The notes beneath the pieces are model-generated. The model ran no database searches. It was not told the origin of the DNA and saw only the letters and a program-made list of their open reading frames with translations. A DNA stretch of 42,467 nt. Source: a virus. The position numbers were made by a program, and so were the translations under genes. The stretch is taken from positions 1-42,467 of IMG/VR virus record IMGVR_UViG_3300050136_000027. One strand, given 5' to 3'. Below are positions 1 to 42,467 of the stretch, piece after piece. Position 1 is the first letter of the stretch; the number at the start of each line of letters is the position of its first letter.

Positions 1-3000
1 CCCGATAGATAGCCGGGACTCGCGGAAGTCAGCGAATAGTCTGTGCCGCCGCCAACGATGGACGGATACTGATTCGATGCGTTCCAACCCTTGAAGAACG
101 TGGCCGGGTTAATCGAGGTGAGAGTGCCCGTCTGTGTGCCAATGAATGCAGACCCACCGCCGTGTGTATTGACAAAGCATGTAGCTGTGTCACAGGCGTT
201 GTTCGTGAACAGGAGCGGCAGCGCGTTGTTCCCCGTGCTCTCGCGGAACTGATAGCCGACGCAGCAGGCGTTGATGATGACGTTGTTTCCGTAAGTCATC
301 GTCGTTAGGTTGAGCGCCCCAGTAAATGGAGAATCATACATATGGACATCGACGCTTCCACCGTTGTCCCCGCAATTTATCGTGTTGTTGGTAATGATCG
401 AGCCAATACCCCAGTGATTAGCTGTGATGCAGGACTGTGAAATCACCACCGCCGGGTTGTTGTAGATGATGTTATTGGAGATGGTTTCGTTGGGCGCGGC
501 GCCGTAAATGTTGACAGAAGAATTCAGACACGCCGATCCGCAGGTAGCTGGTGTGCCAACATCCGTGATTACGTTACCTGTGATCGTCTGACCATAATGC
601 CAAGGCTGAGAATTCGTCGGACAACTCCCGGACGCGCACCCATTTGGATAGCCCGGCTGCACCGTGGTGCTAGAGAACCCGGCATAGACTCCATAGGCCC
701 CGTCATTCGTGTTCTTGAGAATGTGACTAATCCAAGATTGTTTCAAGGCACATAAGGTGCAGTTGAGTTCCACCCCGGCCTGCGTATAGTGGCTGGAATC
801 CGCTCCGGTCGCCGTGCCCAGGAACTCGAAGCCAATTACCGTAACGTAATCTCCACCGACTGCTTGCACGGCAGAGCCGTTCTGCCCCACGCTTATAATG
901 CCTTCCTGCACCACGTTGTCGCTGGCTTCAAGAATGCACGCAGGCGGGAACGTGTAAACAGCGCACGTGAAGAGAATTGGTTGAGTCGCGGAGCCTTCAA
1001 GGCCAATGAAGTAATGATAGAGAGAACACCCGGACCATGCACAAGCGGTGTCTTCGCCCGTGGTCATCTGGGCGCGCGAGTAAGTGCCGGGAGCCACAAA
1101 GATTGTCTCGCCCGCCGTGCCCAACGTAGTGTTGGCACTGTTGATCGCATACTCCACGGTCTTCCACGGCAGTGCCGAGGTGCCAGGATTTGCATTCGAT
1201 CCGGTCGCTCCATTCACGTAGTAGTTATTGACCGTGGTACTGGCATTGACTGTCCATGTCGTTGAGGCCGAAACCACATTGAAGGCGATCGTGGAATTCG
1301 CGAAATGGCCGCTCGCTGAAACCGGCATCGTGTACGATTGCGCTCCGGCTGCCGCAAAGTACGAGGTGTTGTTCGAGGAAGCGTTGTCGGCCACTTGCAG
1401 AAAGAGGCTGCCTGCTAAGTTTGACTGGTTCAGTCGAGAAATTAGCGGCGAGGGGGCGATGGTCATGGAAGTTGCAGAGGTGCACGCAGAGATGAGCAGG
1501 ACTGGCGTGCCCGTGGTCGTGAGCGAGGTTCCGCAATTGCTTGTTCCGGCAGAACTCACAGAGGCCTGCACGAGACTGCCAGATGGGATACCCAACGGAT
1601 AGTCACTTAGACTCAATACGGGGACCGCGACTGGAGTCGAGAAATTAACGGTGACCGTGTTTGCACCCGGCTGCGCTCCGAAGATTTGGTTGGAATAATA
1701 GACAGCCTGATTCACGCCTGTACCAGCGATAGGACTGTTTGCCGCTTGAGTATAGGGATTGCCGCTGGAATCCGTCACGGAGGTGATCGTGGCGGCGGTA
1801 TTCCCCCAGCCCACAACAACCACGTCTAGATCGCCCGCGCCTTGGTAGTTGTAGGACGCGGCAATTGAACTGGCGCTGGTGGTCAGTGAGTGGTAGCCAC
1901 CACCCTCGTAGGTGCCCGTGCCTGCGGTGATCGTGGCGGTGCCTGCCGCGACTGCGGTCGCCAAGCCTGCGTTGTTGATGGTTCCGTTGCCCGTGCTGCC
2001 GCCTGCGGCTTTTAGCGCCACGCAGGCATCCACCCATGTCGTTGTGGCAGCGGAGTCTGTCATGTTGCCGTTGAAGGTGGCGGGAGGGACGTTCAGGTCC
2101 ACCATCAGAGTGTCGGCCCAGCCGTTCATGAATAGCTGCGTGTAGGGGGAGTTCGCGGCGATCCCTCCCGTGGAGCCATCGACGGCGAAACAGACAATGC
2201 CGTCCTGACCGTAGGAGGTCGTGAGATTGGGCGTGACGACATTGACCGTGGCGGAGCCGGGCGTGGTCGAGAAGGCAGAGCCGTCGGCGGTGCAGGACGC
2301 CACGCCGCTTAGTTCGATGATAGCCATGGCGAAGTCGGAGACAGAGGCCGCGGCGTGGCCTACGACCGTGTTGGAGGCGCTCGAATTGAGAATCGCGCAA
2401 TCCACCCGCGTCGTGCGCGTGCTGGTCGTGTGGTTCGTACCGATTTGGACGAACGTAGAGCTATCCGTCTGCGTAGGCGCGTTCAGTACGATAGAGGTCG
2501 ATGCGATGCTCGAAAACACCAGCAGGGCATTGCTTGCGGTCATCGTCTTAGGTGCACAGGTCGCGTTGGCGTTGCCCCCTTCGTTGCAGGCCTCCTGATT
2601 GCCTGTATTGATGATCGTCGAATAGCTTGAGCCTGACGACGCCCCCCAGTTGACATAAAGCGGCGGATTATAGGTCGTGCCTTGAAAATGGCCGTCAGTA
2701 AAACCAGCGGTCGCAACGAACTGCTGCGTGCCAGGAAGGATAATGGACGAGTTCGGCGGCGTAATCGACATGCTATTGATTGCCGCGTTGCTGGCAGCCC
2801 CGGTTCCATTCAAGGTGATCGTTTGGGGAGAGCCAGGGACGCTGTCGTTGATGTTCAACGTGGCCGTCCGCGCACCGCTCGCAGTAGGCGCGAAGCTGAT
2901 CCCCACCTGACAGGAGAGTGTCGGCCCCACGCTCGGAAGGCAAGCGTTGGCTGGGGCGTCGATGATGAAGTCTCCCGCATTGGTCCCGGTGATTGTGGGC

Positions 3001-4157
3001 AGGGAGAAGATGAGGGGGATAGGCCCCGTGTTGGTAAGGGTCAGGACTTGGTTCGCAGAGGTAGTGCCGATTGTCTGAGATGCGAATATGAGCGGTCCTG
3101 GGGGGCTGATGCTGATTGAAGCCGCGTTGTAGCCGGTTCCAGTCAAGGAAACCGTTTGCGGCGGAGTGGAAGAGCTAATTGAAATCGTGGCCAACTCCGG
3201 CGTGGTTAAGGTTGGCGTGAACTGCTCCTGAAAAGTGCACACCCCGCTTGCCACCAAACTGGAACCGCAAGTGTTAGATCCCGCGACGATAGAGAAGTCC
3301 GCCGCATTCACTCCGCCCGGAGGCGACACTACAATCCCCGTTACGGTTGCTGCTGTCCCGTTTGACACCGTTTCCGTAATGGGTTGGCTGGGAGTGTTGA
3401 GAGCCACTTGACCAAAAGCAGCAGTCGGAGGCGTGACACTGAAGACACCGGGGGGGGGAGGGGGAGGAGTAATCGCAGTGGCACTAAACCCTGTACATAC
3501 ACCCGACTGCGGCTGAGAGAAGGTAAACGTAGCAGAATAGGGAGTCGTTGAGCTAAACAGCGGCCCCCCTACATTGATAACGAAATTGTTATTGTCCCGG
3601 CACTGCGTAAGAATCGGAAGACCCGTAAACGTTGTTGGCAAGGTCACACTGAGAACATTGCTGAACGCCACTGACTCAAAGGCGAAGTTACTATTTCCGC
3701 CCCCTCCGCCCCCGCCGCTTCCCCCAACGCATACATCGCTGAAAGTTCTTGGGTAAGGCAAGGTTGGTCCTGACCCACTACTGATTACCACGTCATACCC
3801 CGGACATGCAGGAGCGACGTAGAAAGTGAAACTCCCATCTGTATTCGCCGTGAAGGGGTTTACGAGGACGGTTGGGCTTGCGAGATTGTTCGAATAGATA
3901 GACGCTTTCAACGTTGTGCCTGTCTGGTAAATCGTCACCTGACACAAAGGGAAGGACGCTTGAACTCCCGCTCCCGCATTGACATTCGTCGTGCCAATCT
4001 GCTGTGTTCCTGTCGCAGGCAAGCCCTGAGTGAGCGGTTGTTGCCCACCAACCTGACAGTCACCATTCACCCCGGCAAGAGTCCCCTGAGCACGTCCAAG
4101 GTTAGACATAGACACTACAGTGATCAGCAGCAGCACGATTTGGAGCCAGCGCTTCAT
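1..4157 (-). CDS. Giant exported surface or fibre protein with Ig-like and beta-helix domains (3' end cut off)
   Basis: One frame stays open from ATG at 4157 to the window edge, at least 1385 residues. Residues 1-24 form a clear signal peptide (MKRW, Leu/Val-rich core, cleavage near GRAQG). After a Gly-rich stretch and a poly-Pro stretch come two HYDIN/ASH-like Ig domains, about residues 235-340 and 340-450, each with the typical ADF..I and C..FTPT or C..FAPT signatures. A Ser/Thr/Gly/Ala-rich region follows. From about residue 980 a right-handed beta-helix begins (YYVNG..GSNANPGT..PW, then repeated ITNN/ISNN turns). The start shares one base with the stop of the upstream gene (TGATG), so the two are translationally coupled. 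Beta-helices of this kind often bind or cleave polysaccharide, so receptor binding is a likely role. A Sec signal is unusual for a virion protein. Host-surface exposure or gene capture from a bacterium are alternatives. Confidence 0.85.
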   Translation of the reverse strand, partial: MKRWLQIVLLLITVVSMSNLGRAQGTLAGVNGDCQVGGQQPLTQGLPATGTQQIGTTNVNAGAGVQASFPLCQVTIYQTGTTLKASIYSNNLASPTVLVNPFTANTDGSFTFYVAPACPGYDVVISSGSGPTLPYPRTFSDVCVGGSGGGGGGGNSNFAFESVAFSNVLSVTLPTTFTGLPILTQCRDNNNFVINVGGPLFSSTTPYSATFTFSQPQSGVCTGFSATAITPPPPPPGVFSVTPPTAAFGQVALNTPSQPITETVSNGTAATVTGIVVSPPGGVNAADFSIVAGSNTCGSSLVASGVCTFQEQFTPTLTTPELATISISSSTPPQTVSLTGTGYNAASISISPPGPLIFASQTIGTTSANQVLTLTNTGPIPLIFSLPTITGTNAGDFIIDAPANACLPSVGPTLSCQVGISFAPTASGARTATLNINDSVPGSPQTITLNGTGAASNAAINSMSITPPNSSIILPGTQQFVATAGFTDGHFQGTTYNPPLYVNWGASSGSSYSTIINTGNQEACNEGGNANATCAPKTMTASNALLVFSSIASTSIVLNAPTQTDSSTFVQIGTNHTTSTRTTRVDCAILNSSASNTVVGHAAASVSDFAMAIIELSGVASCTADGSAFSTTPGSATVNVVTPNLTTSYGQDGIVCFAVDGSTGGIAANSPYTQLFMNGWADTLMVDLNVPPATFNGNMTDSAATTTWVDACVALKAAGGSTGNGTINNAGLATAVAAGTATITAGTGTYEGGGYHSLTTSASSIAASYNYQGAGDLDVVVVGWGNTAATITSVTDSSGNPYTQAANSPIAGTGVNQAVYYSNQIFGAQPGANTVTVNFSTPVAVPVLSLSDYPLGIPSGSLVQASVSSAGTSNCGTSLTTTGTPVLLISACTSATSMTIAPSPLISRLNQSNLAGSLFLQVADNASSNNTSYFAAAGAQSYTMPVSASGHFANSTIAFNVVSASTTWTVNASTTVNNYYVNGATGSNANPGTSALPWKTVEYAINSANTTLGTAGETIFVAPGTYSRAQMTTGEDTACAWSGCSLYHYFIGLEGSATQPILFTCAVYTFPPACILEASDNVVQEGIISVGQNGSAVQAVGGDYVTVIGFEFLGTATGADSSHYTQAGVELNCTLCALKQSWISHILKNTNDGAYGVYAGFSSTTVQPGYPNGCASGSCPTNSQPWHYGQTITGNVITDVGTPATCGSACLNSSVNIYGAAPNETISNNIIYNNPAVVISQSCITANHWGIGSIITNNTINCGDNGGSVDVHMYDSPFTGALNLTTMTYGNNVIINACCVGYQFRESTGNNALPLLFTNNACDTATCFVNTHGGGSAFIGTQTGTLTSINPATFFKGWNASNQYPSIVGGGTDYSLTSASPGYLS
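4094..4107. repeat. Dispersed 14-bp near-palindrome, copy 1
   Basis: The plus strand reads GTCCAAGGTTAGAC, one base from the consensus GTCTAAGGTTAGAC. It lies inside the signal-peptide coding part of the giant exported protein, where it encodes SNLG. This is the only copy in the structural half of the window. Confidence 0.6.
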
Positions 4158-5653
4158 CAGTTAAAGATTCCGACCATCGGCACGTGCATCGTGCTGTTGT
4201 TGGTAATGTTGGTGCTGCTCATTGTGCTAAGTAGTGCGCCAGAAGAGCAGACATCGGTCGAGTTGATTCCAAATGTGTTGGCAGGGGCGCTGGTTCCCGA
4301 TAGCATTTTGGTGGAAGCGTTCGCAGGGCCACCAGGATACATTTCTGAGATGATGCTGGTGGTGTTGCTGGCGCAGTAAGCCAAATAGTAGTTTGTCCCC
4401 GCCAGCATAGTGAACGTCGATAGCGATGTGCCACAGACCTGCGTTGCCGTCGTCGTGCTCAACGGCCCGGTATGCCACTGGCGAGTCAATGTCGTCCCTG
4501 AGAGGGAGTAGATTCCCACATCCACCGTGCCACCGGAGTCGAGTGTAGTCACCTGAACGCAGCCAGTGGCACCAAGCAATTTCTGCGTCGAGTTCCAAAA
4601 ACGAGAGACATAAACGTTATTGGCAGTGGCCACTACTGCACCTGCAAGCAGAGGCGTTGCGGTATTCTCCAGCGTGACGAAGTAGGCACACCCTGAGGTG
4701 CAGCCCATAGTTACCGCCGTTGGTGCGGCAGAGGATGCGGTATTGTTCATCAGCACCGCGCCCGCTGCAATGGGTGCTTGGGTCAGCGGTACGGCCCCCG
4801 TGGAAGCTGAATTATTAAAGATTACCCCATCGCCCGTGATGCTAGTGACCAAGGTCGCCGGATTATAAGAAAATTGCGTATAAGTAAGCGAAGACCCTCC
4901 AGATCCGATGCTGGTGACTTGCGACGTGAGCAGCCAACTGGTAGTCGTATTGACCGTGCCGGATTGAACCGGGATAGCCCCCGTGTTGTTTACGTCCGAT
5001 GGCGTGTCGTAGTCGACTGCGCGGGTGAATACCGGCGACACCAGCGAGGCTCCTACCACCGTAGCTGTGTAGATACCATTCTGGGCAGCCGTGCTTTGAT
5101 TCTTGAGTAGCACCCGCTGCCCGATAGTGTTGATGGCGATTCCATCCAGCGAGAACGGTCCGGTTGCGGTAACTGTGAAGGTGTCGCCAATGCCACCGCC
5201 AACCTGCGTATAGGTGCCCGTGAGGTTCGCCGTAGATGCCGCAAGTACCGCCACTGCCGGGTTCACGCCCGCCACTGCGTTCGAGACGGCGGTATCGGTG
5301 TAGAGGGTTGTTGCAACATTGCCCGAGCCATCCAATTGAGGTTGCGTGGTCGCTGTTGTCCCGTTAGGGAGTGCCGTACTCGCGCTCGATGTAGAACAGT
5401 TGGTTCCCGTGCAGGAGACAATACCGTTGGTTCCGGGATTAGAGATGCCCGTGCCGCCCCCGCCTTCCTGCGTCCACGTTCCACTCTGACAGGTATAAAT
5501 TGTACCGAGTCCCACCACAACTTCCATTTGTGCATTCCGGCCGCATAACCCAGACGGAGCAGAGTACACATAAGCGACATACCCATTCCCTACCACCACC
5601 TGAGCGGAGGCTGAGGCACAGAGAAACAAAATGGCTGCGAATACTTTTTTCAT
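4157..5653 (-). CDS. Exported fibre-like protein with signal peptide
   Basis: 498 residues. The N-terminus is a signal peptide (MKKVFAAILFLCASASA, predicted cleavage after ASA). Next is a short domain ending in a YTCQSGTW motif, a Gly-rich linker and a PQLDGSGN..TLYTDTAV segment typical of phage tail-fibre stalks. A beta-rich, Thr/Ser/Asn-rich C-terminal half follows. It overlaps the upstream gene by four bases (ATGA) and the giant protein downstream by one, so all three are probably made from one message. The stalk-like sequence and position at the end of the virion module suggest a fibre or baseplate protein. The signal peptide is the odd part. The function is inferred from context only. 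Confidence 0.75.
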   Translation of the reverse strand: MKKVFAAILFLCASASAQVVVGNGYVAYVYSAPSGLCGRNAQMEVVVGLGTIYTCQSGTWTQEGGGGTGISNPGTNGIVSCTGTNCSTSSASTALPNGTTATTQPQLDGSGNVATTLYTDTAVSNAVAGVNPAVAVLAASTANLTGTYTQVGGGIGDTFTVTATGPFSLDGIAINTIGQRVLLKNQSTAAQNGIYTATVVGASLVSPVFTRAVDYDTPSDVNNTGAIPVQSGTVNTTTSWLLTSQVTSIGSGGSSLTYTQFSYNPATLVTSITGDGVIFNNSASTGAVPLTQAPIAAGAVLMNNTASSAAPTAVTMGCTSGCAYFVTLENTATPLLAGAVVATANNVYVSRFWNSTQKLLGATGCVQVTTLDSGGTVDVGIYSLSGTTLTRQWHTGPLSTTTATQVCGTSLSTFTMLAGTNYYLAYCASNTTSIISEMYPGGPANASTKMLSGTSAPANTFGINSTDVCSSGALLSTMSSTNITNNSTMHVPMVGIFN

Positions 5654-6120
5654 CGCGTGATCAAGACGTTCGCGTATACCGCGTTGGTCATCGTCGCTAA
5701 ATAGGCTCGACTGAACCTGGCCCAGAATGTCGGCAACTCAATCCGCCCAGAGTACGAGCCGTTCAATCCTCCAGTCAGAGAGGCCACAGTGCTGTATTGA
5801 CTATCCACATCAATATCTGAAGTCTGCCAGTCAACCTCGAATGCTCCGGGGTTCACTACTCCGCCACTGATGTTTGTAAAATAAACCTGCATCGAAGCGC
5901 CAAAGGGGTAGAACGAACTCTTGATCCGCTCCAACTGCACTGCGATGCTGGCGTAAGGATTGCCGCCATTGGCCAGTGTATTGACTGTGGTCAACGCCGA
6001 TCCGCCGCCCTTGGTGAATAGTTGATTCTGAAATAGCCACTGTTGGCTGTTGTCACGCAAGAGGATCGCCTGGCCGGGACCAGGATAGAACCCTGCTGGA
6101 GTTTGCGGAAGATTCTGCAT
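5650..6120 (-). CDS. Virion-module protein, unknown
   Basis: 156 residues with no family I recognise. It is rich in aromatic, Asn, Ser and Thr residues, consistent with a beta-structured virion protein. It has a Gln-rich N-terminal part (QAILLRDNSQQWLF) and a C-terminal FWARFSRAYLATM segment. It lies two bases after the adaptor-like gene and overlaps the fibre-like gene by four bases, so it is part of the late operon. A small tail or head-completion protein is the most likely role. Confidence 0.7.
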   Translation of the reverse strand: MQNLPQTPAGFYPGPGQAILLRDNSQQWLFQNQLFTKGGGSALTTVNTLANGGNPYASIAVQLERIKSSFYPFGASMQVYFTNISGGVVNPGAFEVDWQTSDIDVDSQYSTVASLTGGLNGSYSGRIELPTFWARFSRAYLATMTNAVYANVLITR

Positions 6121-6122
6121 GA

Positions 6123-7127
6123 TTACATCCTCCCCACGTTCAAGCCACCAGTAATTGTGCTGAAAGGCTCTCCTTCGTTATACGGATCTCGGTTAAACCG
6201 ATTGAAATACAATTCGCACAAGTCGCGGTCCTCGTCCTTGATCGGCTTCATGAGAGTTTTGAATTCGTCGCGCGCCTGCTCTGCTAGGAACTGCCAGTTT
6301 GCGCCTGAACCGCGTTGGACCTCCTCCCCCTTCTGCGCTTCCTTGAACACATACGCGCACTCTTTCGCGCGCCACAGCAACGCTTCTTCCGTCAGAGGGT
6401 AGGGGACGGTATCGCTCGGAAGAATGAGCGACGGCCCACGCGAGAGAAATTGAAACGTATACGGAAGCACCGAGAGAGGGTGCGGCCACAGTTCAAACAG
6501 AAAATTACCAAACGTTGCACTGCCGGGGCGAGTGTCAACCTGAAATGGAACAATGTAGTTCGGGTCATCGAAGATCGTGCGCTCGGGATCAACTACAGCT
6601 AAATCTCTCTGGCTGTACGTCACGTAATCCATCGGCCAACTGTTTGTAGTATCGCGTGCACTCAGGAACCTCTTGAAGTTGGCTACCGGGCACGCAAAGT
6701 ACGCTTGGTAAATCATGTATGACTGCTTAGACCCTCCGGGCTCCATCCACGGGCGGTCAAGGGTAAGCACAATGGCCGCAGGGTTTGTCAGGTTGAACGA
6801 GATGATGCTGTAGAGCGAGTAATAAGGACTCCTGATCTGGAGTTGGTTAAAGAACGGCAGGTTGCTGTTCAGAATGTAGGCCAACCATGCCGCCGAAGAA
6901 GTCGCGTCCCCGACAATCGTATTCTGAAATGGAGTGGTTGTAATCGTGCCGACACTCTGCCCAGTGGAACCAGTGGGGAACAAGAGCCCTGGCGTAAGCC
7001 AGCCGGCAGTTTGAAGCTGAAAACTCCACATCTGACTGCCTTCAACCAGACCCAAGGCTTCATCGAGCAGAGTGACAGCGTAAGCGTCCGCGAGATTGGG
7101 CACTTCGAGACAGAGCCGCCTAGCCAT
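6123..7127 (-). CDS. Probable head-tail adaptor or tail-tube-like structural protein
   Basis: 334 residues, soluble, no signal peptide. The N-terminal stretch (LADAYAVTLLDEALGLVEGS) is helical. The middle is beta-rich (FNLTNPAAIVLTLDRPW), and the C-terminus is a charged helical segment (LLWRAKECAYVFKEAQKGEEV). This helix-beta-helix arrangement and the position after the capsid genes resemble adaptor or tail-tubular proteins of short-tailed phages. I cannot assign a family with certainty. The preceding gene is the tiny basic protein ending at 7188. Confidence 0.65.
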   Translation of the reverse strand: MARRLCLEVPNLADAYAVTLLDEALGLVEGSQMWSFQLQTAGWLTPGLLFPTGSTGQSVGTITTTPFQNTIVGDATSSAAWLAYILNSNLPFFNQLQIRSPYYSLYSIISFNLTNPAAIVLTLDRPWMEPGGSKQSYMIYQAYFACPVANFKRFLSARDTTNSWPMDYVTYSQRDLAVVDPERTIFDDPNYIVPFQVDTRPGSATFGNFLFELWPHPLSVLPYTFQFLSRGPSLILPSDTVPYPLTEEALLWRAKECAYVFKEAQKGEEVQRGSGANWQFLAEQARDEFKTLMKPIKDEDRDLCELYFNRFNRDPYNEGEPFSTITGGLNVGRM

Positions 7128-7187
7128 GCTGTTCAGTGAAATACTTCTACCCCCTTTTGTTTCCGCGCCAGTCGCCCTAACGCTGCC

Positions 7188-7349
7188 TTATCGCTTGCGA
7201 CCCTTCTTCGTCACCAGATGGCTCTTGACCATATGCCTCTGGCTGTAGCCCTTGTGCGTCTTGTGGACTTTCGAGGTTATACGTCGGGCAAACTTCTTGC
7301 CCTTTCCTGCCTTAGTTTTGTAGGTTGTTACGATTTTGGTTTTCGCCAT
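7188..7349 (-). CDS. Tiny highly basic protein
   Basis: 53 residues, beginning MAKTKIVTTYKTKAGKGKK and ending KKGRKR. About a third of the residues are Lys or Arg, with several His and no acidic residue. An exact ribosome-binding site (AGGAGG, six bases before ATG) fixes the start. A strong hairpin with a T run sits immediately before that site. Such composition fits nucleic-acid binding, for example packaging or condensing the genome in the capsid, or a minor internal virion protein. It is a second example of the basic micro-protein type found at 10929-11030. Confidence 0.7.
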   Translation of the reverse strand: MAKTKIVTTYKTKAGKGKKFARRITSKVHKTHKGYSQRHMVKSHLVTKKGRKR

Positions 7350-7362
7350 TGTGTCCTCCTAA

Positions 7363-7401
7363 AAATGTGGCCGCCCAGTCACCCTCATGACTTGGCGGCC
7401 A
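7363..7401 (-). terminator. Hairpin plus T run just ahead of a ribosome-binding site
   Basis: On the minus strand a 13-bp stem with one mismatch (TGGCCGCC/GGCGGCCA, then AGTCA/TGACT) and a six-base loop is followed by ACATTTTTAGG. It looks like a factor-independent terminator. The T run leads directly into the AGGAGG of the next gene at 7349, so it may act as a leaky terminator or an mRNA-processing and stabilising hairpin that changes expression within the late operon. Confidence 0.7.
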
Positions 7402-7428
7402 GCCGCAGCGTTCCGAACTAACTCCGTG

Positions 7429-7773
7429 CTAGTAAACTCCTCCGAATCCACCGAACTGAACCTGTTCTGCCGAAAGATTGACGGCGTTCGCAACCTCAGT
7501 CCCCGGAGTAGCAATGGGGTACCAGTGGGCTACCCACGTCGCCCTCGCTCCCACCGCCGACCCGACAAAGCGAACGAGGTAGTTGCCGCTTACCGACAGA
7601 TAATCTCCATTCAGGCTGTCAATGTAATTGTCGTAGCGAGGCAGCAAGACCGGATCGCCGCTCGTCTTGAATGTGGCAGTGTTCACGTAGGACGCAGGCC
7701 CACTCCCATAACCGACAAACGCAAACCGCTTGCCGATGTAATCCGGGTATCCGTGAAGGAACGTTAGCTGCAT
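7429..7773 (-). CDS. Small virion-module protein, unknown
   Basis: 114 residues. Contains FLHGYPDYIGKRFAFVGYGSGPASYV near the start, a beta-rich centre and a Gly-rich FGGFGGVY end. No signal peptide or membrane segment. It lies five bases after the 215-residue gene and directly before the 7363-7401 hairpin. Position after the capsid gene suggests a capsid decoration, stabilising or head-completion role. The family is not recognised. Confidence 0.65.
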   Translation of the reverse strand: MQLTFLHGYPDYIGKRFAFVGYGSGPASYVNTATFKTSGDPVLLPRYDNYIDSLNGDYLSVSGNYLVRFVGSAVGARATWVAHWYPIATPGTEVANAVNLSAEQVQFGGFGGVY

Positions 7774-7778
7774 CGCGT

Positions 7779-8426
7779 TTACTCCTGTAACACTGGCAAG
7801 TTCAACTGAATTCTGAACAGCCCATTGGACTTTGGCAAGTCAATGGCCGCACCCAGAATGAGTTTCTGGAGGGCGTAGGTCAGCGAGGTGCTCTGTGTGG
7901 GATCATCCACCACGCCAGCAGTGTATGAAACGATCAAATCCCCGATTGACGGAGTTGCATTGGTCAGGGTAGCCCTGCCAAGCACCGTGGCGATACCAAG
8001 CTCCTGCACAAAACCGTAGTTTCCCGGCGTGATGGCATTCAGGAACACCACAGGACGAACAGTGGTCGCGTTTCCAAGGCTTTGATCGTAACTGGTTACG
8101 ATATTTTCCGTGGGCTTGCCAGCCGGATCCCCGTCTGCGATGACCGCCGCGAGAGATGGCATGAGGCCAATCGTTCCCGTCTTGACGTTGCCTGCGGTTG
8201 CCCCCGAGTCCACCAGCACCCGACGAAAACGACCACAATAGAGCGTGCCGTTGGTCACGTATGAAGCTTGTGCCGCTTCCTTGTTGGTCAGATCGAAGTA
8301 GTCGCCTTGATTCAGTCCGCCAGCGAACACGGGAATGCCGAGTCGCAAGTCTTGGAAGTACGAAGGAGACGCGTCATTTGCCCCATTGATTGCGAGCCAA
8401 GTTGGCAGAATCGGTTGAAGTGGCAA
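7779..8426 (-). CDS. Probable capsid-associated structural protein
   Basis: 215 residues, immediately downstream of the major capsid gene (13-base gap). The sequence is Ala/Gly/Thr-rich and beta-prone, with a central LYCGRFRRVLVDSGATAGNV segment and a hydrophobic C-terminus (FRIQLNLPVL). Gene order (scaffold, capsid, this gene) is that of decoration or stabilising proteins. The family assignment is an inference from context. Confidence 0.65.
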   Translation of the reverse strand: MPLQPILPTWLAINGANDASPSYFQDLRLGIPVFAGGLNQGDYFDLTNKEAAQASYVTNGTLYCGRFRRVLVDSGATAGNVKTGTIGLMPSLAAVIADGDPAGKPTENIVTSYDQSLGNATTVRPVVFLNAITPGNYGFVQELGIATVLGRATLTNATPSIGDLIVSYTAGVVDDPTQSTSLTYALQKLILGAAIDLPKSNGLFRIQLNLPVLQE

Positions 8427-8438
8427 TTTAGTTCTCCT

Positions 8439-9788
8439 TTAGCTACTGAATCCAAACGCGACGGCCGAGTGCCTCGGCATGACATTATACAAATTCGTCC
8501 CAAGCCGCATGAACAGCGCATCCATCGACACGTTGTTCGGCATCGGACTCCGGCGCAGTCCGAAGTTCCAACCCTTCTTGTCAGTCGGACGCAGTTTGAA
8601 ACTTCCTGTCTCCAAGAAGTAGAGAACTTCCCCGACCGTGCAAGTGGCGTTCGACGGGAACCCGCTGCCTGTGGTTGAGATGGTGACGTTCGCGCCACCG
8701 GAAGTGTACTGCGGACTCGTAATGGTGGACGTCACAGTGTTTCCGCCCGCACCATCCACGAGGTTTGCGTTTCCAGACTTGCCGCCGGTTCCCGCGCCGA
8801 TAGCGATGTAATCCTGTGCAATGGCGGAAGGTGCCAGAGGATCGGGGTAGATGTCCACACCGTTGAACGTAAACCCATCCCAAGCGATGTCGTGTTTGGT
8901 ATTCGAGACATCCCGACGCTGTGCGTCGAGCGCATTCGCTACCGCAGCGAAGCCGAACACATTGGTGACCCCCAAGTCCGGCTTGCCTCCGGTCACAATG
9001 CACTGCGCCCAGAGCCGCATGAGAGCGTTGAAATCAATCTGGCCTGTGCCAGCGACAGCCGGAGCAGCAGTAGTTCCCGTGGTCGGGGCCTGACCTAACC
9101 AGAGTGGAGTCGAGTTCAGAGCTGGCCCAATCACGCCGTTGCGCGTGTCGCCGCCGTAGGTTGCGTAAATGTTCCCGAATGGAGATGGATCGACACCGTT
9201 GTTTAGTGCCTCGTCCAGTCCGTTCGAGTTCAGAATCCGGTTGTCAGAAATATTTAACCCGGACGGTTGCCCGTGACGGTAGGAGTCCATTTCCAGCATC
9301 GTGTTCATCATCATGGTCATGTTCTCCATGAGGATTTGATACTGGTTCGCAATCATTGCCGGGCCGGAGTTAACGACTCCCCCGGTCCCGCTTCCATCGT
9401 CCAACTCCCAGTCATCCAAGGGTGCCCACGAAACATACGCCTTCGGCAGAAACTTCATGCCCGTATTCAACTGCTGGCGAGTGACCGTCACCGTCGAGCC
9501 TGGCGCTACCGCCGCGCCTTGCACGCGCCCGTAGATGAATCCTTCAAACATTCCCGAACCGCCAAGAAATGGGTCCATGACACCGGCGGCTCTCAACTTC
9601 GCCTGAAAGGGAGTGTCTACAAAAAGATTGTCGTAAACTACATTACGCCTTACACTTTCAAGATTCGTGGCGTCGATCTCATTGTAGAGAGGGTCGGTCA
9701 ATTGGCAACTGAGGACGCCCACGCCATTTGCGGCACTCTGACTGAACACTCTTTCATCGTTCAGTATGGATTTTGAGATGTTAAACAT
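8439..9788 (-). CDS. Probable major capsid protein
   Basis: 449 residues, following the scaffold gene by 17 bases in an operon with portal and TerL. The N-terminal part includes LFVDTPFQAKLRAAGVMDPFLGG. The middle has a Met-rich helix (MENMTMMMNTMLEMDSYRHGQ). The C-terminal third has FGFAAVANALDAQRRDV, a FNGVDIYPDP turn and a final GTNLYNVMPRHSAVAFGFSS segment like the ends of HK97-fold capsid subunits. Size and gene order fit. Identification rests on these and not on a single diagnostic motif. Confidence 0.75.
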   Translation of the reverse strand: MFNISKSILNDERVFSQSAANGVGVLSCQLTDPLYNEIDATNLESVRRNVVYDNLFVDTPFQAKLRAAGVMDPFLGGSGMFEGFIYGRVQGAAVAPGSTVTVTRQQLNTGMKFLPKAYVSWAPLDDWELDDGSGTGGVVNSGPAMIANQYQILMENMTMMMNTMLEMDSYRHGQPSGLNISDNRILNSNGLDEALNNGVDPSPFGNIYATYGGDTRNGVIGPALNSTPLWLGQAPTTGTTAAPAVAGTGQIDFNALMRLWAQCIVTGGKPDLGVTNVFGFAAVANALDAQRRDVSNTKHDIAWDGFTFNGVDIYPDPLAPSAIAQDYIAIGAGTGGKSGNANLVDGAGGNTVTSTITSPQYTSGGANVTISTTGSGFPSNATCTVGEVLYFLETGSFKLRPTDKKGWNFGLRRSPMPNNVSMDALFMRLGTNLYNVMPRHSAVAFGFSS

Positions 9789-9805
9789 TCAATCCTCCCG
9801 TGCCG

Positions 9806-10648
9806 TTACTGAATAGTGGCGTTCTCTGCGATTTCCTTCTGAATCCGTTGCTGCGTTTCCTTGTGCCGCAACTCGCGTGTCGGCATTTTCAGTGGATCAG
9901 GCCGCGCGCCTTCCTTCACAGCCTTGTGAACTTCCGCGAAGCGTGAAGTCTCAGCCTGGCGGATCATTGGATTCGAGCTAACGCGCTCGGCCCACTCTCT
10001 GTCCGAAGCGTCTTTTGCTTCCTTTCGAATCGCGTCGTCATGAGTCTTTTGATCGGCTTCGCGCTTGGCCTTTTCTTTGCCAGCGAAGTCGTACTTGATC
10101 GCGGCGTATTCGGCGGGACTCCGGCGCTGCGCGGCCGCTTCTCGGATGATCGCGGTAGGCGAGTCTGGCATTTCCGTACCGTACAGAGAACGGTATTTCC
10201 AAGATGTGTCGGCGAGGAATGCGAACGCTCCACCAAGTTCATCGCGCAGCGCCTTCACGGGGTCAGGTCCAGGGGGCGGAGGAGTTCCGCTCGGGCGGAA
10301 CGTGCCGTCTGTGTTCCTGACTGGAGAACCGGGGGTTGCGGGAGGAGTGAAGGGTTCAGCAGTGGCCACGAACCCACCCTCTTTCGCCTTGGTCGCCAGG
10401 GTTTTGTAGTAGTCGCGTTCCGCAGTCAAGTTTGCTTGCTCGTTCGCCCATTGATCGAGGCGTGGAGCGATTTCGGTGTCATACTGCTGCGCCTGAGCGC
10501 GTTTGGCGAGTTCAGCCTGCTCAAGCGTTTGCGATGCCGTCGAGAGAACTTGCGTCAATGCGCCCGTCACCTTTGCATCGAGAGCTTTTACCTGTTCGTC
10601 GGTCAAACCGGACGCCTTGAGAATTTCTTCCACAGTTGCTTGCGGCAT
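9806..10648 (-). CDS. Probable scaffolding protein
   Basis: 280 residues, highly charged and mostly helical. The N-terminal VEEILKASGLTDEQVKALD is followed by a long Gln/Ala/Glu coiled coil to about residue 90. A Pro-rich linker (PSGTPPPPGPDP) comes next, then a Lys/Arg/Glu-rich helical C-terminus (MPTRELRHKETQQRIQKEIAENA). Low-complexity helix, central Pro hinge and basic tail are hallmarks of capsid scaffolds. It sits directly before the capsid gene. No protease signature is seen. Confidence 0.75.
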   Translation of the reverse strand: MPQATVEEILKASGLTDEQVKALDAKVTGALTQVLSTASQTLEQAELAKRAQAQQYDTEIAPRLDQWANEQANLTAERDYYKTLATKAKEGGFVATAEPFTPPATPGSPVRNTDGTFRPSGTPPPPGPDPVKALRDELGGAFAFLADTSWKYRSLYGTEMPDSPTAIIREAAAQRRSPAEYAAIKYDFAGKEKAKREADQKTHDDAIRKEAKDASDREWAERVSSNPMIRQAETSRFAEVHKAVKEGARPDPLKMPTRELRHKETQQRIQKEIAENATIQ

Positions 10649-10657
10649 AGTCTCTCC

Positions 10658-10927
10658 TTACATCGGTGGCGTTGCGCCCGTTGGGGTAGGTTGCGGCTGC
10701 GTTACCATTGCCGTCTGCGCTTCCTGGATTCCCTGCGCGGCCTTCTGTAAACCAGCCGAGAGGATCGGGTCTTCCTGCGCGAGACGCTTGCAGAGTTGGT
10801 ACATCTGCGCCAGCATAATTTGCTTGGGATTCGCTGGAGCTTGCGAGGGAGCACCACCGGGAGCGGCTCCGGGATCAGGAGGAGCGCCGCCCCCAGCAGC
10901 GGGATCTGGTTGTCCAGCAGCGGCCAT
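10658..10927 (-). CDS. Ala/Pro/Gly-rich small virion-module protein
   Basis: 89 residues. The first 33 are almost only Ala, Pro, Gly and Gln. Residues 34-72 form one amphipathic helix (IMLAQMYQLCKRLAQEDPILSAGLQKAAQGIQEA). The end is Pro/Thr/Gln-rich. It lies between the micro-protein stop and the scaffold gene. A minor capsid or scaffold accessory is possible. No family recognised. Confidence 0.6.
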   Translation of the reverse strand: MAAAGQPDPAAGGGAPPDPGAAPGGAPSQAPANPKQIMLAQMYQLCKRLAQEDPILSAGLQKAAQGIQEAQTAMVTQPQPTPTGATPPM

Positions 10928-10928
10928 G

Positions 10929-11030
10929 CTATCGCTTCATGCCCCGGCGCTTCTTGCCGCCCTTGTGATGTTTCTTATGGCCACCCTTGTGGCCCTTCAC
11001 GATCTTGGTGTGTTTCTTTCCGCGTGCCAT
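10929..11030 (-). CDS. Tiny His/Lys/Arg/Gly protein
   Basis: 33 residues beginning MARGKKHTKIVKG and ending KKRRGMKR. More than half are Lys, Arg or His, most of the rest Gly, with no acidic residue. A GGAGG five bases before ATG decides this start over a longer in-frame reading. It is the first gene after the 11117-11146 promoter and directly follows a hairpin. Like the 53-residue basic protein at 7188 it could neutralise packaged DNA or bind RNA. No homologue is known to me. Confidence 0.7.
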   Translation of the reverse strand: MARGKKHTKIVKGHKGGHKKHHKGGKKRRGMKR

Positions 11031-11048
11031 ATTGCCTCCAAAACAGAA

Positions 11049-11078
11049 CGGCTCACACCGTTCTAGGATGTGAGCCGC
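11049..11078 (-). promoter_or_regulatory. Leader hairpin with T-rich tail ahead of micro-protein gene
   Basis: Perfect 9-bp stem, CGGCTCACA with TGTGAGCCG, loop of 12 bases. On the minus strand it is followed by TTCTGTTTTGGAGG, so a T-rich tract merges into the ribosome-binding site of the gene at 11030. It sits between the 11117-11146 promoter and that gene. Attenuator, leaky terminator or mRNA stabiliser are all possible. Confidence 0.6.
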
Positions 11079-11116
11079 TGGCATTCCGGGGAGGCGCTTG
11101 GCGAATCTCAATTAAG

Positions 11117-11146
11117 GCTATACTCTAATCGCAATCTTCCTGTCAA
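11117..11146 (-). promoter_or_regulatory. Sigma70-type promoter inside the virion module
   Basis: Minus strand: -35 TTGACA (perfect) at 11146-11141 and -10 TATAGC at 11122-11117, spacer 18 (or GTATAG with spacer 17). It faces the micro-protein, scaffold and capsid genes and would give them an extra dose over portal and terminase. It lies in the only sizeable gap of the module. Confidence 0.6.
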
Positions 11147-11156
11147 CATAATTTAT

Positions 11157-11387
11157 TCAGATACCTAAAATCTCGCGCACCTTCTCGCGCTTTCCTTCCG
11201 CCGCTTTCGTCTTTTCCGTGAGCGCAACTTTCTGGATTCCGCCCTGTGAGAGATGAAAAACGAGTTGGCCGGTCGCCTTCCTTTCTCGGAGCCATGCGAC
11301 AACTTTATCAACCGGAATGCGCGGATCGACGGTAGTTTCCGTCACCAGGAAATCGACATTCACCTTGACTACCTCCTCTGCGTCCAT
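11157..11387 (-). CDS. Small phage protein after portal, unknown
   Basis: 76 residues. The start is set by GAGGAG six bases ahead of ATG at 11387. The portal stop codon lies inside this binding-site region. Content: an acidic N-terminus, TTVDPRIPVDKVVAWLRERKATGQLVFHLSQGGIQKV, then a Lys/Glu helix. The RIPVDKVVAWLRERKATG stretch looks like a small helix-turn segment, but I do not recognise a family. Confidence 0.65.
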   Translation of the reverse strand: MDAEEVVKVNVDFLVTETTVDPRIPVDKVVAWLRERKATGQLVFHLSQGGIQKVALTEKTKAAEGKREKVREILGI

Positions 11388-11394
11388 AAGCTCC

Positions 11395-13464
11395 TCAACT
11401 TGTCTTGACTCCGGCTCGCGGCTCTCCCCCATCGGCTCCCTTTTGATACGGAGTGGGTTTCTTCTTGTTGCTATTGGGGCGACCCCCTCCCTTGCCTTGC
11501 CCAGCACCACCTGGGTCCAGGCCTGCCGCGGCGGCTAGTTTCGCCATCTCTACCTTGACCTTCAGCATCTCGATCTCTTCGTTGATGTATCTTTCAAGAA
11601 CTGTGTTTCCTTTTACTTCCCCAAAGTTTTGAATGCCCAACTTGGGAGCGATATCAACCCACCCGATGGGAGCTCCTTGTTTCTTCAGTGTCATGAGTTT
11701 TAACTGTTCGTCGCGCTGGGTAATTTTCAGCAACGTGCTTGGGACGGAAATCAGGCGGAGATTTCTTGTGAGATATCGCTGGCGGTCTAAGCGAGCGTAC
11801 TGCGAAGGAACTACTTGAGGGGTATCGCCTATCGTCATTGGCAACATGCCGTTCACGTACTCGTTCGGCATATGACTCGGAACCATTGAGTTTGGATCAA
11901 AATCGAATACGTCAGGCGTAACGTTGTCAGGACCGATATACTCGATGATTCGCTTGGTATCGAACCACTGCACGATCATAAATTTCAGCATGTAGGCAAT
12001 CTTCGCATTCGACCGCTCCATGCCGGTCGCAATTCCCTTCGCAATGGGCCCGATTGCCTCTATGCCCTTGTCGAGTTGGTCGCCTGAGATGTTTAGTTTC
12101 AGGTTGGCGAGATTTCCGAGATCATTGATTCCCAACTGCTCTCGCCGCATGGCAACAAGCATTTCGAGAAACTTGAAGTTCTCTCCGTCTACACGCACTT
12201 CTTCAGGCAAAAGGGATTGCAAAACATCTTTCGGCTTCCCGTCTAGCCCTGCGCGGACGTTCTCCTCAAAGATGTCAAAGTTCTCGATCTTCGGCCCTCC
12301 CGTAGAGGTTCGGTCATAGCCCATAGGAGGATTCAGTTTTGTAGTAAGCACTTGATCCATCTTCCGCTCGTGTTTACGCTTGGTCTGTTCGATGGAACCA
12401 ACATCGGCAACAAGAGAGCGCCCCATACCTTCCCACGCCCAGTCGTCCACGTCGAACTGTACCGGAGGAATACAGCCGTGCCAGTCATAAGCTGGGCCGT
12501 CGTACATCGGGGTTTTCATGTTCCGGCTGGAGATCATGAGCCGAAGAAATGGATAAATGCGGCAGTCTCCCGCGGCTGCCTTGCGTAAGGTTGGCTTGCC
12601 GTCTTTGATCCCGCCGGGGATTTCCTGTCCGATACAGGGAACATCGTAGGACCAACTTGTGCCAGGATCGCCCATCGGCAACGGCTGACCTTTTTGATTC
12701 TTGAGCGGCGAGTTAATCCGAATGTCGCGGATAAATGTCCAGCGAATTTCGCAATACAGGTTACCCCAGTTCCGGTTCTGCTCTCCGTAACGGAACTTTT
12801 CTGCGTAATCCACGCGACGGGCTTGGACGCGAGACTGGTAACTGACTCCACTGATGGGTTTCAGTTCTGACTGAAAGAGTGGGAATCTGCCGTGCGCTTC
12901 CGCGATCGGCATGTATTGAAAGATAGTGACAACATAAGAGCCCTGCACATCGTTGTCGGAAGGAATCTGGACGGGAACGACATCAAGAGGCCCGAGCGGC
13001 TCAAAAACAATCTTGCGTTCCCCATAGCCGTAGTCGCCAGTCGAAACATGCGGCCAGATGTACCCACGCCCCATGACGGTTGAGAACTGGAGCGCCTTGC
13101 GAATCTGGCTTGGAAACTGCGATTCCAGGTAGACCCCGCTGGCGACTTTATTGATCATTTCCGCGTAGGGTTTGAACTGTACCGCGTCCGAACTATAGCT
13201 CCCAATCTCCCTGACTTCCGAGATCGTCTCAATAAATTTTCGGATGTCGTACTTCAGACCGTTCGAGACGAGAGTGGATTTCGTCTTGTCATCGAAAATC
13301 GCGTCGAAGATTTTTATGTTCTTGGCGAGATCTTTGTATGCGCGCTGGCTTGAGAGCCAGCCCTCGCCTTCCTCCAGCTGCTCCTCAATCCATCCCATTC
13401 TTTCATCGGCGGGGGCGGTGAAAGGTGGGACCTGCCACGATGTCGCTATGTCCTTGTCTCTCAC
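11395..13464 (-). CDS. Portal protein
   Basis: 689 residues, the usual size of large podovirus-type portals. It lies one small gene downstream of TerL. N-terminal helical region includes IEEQLEEGEGWLSSQRAY. The core has AVQFKPYAEMINKVASGVYLE and a GRGYIWPHVSTG turn. The C-terminal region includes EYVNGMLPMTIGDTPQVVPSQYARLDRQRYLTRN and a terminal helix with a Gly/Lys-rich tail. It would form the dodecameric ring at the capsid vertex through which TerL packages DNA. The identification rests on length, gene order and overall composition. Confidence 0.8.
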   Translation of the reverse strand: MRDKDIATSWQVPPFTAPADERMGWIEEQLEEGEGWLSSQRAYKDLAKNIKIFDAIFDDKTKSTLVSNGLKYDIRKFIETISEVREIGSYSSDAVQFKPYAEMINKVASGVYLESQFPSQIRKALQFSTVMGRGYIWPHVSTGDYGYGERKIVFEPLGPLDVVPVQIPSDNDVQGSYVVTIFQYMPIAEAHGRFPLFQSELKPISGVSYQSRVQARRVDYAEKFRYGEQNRNWGNLYCEIRWTFIRDIRINSPLKNQKGQPLPMGDPGTSWSYDVPCIGQEIPGGIKDGKPTLRKAAAGDCRIYPFLRLMISSRNMKTPMYDGPAYDWHGCIPPVQFDVDDWAWEGMGRSLVADVGSIEQTKRKHERKMDQVLTTKLNPPMGYDRTSTGGPKIENFDIFEENVRAGLDGKPKDVLQSLLPEEVRVDGENFKFLEMLVAMRREQLGINDLGNLANLKLNISGDQLDKGIEAIGPIAKGIATGMERSNAKIAYMLKFMIVQWFDTKRIIEYIGPDNVTPDVFDFDPNSMVPSHMPNEYVNGMLPMTIGDTPQVVPSQYARLDRQRYLTRNLRLISVPSTLLKITQRDEQLKLMTLKKQGAPIGWVDIAPKLGIQNFGEVKGNTVLERYINEEIEMLKVKVEMAKLAAAAGLDPGGAGQGKGGGRPNSNKKKPTPYQKGADGGEPRAGVKTS

Positions 13465-13886
13465 GGCGCGACACCTTCCCTTGCTTCGCAGTGCATAAAC
13501 GTTTCCGCGATTTCCAAACGCCGCTTCTCGCGCTTCTCTTTCGCCTTCTGAATGAAGAATGCCATGAACTGCTTATTCAGGCTATCGTCCGAGCCGGCGA
13601 GACACGCCTCCATCTCTGCGATAATCTCGGACTGCACCTTCCCTTCATACTCGAAGCGCTCAACTTCCGTCATCTCCCGAATGCGTTTTTCCTGACGACG
13701 TAAACGCCTGCTCCACATATCGACTTCGGCGGCGTGTTGACATTCGATCTTTTGGAAACCTTTAGGCGGGGGAGCGAGCGGGGAGGGCGGACACATAATG
13801 AACTGCGTTTTTGGCTGGTACCAGAACACGACTTTTGGCTTGTGCGCTGGACGCGCGAGATGCCGGGGGACAATGAGATCACTCAC
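13461..13886 (-). CDS. Small protein between TerL and portal, unknown
   Basis: 141 residues, overlapping both neighbours by four bases. N-terminal part is hydrophobic and Pro-rich (KVVFWYQPKTQFIMCPPSPLAPPPKGF). From residue 45 on it is a long charged helix (MWSRRLRRQEKRIREMTEVERFEYEG... KAKEKREKRRLEIAETF), probably a coiled coil. Three Cys and one His are present but do not form an obvious zinc site. Its conserved place between terminase and portal suggests packaging or portal assembly. Confidence 0.7.
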   Translation of the reverse strand: MSDLIVPRHLARPAHKPKVVFWYQPKTQFIMCPPSPLAPPPKGFQKIECQHAAEVDMWSRRLRRQEKRIREMTEVERFEYEGKVQSEIIAEMEACLAGSDDSLNKQFMAFFIQKAKEKREKRRLEIAETFMHCEAREGVAP

Positions 13887-16030
13887 GCCATGTCTCCGAC
13901 GCTGATCTCAGACGATTTATTCCACGACAAATCCAGTTCTGGTTTGCGACTCACAGGCTGAGAGTACCTTTTTTGTGAGCGCTCTGCAAGAACATCGAAA
14001 GCATGGCGAGTAAAATATGATTGAGCCGCCGCACGCACGCGGTCATCATGCTTTCCCGATTGGTGCTCCATTTTAGACTTCCCGCTCTTGGCAATCTTCC
14101 GTTCAAGTGAGGACAGTTCCATGATGAGGAACGGTGAGTTCGGCTTGTACCAGCCGTTTTGCACGGCGTCGATGAAGCGATTCATTAGCAGCGGCACGCT
14201 CCAGGCGTTTGAATACCAGCCTTCCTTCGTTCCCTTATTTTCCTTCACGTTCTTGGAGTCGTAGCGAGTGTCGATGTGGTGGAACGTGAATCCCATGAGT
14301 TTCAACTGAAGCTGGCAATCGTCACCGGGGCGCTCACGTTGCTCAATCGCAAACTTGCACCCGCGAGGGTCTTTTGTGTTCTCTCCGTAAAACGCGGCAA
14401 GACATGCGGCAAATCCAACCATCTGAGGGGGGTTAACGCGATTCGATGAAAACTCGCATACCTGAACATCGCAATTCTCACCTTGTACGCTTCGAGCAAT
14501 CGAGAAGACGCTGCGGTCTTCGTCATCGTGGCCTAAACCGTCTGCGGTATCGATGCCGATGGAATAATCCTGCGGCTCGCCTTCGTGACCGGGAGCCTGA
14601 TTAGGTTCTTCAAAGATCAGAATCTTGTCTAGCGACTTCCGCTCATCGTCTTCCTCAAAAGGGCGTAGCGGAACCATAACCCACTCGAAACGCTGGCCTC
14701 GATGGGAATTCCAAACAACGCGTATTCTTTCTTTGTCATAGTCGATTTCGCTTACGTCGGGCTCAAAGCCGTCGTCGATCGAATCGCCGGTAACCGCGTA
14801 AGCCTGATAGCCTTTCTTGCGCTCCTCGCGGGCTGTGTCGATCACAATCGGGTCGAACACGAGGTCGTTCTCCCCTTGCAGGGCTTCGTAATCATCGGCA
14901 GGTTTTTGCGAAAACCATATTTTCTGGGTATGCGAATCGACGGCCTGAAGATAGTTCCATTCCCAAAACCATTGTTGCTCGATAGGCATTCGCCAGTTCT
15001 TCCCAACGACTTTCACGAGATAGTCCGTACTGTTGATAAACAACTCACATCTGAGCACGTGCTTCCTGGTCATCTCTAACGGCTTGAAGCCTGCGGGAAC
15101 CGGATGTGTACGGATGAAGTCTTTCGTGGGAAACAATTCTGGAGTCATCGGCCACGGTATAAATATCGGTCGGAGCCGAGATTGTCCAAGAGGCCATTTC
15201 TCTCTCGCGGATCGCCACTTGTCTGCAAGCCATCCCGTGCTTCCACCACCCGTCCCCTCTAATACAAGGGAGAGCTTGTAGGTCGAGTGAGTGGCATGAA
15301 GCAACCCTTCCTCGATTGACTTCTTGGGGTTCGGTATATCGGCTATTTCGGAAATGTGCACTCGCGTCGGGGTCCAGCCTTGTGCGATTCCAGTAGCTTG
15401 ATTACCGGACTGAATCGACATGACCGAGCCGTTGTCGAAGCCGATCATGTTTTTCTTATCAGTGGTTCGTGAAGGACACAGCCACAGCGGGAGCCGTTGG
15501 ATGCAGGTTTCAATGATGCGCGTGATTAGTTCTGACTTCGCTTCGATCACGGACCCCATGACAGCTTGCGTGTGAGGAGTGAATAAAATGGCCTGCACAA
15601 AGTTGATCGCTACCTTCGTAGTTAATCCTTGCTGTCTTGCTTTCAGACAGAGCAGTTCATTAGAACGCCGCTCTTCTTCGGCTTCCGCCGTAACGTTGTC
15701 AATCACTGATTGCCCTAAACGGTTTTCGAACTTGAAAATATCTCCTTTCTCGTCGCACACAAAAGCGTAGCGAGATTCAAAGTAGGACGTGTCCACCGCG
15801 CACAGCAGTTGTTCGTTGAATACCCAGTGCCGAATCTGCTTGGCGCGTGCTGCGGTGATCTTTCGGCTGAGATCAATACTGGTAGTTCGCTGGTTGCTTT
15901 CTGTCGCCGTGATCGAGTCGATGTAAGCTTTAAATTCTTCCACTTCCGCGAGCGTGTGGTAACGCGGCTCCCATTTCTCGCGTCTGGCAAATTCTTCTAG
16001 TGTGGCAACTATGACTTTGGAGGAGTACAT
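13883..16030 (-). CDS. Terminase large subunit (DNA-packaging ATPase and nuclease)
   Basis: 715 residues. Deviant Walker A of TerL proteins at about 130-138 (KARQQGLTT, lysine at the front). Walker B with catalytic Glu at about 224-229 (VHISEI). The RNase H-like nuclease starts near residue 492 (GIDTADGLGHDDEDRS), with Asp residues placed to bind metal. It cuts concatemeric DNA and pumps it through the portal. The N-terminal 120 residues are an extra helical domain. The gene starts six bases from the 22-bp repeat at 16036-16057 and has no good ribosome-binding site, so translation may depend on that element or on a short leader. Confidence 0.9.
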   Translation of the reverse strand: MYSSKVIVATLEEFARREKWEPRYHTLAEVEEFKAYIDSITATESNQRTTSIDLSRKITAARAKQIRHWVFNEQLLCAVDTSYFESRYAFVCDEKGDIFKFENRLGQSVIDNVTAEAEEERRSNELLCLKARQQGLTTKVAINFVQAILFTPHTQAVMGSVIEAKSELITRIIETCIQRLPLWLCPSRTTDKKNMIGFDNGSVMSIQSGNQATGIAQGWTPTRVHISEIADIPNPKKSIEEGLLHATHSTYKLSLVLEGTGGGSTGWLADKWRSAREKWPLGQSRLRPIFIPWPMTPELFPTKDFIRTHPVPAGFKPLEMTRKHVLRCELFINSTDYLVKVVGKNWRMPIEQQWFWEWNYLQAVDSHTQKIWFSQKPADDYEALQGENDLVFDPIVIDTAREERKKGYQAYAVTGDSIDDGFEPDVSEIDYDKERIRVVWNSHRGQRFEWVMVPLRPFEEDDERKSLDKILIFEEPNQAPGHEGEPQDYSIGIDTADGLGHDDEDRSVFSIARSVQGENCDVQVCEFSSNRVNPPQMVGFAACLAAFYGENTKDPRGCKFAIEQRERPGDDCQLQLKLMGFTFHHIDTRYDSKNVKENKGTKEGWYSNAWSVPLLMNRFIDAVQNGWYKPNSPFLIMELSSLERKIAKSGKSKMEHQSGKHDDRVRAAAQSYFTRHAFDVLAERSQKRYSQPVSRKPELDLSWNKSSEISVGDMA

Positions 16031-16035
16031 TATTT

Positions 16036-16057
16036 GGGAACCATATACATAACTCCC
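16036..16057. repeat. 22-bp inverted-repeat element, copy 1
   Basis: The plus strand has GGGAACCATATA, then CA, then TAACTCCC. It is nearly identical over about 29 bp (through CCCTAAGTCC) to the copy at 23766-23787 in opposite orientation. It fills the space between the stop of the 187-residue gene and the TerL start. Its AT-rich centre could serve as a -10 box. Confidence 0.75.
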
Positions 16058-16617
16058 TAAGTCCCTACTTTCGGCCCAGTTGTGCCGTTCATCTCGTACC
16101 AGACAAATTCACCGTCCTCGCCGATGGGGAAATGACTGCCACAGGTTGTGCAAAATGTGCCCGAGTAGAAAAACGGATCGCGAGCGTAGGTTTCCGCAAT
16201 GGATCGGCTCATGGTCGTGATCTTCCCGCACTTCAGGTGCCGGTAGGCGTCGCGATATGGCCGAACGAAGCTTTTGCTCCTCTCTTCTGGATTCAACACA
16301 ACATAGCCTTCCTGCATCCCATCAGCGCGAAGTTTCGTGTGGCTGCGATCTTCGGGGACAGGCGAGCCGTCCGTAAGCACTTGAGCGCTGCGATCTACCG
16401 GGATTTTCGCGGCTTCCTGTCGTCGCTTTTCGATGACCTCTTCCTCCGCGCTATGCGCCTTCTGCTGAAGAAGAAATGCAAGAGCGCGAGCCTGCTCAGG
16501 CGAGAACACGATGTGCCCAACGCCGTTCTCGTCCGGCTGCAAATCAGGGTGATTAACCACTACCTCTCCAGCACCATTTGTGCCGACTTCTAAAGTGTTC
16601 TTTGCTATCTCAGTCAT
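16057..16617 (-). CDS. Zinc-site phage protein, unknown
   Basis: 186 residues from ATG at 16617, chosen because GGAAAGGAC lies just upstream; a TTG 21 bases earlier is less likely. N-terminal region has FSPEQARALAFLLQQKAHSAEEEVIEKRRQEAAKI. The C-terminus has CGK at about residue 131, then FCTTCGSHFPIGEDGEFVWYE, which looks like a two-Cys-pair zinc ribbon of a kind common in phage hypothetical proteins. Its stop codon touches the 22-bp repeat ahead of TerL. Function unknown. Confidence 0.75.
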   Translation of the reverse strand: MTEIAKNTLEVGTNGAGEVVVNHPDLQPDENGVGHIVFSPEQARALAFLLQQKAHSAEEEVIEKRRQEAAKIPVDRSAQVLTDGSPVPEDRSHTKLRADGMQEGYVVLNPEERSKSFVRPYRDAYRHLKCGKITTMSRSIAETYARDPFFYSGTFCTTCGSHFPIGEDGEFVWYEMNGTTGPKVGT

Positions 16618-16638
16618 CTCGTCCTTTCCCTCCCGCAA

Positions 16639-16660
16639 GGGAGTTAACTATATAATTCCT
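16639..16660. repeat. 22-bp inverted-repeat element, copy 2
   Basis: The plus strand has GGGAGTTA, then AC, then TATATAATTCCT, the reverse complement of the copy at 23202-23223 except for the terminal base. It lies between the 251-residue gene and the 186-residue gene. On the minus strand TTGAAG, 16 bases, then TATATA gives a fair promoter across it. Confidence 0.75.
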
Positions 16661-16662
16661 CA

Positions 16663-17418
16663 TTATTTGGCTTCAAGAATCTTCTGTCTCACTGGTTGCA
16701 CTTTGTCCTGCATGATACTGGAGTCTGGGAAGATAAAATTCGCATCCTCCACCATTTCCTCGCGTTCCGAATCCTCATCCTTTCCACCTGTGACGATCTT
16801 ATTGAAAATGGAAATGCCCTGCGATTTCGGCAAAGCCCCAAGCATAGTGTCGAGAGCGTCCCTATCGCGGACTCCACCAGCTGTTTTCGCGAATTCCACG
16901 CGCTTCTTTGTAATCATTGGGTGCGCTGCGACGGCAATAATCTTGACAGAGTTGACCGAGTGCTCCCGGATAGCAAGCATCATCTCGCCCCACAAATGCT
17001 TAATGTTGAGATTGGCCGCGAGGGCTACGCCTTCGATTCCAAGGGCCTGCTGATCCCTGGTTCCAAAACTATCCCACTTCTCAAGAAAGGCGATGCTGGT
17101 TTGCTCTTCGGAAAAGCGCAACGCTTTGATCGCCAGAGACAGCCCTCCGCGGACTTCTTTCAGAATGTCCGTGATCCTTGGAGCTTGCGCGAGGGCTTCT
17201 TTACTTACGTGTTCCCTTTTGAGGAGGTAGTCTTTTCGAGGTAGCGCGAGGCTTGGGGGAGGGTTTCTGGGGACCCTCTGGAGGTCGGTCGATAATTGCT
17301 TGCTCTCGGACTCCAACGTCGGAGGTCCAGGTTGAGAGACTTTCTTCGCTCGACCCTTGCGAGGCGCGGAGCTCGTCTTCAGTGCTTGGAATCCTGGTAA
17401 TGGTTGCGTCTCGGGCAT
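16663..17418 (-). CDS. Possible terminase small subunit
   Basis: 251 residues. The N-terminal 70 are basic and Pro-rich (APRKGRAKKVSQPGPP), apparently disordered. The rest is helical: EVRGGLSLAIKALRFSEEQTSIAFLEKWDSF and EFAKTAGGVRDRDALDTMLGALPKSQG. Position two genes before TerL and a helical DNA-binding-like core fit a small terminase, but no clear helix-turn-helix motif is visible. It overlaps the 3' half of the preceding gene by over 200 bases in another frame, so the true start may be internal, for example at the Met of about residue 154. Confidence 0.5.
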   Translation of the reverse strand: MPETQPLPGFQALKTSSAPRKGRAKKVSQPGPPTLESESKQLSTDLQRVPRNPPPSLALPRKDYLLKREHVSKEALAQAPRITDILKEVRGGLSLAIKALRFSEEQTSIAFLEKWDSFGTRDQQALGIEGVALAANLNIKHLWGEMMLAIREHSVNSVKIIAVAAHPMITKKRVEFAKTAGGVRDRDALDTMLGALPKSQGISIFNKIVTGGKDEDSEREEMVEDANFIFPDSSIMQDKVQPVRQKILEAK

Positions 17419-17560
17419 CGGGCTTGACCGGGAATTCCTTATCGAACCGGGCAGCCTCTAGCTTATACCAAGCCGCCGCAGTGTCTGCAAGCACTTCTAA
17501 AGCGGCGGCAATTCTCGCCATTGAACGCTCATCCGCTTCTGCCATCTCTCTGATATCCAT
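17201..17560 (-). CDS. Small helical phage protein
   Basis: 119 residues. ATG at 17560 directly abuts the 14-bp motif at 17561-17574, whose GGG serves as a weak ribosome-binding site. Residues 1-45 form an Ala/Glu helix (MDIREMAEADERSMARIAAALEVLADTAAAWYKLEAARF). The C-terminus is Pro/Lys-rich and disordered. It overlaps the next gene for about 218 bases out of frame. One of the two overlapping segments may not be translated. No family recognised. Confidence 0.5.
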   Translation of the reverse strand: MDIREMAEADERSMARIAAALEVLADTAAAWYKLEAARFDKEFPVKPDARDATITRIPSTEDELRASQGSSEESLSTWTSDVGVREQAIIDRPPEGPQKPSPKPRATSKRLPPQKGTRK

Positions 17561-17574
17561 GTCCAACCCTAGAC
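17561..17574. repeat. Dispersed 14-bp near-palindrome, copy 2
   Basis: The minus strand reads GTCTAGGGTTGGAC, two differences from consensus. It contains the TAG stop of the upstream gene and touches the ATG of the downstream gene. Confidence 0.7.
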
Positions 17575-17961
17575 TTTCGCCTTGGTCTTGGTGCGCCCGT
17601 AACGGATGCCCTTCACTTCTGCTTTGCCATCCTTGCCGTGCGTGAGAACTGGAACTTCCTGCCCCGTTTCCACGCGCTCTGTGTTCGGGGGCTGCGGCTC
17701 GATCTCGAACTCTCCGCCATGCTGATCGAGTTCCCCATCTGGCTTCTCGCCCAGTGTGACCGTTTCTGTCACCTTCACGGGCGCGGCACGCCCTACGTCG
17801 TGACACACTGCGTCAATTGTGATCTTGCATTCGTAGTAGTCGTAGGCGAGGTTTGTATTCAAGTAGCCGTCTTTTTCAAGACGCTGCGAGATCCGGTCGA
17901 GGATCGCCTTCCGGATCTCCTCGCCAGATAGCGGGAGAGTTAACACTTTTTCTGGAGCCAT
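17569..17961 (-). CDS. Phage protein of unknown function
   Basis: 130 residues, start set by AAGGAAAATTGA ahead of ATG at 17961. N-terminal LPLSGEEIRKAILDRISQRLEKDGYLNTNLAYDYYECKITID looks like a compact alpha-beta domain. The C-terminus is Pro/Glu-rich and ends TKTKAKV. Two Cys only. Its stop codon (TAG) is part of the 14-bp motif. It sits between the XRE regulator and the 119-residue gene. Confidence 0.65.
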   Translation of the reverse strand: MAPEKVLTLPLSGEEIRKAILDRISQRLEKDGYLNTNLAYDYYECKITIDAVCHDVGRAAPVKVTETVTLGEKPDGELDQHGGEFEIEPQPPNTERVETGQEVPVLTHGKDGKAEVKGIRYGRTKTKAKV

Positions 17962-18166
17962 TCAATTTTCCTTTCAGAGCCTTGAATCTTCCCAATAACC
18001 GTTCCCCAGGTCCGTATTTCTCTTGCTCAACATTCGATACCGTCCACCGCGACACTCCCAAGATTGAGGCCAGGGCGCCTTGGGACAGTCTGTGTCGAGC
18101 CCGAAAGACTCTCCACTCCTCAGCGCGTCTGGCCTTATTCTTTGGCACTCTTGCCCAATGGGTCAA
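17876..18166 (-). CDS. XRE-type helix-turn-helix regulator
   Basis: 96 residues. Residues 17-70 form a Cro/CI-type HTH (EWRVFRARHRLSQGALASILGVSRWTVSNVEQ), with the SQ..LA..LGVS..TVS..E pattern of the family. The remaining C-terminus is short and basic, so there is no peptidase or dimerisation domain. The likely start is TTG at 18166. The only ribosome-binding-like bases (AAGG) are inside the 14-bp motif at 18168-18181, two bases away. It is therefore the best candidate in the window for a protein that binds that motif and represses its own gene. It overlaps the next gene by 86 bases. Confidence 0.7.
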   Translation of the reverse strand: MTHWARVPKNKARRAEEWRVFRARHRLSQGALASILGVSRWTVSNVEQEKYGPGERLLGRFKALKGKLNGSRKSVNSPAIWRGDPEGDPRPDLAAS

Positions 18167-18167
18167 T

Positions 18168-18181
18168 GTCTAACCTTAGAC
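18168..18181. repeat. Dispersed 14-bp near-palindrome, copy 3 (perfect)
   Basis: GTCTAACCTTAGAC on the plus strand. Arms GTCTAA and TTAGAC are perfect inverted repeats around CC. It occupies the whole gap between the Ig-like gene stop and the XRE regulator start. Confidence 0.8.
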
Positions 18182-18182
18182 G

Positions 18183-18707
18183 TTAATTTGCCGTCAACGT
18201 CAATGTTGCGCTTTGGGCCGTTGGCGGAGGCGGAGGCGGAGGCGCTACGGCATTCACCGTCAACGTGTCCCCTGCTGTGAGGTTGTTTACTGGGTCCGTA
18301 CCCGTGATCGTCGCGGTTCCAGCCGAGACTCCAGTCGCTACACCGGCAACCGGATCAACGGTCGCCACTGCTGGATCGGATGACGTGTACGCGATCGCGC
18401 CGGCGTTAGGAACGACTGTTCCCGTACCGTTTGGACCCGTCCACTCCTGGAACGAGGAATTGGCTGTTGCCCCTACAAGGATTGTCGCTGGCATATTGTC
18501 TCCTACTAGACATGGTTGATTGGCTTGCAATGTGAGTGTAGCCGATTGCGGACGGTTCAGGCGATGGAGGATTTCTAGCAGTGCGTGGCGATTGAACTTC
18601 ATTTCCTCTTTCAAGAGCCGAATCGCCTCGTGCTCCAGAAAATGATGACAAGGTTGATCAGAGTGACCGCAAAGCGTGCAGATGAACTTTGTGAATGGAT
18701 TGGTCAT
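18183..18707 (-). CDS. Zinc-site and Ig-like (BIG2) domain protein
   Basis: 174 residues. Residues 9-30 hold C..C..H....CHHFLEH, a probable zinc-binding head. A helix follows (IRLLKEEMKFNRHALLEILHRL). From about residue 52 a bacterial Ig-like fold of the BIG2 type runs to 150 (YTSSDPAVATVDPVAGVATGVSAGTATITGT). Then comes a poly-Pro spacer. The sequence SATLTL.AN occurs both before and after the Ig domain. Such Ig domains decorate capsids and tails and bind carbohydrate weakly. A zinc head is an uncommon partner. Confidence 0.7.
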   Translation of the reverse strand: MTNPFTKFICTLCGHSDQPCHHFLEHEAIRLLKEEMKFNRHALLEILHRLNRPQSATLTLQANQPCLVGDNMPATILVGATANSSFQEWTGPNGTGTVVPNAGAIAYTSSDPAVATVDPVAGVATGVSAGTATITGTDPVNNLTAGDTLTVNAVAPPPPPPPTAQSATLTLTAN

Positions 18708-18780
18708 GTCTTGCGCTCTCCCTCAGCCATTTTCCTCACCACCTTTCTTTTTCGTCTACGTCCTTCACTGGCTAAGAACC

Positions 18781-19626
18781 TTACGCAGTTTTCGCGTGGA
18801 TGATTGCGGGTCGTGCCCAACTCCTCTGAAACTTTTTCCATTCCGGGGCAGGACGCCATTTCTCTGCGGCGGGCGTCTCTGGTTCCCAGAGCATCGCATA
18901 TGGCGTGAAACCGATTCCAACCATCTCTCGCAGTCGAGATTCTGCTTTCTCGAATGTGTCCTGCGGGAAACCGATGAAGACAAATGTTCGCAAGCGGTGT
19001 GATGCTGCAGTGAAGCCAGCGGCGAGCATTTTCGCAGAAGCGGCGCGCATAGCCTCAGCCGGACTCTTCGTGCATCTGTCGGGGTCGTCGTAGGCGAAGA
19101 AAAATACCGGGCGTGGGTTCAGTCTCGTAAATCCATCTACATGCCAGTCCTTTAGGCGGGATGCTTGGAGTCCGCCGGTAAACTCGACTCGACGCTTCTG
19201 TCTAGAAAGCATCTCTATTACCGCGCGAAAATGCTCCTCCGGGCAGGCAAGCAAATTGTCGTCGAGAATGTTCCAGCCATCCTGAATTGGAAGGAGTCGG
19301 ATTGCCGGATCACGCTTCCATACCGAACAGTACCAACAGCGCTCAGGGCACCCCCGCGAAGTGAACGTGTAACCATGTTTGATGTAGCGCCCCGGCACAA
19401 ACTCATTCCCGCGATCGCCATAAGCCACCCCGCCAATCTTCACCGAAGCCACACGCTCCCATTGCTGGGCCAAGATTTCGGCCCACGGCTTATCTGCGGT
19501 GAACGTCACATCTACATGAACTTCGTCAACATCCATTCCACACAAATTAGGGGGCGGACCAAAGAAAGCCATATCGTCATTGGGTGTGGCTCTCGTCTTT
19601 CGCGGAAATACTCGCGCTAACCTCAT
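18781..19626 (-). CDS. Radical SAM enzyme
   Basis: 281 residues. The 4Fe-4S cluster motif is C93-x3-C97-x2-C100 (GCPERCWYC), preceded by GYTFTSR as in radical SAM proteins with a B12-binding-like front domain. The N-terminus (MRLARVFPRKTRATPNDDMAFFGPPP) resembles a shortened one. Later segments RVEFTGGLQASRL and TFVFIGFPQDTFEKAESRLREM match the barrel strands. It would cleave SAM to start a radical reaction, substrate unknown. It precedes a MazG-like gene region. Phage radical SAM enzymes are sometimes tied to modified nucleotides, but nothing here shows the substrate. Confidence 0.8.
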   Translation of the reverse strand: MRLARVFPRKTRATPNDDMAFFGPPPNLCGMDVDEVHVDVTFTADKPWAEILAQQWERVASVKIGGVAYGDRGNEFVPGRYIKHGYTFTSRGCPERCWYCSVWKRDPAIRLLPIQDGWNILDDNLLACPEEHFRAVIEMLSRQKRRVEFTGGLQASRLKDWHVDGFTRLNPRPVFFFAYDDPDRCTKSPAEAMRAASAKMLAAGFTAASHRLRTFVFIGFPQDTFEKAESRLREMVGIGFTPYAMLWEPETPAAEKWRPAPEWKKFQRSWARPAIIHAKTA

Positions 19627-19687
19627 GTTTCCTCACCATTCCCTTTCTCCCCCCTGATTGCCCCCGGAGGGTCGTCGTAAGCGCTGG

Positions 19688-19948
19688 TCAGACTTCAACT
19701 ATAGGCTCCCGGCAAGCGTGTATTCGTATGTGCGGCTCCGGTTGACCCTTACAAGTCACCAACTTTTCTGTAGTCGATATATTTTCCGGCAAGCTTGGGG
19801 CGACTGGTAAAGGATGCATATCAGTAATCATTCGCTGAATTTCTGATAGCTTTCGCGCGAGTCTAAAGTCTACGGGCAAACCTTCTAAGTCTCGAATGGC
19901 TCGCGAAATCTTTTCCAATTGCTGCGTTGCTCTAGATTCGTCGCTCAT
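19688..19948 (-). CDS. Small helical protein, unknown
   Basis: 86 residues from ATG at 19948, set by GAGGAGAAG. The first two thirds are helical (ATQQLEKISRAIRDLEGLPVDFRLARKLSEIQRMITDM). The remainder has one Cys pair far apart and no motif. Between the MazG-like gene and the radical SAM gene. No family recognised. Confidence 0.6.
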   Translation of the reverse strand: MSDESRATQQLEKISRAIRDLEGLPVDFRLARKLSEIQRMITDMHPLPVAPSLPENISTTEKLVTCKGQPEPHIRIHACREPIVEV

Positions 19949-20013
19949 CTTCTCCTCTCGTTCGCCGCCCCCCCCCTGATTGCCCAGGCTTAGGAGGGGC
20001 TTGCCCGCGCGCA

Positions 20014-20370
20014 TCACGGAGCAAGTCGAATATCGGACCCGACTCGCTCACTGACCTCGTTGAACTTGTTAAAGACAGCCGTTTCCAGTCTGCGATTTAG
20101 GCGCTGGCAAACCAAATCGGCATAAATTACAACATCGGCTATCTCGTCCATGAGTTCGCCAACGCCAAGTTCTACATCGTCGCCATAATCGCCGCGAATC
20201 ATCTTCTTCGCAATATTGCACGCTTCCCCGGCCTCGCCTGCCATCGCATTCGTCCATTCGGCAATACTCCAGTCGTGACCGTTCTTCTGGCTGTGCGCGG
20301 GCTTCCCTTGACGATTCTTGAAGTGCGGCAAACGTAGACGATTAGCCTGTTCCAAATCTGAGAATTTCAT
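20014..20370 (-). CDS. MazG-like nucleotide pyrophosphohydrolase
   Basis: 118 residues. Has the all-alpha NTP pyrophosphatase pattern: EAGEACNIAKKM at about 46-57 supplies the first acidic helix and ELMDEIADVVIYADL at about 72-86 the second (E..D). The enzyme would hydrolyse (d)NTPs to monophosphates, cleaning the nucleotide pool or lowering alarmone-type nucleotides during infection. Ribosome-binding site AGGAAC sits upstream. Length is normal for a single MazG domain. Confidence 0.8.
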   Translation of the reverse strand: MKFSDLEQANRLRLPHFKNRQGKPAHSQKNGHDWSIAEWTNAMAGEAGEACNIAKKMIRGDYGDDVELGVGELMDEIADVVIYADLVCQRLNRRLETAVFNKFNEVSERVGSDIRLAP

Positions 20371-20431
20371 TTTGTTCCTTTCTCTCCTATCCCGTGGCGC
20401 AGCCTCATTGATTTATCCAGCGTGCTCGGAG

Positions 20432-20587
20432 TCATCGGTTTAGCCAGTCCATAAACTTTGCGAAATTCGGCAGCCAGTTCGTCATGGCAGCGCCGATCTG
20501 TAATGCCAACCATGCGAGAGGGATGCTTAGCACGAGGCCGATAGGGAATAGCGCGATCTGTCTAAGGGCCAGCGTGCGCGGAGTCAT
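20432..20587 (-). CDS. Single-pass small membrane protein
   Basis: 51 residues, overlapping the upstream stop by ATGA. One long hydrophobic segment, roughly residues 9-36 (ALFPIGLVLSIPLAWLALQIGAAM), then a short polar tail ending WLNR. It directly follows an exported Cys-rich protein. Holin or other membrane accessory is possible but nothing identifies it further. Confidence 0.6.
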   Translation of the reverse strand: MTPRTLALRQIALFPIGLVLSIPLAWLALQIGAAMTNWLPNFAKFMDWLNR

Positions 20588-21090
20588 CACTCACCACCTT
20601 TAACTTTATGGCACCACTTCTTACCGTTCTCGGCGGTGAGCAGTACCCGCGCTTTGTCGGCACAAGTCCACTTTGTCACGAGGCACTCTTTAGTGTTCTC
20701 GTCCACTCTCGCGTATTTCCTGCATTCATCAACGAATCCTTCCACAAATGCAGCATCGTTGCGACTAGGTTTAAATCTTGAGATATGTGAGATCGCGGGC
20801 ACGTCTTCCGGCTTTGCGGGCTTCGTCGCATGGCAAGTTCCACTCATACCCCCCGGATCAACTGAGCACACCATCGGGAACGCGCCCGGCGGACGCTCGC
20901 CGCACTCTTCCGGGAAGATGTCGCGGATCAACCTGGAGGATGCGCCGAATCGTAGATGGTCTGCACATTGCGCCAACCGCAAACTCCCGTCATTATTAAC
21001 CTGCGGTATAATCTGGAAATCGAATGACGGCTTCGTTGCCTGCCCGCTCATCATCCCAGCCAGCGCCCACATCAGTAAGAAAGCTCTCAT
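20587..21090 (-). CDS. Exported Cys-rich protein
   Basis: 167 residues with a signal peptide (MRAFLLMWALAGMMSG, cleavage near GQA). The mature part has eight Cys (for example QCADHLR, EECGER, MVCSVDPGG, GTCHA, DECRKYA, KECLV, WTCADKA, KWCHKV), suggesting periplasmic disulfides. Start codon ATG at 21090 has GGAGGG ahead of it. Coupled to the downstream membrane protein. Function unknown. A lysis or superinfection-exclusion role is possible from location outside the membrane. Confidence 0.65.
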   Translation of the reverse strand: MRAFLLMWALAGMMSGQATKPSFDFQIIPQVNNDGSLRLAQCADHLRFGASSRLIRDIFPEECGERPPGAFPMVCSVDPGGMSGTCHATKPAKPEDVPAISHISRFKPSRNDAAFVEGFVDECRKYARVDENTKECLVTKWTCADKARVLLTAENGKKWCHKVKGGE

Positions 21091-21108
21091 TCGCCCTCCT
21101 GGATCAAC

Positions 21109-21122
21109 GTCTAACCTTGGAC
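21109..21122. repeat. Dispersed 14-bp near-palindrome, copy 4
   Basis: The plus strand reads GTCTAACCTTGGAC, one difference from consensus. It lies in the 33-base gap between the RHH/zinc-ribbon gene and the exported Cys-rich gene. Confidence 0.75.
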
Positions 21123-21123
21123 T

Positions 21124-21567
21124 TCATTTCGGAAAGTTCTGACGACAACCCTTGCAGTTCAACTGATTACCCCATTCAATCAATGGCTTGCCGCACTTGG
21201 GGCAGGATCTTTCTTGGCCGCTTGTTTCGCCTTTTCCTTTGCCACCTCGATCTTGTTGTGCGCCTCCGTCCACTGCGCCGGACTCGCTTGGTGGCTTTCG
21301 TGCACGTGTCGATCGTACACTCGCAGTATCCCGTCCTTTTCCTCGCTTTCCAACATTACCCCGCATCCCGCTGGACACTCCATCTGGAACATTGACTCCC
21401 TCCCTTGCTAGCAGCTCCTCCCAAATCGCTTCACCGCCCAGAGCAGCCGTCAACACCTCCACCACGTACTCTTTCAAACTCTGCCCACGACTCACCGCAA
21501 GCACCCGCACCCTCCGCACCAACTCCTCATCTACCCCCCGCACCACAATGTCTGCTGTGCCTTCCAT
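21124..21567 (-). CDS. Ribbon-helix-helix DNA-binding protein fused to a zinc ribbon
   Basis: 147 residues from ATG at 21567. Residues 4-45 match antitoxin-type RHH proteins (DIVVRGVDEELVRRVRVLAVSRGQSLKEYVVEVLTAAL). A long Gly/Lys/Ser-rich linker follows. Residues 122-143 are a zinc ribbon (CPKCGKPL... NCKGC). No ribosome-binding site precedes the start; the promoter at 21574-21603 puts transcription at or one base before ATG, so the message is probably leaderless. No toxin gene is adjacent, so this is more likely a stand-alone regulator than an antitoxin. Confidence 0.7.
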   Translation of the reverse strand: MEGTADIVVRGVDEELVRRVRVLAVSRGQSLKEYVVEVLTAALGGEAIWEELLAREGVNVPDGVSSGMRGNVGKRGKGRDTASVRSTRARKPPSESGAVDGGAQQDRGGKGKGETSGQERSCPKCGKPLIEWGNQLNCKGCRQNFPK

Positions 21568-21573
21568 GCACAA

Positions 21574-21603
21574 CATGTACACCATGCACTACGTTTACGT
21601 CAA
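21574..21603 (-). promoter_or_regulatory. Promoter of RHH/zinc-ribbon gene, leaderless
   Basis: Minus strand: -35 TTGACG, 18-base spacer, -10 TACATG, six bases, ATG. Just upstream is GGGGC, the same context as the putative promoter at 30781-30809. No Shine-Dalgarno sequence. Confidence 0.5.
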
Positions 21604-21928
21604 GCCCCTTTTGATTTTTTATTTTCGCCAGTCGACAAGGATGGAATCCGTCAATGCCATCGCGGGACCGGGGGTACGTGGACAACTTCTCCAGGGCGGA
21701 CTGGCCCAGAACTGCCGGCCCCGGACGCGCCTGCCGCCCTCCCTAACCCCTTGATAGTGCTAATTCAGGTGGATTGGCATAGACGTGGCTACAGTAGGGG
21801 TTCCCCACGCTGATTCCATGCACCATCACAACGCGCATCTGCCAGCTAAACCTGGACATCGCCAGGCGACACGATGGGGGAATAGAAATCCCTTATAGGT
21901 GCGTGAAAGGCTTTCTAGCTTTGAGGGA
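21604..21928. other. Gene-poor stretch
   Basis: About 325 bases with no credible gene on either strand. It holds a GC-rich run around 21690-21740 and the first of two direct repeats (21878-21897). No promoter or terminator that I can support. Confidence 0.4.
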
Positions 21929-21972
21929 TTACGGGTTCGAGCCACGATCCCAGGGGAATAGAAATCCCTTAT
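21878..21972. repeat. Pair of 20-bp direct repeats 75 bp apart
   Basis: GGGGAATAGAAATCCCTTAT occurs at 21878-21897 and again at 21953-21972. Each copy can form a short stem (GGGA with TCCC). The spacing is exactly 25 codons, and both lie in the same minus-strand frame, where they encode KGFLFP. They could be remains of a small duplication or binding sites. Confidence 0.7.
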
Positions 21973-22165
21973 TGCTGCTACCGGAGTTAAGGGACTGGCT
22001 ATTGATGGTGATGGTTGGATTGAGCGCATCTTGCACGCAGTATTCGCCGTAGAGGCGGAAGCGTTCTGCCCATGACATAGAGGCTATCTCAGCTTCGAGC
22101 TCAGCGGTGGCCTTATCAGGGAAGCGTGGAACCATCTTCGACAGCAGCATTTCCTTGGCATTCAT
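21929..22165 (-). CDS. Small protein, unknown
   Basis: 78 residues from ATG at 22165, with GGAGG ten bases upstream. Helical, charged N-terminal half (LLSKMVPRFPDKATAELEAEIASMSWAERFRLYGEY), polar C-terminus whose last part is encoded by the second direct repeat (KGFLFP). No family recognised. The isolated position makes it less certain than neighbours in operons. Confidence 0.45.
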   Translation of the reverse strand: MNAKEMLLSKMVPRFPDKATAELEAEIASMSWAERFRLYGEYCVQDALNPTITINSQSLNSGSSNKGFLFPWDRGSNP

Positions 22166-22234
22166 GGGGCAGTACCTCCGAGGAAAAGATACCACAGGCG
22201 GGAAGGTGAAAGAACTATTGACAAGATGAAGGAG

Positions 22235-22444
22235 TTACGGAGTAGTCGGTTGGGGCCGTGGCGTGATGAAGTGTACGCAGTCGCAACGATCTGCTTGGCA
22301 GGCGCCTGTGATGATCAGGAAAGGCTCAGGCGAGGCTTTGATGTCATCGTGTAATCCTAGCTCGTGACCACAGGTGCAATGCGTATGCAGGGCTTGATAA
22401 CTGACGCGTGGGTGTGAACCAGTGCGATGAACCTTAAAAGGCAT
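22235..22444 (-). CDS. Small Cys/His zinc-finger-like protein
   Basis: 69 residues. Contains HTHCTCGHELGLHDDI and later CQADRCDCVHF, giving C.CGH...H and C....C.C groups that could bind zinc. AGGGGGGAA lies ahead of ATG at 22444. Similar short CGH....H proteins are frequent in phage genomes without known function. Confidence 0.6.
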   Translation of the reverse strand: MPFKVHRTGSHPRVSYQALHTHCTCGHELGLHDDIKASPEPFLIITGACQADRCDCVHFITPRPQPTTP

Positions 22445-22482
22445 ACAAGTTTCCCCCCTAAGCTACATATACACAGAAGGGC

Positions 22483-22561
22483 GGGTGGTAGGCCGCAGAT
22501 TTGAACTGTGAACCTCCGGGGTATAGTCCCGGCGCTCTACCGGATTGAGCTAGCCGCTACC
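22483..22561 (-). tRNA. tRNA-like sequence, possibly degenerate (would read AUA, Ile)
   Basis: On the minus strand: D arm GCTC/GAGC with AATCCGGTA loop, anticodon stem CCGGG/CCCGG with loop ACTATAC, T arm CACAG-TTCAAAT-CTGCG (one mismatch), acceptor 3' strand GCCTACC then A and CCC. The 5' acceptor strand reads GGTAG, then an extra CG, then GC, so it pairs only if two bases are looped out. Position 33 would be C and not the usual U. The 3' end is not CCA. It is clearly tRNA-derived. Whether it works is doubtful. tRNA fragments often mark phage attachment sites. Confidence 0.55.
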
Positions 22562-22610
22562 ACCCCCCGAGCGGAGGATAACACTGATGAGCACGATAGC
22601 GAAATGACTA

Positions 22611-22640
22611 TTGACAAGATGTCAGGCTTTATGCAATGAT
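22611..22640 (+). promoter_or_regulatory. Promoter of zinc-ribbon micro-gene, leaderless
   Basis: -35 TTGACA at 22611-22616, 18-base spacer, -10 AATGAT (TGC just before it) at 22635-22640, then seven bases to ATG at 22648. The 15-base sequence ACTATTGACAAGATG here is also present at 22214-22228, where no good -10 follows. Confidence 0.5.
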
Positions 22641-22647
22641 CCATCGC

Positions 22648-22797
22648 ATGGACTCTGCCCAACCGAGAACCGTCAAGCCTATCAGGGTCAAGGTAGCAGG
22701 CTGGAAATGTCCAGCTTGCGATACCGTAACCGTGAGCAAGAGCGGCAAGCCTGCTCGGTGCTCGAATCGGCGAGAGTGCGGGAGAATGTTCAAGTAA
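22648..22797 (+). CDS. Zinc-ribbon micro-protein
   Basis: 49 residues. Two Cys pairs: CPAC at about residue 21-24 and RCSNRRECG at about 38-45, separated by a TVTVSKSGKPA hairpin, a compact zinc ribbon with a basic N-terminus. It has no ribosome-binding site; its ATG is seven bases after a -10 box. Small zinc ribbons of this size often bind nucleic acid or RNA polymerase, but the target is unknown. Confidence 0.65.
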   Translation: MDSAQPRTVKPIRVKVAGWKCPACDTVTVSKSGKPARCSNRRECGRMFK

Positions 22798-22838
22798 ACA
22801 TGTCTAAGATTGGATGTTGATAACAGGAGGCTCACATT

Positions 22839-23288
22839 ATGAGCGAAGCAAAAGAAGTTCAGGACACGATGAAGGAAGCCCTGAAGCCGCTAGTGAGCAA
22901 AGCACCTAAGTTCACACCCGGACCGCTCCACGTTGAAGTTGGCGACGATGGAAATAGCTGCAACTCGCTCGATATCGTCAGTCAGGATGGGTGCATCCTC
23001 GTATCAGTCGTCAACGAGGACGAGACTTCCAAGGAAGATTGGGCCAATGCAGTGCTCTACTCCTCCGCACCAGAACTCTACGCAGCACTGGAAGCTGCAA
23101 ACAAGCTGCTACTCAGAGTGCTCAATGGCGTCGATTTGAATGTCAATCAAATGGGATCGATTCAGCGTGTCGTCGATGCGAACGAAGCTGCTCTAAAGAA
23201 AGGGAATTATATAGTTAACTCCCTTGGAGGAATGAAAATGAGCGAAGCCGACAGGAATTGCGGACAAATTCGGCCCAGAGCCAGCTAA
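22839..23288 (+). CDS. Phage protein of the APEL family, possibly extended by read-through
   Basis: 149 residues. KFTPGPLHVEVGDDG at the front and YSSAPELYAALEAANKLL in the middle match a widespread phage protein family of unknown function (TPGP and APELxxALE signatures). GGAGG lies eight bases ahead of ATG. The family usually ends near residue 125. Here the frame runs through the 22-bp repeat at 23202-23223 and into the start of the next small gene. In the sister repeat at 29004 one more G in the G run gives a stop inside the repeat, so a one-base change may have removed a stop here. Confidence 0.7.
   Translation: MSEAKEVQDTMKEALKPLVSKAPKFTPGPLHVEVGDDGNSCNSLDIVSQDGCILVSVVNEDETSKEDWANAVLYSSAPELYAALEAANKLLLRVLNGVDLNVNQMGSIQRVVDANEAALKKGNYIVNSLGGMKMSEADRNCGQIRPRAS
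23202..23223. repeat. 22-bp inverted-repeat element, copy 3
   Basis: GGGAATTATATA, then GT, then TAACTCCC. It is followed by TTGGAGGAATGAAAATG, so a ribosome-binding site and start codon lie just downstream, as with the copies at 16639 and 29004. Confidence 0.75.
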
Positions 23289-23400
23289 CCCTAATCCCGT
23301 GCTCGGAAGATGCGCCGCATTTGGACACGCGATTACCGATCACGCCGAGAATGGCTTCTGTCGAGACTGGAAGCCGCTCAGTGAGGTGAATAATGAATGA
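23232..23400 (+). pseudogene. Small Cys/His gene, apparently frameshifted
   Basis: ATG at 23232 or 23238 follows GGAGG and gives MKMSEADRN, but that frame stops at 23288. The +1 frame after about 23262 is open to 23400 and encodes PVLGRCAAFGHAITDHAENGFCRDW, a C..GH....H....C group like other small zinc proteins here. Its stop overlaps the next ATG (ATGA), as between real neighbours. Either one base is missing, a programmed shift occurs, or the start is a GTG near 23307. Confidence 0.45.
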
Positions 23401-23542
23401 ACCCAAACAGAGGCCAAACTATCGCTGCGGATTCTGCGGAGAGGGTGTTGCCTGTGAGCACGGATACTGCAACGTTTGCCAAATCTGCTTGGAGTGCAGG
23501 ATGGATGAACTGGAAGCCGAGAGAGCGACGGAGGGTACTTGA
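23393..23542 (+). CDS. Cys-rich micro-protein
   Basis: 49 residues with seven Cys: CGFCGEGVACEHGYCNVCQICLEC. Two interleaved zinc sites are likely. Acidic C-terminus (MDELEAERATEG). Overlaps the preceding frame by ATGA and ends two bases before the next gene's ATG, so it is part of a translated run of micro-genes. No family recognised. Confidence 0.6.
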   Translation: MNEPKQRPNYRCGFCGEGVACEHGYCNVCQICLECRMDELEAERATEGT

Positions 23543-23544
23543 AA

Positions 23545-23745
23545 ATGAGTTCCAAAATCTACGTAACGGATCGAGCGACGGGCGCAAAAGGGTCGTTCTG
23601 CATCGAACGTCCAATGAAAGACAACAACTTTTATACGAAATACTGGAATCCGCAAGGTTGGGCCGGATCAGGTTACGTATTCACGGACGAGAAACTGGCT
23701 TACGCCGTGCGTGATTTATTGGCCTACCAGCAAGAGCATGTATGA
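23545..23745 (+). CDS. Small protein, unknown
   Basis: 66 residues from ATG at 23545, preceded by GGAGGGTACTTGAAA. A beta-rich start (KIYVTDRATGAKGSFCIERPM), then NNFYTKYWNPQGWAGSGYVFTDEKLAYAVRDLLAYQQ. This compact alpha-beta sequence resembles small conserved phage proteins, but I cannot name the family. The serine recombinase follows after the 22-bp repeat at 23766. Confidence 0.6.
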   Translation: MSSKIYVTDRATGAKGSFCIERPMKDNNFYTKYWNPQGWAGSGYVFTDEKLAYAVRDLLAYQQEHV

Positions 23746-23765
23746 CTGATGGACGAAAGGACTTA

Positions 23766-23787
23766 GGGAGTTATGTATATAGTTCCC
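23766..23787. repeat. 22-bp inverted-repeat element, copy 4
   Basis: GGGAGTTA, then TG, then TATATAGTTCCC. With its left flank (GGACTTA) it is almost the exact reverse complement of the copy ahead of TerL. It is the only regulatory-looking sequence between the small gene ending at 23745 and the recombinase start at 23810. Confidence 0.75.
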
Positions 23788-23809
23788 TAAAGAAAGCCCG
23801 AGGCCAACA

Positions 23810-24475
23810 ATGAAGATGGCATACGGATACGTTCGATGTAGCAGCCCTGGCGCGATGGATCACGATGGCCCCATCCGGCAGCGCGCCGCTATTGAAGCCT
23901 TCTGCAAAGCAAACGCCATCGAGCTAGTAGGGTTCTACGAGGAGTCCCACACTGGCAGCGACCTGGATGGCCGCATCGAGTTTCACAAGATGCGCGAAGC
24001 CATGCTGGAGAATGGGGTCAGGCTGGTTATTGTCGAGAAACTGGATCGCTTGGCAAGGTCGGTAATGATTCAGGAAACAATTCTGGCCGACTTCAAGAAA
24101 CACGAGATCGACCTGCGCTCGGCCACGACTGGGGAAGATGATCTGTGCGGCGAAGATCCCACGCGAGTCTTGATTCGCCAGATTCTCGCAGCGTTCTTCG
24201 AGTACGAGCGCAAGATGATTGAACTCAAGATGAGAGCCGCTCGGCAGAGGATCAAGGCCAGCGGGAAACGATGTGAAGGAAGAAAGCCGTATGGGACACG
24301 GCCGGGAGAATTAGACACACTACTCCGCATGGAGACGCTCAACCGCAAGGGCATGGCTCCAGAGGGCATCGCCGCTTTACTGAATAGCGAATCGAGCCTG
24401 TCGCGCTATGGCAAGCGATGGAATAGTGGGACCATTTGGAAGATTCTCGCGGCCCGACAAAGGCAAGCATCCTAG
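23810..24475 (+). CDS. Serine recombinase (resolvase/invertase family)
   Basis: 221 residues. N-terminal catalytic domain: YVRCSS with nucleophile Ser at about residue 11, then RQRAAIEAFC, and VIVEKLDRLARS at about 73-84 with the conserved Arg pair. FFEYERKMI forms the E helix. From about residue 145 a short Recombinase-type DNA-binding region (GRKPYGTRPGE) and an HTH-like end (LNRKGMAPEGIAALLNSE..) follow. It is too short for a large serine integrase, so resolution, inversion or IS607-like transposition is more likely. It is the only site-specific recombinase seen in the window. Confidence 0.85.
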   Translation: MKMAYGYVRCSSPGAMDHDGPIRQRAAIEAFCKANAIELVGFYEESHTGSDLDGRIEFHKMREAMLENGVRLVIVEKLDRLARSVMIQETILADFKKHEIDLRSATTGEDDLCGEDPTRVLIRQILAAFFEYERKMIELKMRAARQRIKASGKRCEGRKPYGTRPGELDTLLRMETLNRKGMAPEGIAALLNSESSLSRYGKRWNSGTIWKILAARQRQAS

Positions 24476-24500
24476 TTTTCACACGCTGAGAGGGGGAATC

Positions 24501-24656
24501 ATGACACGTTACGGAGTTGAAGACACCGATTTTGAACAGATGAGCGAGGTCAAGCCAAGCGTCGCGCTGGCCTTTATGGCCGGACTGTTCTCTGGCGTGA
24601 TCTCCGGGAGTGTGTTGGGCGGTTGGATCGCCTACCTTGTGATGCGGCACGTCTAA
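24501..24656 (+). CDS. Small membrane protein
   Basis: 51 residues, AGGGGG ahead of ATG. Residues 22-48 are one hydrophobic segment with small residues (ALAFMAGLFSGVISGSVLGGWIAYLVM). The stop codon (TAA) lies inside the 14-bp motif at 24651-24664. A holin-like or membrane-anchor role is possible, function unknown. Confidence 0.55.
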   Translation: MTRYGVEDTDFEQMSEVKPSVALAFMAGLFSGVISGSVLGGWIAYLVMRHV

Positions 24657-24664
24657 CCTTAGAT
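24651..24664. repeat. Dispersed 14-bp near-palindrome, copy 5
   Basis: GTCTAACCTTAGAT, one difference from consensus. It carries the TAA stop of the small membrane protein and precedes the tetrapeptide-repeat gene. Confidence 0.75.
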
Positions 24665-24684
24665 ATTGAAGGAGAAAATGAACC

Positions 24685-25596
24685 ATGACACCTGTCATTG
24701 ATGAACGCTGGGCGAAACTAGAGACCCTTTCCTTGAAGGCTGGCTCCCACTCGCCAGACTCAACCTTCTGCGTAATGGAAGCTGTGGCCTTTGTCGCTGG
24801 GGAAACATGGAGCGACCATCCTGAATGCGCTTGCCCGATTATTAGCACGTTTCTGCGTTCGTGGAATGACTCACTTCCAAGCGATGCTGACCGCGACCGA
24901 CTTCTTAAGCCTCTAATCCGTGATCTCGTAGGCAGCAAATCAACGAAGGACGTTGAGACTAAGCGCGCCCTGTTGTGTGCTGACTGGCTCATTCGAGTCA
25001 ATACTCCGGTTTGGCTACGTTTGGCTGGGCTAACCGTCCATGCTGACACCCTAGAGGCACTGCCGGAGATTACCGCGTTCGCTCAGGTTCCTTCTATTCG
25101 CGGAGCAATAGAAGTCGCACGCAACGATGCCTATAAAGCGGGGGCTGCTGCGTGGGCTGCTGCGGGGGATGCTGCGCGGGATGCTGCGGGGGCTGCTGCG
25201 CGGGATGCTGCGGGGGATGCTGCGCGGGCTGCTGCGTGGGCTGCTGCGGGGGATGCTGCGGGGGATGCTGCGTGGGCTGCTGCGCGGGCTGCTGCGCGGG
25301 ATGCTGCGTGGGATGCTGCGGGGGATGCTGCGTGGGCTGCTGCGGGGGATGCTGCGCGGGATGCTGCGCGGGATGCTGCGTGGGATGCTGCGTGGGATGC
25401 TGCGTGGGATGCTGCGCGGGATGCTGCGTGGGATGCTGCGTGGGCTGCTGCGCGGGATGCTGCGGGGGATGCTGCGTGGGCTGCTGCGTGGGCTGCTGCG
25501 TGGGCTGCTGCGCGGGCGAAGCTACAGTCCACTATCACGTTGTTGCAGGACTCAGCTCTCGACCTCGTTAAGAAAATGCTGGCGGTCCAACCCTAG
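24685..25596 (+). CDS. Phage protein with 31 tandem Ala-Ala-X-Asp/Ala repeats
   Basis: 303 residues, with GAAGGAG ten bases ahead of ATG. Residues 1-154 form a normal domain (CVMEAVAFVAGETWSDHPECACPI..., ..ADWLIRVNTPVWLRLAGL) of a type seen in many phages without known function. Residues 155-278 are 31 perfect four-residue units, Ala-Ala, then Trp, Arg or Gly, then Asp or Ala. A 25-residue tail (STITLLQDSALDLVKKMLAV) closes it. The repeat should form a long Trp-striped helix or coiled bundle. The gene ends in the 14-bp motif and is followed by a terminator. Confidence 0.8.
   Translation: MTPVIDERWAKLETLSLKAGSHSPDSTFCVMEAVAFVAGETWSDHPECACPIISTFLRSWNDSLPSDADRDRLLKPLIRDLVGSKSTKDVETKRALLCADWLIRVNTPVWLRLAGLTVHADTLEALPEITAFAQVPSIRGAIEVARNDAYKAGAAAWAAAGDAARDAAGAAARDAAGDAARAAAWAAAGDAAGDAAWAAARAAARDAAWDAAGDAAWAAAGDAARDAARDAAWDAAWDAAWDAARDAAWDAAWAAARDAAGDAAWAAAWAAAWAAARAKLQSTITLLQDSALDLVKKMLAVQP
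25147..25518 (+). repeat. 12-bp coding minisatellite, 31 units
   Basis: Unit GCTGCGNGGGNT. The first variable base is T, C or G (Trp, Arg, Gly; never A) and the second is A or C (Asp, Ala). No other base differs in any of the units except the last base of the final one. Because it lacks stops in most frames, long spurious frames exist on both strands here. Confidence 0.95.
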
Positions 25597-25598
25597 AC
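25585..25598. repeat. Dispersed 14-bp near-palindrome, copy 6
   Basis: GTCCAACCCTAGAC, two differences from consensus and identical to the copy at 17561 when read on the same strand. It contains the TAG stop of the repeat-protein gene. Confidence 0.7.
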
Positions 25599-25603
25599 AC
25601 GAG

Positions 25604-25635
25604 AAGGCCGCTCTCGAGTAGAGAACGGCCTTTTT
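25604..25635 (+). terminator. Factor-independent terminator after the repeat-protein gene
   Basis: Stem AAGGCCG/CGGCCTT, continued inside by CTCT/AGAG, with a CGAGT loop and a run of five T at 25631-25635. Six bases after the gene's stop motif. Confidence 0.85.
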
Positions 25636-25670
25636 GCTGCTCCCAGTTTGGCCCTTACATTAACGACAGT

Positions 25671-26243
25671 CTACCACTTCCGCTTGTGATGAACCTTAAC
25701 CAGTGAACCACACTTAGTGTCCCCGGCGCAGACTCCAGACTGCCATCGCGCTTGCAAACTTTCCGCCGTGGGCAAAGCGATAGTCAGGGAGCGAGTTGTA
25801 ATCGCGGGGCTTGCTGCTGCGGTGGGCGCAAGCTGTTTCACAATCCCGGCCACAATGTCCACAATCAGGTTTACCCAAGCCGTTGCCTTCGTCGTCGCAT
25901 CCGTGCTTTCAAGATGCAATGCGGCAAGATTCTGCCGGAGATTCGCCTGTAGCGCCTGAGCCGCCGCAAGAAGATCGCTTAACGCGCCCGAAGTTTTGTT
26001 CTTCTCATAAGCATCGTAGTCGGCTTGGATCGCATTCAAACCGGCTGTCGCAATACCTGTGAGCAACTGTAAAGCTGCCGCGTCTGCCGGCGAGATTGCG
26101 CCAATGGCTGTTTCAAGAGAAGCTGCCGTTTGGAGTGCGAGGTCAATGTCCGACAAGATGGCATCCACCGAGCAAGCTGTCATACTGAAGCAAAGAACAG
26201 CAATCACTGAGGTTTGGAAGAAGATCGTTGCGAATCGCTTCAT
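25671..26243 (-). CDS. Predicted lipoprotein
   Basis: 190 residues. Signal peptide with lipobox (LCFSMTACS, Cys at residue 24). The mature part is helical and Ala-rich (AALQLLTGIATAGLNAIQADYDAYEKNKTSGALSDLLAAAQALQANLRQNLAAL), with a hydrophobic stretch VNLIVDIVAGIVKQLAPTAA. TTAGGAGAG ahead of ATG. It lies at the 3' end of the recombination/methylase operon. Phage lipoproteins can block superinfection or act as spanins; nothing here decides. Confidence 0.65.
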   Translation of the reverse strand: MKRFATIFFQTSVIAVLCFSMTACSVDAILSDIDLALQTAASLETAIGAISPADAAALQLLTGIATAGLNAIQADYDAYEKNKTSGALSDLLAAAQALQANLRQNLAALHLESTDATTKATAWVNLIVDIVAGIVKQLAPTAAASPAITTRSLTIALPTAESLQARWQSGVCAGDTKCGSLVKVHHKRKW

Positions 26244-26252
26244 GTTTCTCTC

Positions 26253-26726
26253 CTAAAATACCGACGTTTCGGATTGTACCGCTCCAGCACAGAAATTCAA
26301 CTCCCGACTTGCGGGTAAAACTTCCTCAACCCGGATCTCAACTCGCGGAGAGCCGTAATGCTTCGAGGCGTGCAGTTCCGTTACTTGGCTGTCATCATCG
26401 AACACAATCCCTGTCAGCGAGTCTCCTACGCTCCGGCAGAGTTTATCAAGGTCAGGCCGCGTAGTCTTATCCTGTTCCTTGTTCGACTTTGGCCGCATGA
26501 AGTAAAAGTCTAAGGTTAGACGTACTGGAACACTGGTTCCCGCCGGATGTGTTCCGCCCATTGCCTTAATCGCCGCGGCTCTCACCGTGTTGCGCCACTT
26601 CTTGAGTTTGGGATTGTCCGAGGTGAGGACAGCGCGCTTCCAGCCTTTCGGGATGAAGGCTTTCATGCTGCCCTGCGGGACCGGATCACCTTCGACGGTG
26701 AATAGGATGACCTCACCAAGCCTCAT
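26253..26726 (-). CDS. rusA: RusA-type Holliday junction resolvase
   Basis: 157 residues. Front segment GDPVPQGSMKAFIPKGWKRAVLTS and the diagnostic RPDLDKLCRSVGDSLTGIVFDDDSQVTEL, with the metal-binding Asp residues of RusA. It resolves branched DNA during phage recombination and packaging. Overlaps the HNH gene upstream by ATGA. The 14-bp motif at 26508 falls in its coding sequence (RLTLDF). Confidence 0.85.
   Translation of the reverse strand: MRLGEVILFTVEGDPVPQGSMKAFIPKGWKRAVLTSDNPKLKKWRNTVRAAAIKAMGGTHPAGTSVPVRLTLDFYFMRPKSNKEQDKTTRPDLDKLCRSVGDSLTGIVFDDDSQVTELHASKHYGSPRVEIRVEEVLPASRELNFCAGAVQSETSVF
26508..26521. repeat. Dispersed 14-bp near-palindrome, copy 7 (perfect)
   Basis: GTCTAAGGTTAGAC on the plus strand, inside the rusA-like gene. 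Confidence 0.8.
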
Positions 26727-27067
26727 GCGATTGCCTCGAATACTTCCGTTTTCGTCTCAATCTTCGCCAATGAGTGGCATGGACGGCAGGCAGATTTTAG
26801 GTTCCTGATCCCAAGAATCCAGATTCGATCATCGCGCTTACTCCCACCGCTGCCACGTCCGCGCCGATGGTGTGTGTCTAGGTATAGTGTATGCCCCGCA
26901 CAGTCGGACGCAAGATTTAATTCGCAGCGATTGTTTGCCAGCTCCTTGACGCGCTTCTGAATTAATTCCCAGCCGTGATGCGTTGCAATAAAGCGCTTGC
27001 CGTCTGGGCTTGCAGGGTCGTCGATCCACCATCCGGGTACGCGCTCCCACTCGCCTTTAAACTTCAT
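26723..27067 (-). CDS. HNH-type nuclease
   Basis: 114 residues. Zinc-site Cys at about 48 and 56, then LDTHHRRGRGSGGSKRDD around residues 63-80 and NLKSACRPCHSLAK around 89-101, the beta-beta-alpha-metal arrangement of small HNH proteins. It probably nicks DNA for recombination or packaging. ATGA overlaps join it to the methylase upstream and rusA downstream. Confidence 0.75.
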   Translation of the reverse strand: MKFKGEWERVPGWWIDDPASPDGKRFIATHHGWELIQKRVKELANNRCELNLASDCAGHTLYLDTHHRRGRGSGGSKRDDRIWILGIRNLKSACRPCHSLAKIETKTEVFEAIA

Positions 27068-27816
27068 GCGAACACTCTCGCTATATATTGGGCCAGAGGG
27101 AAGGGAATCTTGGCAATGTGAGCAGAAGCAGCCTTGCGGGAGTCAGACTTGGAGCTCATGCGGCCCATCTTGCCTTCGCCAGCAAACCATTCCCGACCTG
27201 AGCCATGTTGTTTTGTTCCTGATTCTTCCAATTCTGCTCGGTAGTTCTGCGCGGCTGTGACGTTGAAGCCCGCTGCCTTGATCGCATCCTTAAGTCGTTG
27301 AATGGGACGATCTTCCCATCTGTCTGCGCTATTGTTGCCGGGGAGTTTTGTGTTAAATGTGATCGGCATCAGCGCGGGCACATCTCCCCACAGGTAGTAA
27401 CTCCCGAAGTGCGACTTGGCCCGACCTACCCATTTGTTTGCGCCTCGAACGTTTTCCACAATCAACGGAATATACCTGCTGGCCGCTTCCGAGGCTTCAC
27501 GTTGAATTCGGAAACACGCTTCAAAGAGAGAATTGTCTGGCGGTAGTAACGCCTTCGCCCGCTTCCACGGCATTGCCCGGTAGCTATAGGCCTGGCAGGG
27601 CGGGCTGGCAACGATTACCGCTGCGTCTCGGAATTGCGAACCATGAAGCGTCAAAACGTCCTGGAGTACCAGTTGCCCCGGATACCCGCCTGTTCCGTAG
27701 TCGTGCCGCTCTATGTCGAAGCCAATTACGCGGTAGCCTTCAGCCAAAAACCCAGAAGCCCATCCCCCTAAACCACAATACAAATCGATGCACAGCGGTC
27801 GCCTTCGTCCGTACAT
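27064..27816 (-). CDS. DNA cytosine C5-methyltransferase
   Basis: 250 residues. Motif I CIDLYCGLGGWASGF (9-23), motif IV SPPCQAY with catalytic Cys 74, motif VI VENVRG (120-125), and a motif X-like end (PFPLAQYIARVFA). It is short for the family, with a small target-recognition region (about 140-210). No restriction endonuclease partner is adjacent. A likely role is protecting phage DNA from host restriction by 5-methylcytosine marking. Confidence 0.85.
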   Translation of the reverse strand: MYGRRRPLCIDLYCGLGGWASGFLAEGYRVIGFDIERHDYGTGGYPGQLVLQDVLTLHGSQFRDAAVIVASPPCQAYSYRAMPWKRAKALLPPDNSLFEACFRIQREASEAASRYIPLIVENVRGANKWVGRAKSHFGSYYLWGDVPALMPITFNTKLPGNNSADRWEDRPIQRLKDAIKAAGFNVTAAQNYRAELEESGTKQHGSGREWFAGEGKMGRMSSKSDSRKAASAHIAKIPFPLAQYIARVFA

Positions 27817-28416
27817 TCAGACTATCCTTTCCGCGCATATTGCCTCAAAAAACACTTCCAGACTCGCCTTTGGATCGGTCTGCAAATAATTATTGAATGC
27901 CAGTTCGATGATGTCCCACTGACTTGATGTGAAGTGAAGTTTCTTTTCCACTACATCCTCAAGATGCTGGTCTGGAAATTTACGCTTCACTGTCTCTCGT
28001 AGCGCCTTCGTGTGCCTCCCACTCTTGGCTGCGGCGATCACTTCTGGATCACGTCTAACCTTAGACGAACTGACCTCGTAGGCTAGTAGTCGCGCGTTGC
28101 CTATTTCCATCTCTCGAATGTCTTTAGGGTCAAGGTCTTTCGAGAGCACAGAGAAAACACCCATCCCCGTGTAGACAGTGGCGCGGCACGTAGGGCAAGA
28201 CTCAAGTAACCAAGCGTCGAAGGATTCGTATTTCTGTGGAAGATGTTTCCAACCCTGCCGATCGCGCATTCGTATCGCTATCGCGGCCAGTTCACTCCAC
28301 GACTCGCGTACTTGCTGGTCAATCTCTCGCACCCTGGAGTCGTCTAAGAGAGCCTGCGTCTCAAGGTCTAAGGTTGGATGCCGGATTTCCGGTGCGTTCA
28401 TTATGGTTTGCATCAT
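27817..28416 (-). CDS. Phage protein, unknown (host-nuclease-like context)
   Basis: 199 residues from ATG at 28416, which overlaps the upstream stop (ATGA). Helical throughout: a segment SWSELAAIAIRMRDRQGWKHLPQKYESFDAWLLESCPTCRATVY, then RDPEVIAAAKSGRHTKALRETVKRKFPDQH. The GWKHL..YESFDAWL pattern resembles ParB-like or plasmid helix proteins, but I cannot confirm. Two 14-bp motifs lie inside it, in two different reading frames. It ends one base before the methylase start. Confidence 0.6.
   Translation of the reverse strand: MMQTIMNAPEIRHPTLDLETQALLDDSRVREIDQQVRESWSELAAIAIRMRDRQGWKHLPQKYESFDAWLLESCPTCRATVYTGMGVFSVLSKDLDPKDIREMEIGNARLLAYEVSSSKVRRDPEVIAAAKSGRHTKALRETVKRKFPDQHLEDVVEKKLHFTSSQWDIIELAFNNYLQTDPKASLEVFFEAICAERIV
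28053..28066. repeat. Dispersed 14-bp near-palindrome, copy 8 (perfect)
   Basis: GTCTAACCTTAGAC on the plus strand, flanked by C and G so the palindrome extends to 16 bp. Coding sequence there is SKVRR. Confidence 0.8.
28367..28380. repeat. Dispersed 14-bp near-palindrome, copy 9
   Basis: GTCTAAGGTTGGAT, two differences. Coding sequence there is HPTLDL, in another frame from copy 8 of the same gene. Confidence 0.7.
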
Positions 28417-28604
28417 CGTCTCCGTCCTAACAAAACTCGTGTGTTGTCGAGCCAATTTGGGCTTTGCCTCACTGGACGCTTCTTGTCAGCTTCCAGCACC
28501 ACGATCACAGGCCGAAGCCCATCTCCAGGCATGACCACCCTTTTCCCAACGTCTTCATCCCGGAGCGACCAGACTACGACTCCGACTTCTATGCCATAGA
28601 TCAT
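28413..28604 (-). CDS. Small protein, unknown
   Basis: 63 residues. Start by ATGA overlap at 28604 and stop by ATGA overlap at 28413, so it is firmly embedded in the operon. Sequence is beta-rich and basic (VGVVVWSLRDEDVGKRVVMPGDGLRPVIVVLEADKK). The GDGLRPVIVV part looks like an SH3-type small barrel. No family named. Confidence 0.6.
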   Translation of the reverse strand: MIYGIEVGVVVWSLRDEDVGKRVVMPGDGLRPVIVVLEADKKRPVRQSPNWLDNTRVLLGRRR

Positions 28605-28990
28605 GCCTGAAGTCCTTTCCACTTCTGCCACTTCCTAACTAAATACTCTTTCGCCGCAGCAGTCTTGAGTCGGGCAAGGCATCCGGTTGTCATTGCCGGG
28701 AATAAATTTTCGCAGATGTCCTCCCACATGTTGCCGATCTGACGACCGTCGCAAGAAAATACATTTCCGATCTCGGCGCAAATTAGGCATACGTTTGTTC
28801 GGCTCCACTCGCCCTCGTAGAGCATAGATGTGCGCTCGTACTGATCTCCCGGCTTGATTACCCCGTTGCATTCCTCGCAAGTATGCGGCTTTCGGGCTTT
28901 GACAATCTTAGAATCGGACACGGTGCAGTACTCACCCGTATCACCCCCGATGCATACTCCGCAATCGCCAGCTTCAAGACCTTCACTCAT
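28601..28990 (-). CDS. Zinc-ribbon phage protein
   Basis: 129 residues. KARKPHTCEECNGVIKPGDQYER around 30-52 and a second Cys pair VCLICAEIGNVF form a zinc ribbon known from many phage hypothetical proteins. A further acidic helix and a Trp/Lys-rich end follow. TTTGGAGGACGGAA ahead of ATG. The 22-bp repeat lies immediately upstream (29004-29025). Confidence 0.7.
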   Translation of the reverse strand: MSEGLEAGDCGVCIGGDTGEYCTVSDSKIVKARKPHTCEECNGVIKPGDQYERTSMLYEGEWSRTNVCLICAEIGNVFSCDGRQIGNMWEDICENLFPAMTTGCLARLKTAAAKEYLVRKWQKWKGLQA

Positions 28991-29003
28991 TTCCGTCCTC
29001 CAA

Positions 29004-29025
29004 AGGAGTTAACTATATAATTCCC
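29004..29025. repeat. 22-bp inverted-repeat element, copy 5
   Basis: AGGAGTTA, then AC, then TATATAATTCCC on the plus strand. On the minus strand it supplies the last codons and the TAA stop of the replication-associated gene (ELYS then stop) and lies 14 bases ahead of the zinc-ribbon gene start. Confidence 0.75.
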
Positions 29026-29494
29026 CCTGTCTCCACGCTGGCGGTTTCCCACGGTGTTTGTCGAGTACAACCAGGAGTTGCTCGATCTCCACATCTTTCA
29101 GCGGACCGTTGATCTCTTTTCTTTTCCGGTTGTGCATCTCCATTAACCAGAGAATGTCAGACTCGCCGTAGCCTTGGCCGTGTTTCTTTTTGCAGGCTGC
29201 ATCACAAACCGACTGCCCCGTAGTCGGCTCCCACGCGATGCACTGATCCAGAATGTCCGCTGGCACAGGAAAGAATCTCCCATGCTTGCGCCAGTTTTCC
29301 ATCGCCCACTCAATCGCCTGAATCGGAAATTGCCCTAAATCCTGTTCCCAGCGCGCGATCTCTTCGAGGGATAACTCTTTCGGCGGGAAGGTGTCTACCT
29401 GGATCTTGAGCAGCTCTCCGATTCTGTCGAGCTTGCTCAAGGGCGGCATTATTTCGCCTTGCCCTTTGCGTCTGCGCTGTGTCGATCTGGGCAT
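29009..29494 (-). CDS. Replication-associated helical protein (helicase-loader-like)
   Basis: 161 residues, start set by GGAAGGAG six bases ahead of ATG at 29494. Contains ELSLEEIARWEQDLGQFPIQAIEWAMENWRKHGRFFPVPADILDQC, a pattern typical of phage replisome organiser or helicase-loader accessory proteins (a helical segment, then FFPxPxDI). C-terminus charged and helical (IEQLLVVLDKHRGKPPAWRQGE). Role in replication initiation is inferred from this pattern. Confidence 0.6.
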   Translation of the reverse strand: MPRSTQRRRKGQGEIMPPLSKLDRIGELLKIQVDTFPPKELSLEEIARWEQDLGQFPIQAIEWAMENWRKHGRFFPVPADILDQCIAWEPTTGQSVCDAACKKKHGQGYGESDILWLMEMHNRKRKEINGPLKDVEIEQLLVVLDKHRGKPPAWRQGELYS

Positions 29495-29798
29495 CTTGAC
29501 TCCTTCCGAATCTATCGAGGGGTACCACGGAATAATTATGGATGCGCGGCAGGAATGATCGTGGACGTTCGCCAGGCTTGATATCGTCTGAGCAGCCGTA
29601 GTTGTAAAGCCACTGGCGGAAATCTCGCACGTCTAAGGTTGGACTTGATTTCAGAAGGTACGAAAGTTGGTGCGCTTCGCTCCCGTCCCACGGACACTCT
29701 CGACCCCACTTCCACCTATAGAATGCCAACACCATCGCCTTGAACACGGAGAATCGTGTTCCAAGGCCATCCGGGGGCGTGAGGGAAAAATTATTCAT
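29310..29798 (-). CDS. Phage protein, C-terminal half overlapping the next gene
   Basis: 162 residues in the open frame. The first half is convincing: FKAMVLAFYRWKWGRECPWDGSEAHQLSYLLKSSPTLDVRDFRQWLYNYGCSD..KPGERPRSFLPRIHNYSVVPLDRFGR, like a phage DNA-replication accessory family. From about residue 100 the frame overlaps the well-started gene at 29494 by 185 bases and turns into Arg/Gln-rich sequence. Either the overlap is real or a small frameshift hides a nearby stop. Starts by an eight-base overlap with the upstream gene. Confidence 0.55.
   Translation of the reverse strand: MNNFSLTPPDGLGTRFSVFKAMVLAFYRWKWGRECPWDGSEAHQLSYLLKSSPTLDVRDFRQWLYNYGCSDDIKPGERPRSFLPRIHNYSVVPLDRFGRSQDAQIDTAQTQRARRNNAALEQARQNRRAAQDPGRHLPAERVIPRRDRALGTGFRAISDSGD
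29631..29644. repeat. Dispersed 14-bp near-palindrome, copy 10
   Basis: GTCTAAGGTTGGAC, one difference. In the coding sequence SPTLDV. Confidence 0.75.
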
Positions 29799-30021
29799 TC
29801 AGCGCCTCGTGTGTACTCCGTCCTGCCTTCGGACGGCGAAAATCTTCTGCGTTAGGACACGTTGACCAGTGAGGCGTGGCCGTGCCGTGATCCATTGGAA
29901 TCTTCTTTTCGTTCGGTGTATACCACCATTCGATCGGGGCTTTGCAGGCTCGGCAATTCGACATCCCTTCGTGCCGGTAGCCTTTCGCCGTCAATTCATC
30001 AATCGTTTGTGGAAATCCCAT
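29791..30021 (-). CDS. Small Cys/His protein
   Basis: 76 residues from ATG at 30021 (GAAGGAG before it). Contains MSNCRACKAPIEWWYTPNEKKIPMDHGTATPHWSTCPNA: a CRAC pair, a His and a further Cys, a likely zinc site. This arrangement (CRxCxAPIxWxxTxNGKxxPxD) is common in phage and bacterial short proteins of unknown function. Confidence 0.7.
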   Translation of the reverse strand: MGFPQTIDELTAKGYRHEGMSNCRACKAPIEWWYTPNEKKIPMDHGTATPHWSTCPNAEDFRRPKAGRSTHEALNE

Positions 30022-30173
30022 GTACGGCTCCTTCTGTCGCTTGGGAAATATTTTTCCCTGGGCATCTTTCGCGGGCTGCTTGTACTCTTCGAGAAGCACA
30101 CGTCCGGCTGTTCCATGAAGATTGTGAATCTTGTATCCTTCGGCGGCGGCGGGGCAAGAATGAGGTCGGTCAT
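29991..30173 (-). CDS. Small basic protein, unknown
   Basis: 60 residues from ATG at 30173, overlapping the zinc-finger gene stop by ATGA. TDLILAPPPPKDTRFTIFMEQPDVCFSKSTSSPRKMPREKYFPSDRRSRTWDFHKRL. It overlaps the next gene by 31 bases. No family recognised. Confidence 0.5.
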   Translation of the reverse strand: MTDLILAPPPPKDTRFTIFMEQPDVCFSKSTSSPRKMPREKYFPSDRRSRTWDFHKRLMN

Positions 30174-30460
30174 AAAGCCGCCTTGTACCGATCGTGGCGC
30201 TTCTTGCGACATGGCCCACAGGTAACCTTCCCGGCGAGCGGCGCTCCTCCACACATTGTGCATAAACCCGCAGTTCTGCGTTCCGAACGAACTTGTTTCT
30301 GATGGGCACGGGATGCGCGGTTCGCCGCGCGCTTGCACGATGCACATTTTGTCAACCCCGGAACAGCCTTCTTCGTACAGTTGTGGCACAACCCTAATCG
30401 CTTATGTTTGCGCGAGTACCGTTGCTGCGCTGACAGACCATCGTAGATGGGAAGAGTCAT
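30170..30460 (-). CDS. Two-zinc-finger basic protein
   Basis: 96 residues. Two CxxC..CxxC sites: CHNCTKKAVPGLTKCASC (residues 25-42) and CTMCGGAPLAGKVTCGPC (67-84), with Arg/Lys-rich sequence between (RAANRASRAHQKQVRSERR). Such tandem short ribbons bind nucleic acid. GGAG six bases before ATG at 30460. It is the first gene of the leftward operon behind the long leader at 30461-30780. Confidence 0.7.
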   Translation of the reverse strand: MTLPIYDGLSAQQRYSRKHKRLGLCHNCTKKAVPGLTKCASCKRAANRASRAHQKQVRSERRTAGLCTMCGGAPLAGKVTCGPCRKKRHDRYKAAL

Positions 30461-30717
30461 ACATTACTCCAAGTCGCGACCTTAAAACGTCAAAACAAAG
30501 AGAGGCTTATGTCCCCTCGCCGCGATAAATGTTCATGCTGGCCTCGTGCGCTACCTGATCCCCCTACACGTTTTCGTGCGCCGTAGATTACTCTACGTGG
30601 ATGGTGGGTAGAGCCGTAGAACTCCCAACGCGCCATTGACCAGCACTGCCTGAGCAAGGCTCCGCCAATGAGCATCCATCCGAATTATGTTTGGAGATCA
30701 TTGGCCGGTACCTTATA

Positions 30718-30771
30718 AGCGGGTGTGAGGCCGGTGGCACCGGCAGGATTAACCGGCACGCCACACCCGCT
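30718..30771 (-). ncRNA. Structured leader hairpin, possible riboregulator
   Basis: Perfect 10-bp closing stem AGCGGGTGTG/CACACCCGCT. Inside it on the minus strand a second stem GCCGG/CCGGC can form with a GCC loop. Total about 54 bases. No T run follows, so it is not a simple terminator. It matches no riboswitch I know. Confidence 0.45.
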
Positions 30772-30780
30772 CAAAAGACA

Positions 30781-30809
30781 GGATAATCATACCACACAAT
30801 TCCTGTCAA
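30781..30809 (-). promoter_or_regulatory. Possible promoter for the leftward operon
   Basis: Minus strand: perfect -35 TTGACA at 30809-30804 in the context GGGGCTTGACAGG. The -10 is weak: TTATCC at 30786-30781 (17-base spacer) or GATTAT at 30788-30783 (15). The GGGGCTTGAC context is shared with the promoter at 21603. Confidence 0.4.
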
Positions 30810-30896
30810 GCCCCTGAGTGAACTACTTCGGTAGTGGGTCAGTTTGAATATCCACAGCCTCGCTTTAGCATCCCCCACCTGTGGCATCATGGATGC

Positions 30897-31160
30897 GTGA
30901 TCGGCAAAGGCAAACGTCCGCGTGATCCGAACCAGCTTGCCAAGTGGATCGTGGATCAGTCTACCAGCGAGGCACCACAGGCCGAACCTGCCGTGACCCC
31001 AGCCCCGCCCGTTAATCTGTCTGAGTACATGGCCGCAATAGGCCGCAAGGGTGGTCAGATTGGCGGGAAGCGTAGGCTCAAGACCATGACCAAGGAACAG
31101 CGGTCACGGGTCGCGGCGAAGGCTGCTAGGGCGCGTTGGAAGAAACCTAGGCTAAAATAA
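30897..31160 (+). CDS. Small basic protein of a widespread bacterial family
   Basis: 87 residues from GTG at 30897 (IGKGKRPRDPNQLAKWIVDQST). C-terminus AAIGRKGGQIGGKRRLKTMTKEQRSRVAAKAARARWKK, a histone-like basic tail typical of a family of uncharacterised bacterial and mobile-element proteins. GTG is preferred over the upstream ATG because the family begins GKGKRPRDPNQLA. Separate from the operons on both sides. Confidence 0.65.
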   Translation: MIGKGKRPRDPNQLAKWIVDQSTSEAPQAEPAVTPAPPVNLSEYMAAIGRKGGQIGGKRRLKTMTKEQRSRVAAKAARARWKKPRLK

Positions 31161-31162
31161 GC

Positions 31163-31190
31163 GAAGGCCACGGTTCCCGCCGTGACCTTC
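31163..31190. terminator. Bidirectional hairpin terminator
   Basis: Stem GAAGGcCACGG/CCGTGaCCTTC, one mismatch, six-base loop. On the minus strand the stem is followed by GCTTATTTTAG, so it most likely ends the leftward gene at 31238. On the plus strand the tail is TGATCTTG, a weaker terminator for the gene ending at 31160. Confidence 0.6.
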
Positions 31191-31237
31191 TGATCTTGCG
31201 TGGCTGCTCTAAGCGCACATTAGCGCCGGAGCACGCC

Positions 31238-31675
31238 TCATGTCAAATAGCCATCCTCGCCACGCCATCCAACCGTTATCACAGATTCCAGATCACCAAG
31301 CGAATGTCCTGCCCCGCAAGTGGGTTGTGGGACTGCATCGAATACGCGCTTGGCTATCGCACCGTGGCCTAAGTCTGGCTCGGTTCTGGTGTACGCTACG
31401 ATCAACGAGAGACAATCTCTTCCATCGCACCAAAACTCTACCCGTTGAAAAACAGTTGGGAGTTCTTCTAGGACCGTGGTTTGAGGTTCTTCCCACTGGA
31501 TGTCTCGTTCGTAATGAGCGCACAAATGCGCGTGCGCTCGGCATACAAGAGATAACGTCTCGCTATCCGGCGACCAGTACGGCTCCACTTGAGATGTTCC
31601 TTGCAGGTTTCGATAAGGGAGAACAGTTCGCTCTTGGCAGAGGGGACAAACCAGCACAGGTAGTTTGCGAATCAT
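31238..31675 (-). CDS. Zinc-ribbon protein, divergent from the transposase-like gene
   Basis: 145 residues from ATG at 31675, set by GGGAGG six bases upstream. N-terminal CPLCQERTVLPYR with later VCRAHAHLCAHYE and WCDGRDC...CGAGH: several Cys/His groups. A C-terminal beta stretch SVITVGWRGEDGYL. It shares a 90-base divergent promoter region with the transposase-like gene. Family not recognised. Confidence 0.65.
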   Translation of the reverse strand: MIRKLPVLVCPLCQERTVLPYRNLQGTSQVEPYWSPDSETLSLVCRAHAHLCAHYERDIQWEEPQTTVLEELPTVFQRVEFWCDGRDCLSLIVAYTRTEPDLGHGAIAKRVFDAVPQPTCGAGHSLGDLESVITVGWRGEDGYLT

Positions 31676-31729
31676 CGGTAGCCTCCCATTTCCAACACTG
31701 CCCAAATAACACCAAACACGATTTAACTA

Positions 31730-31758
31730 TTGACATGCTAAAGCGGCAATGGTATAAG
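31730..31758 (+). promoter_or_regulatory. Strong sigma70 promoter of the transposase-like gene, leaderless
   Basis: -35 TTGACA at 31730-31735, 17-base spacer, -10 TATAAG at 31753-31758, then seven bases to ATG at 31766. No ribosome-binding site can fit, so the transcript should start at or next to the ATG. Confidence 0.75.
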
Positions 31759-31765
31759 AGTCAAT

Positions 31766-32644
31766 ATGAATCGCCTAGACACCAAGACCCAAGCCAAAGT
31801 GATTAGCTGCCTGATCGAGGGTTGCTCGATTCGCGCCACAGTCCGCATGACCGGAGCGGCGAAGAATACCGTGGTCAAGCTGCTAGGTGAGATTGGCTGC
31901 GCGTGCGCCGCGTATCACAATCGCACCGTCCGTAAACTCCGCGTGCGCCGTCTCCAGTGCGATGAAATTTGGTGCTTCGTGGGAGCGAAGGCGAAGAACG
32001 TTAGCGTGGCAAGAAAGCAAGAGGGCTGGGGCGATATTTGGACGTGGATCGGAATTGACGCGGATACGAAACTGGTACTCGGGTATCTGGTGGGCGGACG
32101 TGGAGCAGGATGGGCAAAGGATTTTATGGAAGATTGCGCCAGCCGAATCACCAATCGCGTACAGATCACCACAGACGGCCACAAGGGCTATCTGGAAGCC
32201 GTGGAGAACGCATTTGGGGCGGACATCGACTACGCCATGCTCCAGAAGATTTACGGCGCACCAGCGGAGAACGATACGCGCTATTCTCCGGCAACTTGTA
32301 TCGGTTGCGACATGAAGGTCGTGAGCGGCGATCCCGACCCCAAGCATGTGAGCACCAGTTACGTCGAACGACAGAATCTTACGATGCGGATGCACATGCG
32401 ACGATTTACAAGACTCACAAACGGATTCAGCAAGAAAGTAGACAATCACCGTCATTCCGTGGCGCTGCATTATATGTTCTACAACTTTTGCCGGATTCAC
32501 CAGACGTTGCGATGCACCCCCGCGATGGAAGCGGGTTTAACGGATCACGTTTGGAATCTTGAGGAACTGTGCGCGTTGCTGCCCAAGCCCGTGGTCAAGA
32601 CTTCTTCGATTGAGAAGAATCTGGTATTGAAGGCCCTTGGCTAA
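31766..32644 (+). CDS. IS1-type DDE transposase-like protein
   Basis: 292 residues. N-terminal HTH (VISCLIEGCSIRATVRMTGAAKNTVVKLL), zinc-like Cys pair, then the DDE core: LQCDEIWCFVG (first Asp), WTWIGIDADTKLVLGYLVGGR, TTDGHKGYLEAVENAF (second Asp), STSYVERQNLTMRMHMRRFTRLTNGFSKK (Glu), FYNFCRIHQTLRCTPAMEAG. This matches the single-gene IS1-related proteins common in bacterial chromosomes. The full length looks intact, all catalytic residues are present, but no terminal inverted repeats or target duplication were found near either end. It may be a domesticated transposase. Confidence 0.85.
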   Translation: MNRLDTKTQAKVISCLIEGCSIRATVRMTGAAKNTVVKLLGEIGCACAAYHNRTVRKLRVRRLQCDEIWCFVGAKAKNVSVARKQEGWGDIWTWIGIDADTKLVLGYLVGGRGAGWAKDFMEDCASRITNRVQITTDGHKGYLEAVENAFGADIDYAMLQKIYGAPAENDTRYSPATCIGCDMKVVSGDPDPKHVSTSYVERQNLTMRMHMRRFTRLTNGFSKKVDNHRHSVALHYMFYNFCRIHQTLRCTPAMEAGLTDHVWNLEELCALLPKPVVKTSSIEKNLVLKALG

Positions 32645-33552
32645 CTCAGGTCTTTATACCAGTCCCCGTATTCGCTGCCAAATTCAGTGATATACACCGT
32701 GTCGCCTTGTTTAGGACGCGGCGCTTCGCTATCACGGCGAACTAGCGTTAGCCGTTCCGTTATATCCGCAATTCTCTGGTCAAGCAGCATGCTCGGTTTT
32801 GTGATGTCTAGAGCCACTCTAATCCCGCTGGCTACCAGTTCATCTATGCCCCAGAGAAATCGGTAGTCGCGGTTTTTCTCGTCAAGTGGATCAAAGAATG
32901 TCTCAGCGTCTTTAGTCACACGCCGACCGACAATCTCCGTGTTCCCGCCAACGTGTATGCCCTTGCTCTTTACTTCCCGAAACAGTTGCCGAGCTATGTG
33001 AACCGTCACCGCTGCCGATAATCCTGGCATCCACAATCTTTCAATCATGTATTGCGCCAGTTCAGCTCCAGTTCCCGCAACCGCATGTGAATCGGTTTCG
33101 GCCACAGCATCCTTGTCAGTTTGCAACAATCCCCATTCCTTTTGCTGATCCTGAACGCCACAGATAAGTTGCACGCCGGGGCGATTTGGATCATCTGGTT
33201 CCCAATACTTGAAAAGAGAATTGGCGTGTAACTCAGAGATGACGGTTTCAACTTCCGTTTTGATGTTAGCAAATGACGGACTGGCAAGATTAGCCAAAGC
33301 ATCCCTGATCTTCTGGCATGTAGCGTCAATATAAACGCCGTCCCCTGCGCCGCCGATCACAACGTCATAGGATTTGCCCTGTCCGTAGAAGTTGGCCAGT
33401 TTGTGAGACTGAAAGCGCACCACGCCATATGCAATCTCCGTATCTGCGGCGAGAACGAATCCGTCTCGACATTTGAATCCGGCGACTAGGGTCATATTTC
33501 GTCTTTGCCTATAAGGTTTAGGCTTAGGGAATGGACGGAAGCGGGGCCTCAT
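32641..33552 (-). CDS. Proteasome beta / HslV-like Ntn hydrolase
   Basis: 303 residues from ATG at 33552 (ATGA overlap upstream), or 284 from ATG at 33495. The sequence TLVAGFKCRDGFVLAADTE just after the second Met is the start of a proteasome-type subunit: Thr1 nucleophile, Asp17 in AAD, and a Lys at 31 (HKL) where proteasomes have Lys33. IGGAGDG and AGTGAELAQYMIERLW...SAAVTVHIARQLFREVK correspond to later fold elements. Starting at 33495 and losing Met exposes Thr1. Starting at 33552 gives a 20-residue basic, Pro-rich propeptide. It could be a protease acting on host or phage proteins. No AAA+ partner is adjacent. It meets the transposase-like gene tail-to-tail with a four-base overlap. Confidence 0.75.
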   Translation of the reverse strand: MRPRFRPFPKPKPYRQRRNMTLVAGFKCRDGFVLAADTEIAYGVVRFQSHKLANFYGQGKSYDVVIGGAGDGVYIDATCQKIRDALANLASPSFANIKTEVETVISELHANSLFKYWEPDDPNRPGVQLICGVQDQQKEWGLLQTDKDAVAETDSHAVAGTGAELAQYMIERLWMPGLSAAVTVHIARQLFREVKSKGIHVGGNTEIVGRRVTKDAETFFDPLDEKNRDYRFLWGIDELVASGIRVALDITKPSMLLDQRIADITERLTLVRRDSEAPRPKQGDTVYITEFGSEYGDWYKDLS

Positions 33553-33719
33553 CGGCCACCCGCTTTAGCATAGGCCGTTCCCTGTGGAAAACCAAACTGA
33601 CCCACCACCGAATAACTGAGTTTCCATGCAGCATTGCCCTTGCGATCTTGAAACCGAATCCGCGGGCGATCAGACGGCCACTTGAGCGGCATCTCTACCT
33701 TAACTTCCAGTTTCGCCAT
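33549..33719 (-). CDS. Small protein coupled to RecT and the Ntn hydrolase
   Basis: 56 residues. ATG shares one base with the RecT stop (TAATG), and its stop overlaps the next ATG (ATGA). Beta-rich start KLEVKVEMPLKW, then RIRFQDRKGNAAWKLSYSVVGQFGFPQG. Tight coupling shows it is translated. No family recognised. Confidence 0.65.
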   Translation of the reverse strand: MAKLEVKVEMPLKWPSDRPRIRFQDRKGNAAWKLSYSVVGQFGFPQGTAYAKAGGR

Positions 33720-34882
33720 TAGAAATCCTCCTCTTGCTTCTGTTCTGCTGGCATTGCCAGAGTGCCTTGCGTGGCTGGAATGTCGTTCACAAACGCTGCT
33801 TCATCCAACTCGATAATGTGCTCAAGCTGGAAGAATGTTGAGTCGCCCTGAGTTTGCTCTGATACTTCCCCGACAAGTTTCTTGTCAGACAGCCCAGAGA
33901 GATAGCCATGCAGTGCCTTGTTCCAGACGTACAGCTTGCCTTCCTTGTCGCCCTCTGCGGTGCTTGTGACCACCGACAGTACCAAGTACGGCTGTTTCTT
34001 CTTCGACTGTTTGGCCTCCACGCTCAGGATTAGGTACAGAGCTTTAACTGTCCCCTTCGAGGTGCGCCGATCCTGTTCCGCATGAGTGAAGTACTTGCAA
34101 GTTGGCTCGTGGCTGTCCACCTTGCCGCAGTCCCCACAGATGGTCGGCTCTTTCTTAGGCTCGGGCTGGTTCTGCTCATCGCGGCCACGTTGTAAACCAG
34201 TGTCGTTGTGCCCTCGGTTGGGTTCTGAGGAGGGAGTCAGTGCGCCAACGCCCATATCTAGCGTAGCCATCTCCCGTGTCTTGTTACCGGGAGACTCCGG
34301 CGCAATATCCATCGCTTCCTCTGCGATACTCAACCCTCGGAGCGCATCTGCAAACTTGTCGCGCAGTCCGAAGCCTCGCGCGCGCATCTGTAACATGCGG
34401 TCGGGATACGTCTGCCACGGTCCTTGCTTGCCCCATAGCGAGGCCTTCTTGGCATCGGCCACGCTAAATCTGGTCGTGTGCGCGTCCTGCCCCTTGCGCT
34501 TGATCTGGAACACGGCGCAACGCGTTTCCCCCTGCCCTTCCCACGCTTCCTTGTGCCATTCGTAATCAGGATGGACCTGGACGACTCCCAAGGCAGCATC
34601 GCCCCATAGAGACGGCCTGCCGTTGATTACAGCTATGTTCTGGATCGCCTGCATTGGAGCTAGGCCGACTTCGGCACCCATCTGCATTGCGATCAGAACA
34701 TTCCCCGGCTTGCCGCGGAAATCCTTCGGCGCAAGCTCGGATGACGCAATCAATTTGGAGAGTGCCACGGCCTCGGTCAGGTTGACGGGGGTGAAAGCAG
34801 CCAGCCGCGATAACTTTCCAGCTTGTGCTTCTGGCTTGGGTTCATGTTTAGGTACGAGTAAGGCAGTCTCTTGCTCCGGCAT
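33719..34882 (-). CDS. recT: RecT-family single-strand annealing protein
   Basis: 387 residues. Core LIASSELAPKDFRGKPGNVLIAMQMGAEVGLAPMQAIQNIAVINGRPSLWGDAAL (about 45-100) is the RecT signature. It continues with the RMLQMRARGFGLRDKFADALRGL helix. From about residue 210 a hydrophilic, Lys/Glu/Gln-rich extension follows, with CGDCGKVDSHEPTC, a zinc-like site, and a beta domain (KALYLILSVEAKQSKKKQPYLVLSVV). The extension is longer than in typical RecT proteins. It anneals homologous single strands for phage recombination, using ends made by the nuclease upstream. Confidence 0.9.
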   Translation of the reverse strand: MPEQETALLVPKHEPKPEAQAGKLSRLAAFTPVNLTEAVALSKLIASSELAPKDFRGKPGNVLIAMQMGAEVGLAPMQAIQNIAVINGRPSLWGDAALGVVQVHPDYEWHKEAWEGQGETRCAVFQIKRKGQDAHTTRFSVADAKKASLWGKQGPWQTYPDRMLQMRARGFGLRDKFADALRGLSIAEEAMDIAPESPGNKTREMATLDMGVGALTPSSEPNRGHNDTGLQRGRDEQNQPEPKKEPTICGDCGKVDSHEPTCKYFTHAEQDRRTSKGTVKALYLILSVEAKQSKKKQPYLVLSVVTSTAEGDKEGKLYVWNKALHGYLSGLSDKKLVGEVSEQTQGDSTFFQLEHIIELDEAAFVNDIPATQGTLAMPAEQKQEEDF

Positions 34883-35936
34883 CTATGTTCTCCTTTTTCT
34901 CGGTAGCCCCGAGAGGCTTTTCAATCTGAATCAACTTCGGGCGTTTGGCCGCTGGACAGATCCCAAAATAACCGCAGTACTTTTCAGAACACCCCCACCA
35001 GTCAGCTTTCGCCGGCACGAATACGCCTCTACGGTAAGCGTGGATCGCATTCGAGAATCGGTACAAGGCAACATTCAAGTCGTCCATTGTGCGCGTGGTC
35101 GTCACTGGGACGTACTTCGTATCATGGCGCTTTGGCGTGTAGATCAGGTAGTCGAGCACCAGGAGGTCCGGCAGTTTCTTGTCCAGCACAAGGGAAGCTA
35201 AAGAGTAAATAGTTAACTGGTCGGAATCGTCCGCAACCGTTGATACTGGTGACTTGCCGGAGGTCTTCGTGTCTCGAATATGCAGCGTCGAGGAATGCTG
35301 GGTGACATTATTGCTCAAGTCAACCGCGTGCATGGTTTCCACCACGTCCTGTTCCCCAGCCAGGTCAACACCGATCCGAGCGGACGCATTCAAAGCGGAG
35401 GCTTCGGAGTGCAAGAGCTTCGCCCGATACGGGTCATCTTCCTCGTCCGCGTCTTGGTGCATCTGCTTCGCTCGTTTCCGCATCCACGAGTCCATATTGA
35501 TCGAGAACTTGCGCTGGACGTGGGAAGGCTGAATCTTCGGTGCGGCTTCATCGTAATGCAATCCAGCGAGAGCAACGGTCTTGTCCTTCGCCTCTCCGAG
35601 AACAATCTGGAGTGACTTGCCTTCTTTCTTTTCTTCTGGTTCCAGTTCAATCGGTTCCTTCTCTTGCCGAGCATCAAATGTGGCCTCTGCGATTCCGAGC
35701 GTGTCGTTACGCGGGAGCAGAACTCCGTGCTGGATCTTGTTCTCCAGGTCGCGGGCGATAGACTCGTCCACTGCCGTGCCGATGTGCATATAGGCCGCTG
35801 GCGGTCGTCGGATGCCGAGTACATAGCGAAAGTAGAAGCGCAAACCACAATCGCTCATCATGTTCATGCCAGAAACGTGCAACTGCTCCCGCTTCTTGGG
35901 CGTAATCGATTTCAACGCATCTGTTGCGTCTGACAT
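34848..35936 (-). CDS. Cas4/RecB-like PD-(D/E)XK nuclease
   Basis: 362 residues from ATG at 35936 (GAGGAG upstream). SDCGLRFYFRYVLGI... MHIGTAVDE at residues 28-58 gives the first Cys and His of this fold. LHIRDTKTSGK (about 226-236) is the DxK catalytic core. QLTIYSL follows, and CSEKYCGYFGICP (about 325-337) supplies the remaining Cys of an iron-sulfur cluster. It should digest DNA ends 5' to 3' and feed the RecT protein. It overlaps recT by 35 bases. Confidence 0.85.
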   Translation of the reverse strand: MSDATDALKSITPKKREQLHVSGMNMMSDCGLRFYFRYVLGIRRPPAAYMHIGTAVDESIARDLENKIQHGVLLPRNDTLGIAEATFDARQEKEPIELEPEEKKEGKSLQIVLGEAKDKTVALAGLHYDEAAPKIQPSHVQRKFSINMDSWMRKRAKQMHQDADEEDDPYRAKLLHSEASALNASARIGVDLAGEQDVVETMHAVDLSNNVTQHSSTLHIRDTKTSGKSPVSTVADDSDQLTIYSLASLVLDKKLPDLLVLDYLIYTPKRHDTKYVPVTTTRTMDDLNVALYRFSNAIHAYRRGVFVPAKADWWGCSEKYCGYFGICPAAKRPKLIQIEKPLGATEKKENIDAGARDCLTRT

Positions 35937-35946
35937 TAGATTCTCC

Positions 35947-36042
35947 TCAACTAAACCAAACTGCATAAACCGCTACAGCCGCCATAGACACGACTAGGAA
36001 CACACACCCCCATAACAATATGTTCCATGCGTTGTCGGTCAT
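35947..36042 (-). CDS. 31-residue membrane micro-protein
   Basis: ATG at 36042 overlaps the upstream stop (ATGA), AAGGA ahead. Residues 6-30 are one transmembrane segment (WNILLWGCVFLVVSMAAVAVYAVWF). Role unknown. Confidence 0.55.
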   Translation of the reverse strand: MTDNAWNILLWGCVFLVVSMAAVAVYAVWFS

Positions 36043-36179
36043 TGCTTTTTCCTTGTAAATGCTGCGCTTCTGGCCAAGGAACACTTCCGACATTCCCGCG
36101 TCCCGTCCTTGCGGAGATACAGATTCTTCCCGCTCAACTTGTGCCCTTTCGAGCACCTGGGACTCTTGAGTGCACCCAT
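36039..36179 (-). CDS. Small CxxxGH..CxxC protein
   Basis: 46 residues, from ATG at 36179. CSKGHKLSGKNLYLRKDGTRECRKC is the zinc-binding N-terminal half typical of small phage HNH-like or zinc-finger proteins, truncated before a nuclease domain. No ribosome-binding site: ATG is eight bases from the -10 box. First gene of the leftward recombination operon. Confidence 0.65.
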   Translation of the reverse strand: MGALKSPRCSKGHKLSGKNLYLRKDGTRECRKCSLARSAAFTRKKQ

Positions 36180-36187
36180 GCGAAGTG

Positions 36188-36266
36188 ACTCTACTACGAA
36201 TAATCCGAATGTCAAGAATATTCTACGAATTATTTGATTGACACGTTTCCGCATCGGTGCTACAAA
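36188..36266. promoter_or_regulatory. Divergent promoter region between recombination and glycosylation operons
   Basis: Leftward: -35 TTGACA (36215-36210), 16-base spacer, -10 TAGAGT (36193-36188). Rightward: -35 TTGACA (36238-36243), 17-base spacer, -10 TACAAA (36261-36266), then AAAGGA ahead of ATG at 36304. Between and across them are the palindrome AGAATATTCT and a direct repeat CTACGAATAAT/CTACGAATTAT, possible operator sequence. Confidence 0.7.
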
Positions 36267-36303
36267 TCGTCTCGCACGACATTTCCCAAACGAAAGGAAT
36301 TAC

Positions 36304-36516
36304 ATGACCACACCAGCAACACCGCCCACCCCTCCCACTCTAACCGATGTCGCAGATGACGTTGGCTCGCTCGAAATGGAGTTCAAGAGCGGCTACGCGG
36401 CACTCAGCGCAGGCACAAAGAAACTGATTACCGATGCTTTGGCAGCGGCCAAGGCGGAGGGCAGCACAGTCTTTGCCGCCCTGCACGCGACCACGGTGAC
36501 CACGGTGACCAAATAA
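36304..36516 (+). CDS. Small helical protein
   Basis: 70 residues, start set by AAAGGAATTAC ahead of ATG at 36304. Pro/Thr-rich first 15 residues, then an amphipathic helix (LEMEFKSGYAALSAGTKKLITDALAAAKAEGSTVFAAL). First gene of the rightward operon. No family recognised. Confidence 0.6.
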   Translation: MTTPATPPTPPTLTDVADDVGSLEMEFKSGYAALSAGTKKLITDALAAAKAEGSTVFAALHATTVTTVTK

Positions 36517-36517
36517 C

Positions 36518-36928
36518 GTGGCAAAGCCGCGCAAACGTAACAGTTTCAAAGAAGCGTTACGCTCCGCCGAGATGCGACTTGCACTGGCGGAGCGTCAGCG
36601 CACTGCGCGGCGGAAGGAACTCTCAGCCCTAGATGTAGAGATACCAGCTTTACAGCAGACTATCGCTGCCTTGCAGAAGCAGTTAGGTAAGAAGGGAGTG
36701 ATATCCCACGTACCCGGACCCAAACAATCCGAGCAACATTCCGTTGCAACCGGGGGCAATCCGAGCGGTAACGAGACTGTGATTCCATCCACCATCCCAC
36801 CTGAGATAGCCAAGCATCTTGTGCTGGATTTGACGGGGATGGGCTCGATACCTCTAAAGAAAGGTTCTGAGACTCCACAGAGAGAACTGACAGAAGAAGA
36901 ATTGTTGGCAGAGGGGGACGTTAAGTGA
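36518..36928 (+). CDS. Coiled-coil protein
   Basis: 136 residues from GTG at 36518 (MAKPRKRNSFKEAL). Residues 10-55 form a coiled coil (MRLALAERQRTARRKELSALDVEIPALQQTIAALQKQL). A flexible Ser/Gly/Pro-rich part and an acidic end (ELTEEELLAEGDVK) follow. Overlaps the glycosyltransferase start by GTGA. Function unknown. Confidence 0.6.
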   Translation: MAKPRKRNSFKEALRSAEMRLALAERQRTARRKELSALDVEIPALQQTIAALQKQLGKKGVISHVPGPKQSEQHSVATGGNPSGNETVIPSTIPPEIAKHLVLDLTGMGSIPLKKGSETPQRELTEEELLAEGDVK

Positions 36929-38127
36929 GCACGCCGCTTTTGATCCTCAGTGACGCGCCGACCGCAGGCTCAGGCTTGGGAAGAATTACGCGCGATCTCG
37001 CCACGCGCATCCACGCCAACCTGTCAGACGTGTTCAGAGTTGGAACCATCGGCTATGGTGGGCCGTTCTCTCGCGCGCTTGGGTTCCCGCAATACTCGAT
37101 GGACATGGAAACCTGGGCCGTTCATAACCTGCCGGAAGTGTGGGAGGATTTCGCAGGGAAGGAAAAGGGAGTGCTCCTCTGGATTTGGGACGCGAGTCGT
37201 GCCCTGTGGTTTGCGCGTCCTGAGAATTGTCCCGAGCCGCGATTGAGAAAGTTTCTTCAGAGCAAGCCGTTCGAGACCTGGGCCTACCTGCCGATTGATG
37301 CCACAGGGCCAAATGATCGCCTGACCGGGGTACTCAAGCACATCATTGAAGGCTTCGATCGGCAACTCGCGTATTCCGCGTGGGCTCAGGGAATCCTGAA
37401 ACGAACATGTCCAACCTTAGACATAGACTGGCTTCCGCATGGGATTGATACCAGCATTTTCCATCCACAGCCGCGAGTCCAGGCACGACACAGTTTCGGA
37501 GCGAGACTCGGAGCCAAACAGGTTAAGGGAAAGAACATTGGGCAGTACGTCTCGATTCCTGACGATGCGTTCCTTGTCGGAATTGTTGGCACAAATCAGA
37601 TACGGAAAGACTGGGGCCTGGGACTCGCTACGGTCGCAGAGCTTGCAAAAAACCGCAATGTCATGGTGTGGTGCCACATCGACGTACTGGAACGGCATTG
37701 GTCAATCCCGGCTCTCTTGAATGACTTCGGGTTAGCCGACAAAGCCATTGTCACGACGGTCATGTATCCAGACGAAACAATGGCATGGGCGTATTCGGCC
37801 TTGGATTGCTTCCTTGCGGTGGGGCTCGGAGAGGGCTTTGGATACGGAGCAGCAGAAGCACTAGCGTGTGGAGTGCCCGTTGTGGCTCCGTACTACGGTG
37901 GTGGGGAGTTTATCCCTGAAGACTTCTTGGTTGAACCACTCGCGTGGAGGATCGAGGGCGTTTATGACTGCATGAGGCCAGTGATGAGCGTTACGGACTT
38001 CGCGTTCAAGGCGCAGCAAGTCGGCAAGGCCAAGGGGCTCATGCAAGGCTCGCTCTTGCCGTCCCGGTATGAGTGGCAGAATCTTTGGACTGAATGGGAA
38101 TATTGGCTCCGCAGGGGGATCAAGTGA
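36925..38127 (+). CDS. GT-B glycosyltransferase (GT4-like)
   Basis: 400 residues from GTG at 36925. ILSDAPTAGSGLGRITRDLATRI at the front is the acceptor-domain start of GT4 enzymes. The C-terminal half has VGIVGTNQIRKDWGLGLAT and GLGEGFGYGAAEALACGVPVVAPYYGG (about 298-325), the E-x7-E donor-sugar site. It transfers a sugar from a nucleotide-sugar donor, probably retaining. With two GT-A enzymes and three methyltransferases downstream it would build or modify a glycan. The 14-bp motif lies in its coding sequence (CPTLDI). Confidence 0.85.
   Translation: MSTPLLILSDAPTAGSGLGRITRDLATRIHANLSDVFRVGTIGYGGPFSRALGFPQYSMDMETWAVHNLPEVWEDFAGKEKGVLLWIWDASRALWFARPENCPEPRLRKFLQSKPFETWAYLPIDATGPNDRLTGVLKHIIEGFDRQLAYSAWAQGILKRTCPTLDIDWLPHGIDTSIFHPQPRVQARHSFGARLGAKQVKGKNIGQYVSIPDDAFLVGIVGTNQIRKDWGLGLATVAELAKNRNVMVWCHIDVLERHWSIPALLNDFGLADKAIVTTVMYPDETMAWAYSALDCFLAVGLGEGFGYGAAEALACGVPVVAPYYGGGEFIPEDFLVEPLAWRIEGVYDCMRPVMSVTDFAFKAQQVGKAKGLMQGSLLPSRYEWQNLWTEWEYWLRRGIK
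37409..37422. repeat. Dispersed 14-bp near-palindrome, copy 11
   Basis: GTCCAACCTTAGAC, one difference, in the glycosyltransferase coding sequence. Confidence 0.75.
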
Positions 38128-38447
38128 TTAAACTGAAGCCAAGAGCACATTGGCGGGAGTTTCGGAATCCGGGCGTTATCGGTGCGAAGTGGTATCAGTG
38201 GGGCGATCTGCGCGTCTGTGTAGGCGATCCGAAGGCCGAGGGCCATCATCACATTTCAATCTCGCACCCATATCGCTATCCGACTTGGGATGAGATCTAC
38301 ACGGCCCGCTACGATCTGATGCCGGACGATATCACGTGTGCGATTTTTCTTCCGCGCAAGAGCGAGTACGTGAACATTCACCCTAACTGCTTCCATGTCC
38401 ATGAAGTCGCGGATGCGGAAGTGAAGTCGGGGATCATTGGAATATGA
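38124..38447 (+). CDS. Phage DUF7694-like protein
   Basis: 107 residues from GTG at 38124, overlapping the glycosyltransferase stop (GTGA). HHHISISHPYRYPTWDEIYTARYDLMPDDITCAIFLPRKSEYVNIHPNCFHVHEV matches a family of phage proteins with the pattern ISHP.RYPTWDE...R..LMPDD....LP...EYVN.HPNCFH. Function unknown. Its place between glycosyltransferases is noteworthy. Confidence 0.7.
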   Translation: MIKLKPRAHWREFRNPGVIGAKWYQWGDLRVCVGDPKAEGHHHISISHPYRYPTWDEIYTARYDLMPDDITCAIFLPRKSEYVNIHPNCFHVHEVADAEVKSGIIGI

Positions 38448-39190
38448 GCCGCTTAGTTCTCTGCGTAGCCACGCGCCGCTGGCACGGCTGGTTTGACTGC
38501 GTGCAGACGTGGACAGTTACGTCTAACCTTAGATACCGCATCCAGGTTGTCCCTGACCAAGACGTTCTGCCGGCGTACCAGGAGCTTTACGAAACAACGT
38601 ATGAGCCGATTCTGGGATTCCTGCACGATGATTTGGAAATCTATGAGCCTGACTGGGACTTACGCGTTATGGCAGAGTTTGACGATCCGACCATCGGCAT
38701 GGTCGGCTTTGGGGGAGCTAGGGGCCACGGTACGGCGAACCTATACGAAGTTCCTTATCACCTCCCAAATCTCGCTCGGCAAGGATTCATGTCAAACATG
38801 CGCGAGTGGTATCTGCACGGCTCTCTTGAAAAGGGCAACAGGGACGTTGCCGTGCTAGATGGGTTCGCCGTGTTTGTGCGGAGGTCGGTTCTCGACAGTT
38901 GGAAGCACTACAAACCGCAAGTCACGAAATACCCTACATTCGACATGCTCGACATATGGAAAGTTGGCGGATTCCCTTTCGGTGTGCCAGTTGGCTATTT
39001 CATGTGGTGCGAGAACCTGTGTTGTGAAGTTCGGAGACAAGGTTTTCGTATCCGGCTGGTTGGGGTTGAGTGCCATCACATCGGCGGACGTACCTCGACA
39101 GTCCACCAAATCTCAGATGACTACCAAGCGGAGCACGCCTACTTTTATTCAGCCAATCGAGACGTTATGCCCTACGCGGTGAAGGAGTAA
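38444..39190 (+). CDS. GT-A glycosyltransferase (GT2-like)
   Basis: 248 residues, ATGA overlap with the preceding gene. GFLHDDLEIYEPDW with the metal/donor-binding DD at 62-63, then VGFGGARGHG and AVLDGFAVFVRRSVLDSW, FDMLDIW.. GYFMWCENLCCEVRRQGFRIRLVGVECHHIGG. This is the fold and motif order of family 2 glycosyltransferases in phage and bacterial glycan clusters. Predicted inverting sugar transferase. Confidence 0.75.
   Translation: MSRLVLCVATRRWHGWFDCVQTWTVTSNLRYRIQVVPDQDVLPAYQELYETTYEPILGFLHDDLEIYEPDWDLRVMAEFDDPTIGMVGFGGARGHGTANLYEVPYHLPNLARQGFMSNMREWYLHGSLEKGNRDVAVLDGFAVFVRRSVLDSWKHYKPQVTKYPTFDMLDIWKVGGFPFGVPVGYFMWCENLCCEVRRQGFRIRLVGVECHHIGGRTSTVHQISDDYQAEHAYFYSANRDVMPYAVKE
38521..38534. 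repeat. Dispersed 14-bp near-palindrome, copy 12
   Basis: GTCTAACCTTAGAT, one difference, encoding TSNLR in the GT-A gene. Confidence 0.75.
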
Positions 39191-39193
39191 AAG

Positions 39194-39880
39194 TTGGTCA
39201 ACATAACCATGCAGGTTAGGAATCGGTATCGTCTCACACGGCAGGCCCTCAGGTCGCTGGCTTTCACCACCGATGCGACGCTCACCATCTTGGATGACAG
39301 GTCCGACGAAGAAACAAGGGCGTACCTAGAACAGTGGAGCAAAATGCCGCGCGTTCACGTCATCCGCAACAATGTTCCGCTCGGCACAGGCCAGTTGCGA
39401 AACATGGTCATGGAGGAAAGCAGGAAGCACTTCGGGCAGGGGGAGTACGTGGCTCCGCACGATAACGATACCTATTTTTTGCCGGGATGGTTGGACGCTC
39501 TGAAGAGTTGCTACCAACTGTCGGAGGAGCACGGATACCGTCTCCTCAGTGGGTATCGTCACCCCTTTCATCATCCGATTTCTAGACTGCCGCTACTATT
39601 CTATGCGGTCGATGAGGTCATAGCTCTCGCCACGCAATCGACCTTTATGACGTGGGCAACATGGGACGCCTTTGGCCCCTACTGCGATACTCCCGTCGAC
39701 CGAACCTGTCAGAGCGAGGATGTTGACTTTGGAAACAGAATCACGAAGGCGGGATACAAACTAGGCTGCGTAACGCCGAATGTCGTCCACGCGACAGCGC
39801 TCAAGAACACATTCGGCGAACCGGGGCCGGGATGGGAACTAGTCAAAGCTCAGTGCCCGAAAGGGGTTATTTGTGAATAA
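39194..39880 (+). CDS. GT-A glycosyltransferase (GT2-like)
   Basis: 228 residues from TTG at 39194, preceded by GAAGGAG. NITMQVRNRYRLTRQALRSL, LTILDDRSDEET (34-35 DD), VPLGTGQLRNMVM and APHDNDTYFLPGWL with the DND at 90-92, QSEDVDFGNRITKAGYKLG near the end. A typical family 2 glycosyltransferase core. Second of the pair in this operon. Confidence 0.8.
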   Translation: MVNITMQVRNRYRLTRQALRSLAFTTDATLTILDDRSDEETRAYLEQWSKMPRVHVIRNNVPLGTGQLRNMVMEESRKHFGQGEYVAPHDNDTYFLPGWLDALKSCYQLSEEHGYRLLSGYRHPFHHPISRLPLLFYAVDEVIALATQSTFMTWATWDAFGPYCDTPVDRTCQSEDVDFGNRITKAGYKLGCVTPNVVHATALKNTFGEPGPGWELVKAQCPKGVICE

Positions 39881-39916
39881 GAATCCACAGCTTGGGTACA
39901 AGGAGAAGAATCCACC

Positions 39917-40195
39917 GTGGCAATAATCGACAGACTTGCTCTCAGCGCCAAGAAACAACAGCAATATCGGTATATTGTTCGCAGAATCGGGGCGCACTCA
40001 CCAAGGGAAGTCAGAAAGCGTATCGCAGACATATATTTTCTCAGGCACTATGCTGGCTGGTCGCTCGGTCAATTGGCTAACCATTTTCACGTATCGAGAG
40101 AACGTGTGCGCCAGATCATCTCTCACCATCGACCACCGCGATTCACTATTTGCCATCCCAGAGGATCGTGTTTGCTGGGGGCTATCAATGGATAG
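39917..40195 (+). CDS. Sigma70 region 4-like HTH protein
   Basis: 92 residues from GTG at 39917 (AAGGAG upstream). Residues 41-70 YFLRHYAGWSLGQLANHFHVSRERVRQIISHH match the -35-binding helix-turn-helix of sigma factors. There is no region 2, so it is not a complete sigma factor. It overlaps the methyltransferase start by eight bases. It could redirect RNA polymerase or bind promoters such as those containing the 22-bp repeat. Confidence 0.65.
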   Translation: MAIIDRLALSAKKQQQYRYIVRRIGAHSPREVRKRIADIYFLRHYAGWSLGQLANHFHVSRERVRQIISHHRPPRFTICHPRGSCLLGAING

Positions 40196-40769
40196 ACTCT
40201 CAGAACTTGCCGAAAAATACGGCAGCGACAAAACTCCGTCCCTGTACCACAACTACACGCCGTTCTACGACTCACTCTTGAGATACCGCGACGTGAAGCG
40301 AGTGCTCGAAATCGGCATCGGCACAGTAGAGTGCATGGGACACGTGAAGGATTACAAGCCTGGAGCCAGCCTACGGATGTGGCGAGATTACTTCCCGACC
40401 GCGGAAATATTCGCGCTCGACAACGAGATGAGCGTACTGGAAGGACTGAAGAACGAACCTCGCATCTATCCGGTCTTCTGCGACCAAAGCGACCAAGGCG
40501 ATCTAATCGATATAGTCAGGAGGCTCGGAGGACTGCAGTTCGACCTAATCGTTGACGACGGCTCACACCAAGTTGCGCACCAAGCGTTGACTGCCAACAC
40601 CTTCATCCCCAAACTGCTCTCACGGCAAGGTGTTTACATTATTGAGGACGTGATGTGGCGCAAAGACTTGTACGCGCTCCTACCTTGGCCGGCCGAAGTA
40701 AGGCTATTTGATCTCAGGCGCAGCCCCGATGACTGTTTATTCGTGATCGAGGGTGGGGATATTTACTGA
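40188..40769 (+). CDS. Class I SAM-dependent methyltransferase (CmcI/macrocin O-methyltransferase-like)
   Basis: 193 residues. ELAEKYGSDKTPSLYHNYTPFYDSLL, then motif I VLEIGIGTVECMGH (39-52), AEIFALDNE (motif II), QFDLIVDDGSHQVAHQ and GVYIIEDVMW. The YGSDK..HNYTP.Y front is typical of this sugar or natural-product O-methyltransferase group. Probably methylates a sugar added by the upstream glycosyltransferases. Confidence 0.8.
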   Translation: MDRLSELAEKYGSDKTPSLYHNYTPFYDSLLRYRDVKRVLEIGIGTVECMGHVKDYKPGASLRMWRDYFPTAEIFALDNEMSVLEGLKNEPRIYPVFCDQSDQGDLIDIVRRLGGLQFDLIVDDGSHQVAHQALTANTFIPKLLSRQGVYIIEDVMWRKDLYALLPWPAEVRLFDLRRSPDDCLFVIEGGDIY

Positions 40770-40770
40770 C

Positions 40771-40995
40771 ATGGAAACAGTAAATCATCCGGCACATTAT
40801 GGCGGAAACGTTCTACACGAGACGTGGAAATGTCTTAACGCATGGGGACTGGAAGGAGACGCGCTTTTGTGGAATGTGGTTAAGTACATCAGCCGCTCCG
40901 GGAAGAAAGGTCCCAGGTTAGACGATCTGCGTAAAGCGAAGTGGTATCTCGATAAGCGCATCGAGCTACTGGAGGTGGATCGTGCGAAGCGATAA
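40771..40995 (+). CDS. DUF3310-family phage protein
   Basis: 74 residues from ATG at 40771. VNHPAHYGGNVLHETWKCLNAWGLEGDALLWNVVKYISRSGKKGPRLDDLRKAKWYLDKRIELL is the full DUF3310 pattern (NHPxHY ... VKYxxRxGKK...DLxKAxWYL). Often found near nucleotide-metabolism genes in phages. Exact function unknown. The weak 14-bp motif at 40910 is in its coding sequence. Confidence 0.85.
   Translation: METVNHPAHYGGNVLHETWKCLNAWGLEGDALLWNVVKYISRSGKKGPRLDDLRKAKWYLDKRIELLEVDRAKR
40910..40923. repeat. Dispersed 14-bp near-palindrome, copy 13 (weaker)
   Basis: GTCCCAGGTTAGAC, two differences from consensus, encoding GPRLDD in the DUF3310 gene. Confidence 0.5.
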
Positions 40996-41215
40996 AGGGA
41001 AAGGCCGTCCGCGAATCAAGTTTCGTACGCCGTTTCGGGTATCCGGTAACTGTAAACGCTGCACGCCAGAGAAAAAGTCGTCAGGACACCACGTCTGCTA
41101 CAACGTGAATTGCATCTGCCCACATCATCCCAATTGGACGGCGCTACACGCACGCGAAGCCGGACTCCGAACACGATCTAAACCGGGGGACTTTGATTAC
41201 AAGGAGAATTCATAA
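40982..41215 (+). CDS. Small Cys-rich protein
   Basis: 77 residues from GTG at 40982, with GGAGG seven bases upstream. Cys group CKRCTPEKKSSGHHVCYNVNCICPHH is a probable zinc site. Basic N-terminus. Overlaps DUF3310 by 14 bases. No family recognised. Confidence 0.6.
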   Translation: MRSDKGKGRPRIKFRTPFRVSGNCKRCTPEKKSSGHHVCYNVNCICPHHPNWTALHAREAGLRTRSKPGDFDYKENS

Positions 41216-41240
41216 TTCCGCCACTTGGGGATGTGATGCG

Positions 41241-41327
41241 ATGAAAATCATGTACCTTGGGCTGAACGGCTGGGAATTATCGCACTGGGAGAGAGATAAA
41301 TGGAAATCCCCTCGTTTGAAGATGTGA
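41241..41327 (+). CDS. Possible 28-residue micro-protein
   Basis: ATG at 41241 gives MKIMYLGLNGWELSHWERDKW..., a plausible N-terminus of a longer GT-type protein that stops at 41327 and overlaps the next gene start by 28 bases. There is only a weak ribosome-binding site. It may be a decayed remnant. Confidence 0.3.
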   Translation: MKIMYLGLNGWELSHWERDKWKSPRLKM

Positions 41328-41872
41328 TGAAGGTAACCGATGGACTGAGTAGCCATACGGCGCTGGAGCAAGAAGAGGCGAGAGGGCTGTACGAATGCTG
41401 CCGCGAAGTAAGGCGCTGGGCTTGCGTAGTCGAGGTCGGATGCCAGCTTGGACGTTCGAGCAGCATCATCGCACAGATGGCGCAGGCGCTTGAGTTCTAT
41501 CCCATCTTCATCGATCCCTACACCGGCCAGCCAGAGTTCATGCAGCAGTGGGCGAAGATGATGTACTTCTTGGGTGGAGTGCAAGAACATGCCTTCACGC
41601 TACTCTGCATGAGAACCGAGCAAGCAGCATGGCACCTGGAGAAACTGGCACCATTCGATCTCGCCTATATTGACGGCGATCATGGGACGGCAGAAGTAGA
41701 AATGGACCTCGCCCTGGTTGCCTGCAAGATTCGCCGCGGCGGGCTACTCGCGTGTCACGACTACTGCCGGGAGAGTTTGCCAACAGTCAAGATCGCACTC
41801 GACGGCTTCATTGACGAGCGCTGGGAGATGGAGAAGCACGTTGGAACCCTAGGGGTCTGGAGAAGAAAATGA
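41300..41872 (+). CDS. Class I SAM-dependent methyltransferase (Methyltransf_24-like)
   Basis: 190 residues. VVEVGCQLGRSSSIIAQ (43-59) is motif I, FIDPYTG motif II, and FDLAYIDGDHGTAEVEMDL (about 119-137) the metal-binding-like loop of this group, then GGLLACHDYC. It is close to the O-methyltransferases that act on sugars and polyketides. Second methyltransferase of the operon. Confidence 0.8.
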   Translation: MEIPSFEDVMKVTDGLSSHTALEQEEARGLYECCREVRRWACVVEVGCQLGRSSSIIAQMAQALEFYPIFIDPYTGQPEFMQQWAKMMYFLGGVQEHAFTLLCMRTEQAAWHLEKLAPFDLAYIDGDHGTAEVEMDLALVACKIRRGGLLACHDYCRESLPTVKIALDGFIDERWEMEKHVGTLGVWRRK

Positions 41873-42390
41873 AAGAGGGTATAAATTGCGGCTCGGGGCA
41901 ACGGCGATTCACCAGTAACTCAGAGATTGAGTGGTGCAACGTGGACAAGATTTCCCGCCCTGGGCATGAGCCAGACTGGATTGAGGACGGAGCACATCTT
42001 CCGTGTGCGGACAATTCGGTGGATTACTTCGTGCTAAGCCAAGTTTATGAACATTTTGGTTGCGGTGAGGCTGTTGATCTGTTACAAGAAGCACACAGGG
42101 TGCTGCGAAGTGGCGGTTCCTTGATTATCTCGGTGCCGAACATGATGGCACTGGCGAAGCGATGGGTCGCGGGTGAGATCAGTGAATACATCTTCATGGT
42201 CAATACTTACGGAGCTTATCTTGGGAACGAGGAATCGCGTCACAAGTGGGGCAGCACTCCAGAATCGCTCACGAAAGAGATTGAGGCACACGGGCCGTGG
42301 CAATGGGTGAGAGACTTCGACAACCGGGCGATTCCGGGAATGGACGTGGCTCGCGACTGGTGGATAACGTGCCTCGAAGCAAGACGATAA
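41869..42390 (+). CDS. Class I SAM-dependent methyltransferase (Methyltransf_11-like)
   Basis: 173 residues, ATGA overlap with the preceding gene. LPCADNSVDYFVLSQVYEHFGCGEAVDLLQEAHRVLRSGGSLIISVPN is motif IV to VI of this family. The front is short and lacks a full GxGxG motif I, so it resembles the truncated versions found in glycan clusters. It probably acts on the same glycan as its neighbours, though a catalytic role is less certain. Confidence 0.75.
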   Translation: MKEGINCGSGQRRFTSNSEIEWCNVDKISRPGHEPDWIEDGAHLPCADNSVDYFVLSQVYEHFGCGEAVDLLQEAHRVLRSGGSLIISVPNMMALAKRWVAGEISEYIFMVNTYGAYLGNEESRHKWGSTPESLTKEIEAHGPWQWVRDFDNRAIPGMDVARDWWITCLEARR

Positions 42391-42467
42391 CGATTTCCCT
42401 GACATGCGGGAAGGTAACCGTCATCGACTCGCGTGACTATGGCAAGGTTTCTGCATACAAGTGGTAC
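42369..42467 (+). CDS. HNH/AP2-type homing endonuclease, 5' end only
   Basis: 33 residues from GTG at 42369 to the window edge (PRSKTITISLTCGKVTVIDSRDYGKVSAYKWY). The I.LT.G....ID..DY..V...KW pattern is the start of AP2-HNH homing endonucleases. It overlaps the methyltransferase stop by 22 bases. Confidence 0.55.
   Translation, partial: MPRSKTITISLTCGKVTVIDSRDYGKVSAYKWY

Follow-up and report, generated by a model that had tools for sequence, protein, structure and literature searches.

The virion operon of the virus studied here ends in two genes, g2 and g1, whose products both begin with a Sec signal peptide (SP), and the domain directly behind the SP of g1 is, judged by moderate similarity, a head-binding domain (HBD) of the P22 tailspike type. 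A pair of cysteines in this domain co-varies with the SP among relatives, and several SP genes stand in a row at the same position across the clade. An SP together with such a cysteine pair, as exported proteins typically have it, suggests that the host ships these spikes from its cytoplasm and that they would reach the virions late, or never. The best explanation, to which we give about an even chance, is that of Sec-exported, disulfide-bonded tailspikes that would be added to the particles either in the periplasm or once the cell has lysed.

The window, i.e. the whole stretch of DNA analysed, is a linear IMG/VR virus record of 42,467 bases. On the minus strand, its left end holds the virion operon, which runs in the order TerL, portal, capsid protein, small head/tail genes, a 334-aa tail gene, a 156-aa gene, g2, and g1 (Table 1). 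The genes at its end overlap by stop and start codons: g2 does so with the gene upstream (ATGA at 5650-5653), and base 4157 is common to the g2 stop and the g1 start. No contig extending g1 beyond the end of the window was found in IMG/VR.

Table 1. Features of the g1/g2 region and of the neighbouring virion genes, in window positions
Feature	Positions	Strand	Description
g1	3..4157	-	SP, tailspike head-binding domain, Ig-like domains and beta-helix start; 1385+ aa; 3' end beyond the contig
g1 Sec signal peptide	4089..4157	-	residues 1-23 (...NLGRA/Q); rule-based, cleavage site approximate
g1 head-binding (virion-attachment) domain	3720..4088	-	residues 24-146
g1 Ig-like region, choice-of-anchor D	2778..3425	-	best stretch residues 334-441
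g1 C-terminal part, beta-helix start (DUF1565)	3..1190	-	ends at contig edge
g2	4157..5653	-	SP, Cys-containing N-module, phage fibre domain and C-terminus without assignment; 498 aa
g2 Sec signal peptide	5603..5653	-	residues 1-17 (...ASASA/Q)
g2 fibre domain	4868..5296	-	residues about 120-262; common to SP-less tail fibres of other phages
156-aa gene without SP	5650..6120	-	between tail gene and SP cassette; conserved in the window's clade
gp11-like tail gene	6123..7127	-	position of Tunturi_1 gp11; without SP
Major capsid protein	8439..9788	-	27% identity to Tunturi_1/2; query for relatives

A rule-based Sec predictor called an SP on g1 (MKRWLQIVLLLITVVSMSNLGRA, with Q following the cleavage site) and on g2 (MKKVFAAILFLCASASA, again followed by Q), both predicted to be of the signal-peptidase I type, and called none on the other operon genes from TerL through the cassette. 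The sequence-only reading, which had described two virion-operon genes with Sec SPs, was correct as to position, and its SPs are upheld by the comparative evidence. As a control, the same rules called 3 of 152 control phage proteins (about 2%), of which at least 2 look genuinely exported; they were permissive on shuffled N-termini of g1 and g2, calling 5% and 17%, respectively. Single SP calls therefore carry little weight, and what counts is conservation: a K/R-hydrophobic-AxA arrangement is kept, in frame, across 21 divergent members. These hydrophobic N-termini might be mis-called starts or chance, the proteins being ordinary cytoplasmic spikes. Shine-Dalgarno sequences, weak throughout, do not settle the start codons and leave room for such a reading, as does the permissiveness of the rules; the pattern common to the 21 members, the low call rate among control genes and the near-perfect co-variation of the SP with cysteines (see below) all speak against it, and we consider it very unlikely. 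Start codons downstream of the signal sequences were one of the findings that were to overturn the earlier reading. A downstream start common to the family is unlikely, since 14 of the 20 homologues with an SP lack any Met between it and the mature domain.

The g1 SP contains no twin-arginine motif, neither gene has a lipobox, and both proteins are large and modular. Elsewhere in the window, outside the cassette, two short minus-strand genes without a Pfam match (20587-21090 and 25671-26243) have among them a lipobox (MTAC/S) and a plain SP.

The first 120 or so residues of mature g1 form a domain for which Pfam and PHROGs gave nothing usable. An AlphaFold model of this N-terminus (pLDDT 76) was compared with the PDB by Foldseek, and the best folds were those of the Pan3 tail complex (probability 1.00), the Pam1 tail machine (0.99), and the P22 tailspike head-binding domain (0.99), with modest TM-scores of 0.37-0.46 and no PDB match with an E below 0.001. 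The family profile of the HBD matched the Pan3 'Tail spike protein' chain (E 1e-5), and BFVD yielded, among others, matches to the Vid5 tail spike and to phage proteins of the pectate-lyase type. Moreover, according to tblastn, SP-less tailspikes or depolymerases of the Enterobacteria phages Vid5, MTx, KA2-1, and MQ-4 begin with a homologous domain, and relatives with and without an SP have the HBD at one and the same place in the operon. As in the P22-type tailspikes (P22 gp9; Pan3, Pam1), g1 combines an N-terminal head-binding fold with a place in the virion late operon and podovirus relatives, and it may share their beta-helix-type C-terminal part, for which its match is marginal. The spikes of P22, Vid5, MTx, KA2-1, and MQ-4 start at the HBD without an SP, whereas g1 and 20 other members have one. 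We read g1 as a tailspike/tail-fibre protein, and g2 as probably one as well.

Behind the HBD, g1 contains Ig-like domains, best described by NCBIfam choice_anch_D (E 2.5e-21, two stretches); the Pfam HYDIN/ASH/Cep192 models gave matches below their cut-offs only. The C-terminal part, cut by the contig end, just passes the threshold of PF07602 DUF1565 (20.7 versus a cut-off of 20.3 bits), and relatives of g1 carry Beta_helix and GH16 domains. What had been read as a giant HYDIN/ASH plus beta-helix gene thus keeps its Ig-like domains, for which choice-of-anchor D is the better name, and marginally its beta-helix, and loses the sub-threshold HYDIN/ASH label. The proposal that the domain style was captured from secreted proteins of soil bacteria fits the C-terminal domains (choice-of-anchor D, DUF1565, and GH16 in relatives) but not the domain directly behind the g1 SP, which belongs to phage tailspikes and is not host-type. 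A P22-type HBD in that place argues that g1 would be a tailspike made for export and not simply a captured secreted protein. For g2, the fibre domain is also found in SP-less fibres of other phages, and the structure model is poor (pLDDT 45).

In order to follow the SP among relatives, we assembled 40 HBDs, 21 of them behind an SP and 19 without; SP status was assigned by trying all in-frame starts ahead of the HBD, a procedure that favours finding an SP, and then by inspection by eye. A cysteine pair (at the GxC and FPxC positions) is present in 20 of the 21 SP-bearing HBDs and in none of the 19 SP-less ones (Fisher 3e-10). In g1 the pair is C34 and C72, conserved in SP-bearing members only, with C118/C143 in addition in a close subgroup; known P22-type spikes differ from g1 in having no conserved pair where they were aligned. 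The association holds even between neighbours, since two adjacent paralogous tailspike genes of contig L078 differ in both traits, one (of 5932-8061 and 8065-10221) having SP and cysteines and the other neither. In a tree built without the cysteine columns, three SP changes are needed, two of them forced by well-supported branches, and the cysteines track each SP change in nearly all pairings. Because such changes are few (2-3 independent), a sign test cannot reach significance, and the co-variation is strong evidence but not independent-sample proof. Most simply, it would mean that the SPs function and the HBD folds in an oxidising compartment. Downstream of the anchor domain, cysteine content differs weakly (median 1.88% versus 1.42%, p 0.015), so that the argument rests on the paired sites.

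Most SP-less members from soil begin right at the domain (MQKIQGWSE, MYKIQGWVE), like known spikes, and in L079 (5950-9252) the sequence after the SP, MQRGQGW, matches the way in which SP-less members begin. It is possible that in L079 an SP was placed before the old start, or that the SP-less form derives from the SP form. Such a retained start, together with a Met near the SP end in some members, including M17 of g1 in the window, could also allow a dual fate, in which some chains are exported while others, kept in the cytoplasm by an inefficient SP or an internal start, become the virion spikes. We regard this as improbable, given that such a Met is missing from 14 of 20 members and that a cysteine pair exclusive to SP members implies an oxidised final form.

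With the capsid protein as query, the search retrieved 24 loci in IMG/VR as well as two cultured podoviruses of Acidobacteriota, the Tunturiibacter phages Tunturi_1 and Tunturi_2 (27% identity). Both of these and four near-complete soil relatives (G001-G004) have 3-6 SP genes in a row at the cassette position, which in G001-G004 lies between the tail-adaptor gene and nozzle-like genes. In Tunturi_1, the genes after gp11 with an SP are gp12, gp13, gp14, gp16, and gp17, and the N-terminus of gp12 shares 34% identity with that of g1. The gp12-gp17 genes of Tunturi_1/2 thus hold the cassette position of g1/g2, with mature parts that are mostly unrelated (PMC11924767). They are annotated as hypothetical, tail fibre, tail spike, pectin lyase or virion structural proteins, and the portions of the Tunturi paper covered by our text search make no mention of an SP for them (PMC11924767). 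No other large spike candidate is obvious in Tunturi_1 or among the SP-less ORFs of at least 250 aa in G001-G004. Tunturi_3, _4, and _5 infect the same host genus without being related; in the first 50 kb examined of each, fibre genes have no SP. GTDB genome contigs scanned with the anchor-domain profile and the capsid protein gave no relative, so no named host emerges beyond that of Tunturi, and the identity of the window phage's host would follow from the Tunturi relatives alone. A Tunturi_1 gene outside the structural operon, gp78 (L031, 15745-16947), is annotated 'tail protein' and is lipoprotein-like (LTGC), with a Pro-rich linker and an SGNH-like motif.

One SP gene each in G002 and G003 has a GH16 domain. 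Giant SP genes (about 2000 aa) of L095 (7093-13614) and L097 (6809-12775) hold Glyco_hydro_16 among Ig-like domains. At the other end of the window, on the plus strand (36925-42390), lie three glycosyltransferase-like and two methyltransferase-like genes, a cluster that could serve surface glycan modification; G001-G003 have a glycosyltransferase-like gene with a start similar to that of 36925-38127.

A head-binding-like domain alone does not prove virion attachment, as illustrated by WceF of Pantoea stewartii, a Tat-exported protein with a P22-like head domain, encoded in a bacterial exopolysaccharide cluster, which is not part of a virion (PMC7949094). WceF also has a neck and a beta-helix that cleaves stewartan (PMC7949094). 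It resembles g1 in pairing a signal peptide with a P22-like head domain in an exported, or for g1 predicted-exported, protein; it differs in its Tat signal and bacterial cluster, where g1 has a Sec signal, a phage operon, Ig-like domains, and a marginal beta-helix match. We do not take g1 for a WceF-like bacterial gene, given its phage operon, the missing twin-arginine motif and the lack of GTDB relatives of anchor domain and capsid. Nevertheless, this exported tailspike-fold enzyme working off the virion is a precedent for the main rival reading, which we hold less probable: the cassette proteins would be exported and never enter the virion, as former tailspikes that modify the exopolysaccharide of host or neighbours, mask receptors or hinder superinfection, while another protein (e.g. 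the nozzle-like one) binds the receptor. The secreted-style C-terminal domains (choice-of-anchor D, DUF1565, GH16) would suit such a role. However, the HBD has been retained over large divergence at the operon position of SP-less tailspikes, each genome has several cassette genes and no obvious replacement spike, and the late-operon place leaves a short time for action before lysis. Release to coat the host or to exclude superinfecting phages had also been put forward from the sequence; we found no sequence evidence preferring either over virion spikes, and a PADLOC search for defence systems gave 0 hits. Superinfection-exclusion lipoproteins and outer-membrane proteins have a lipobox or form a small barrel, and g1 and g2 are large, modular proteins with SPs of the signal-peptidase I type. 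Lom is a phage-encoded protein with an SP, described as an outer-membrane beta-barrel (PMC12309495); the cassette proteins share with it the phage origin and the SP but differ in being large and modular, with no lipobox and probably no barrel.

Assembly of tailed phages is cytoplasmic, and in P22 the spikes are added last. These can also join heads in vitro, as Israel, Anderson and Levine reportedly found in 1967. For exported tailspikes, we infer the following course: g1 and g2 would be translated late, with the virion operon, yet routed via the host Sec pathway; the SP would be cleaved off and the mature spike would fold in the periplasm with disulfides (C34-C72 in g1); finally, the spike would attach to the virion through its HBD upon breach of the inner membrane or once the cell has lysed. 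Further points against this explanation are that the receptor-binding region could instead lie in the large nozzle-like protein, and that spikes would be diluted if they met the particles only after lysis.

In the open literature searched, no paper describes a tailed phage whose virion spikes bear Sec signals, an absence that is not proof of novelty, and the target proteins of phage DGRs have no detectable signal peptides (PMC6199706). It may well be, at a chance we put near one half, that in this lineage the receptor-binding spikes travel by the Sec pathway of the host and fold with disulfides outside the cytoplasm, and that virions are completed in the periplasm or once the cell has lysed. 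The papers searched describe no such two-compartment assembly for a tailed phage. With Tunturi_1 and Tunturi_2 in culture and their host known, the question can be tested now. A clade with Sec signals and SP-linked cysteine pairs on its spikes would either break the rule of cytoplasmic assembly or stand for exported phage effectors of a new class. Export would open disulfides and secreted-type host domains to spikes, and it would uncouple spike addition from head assembly.
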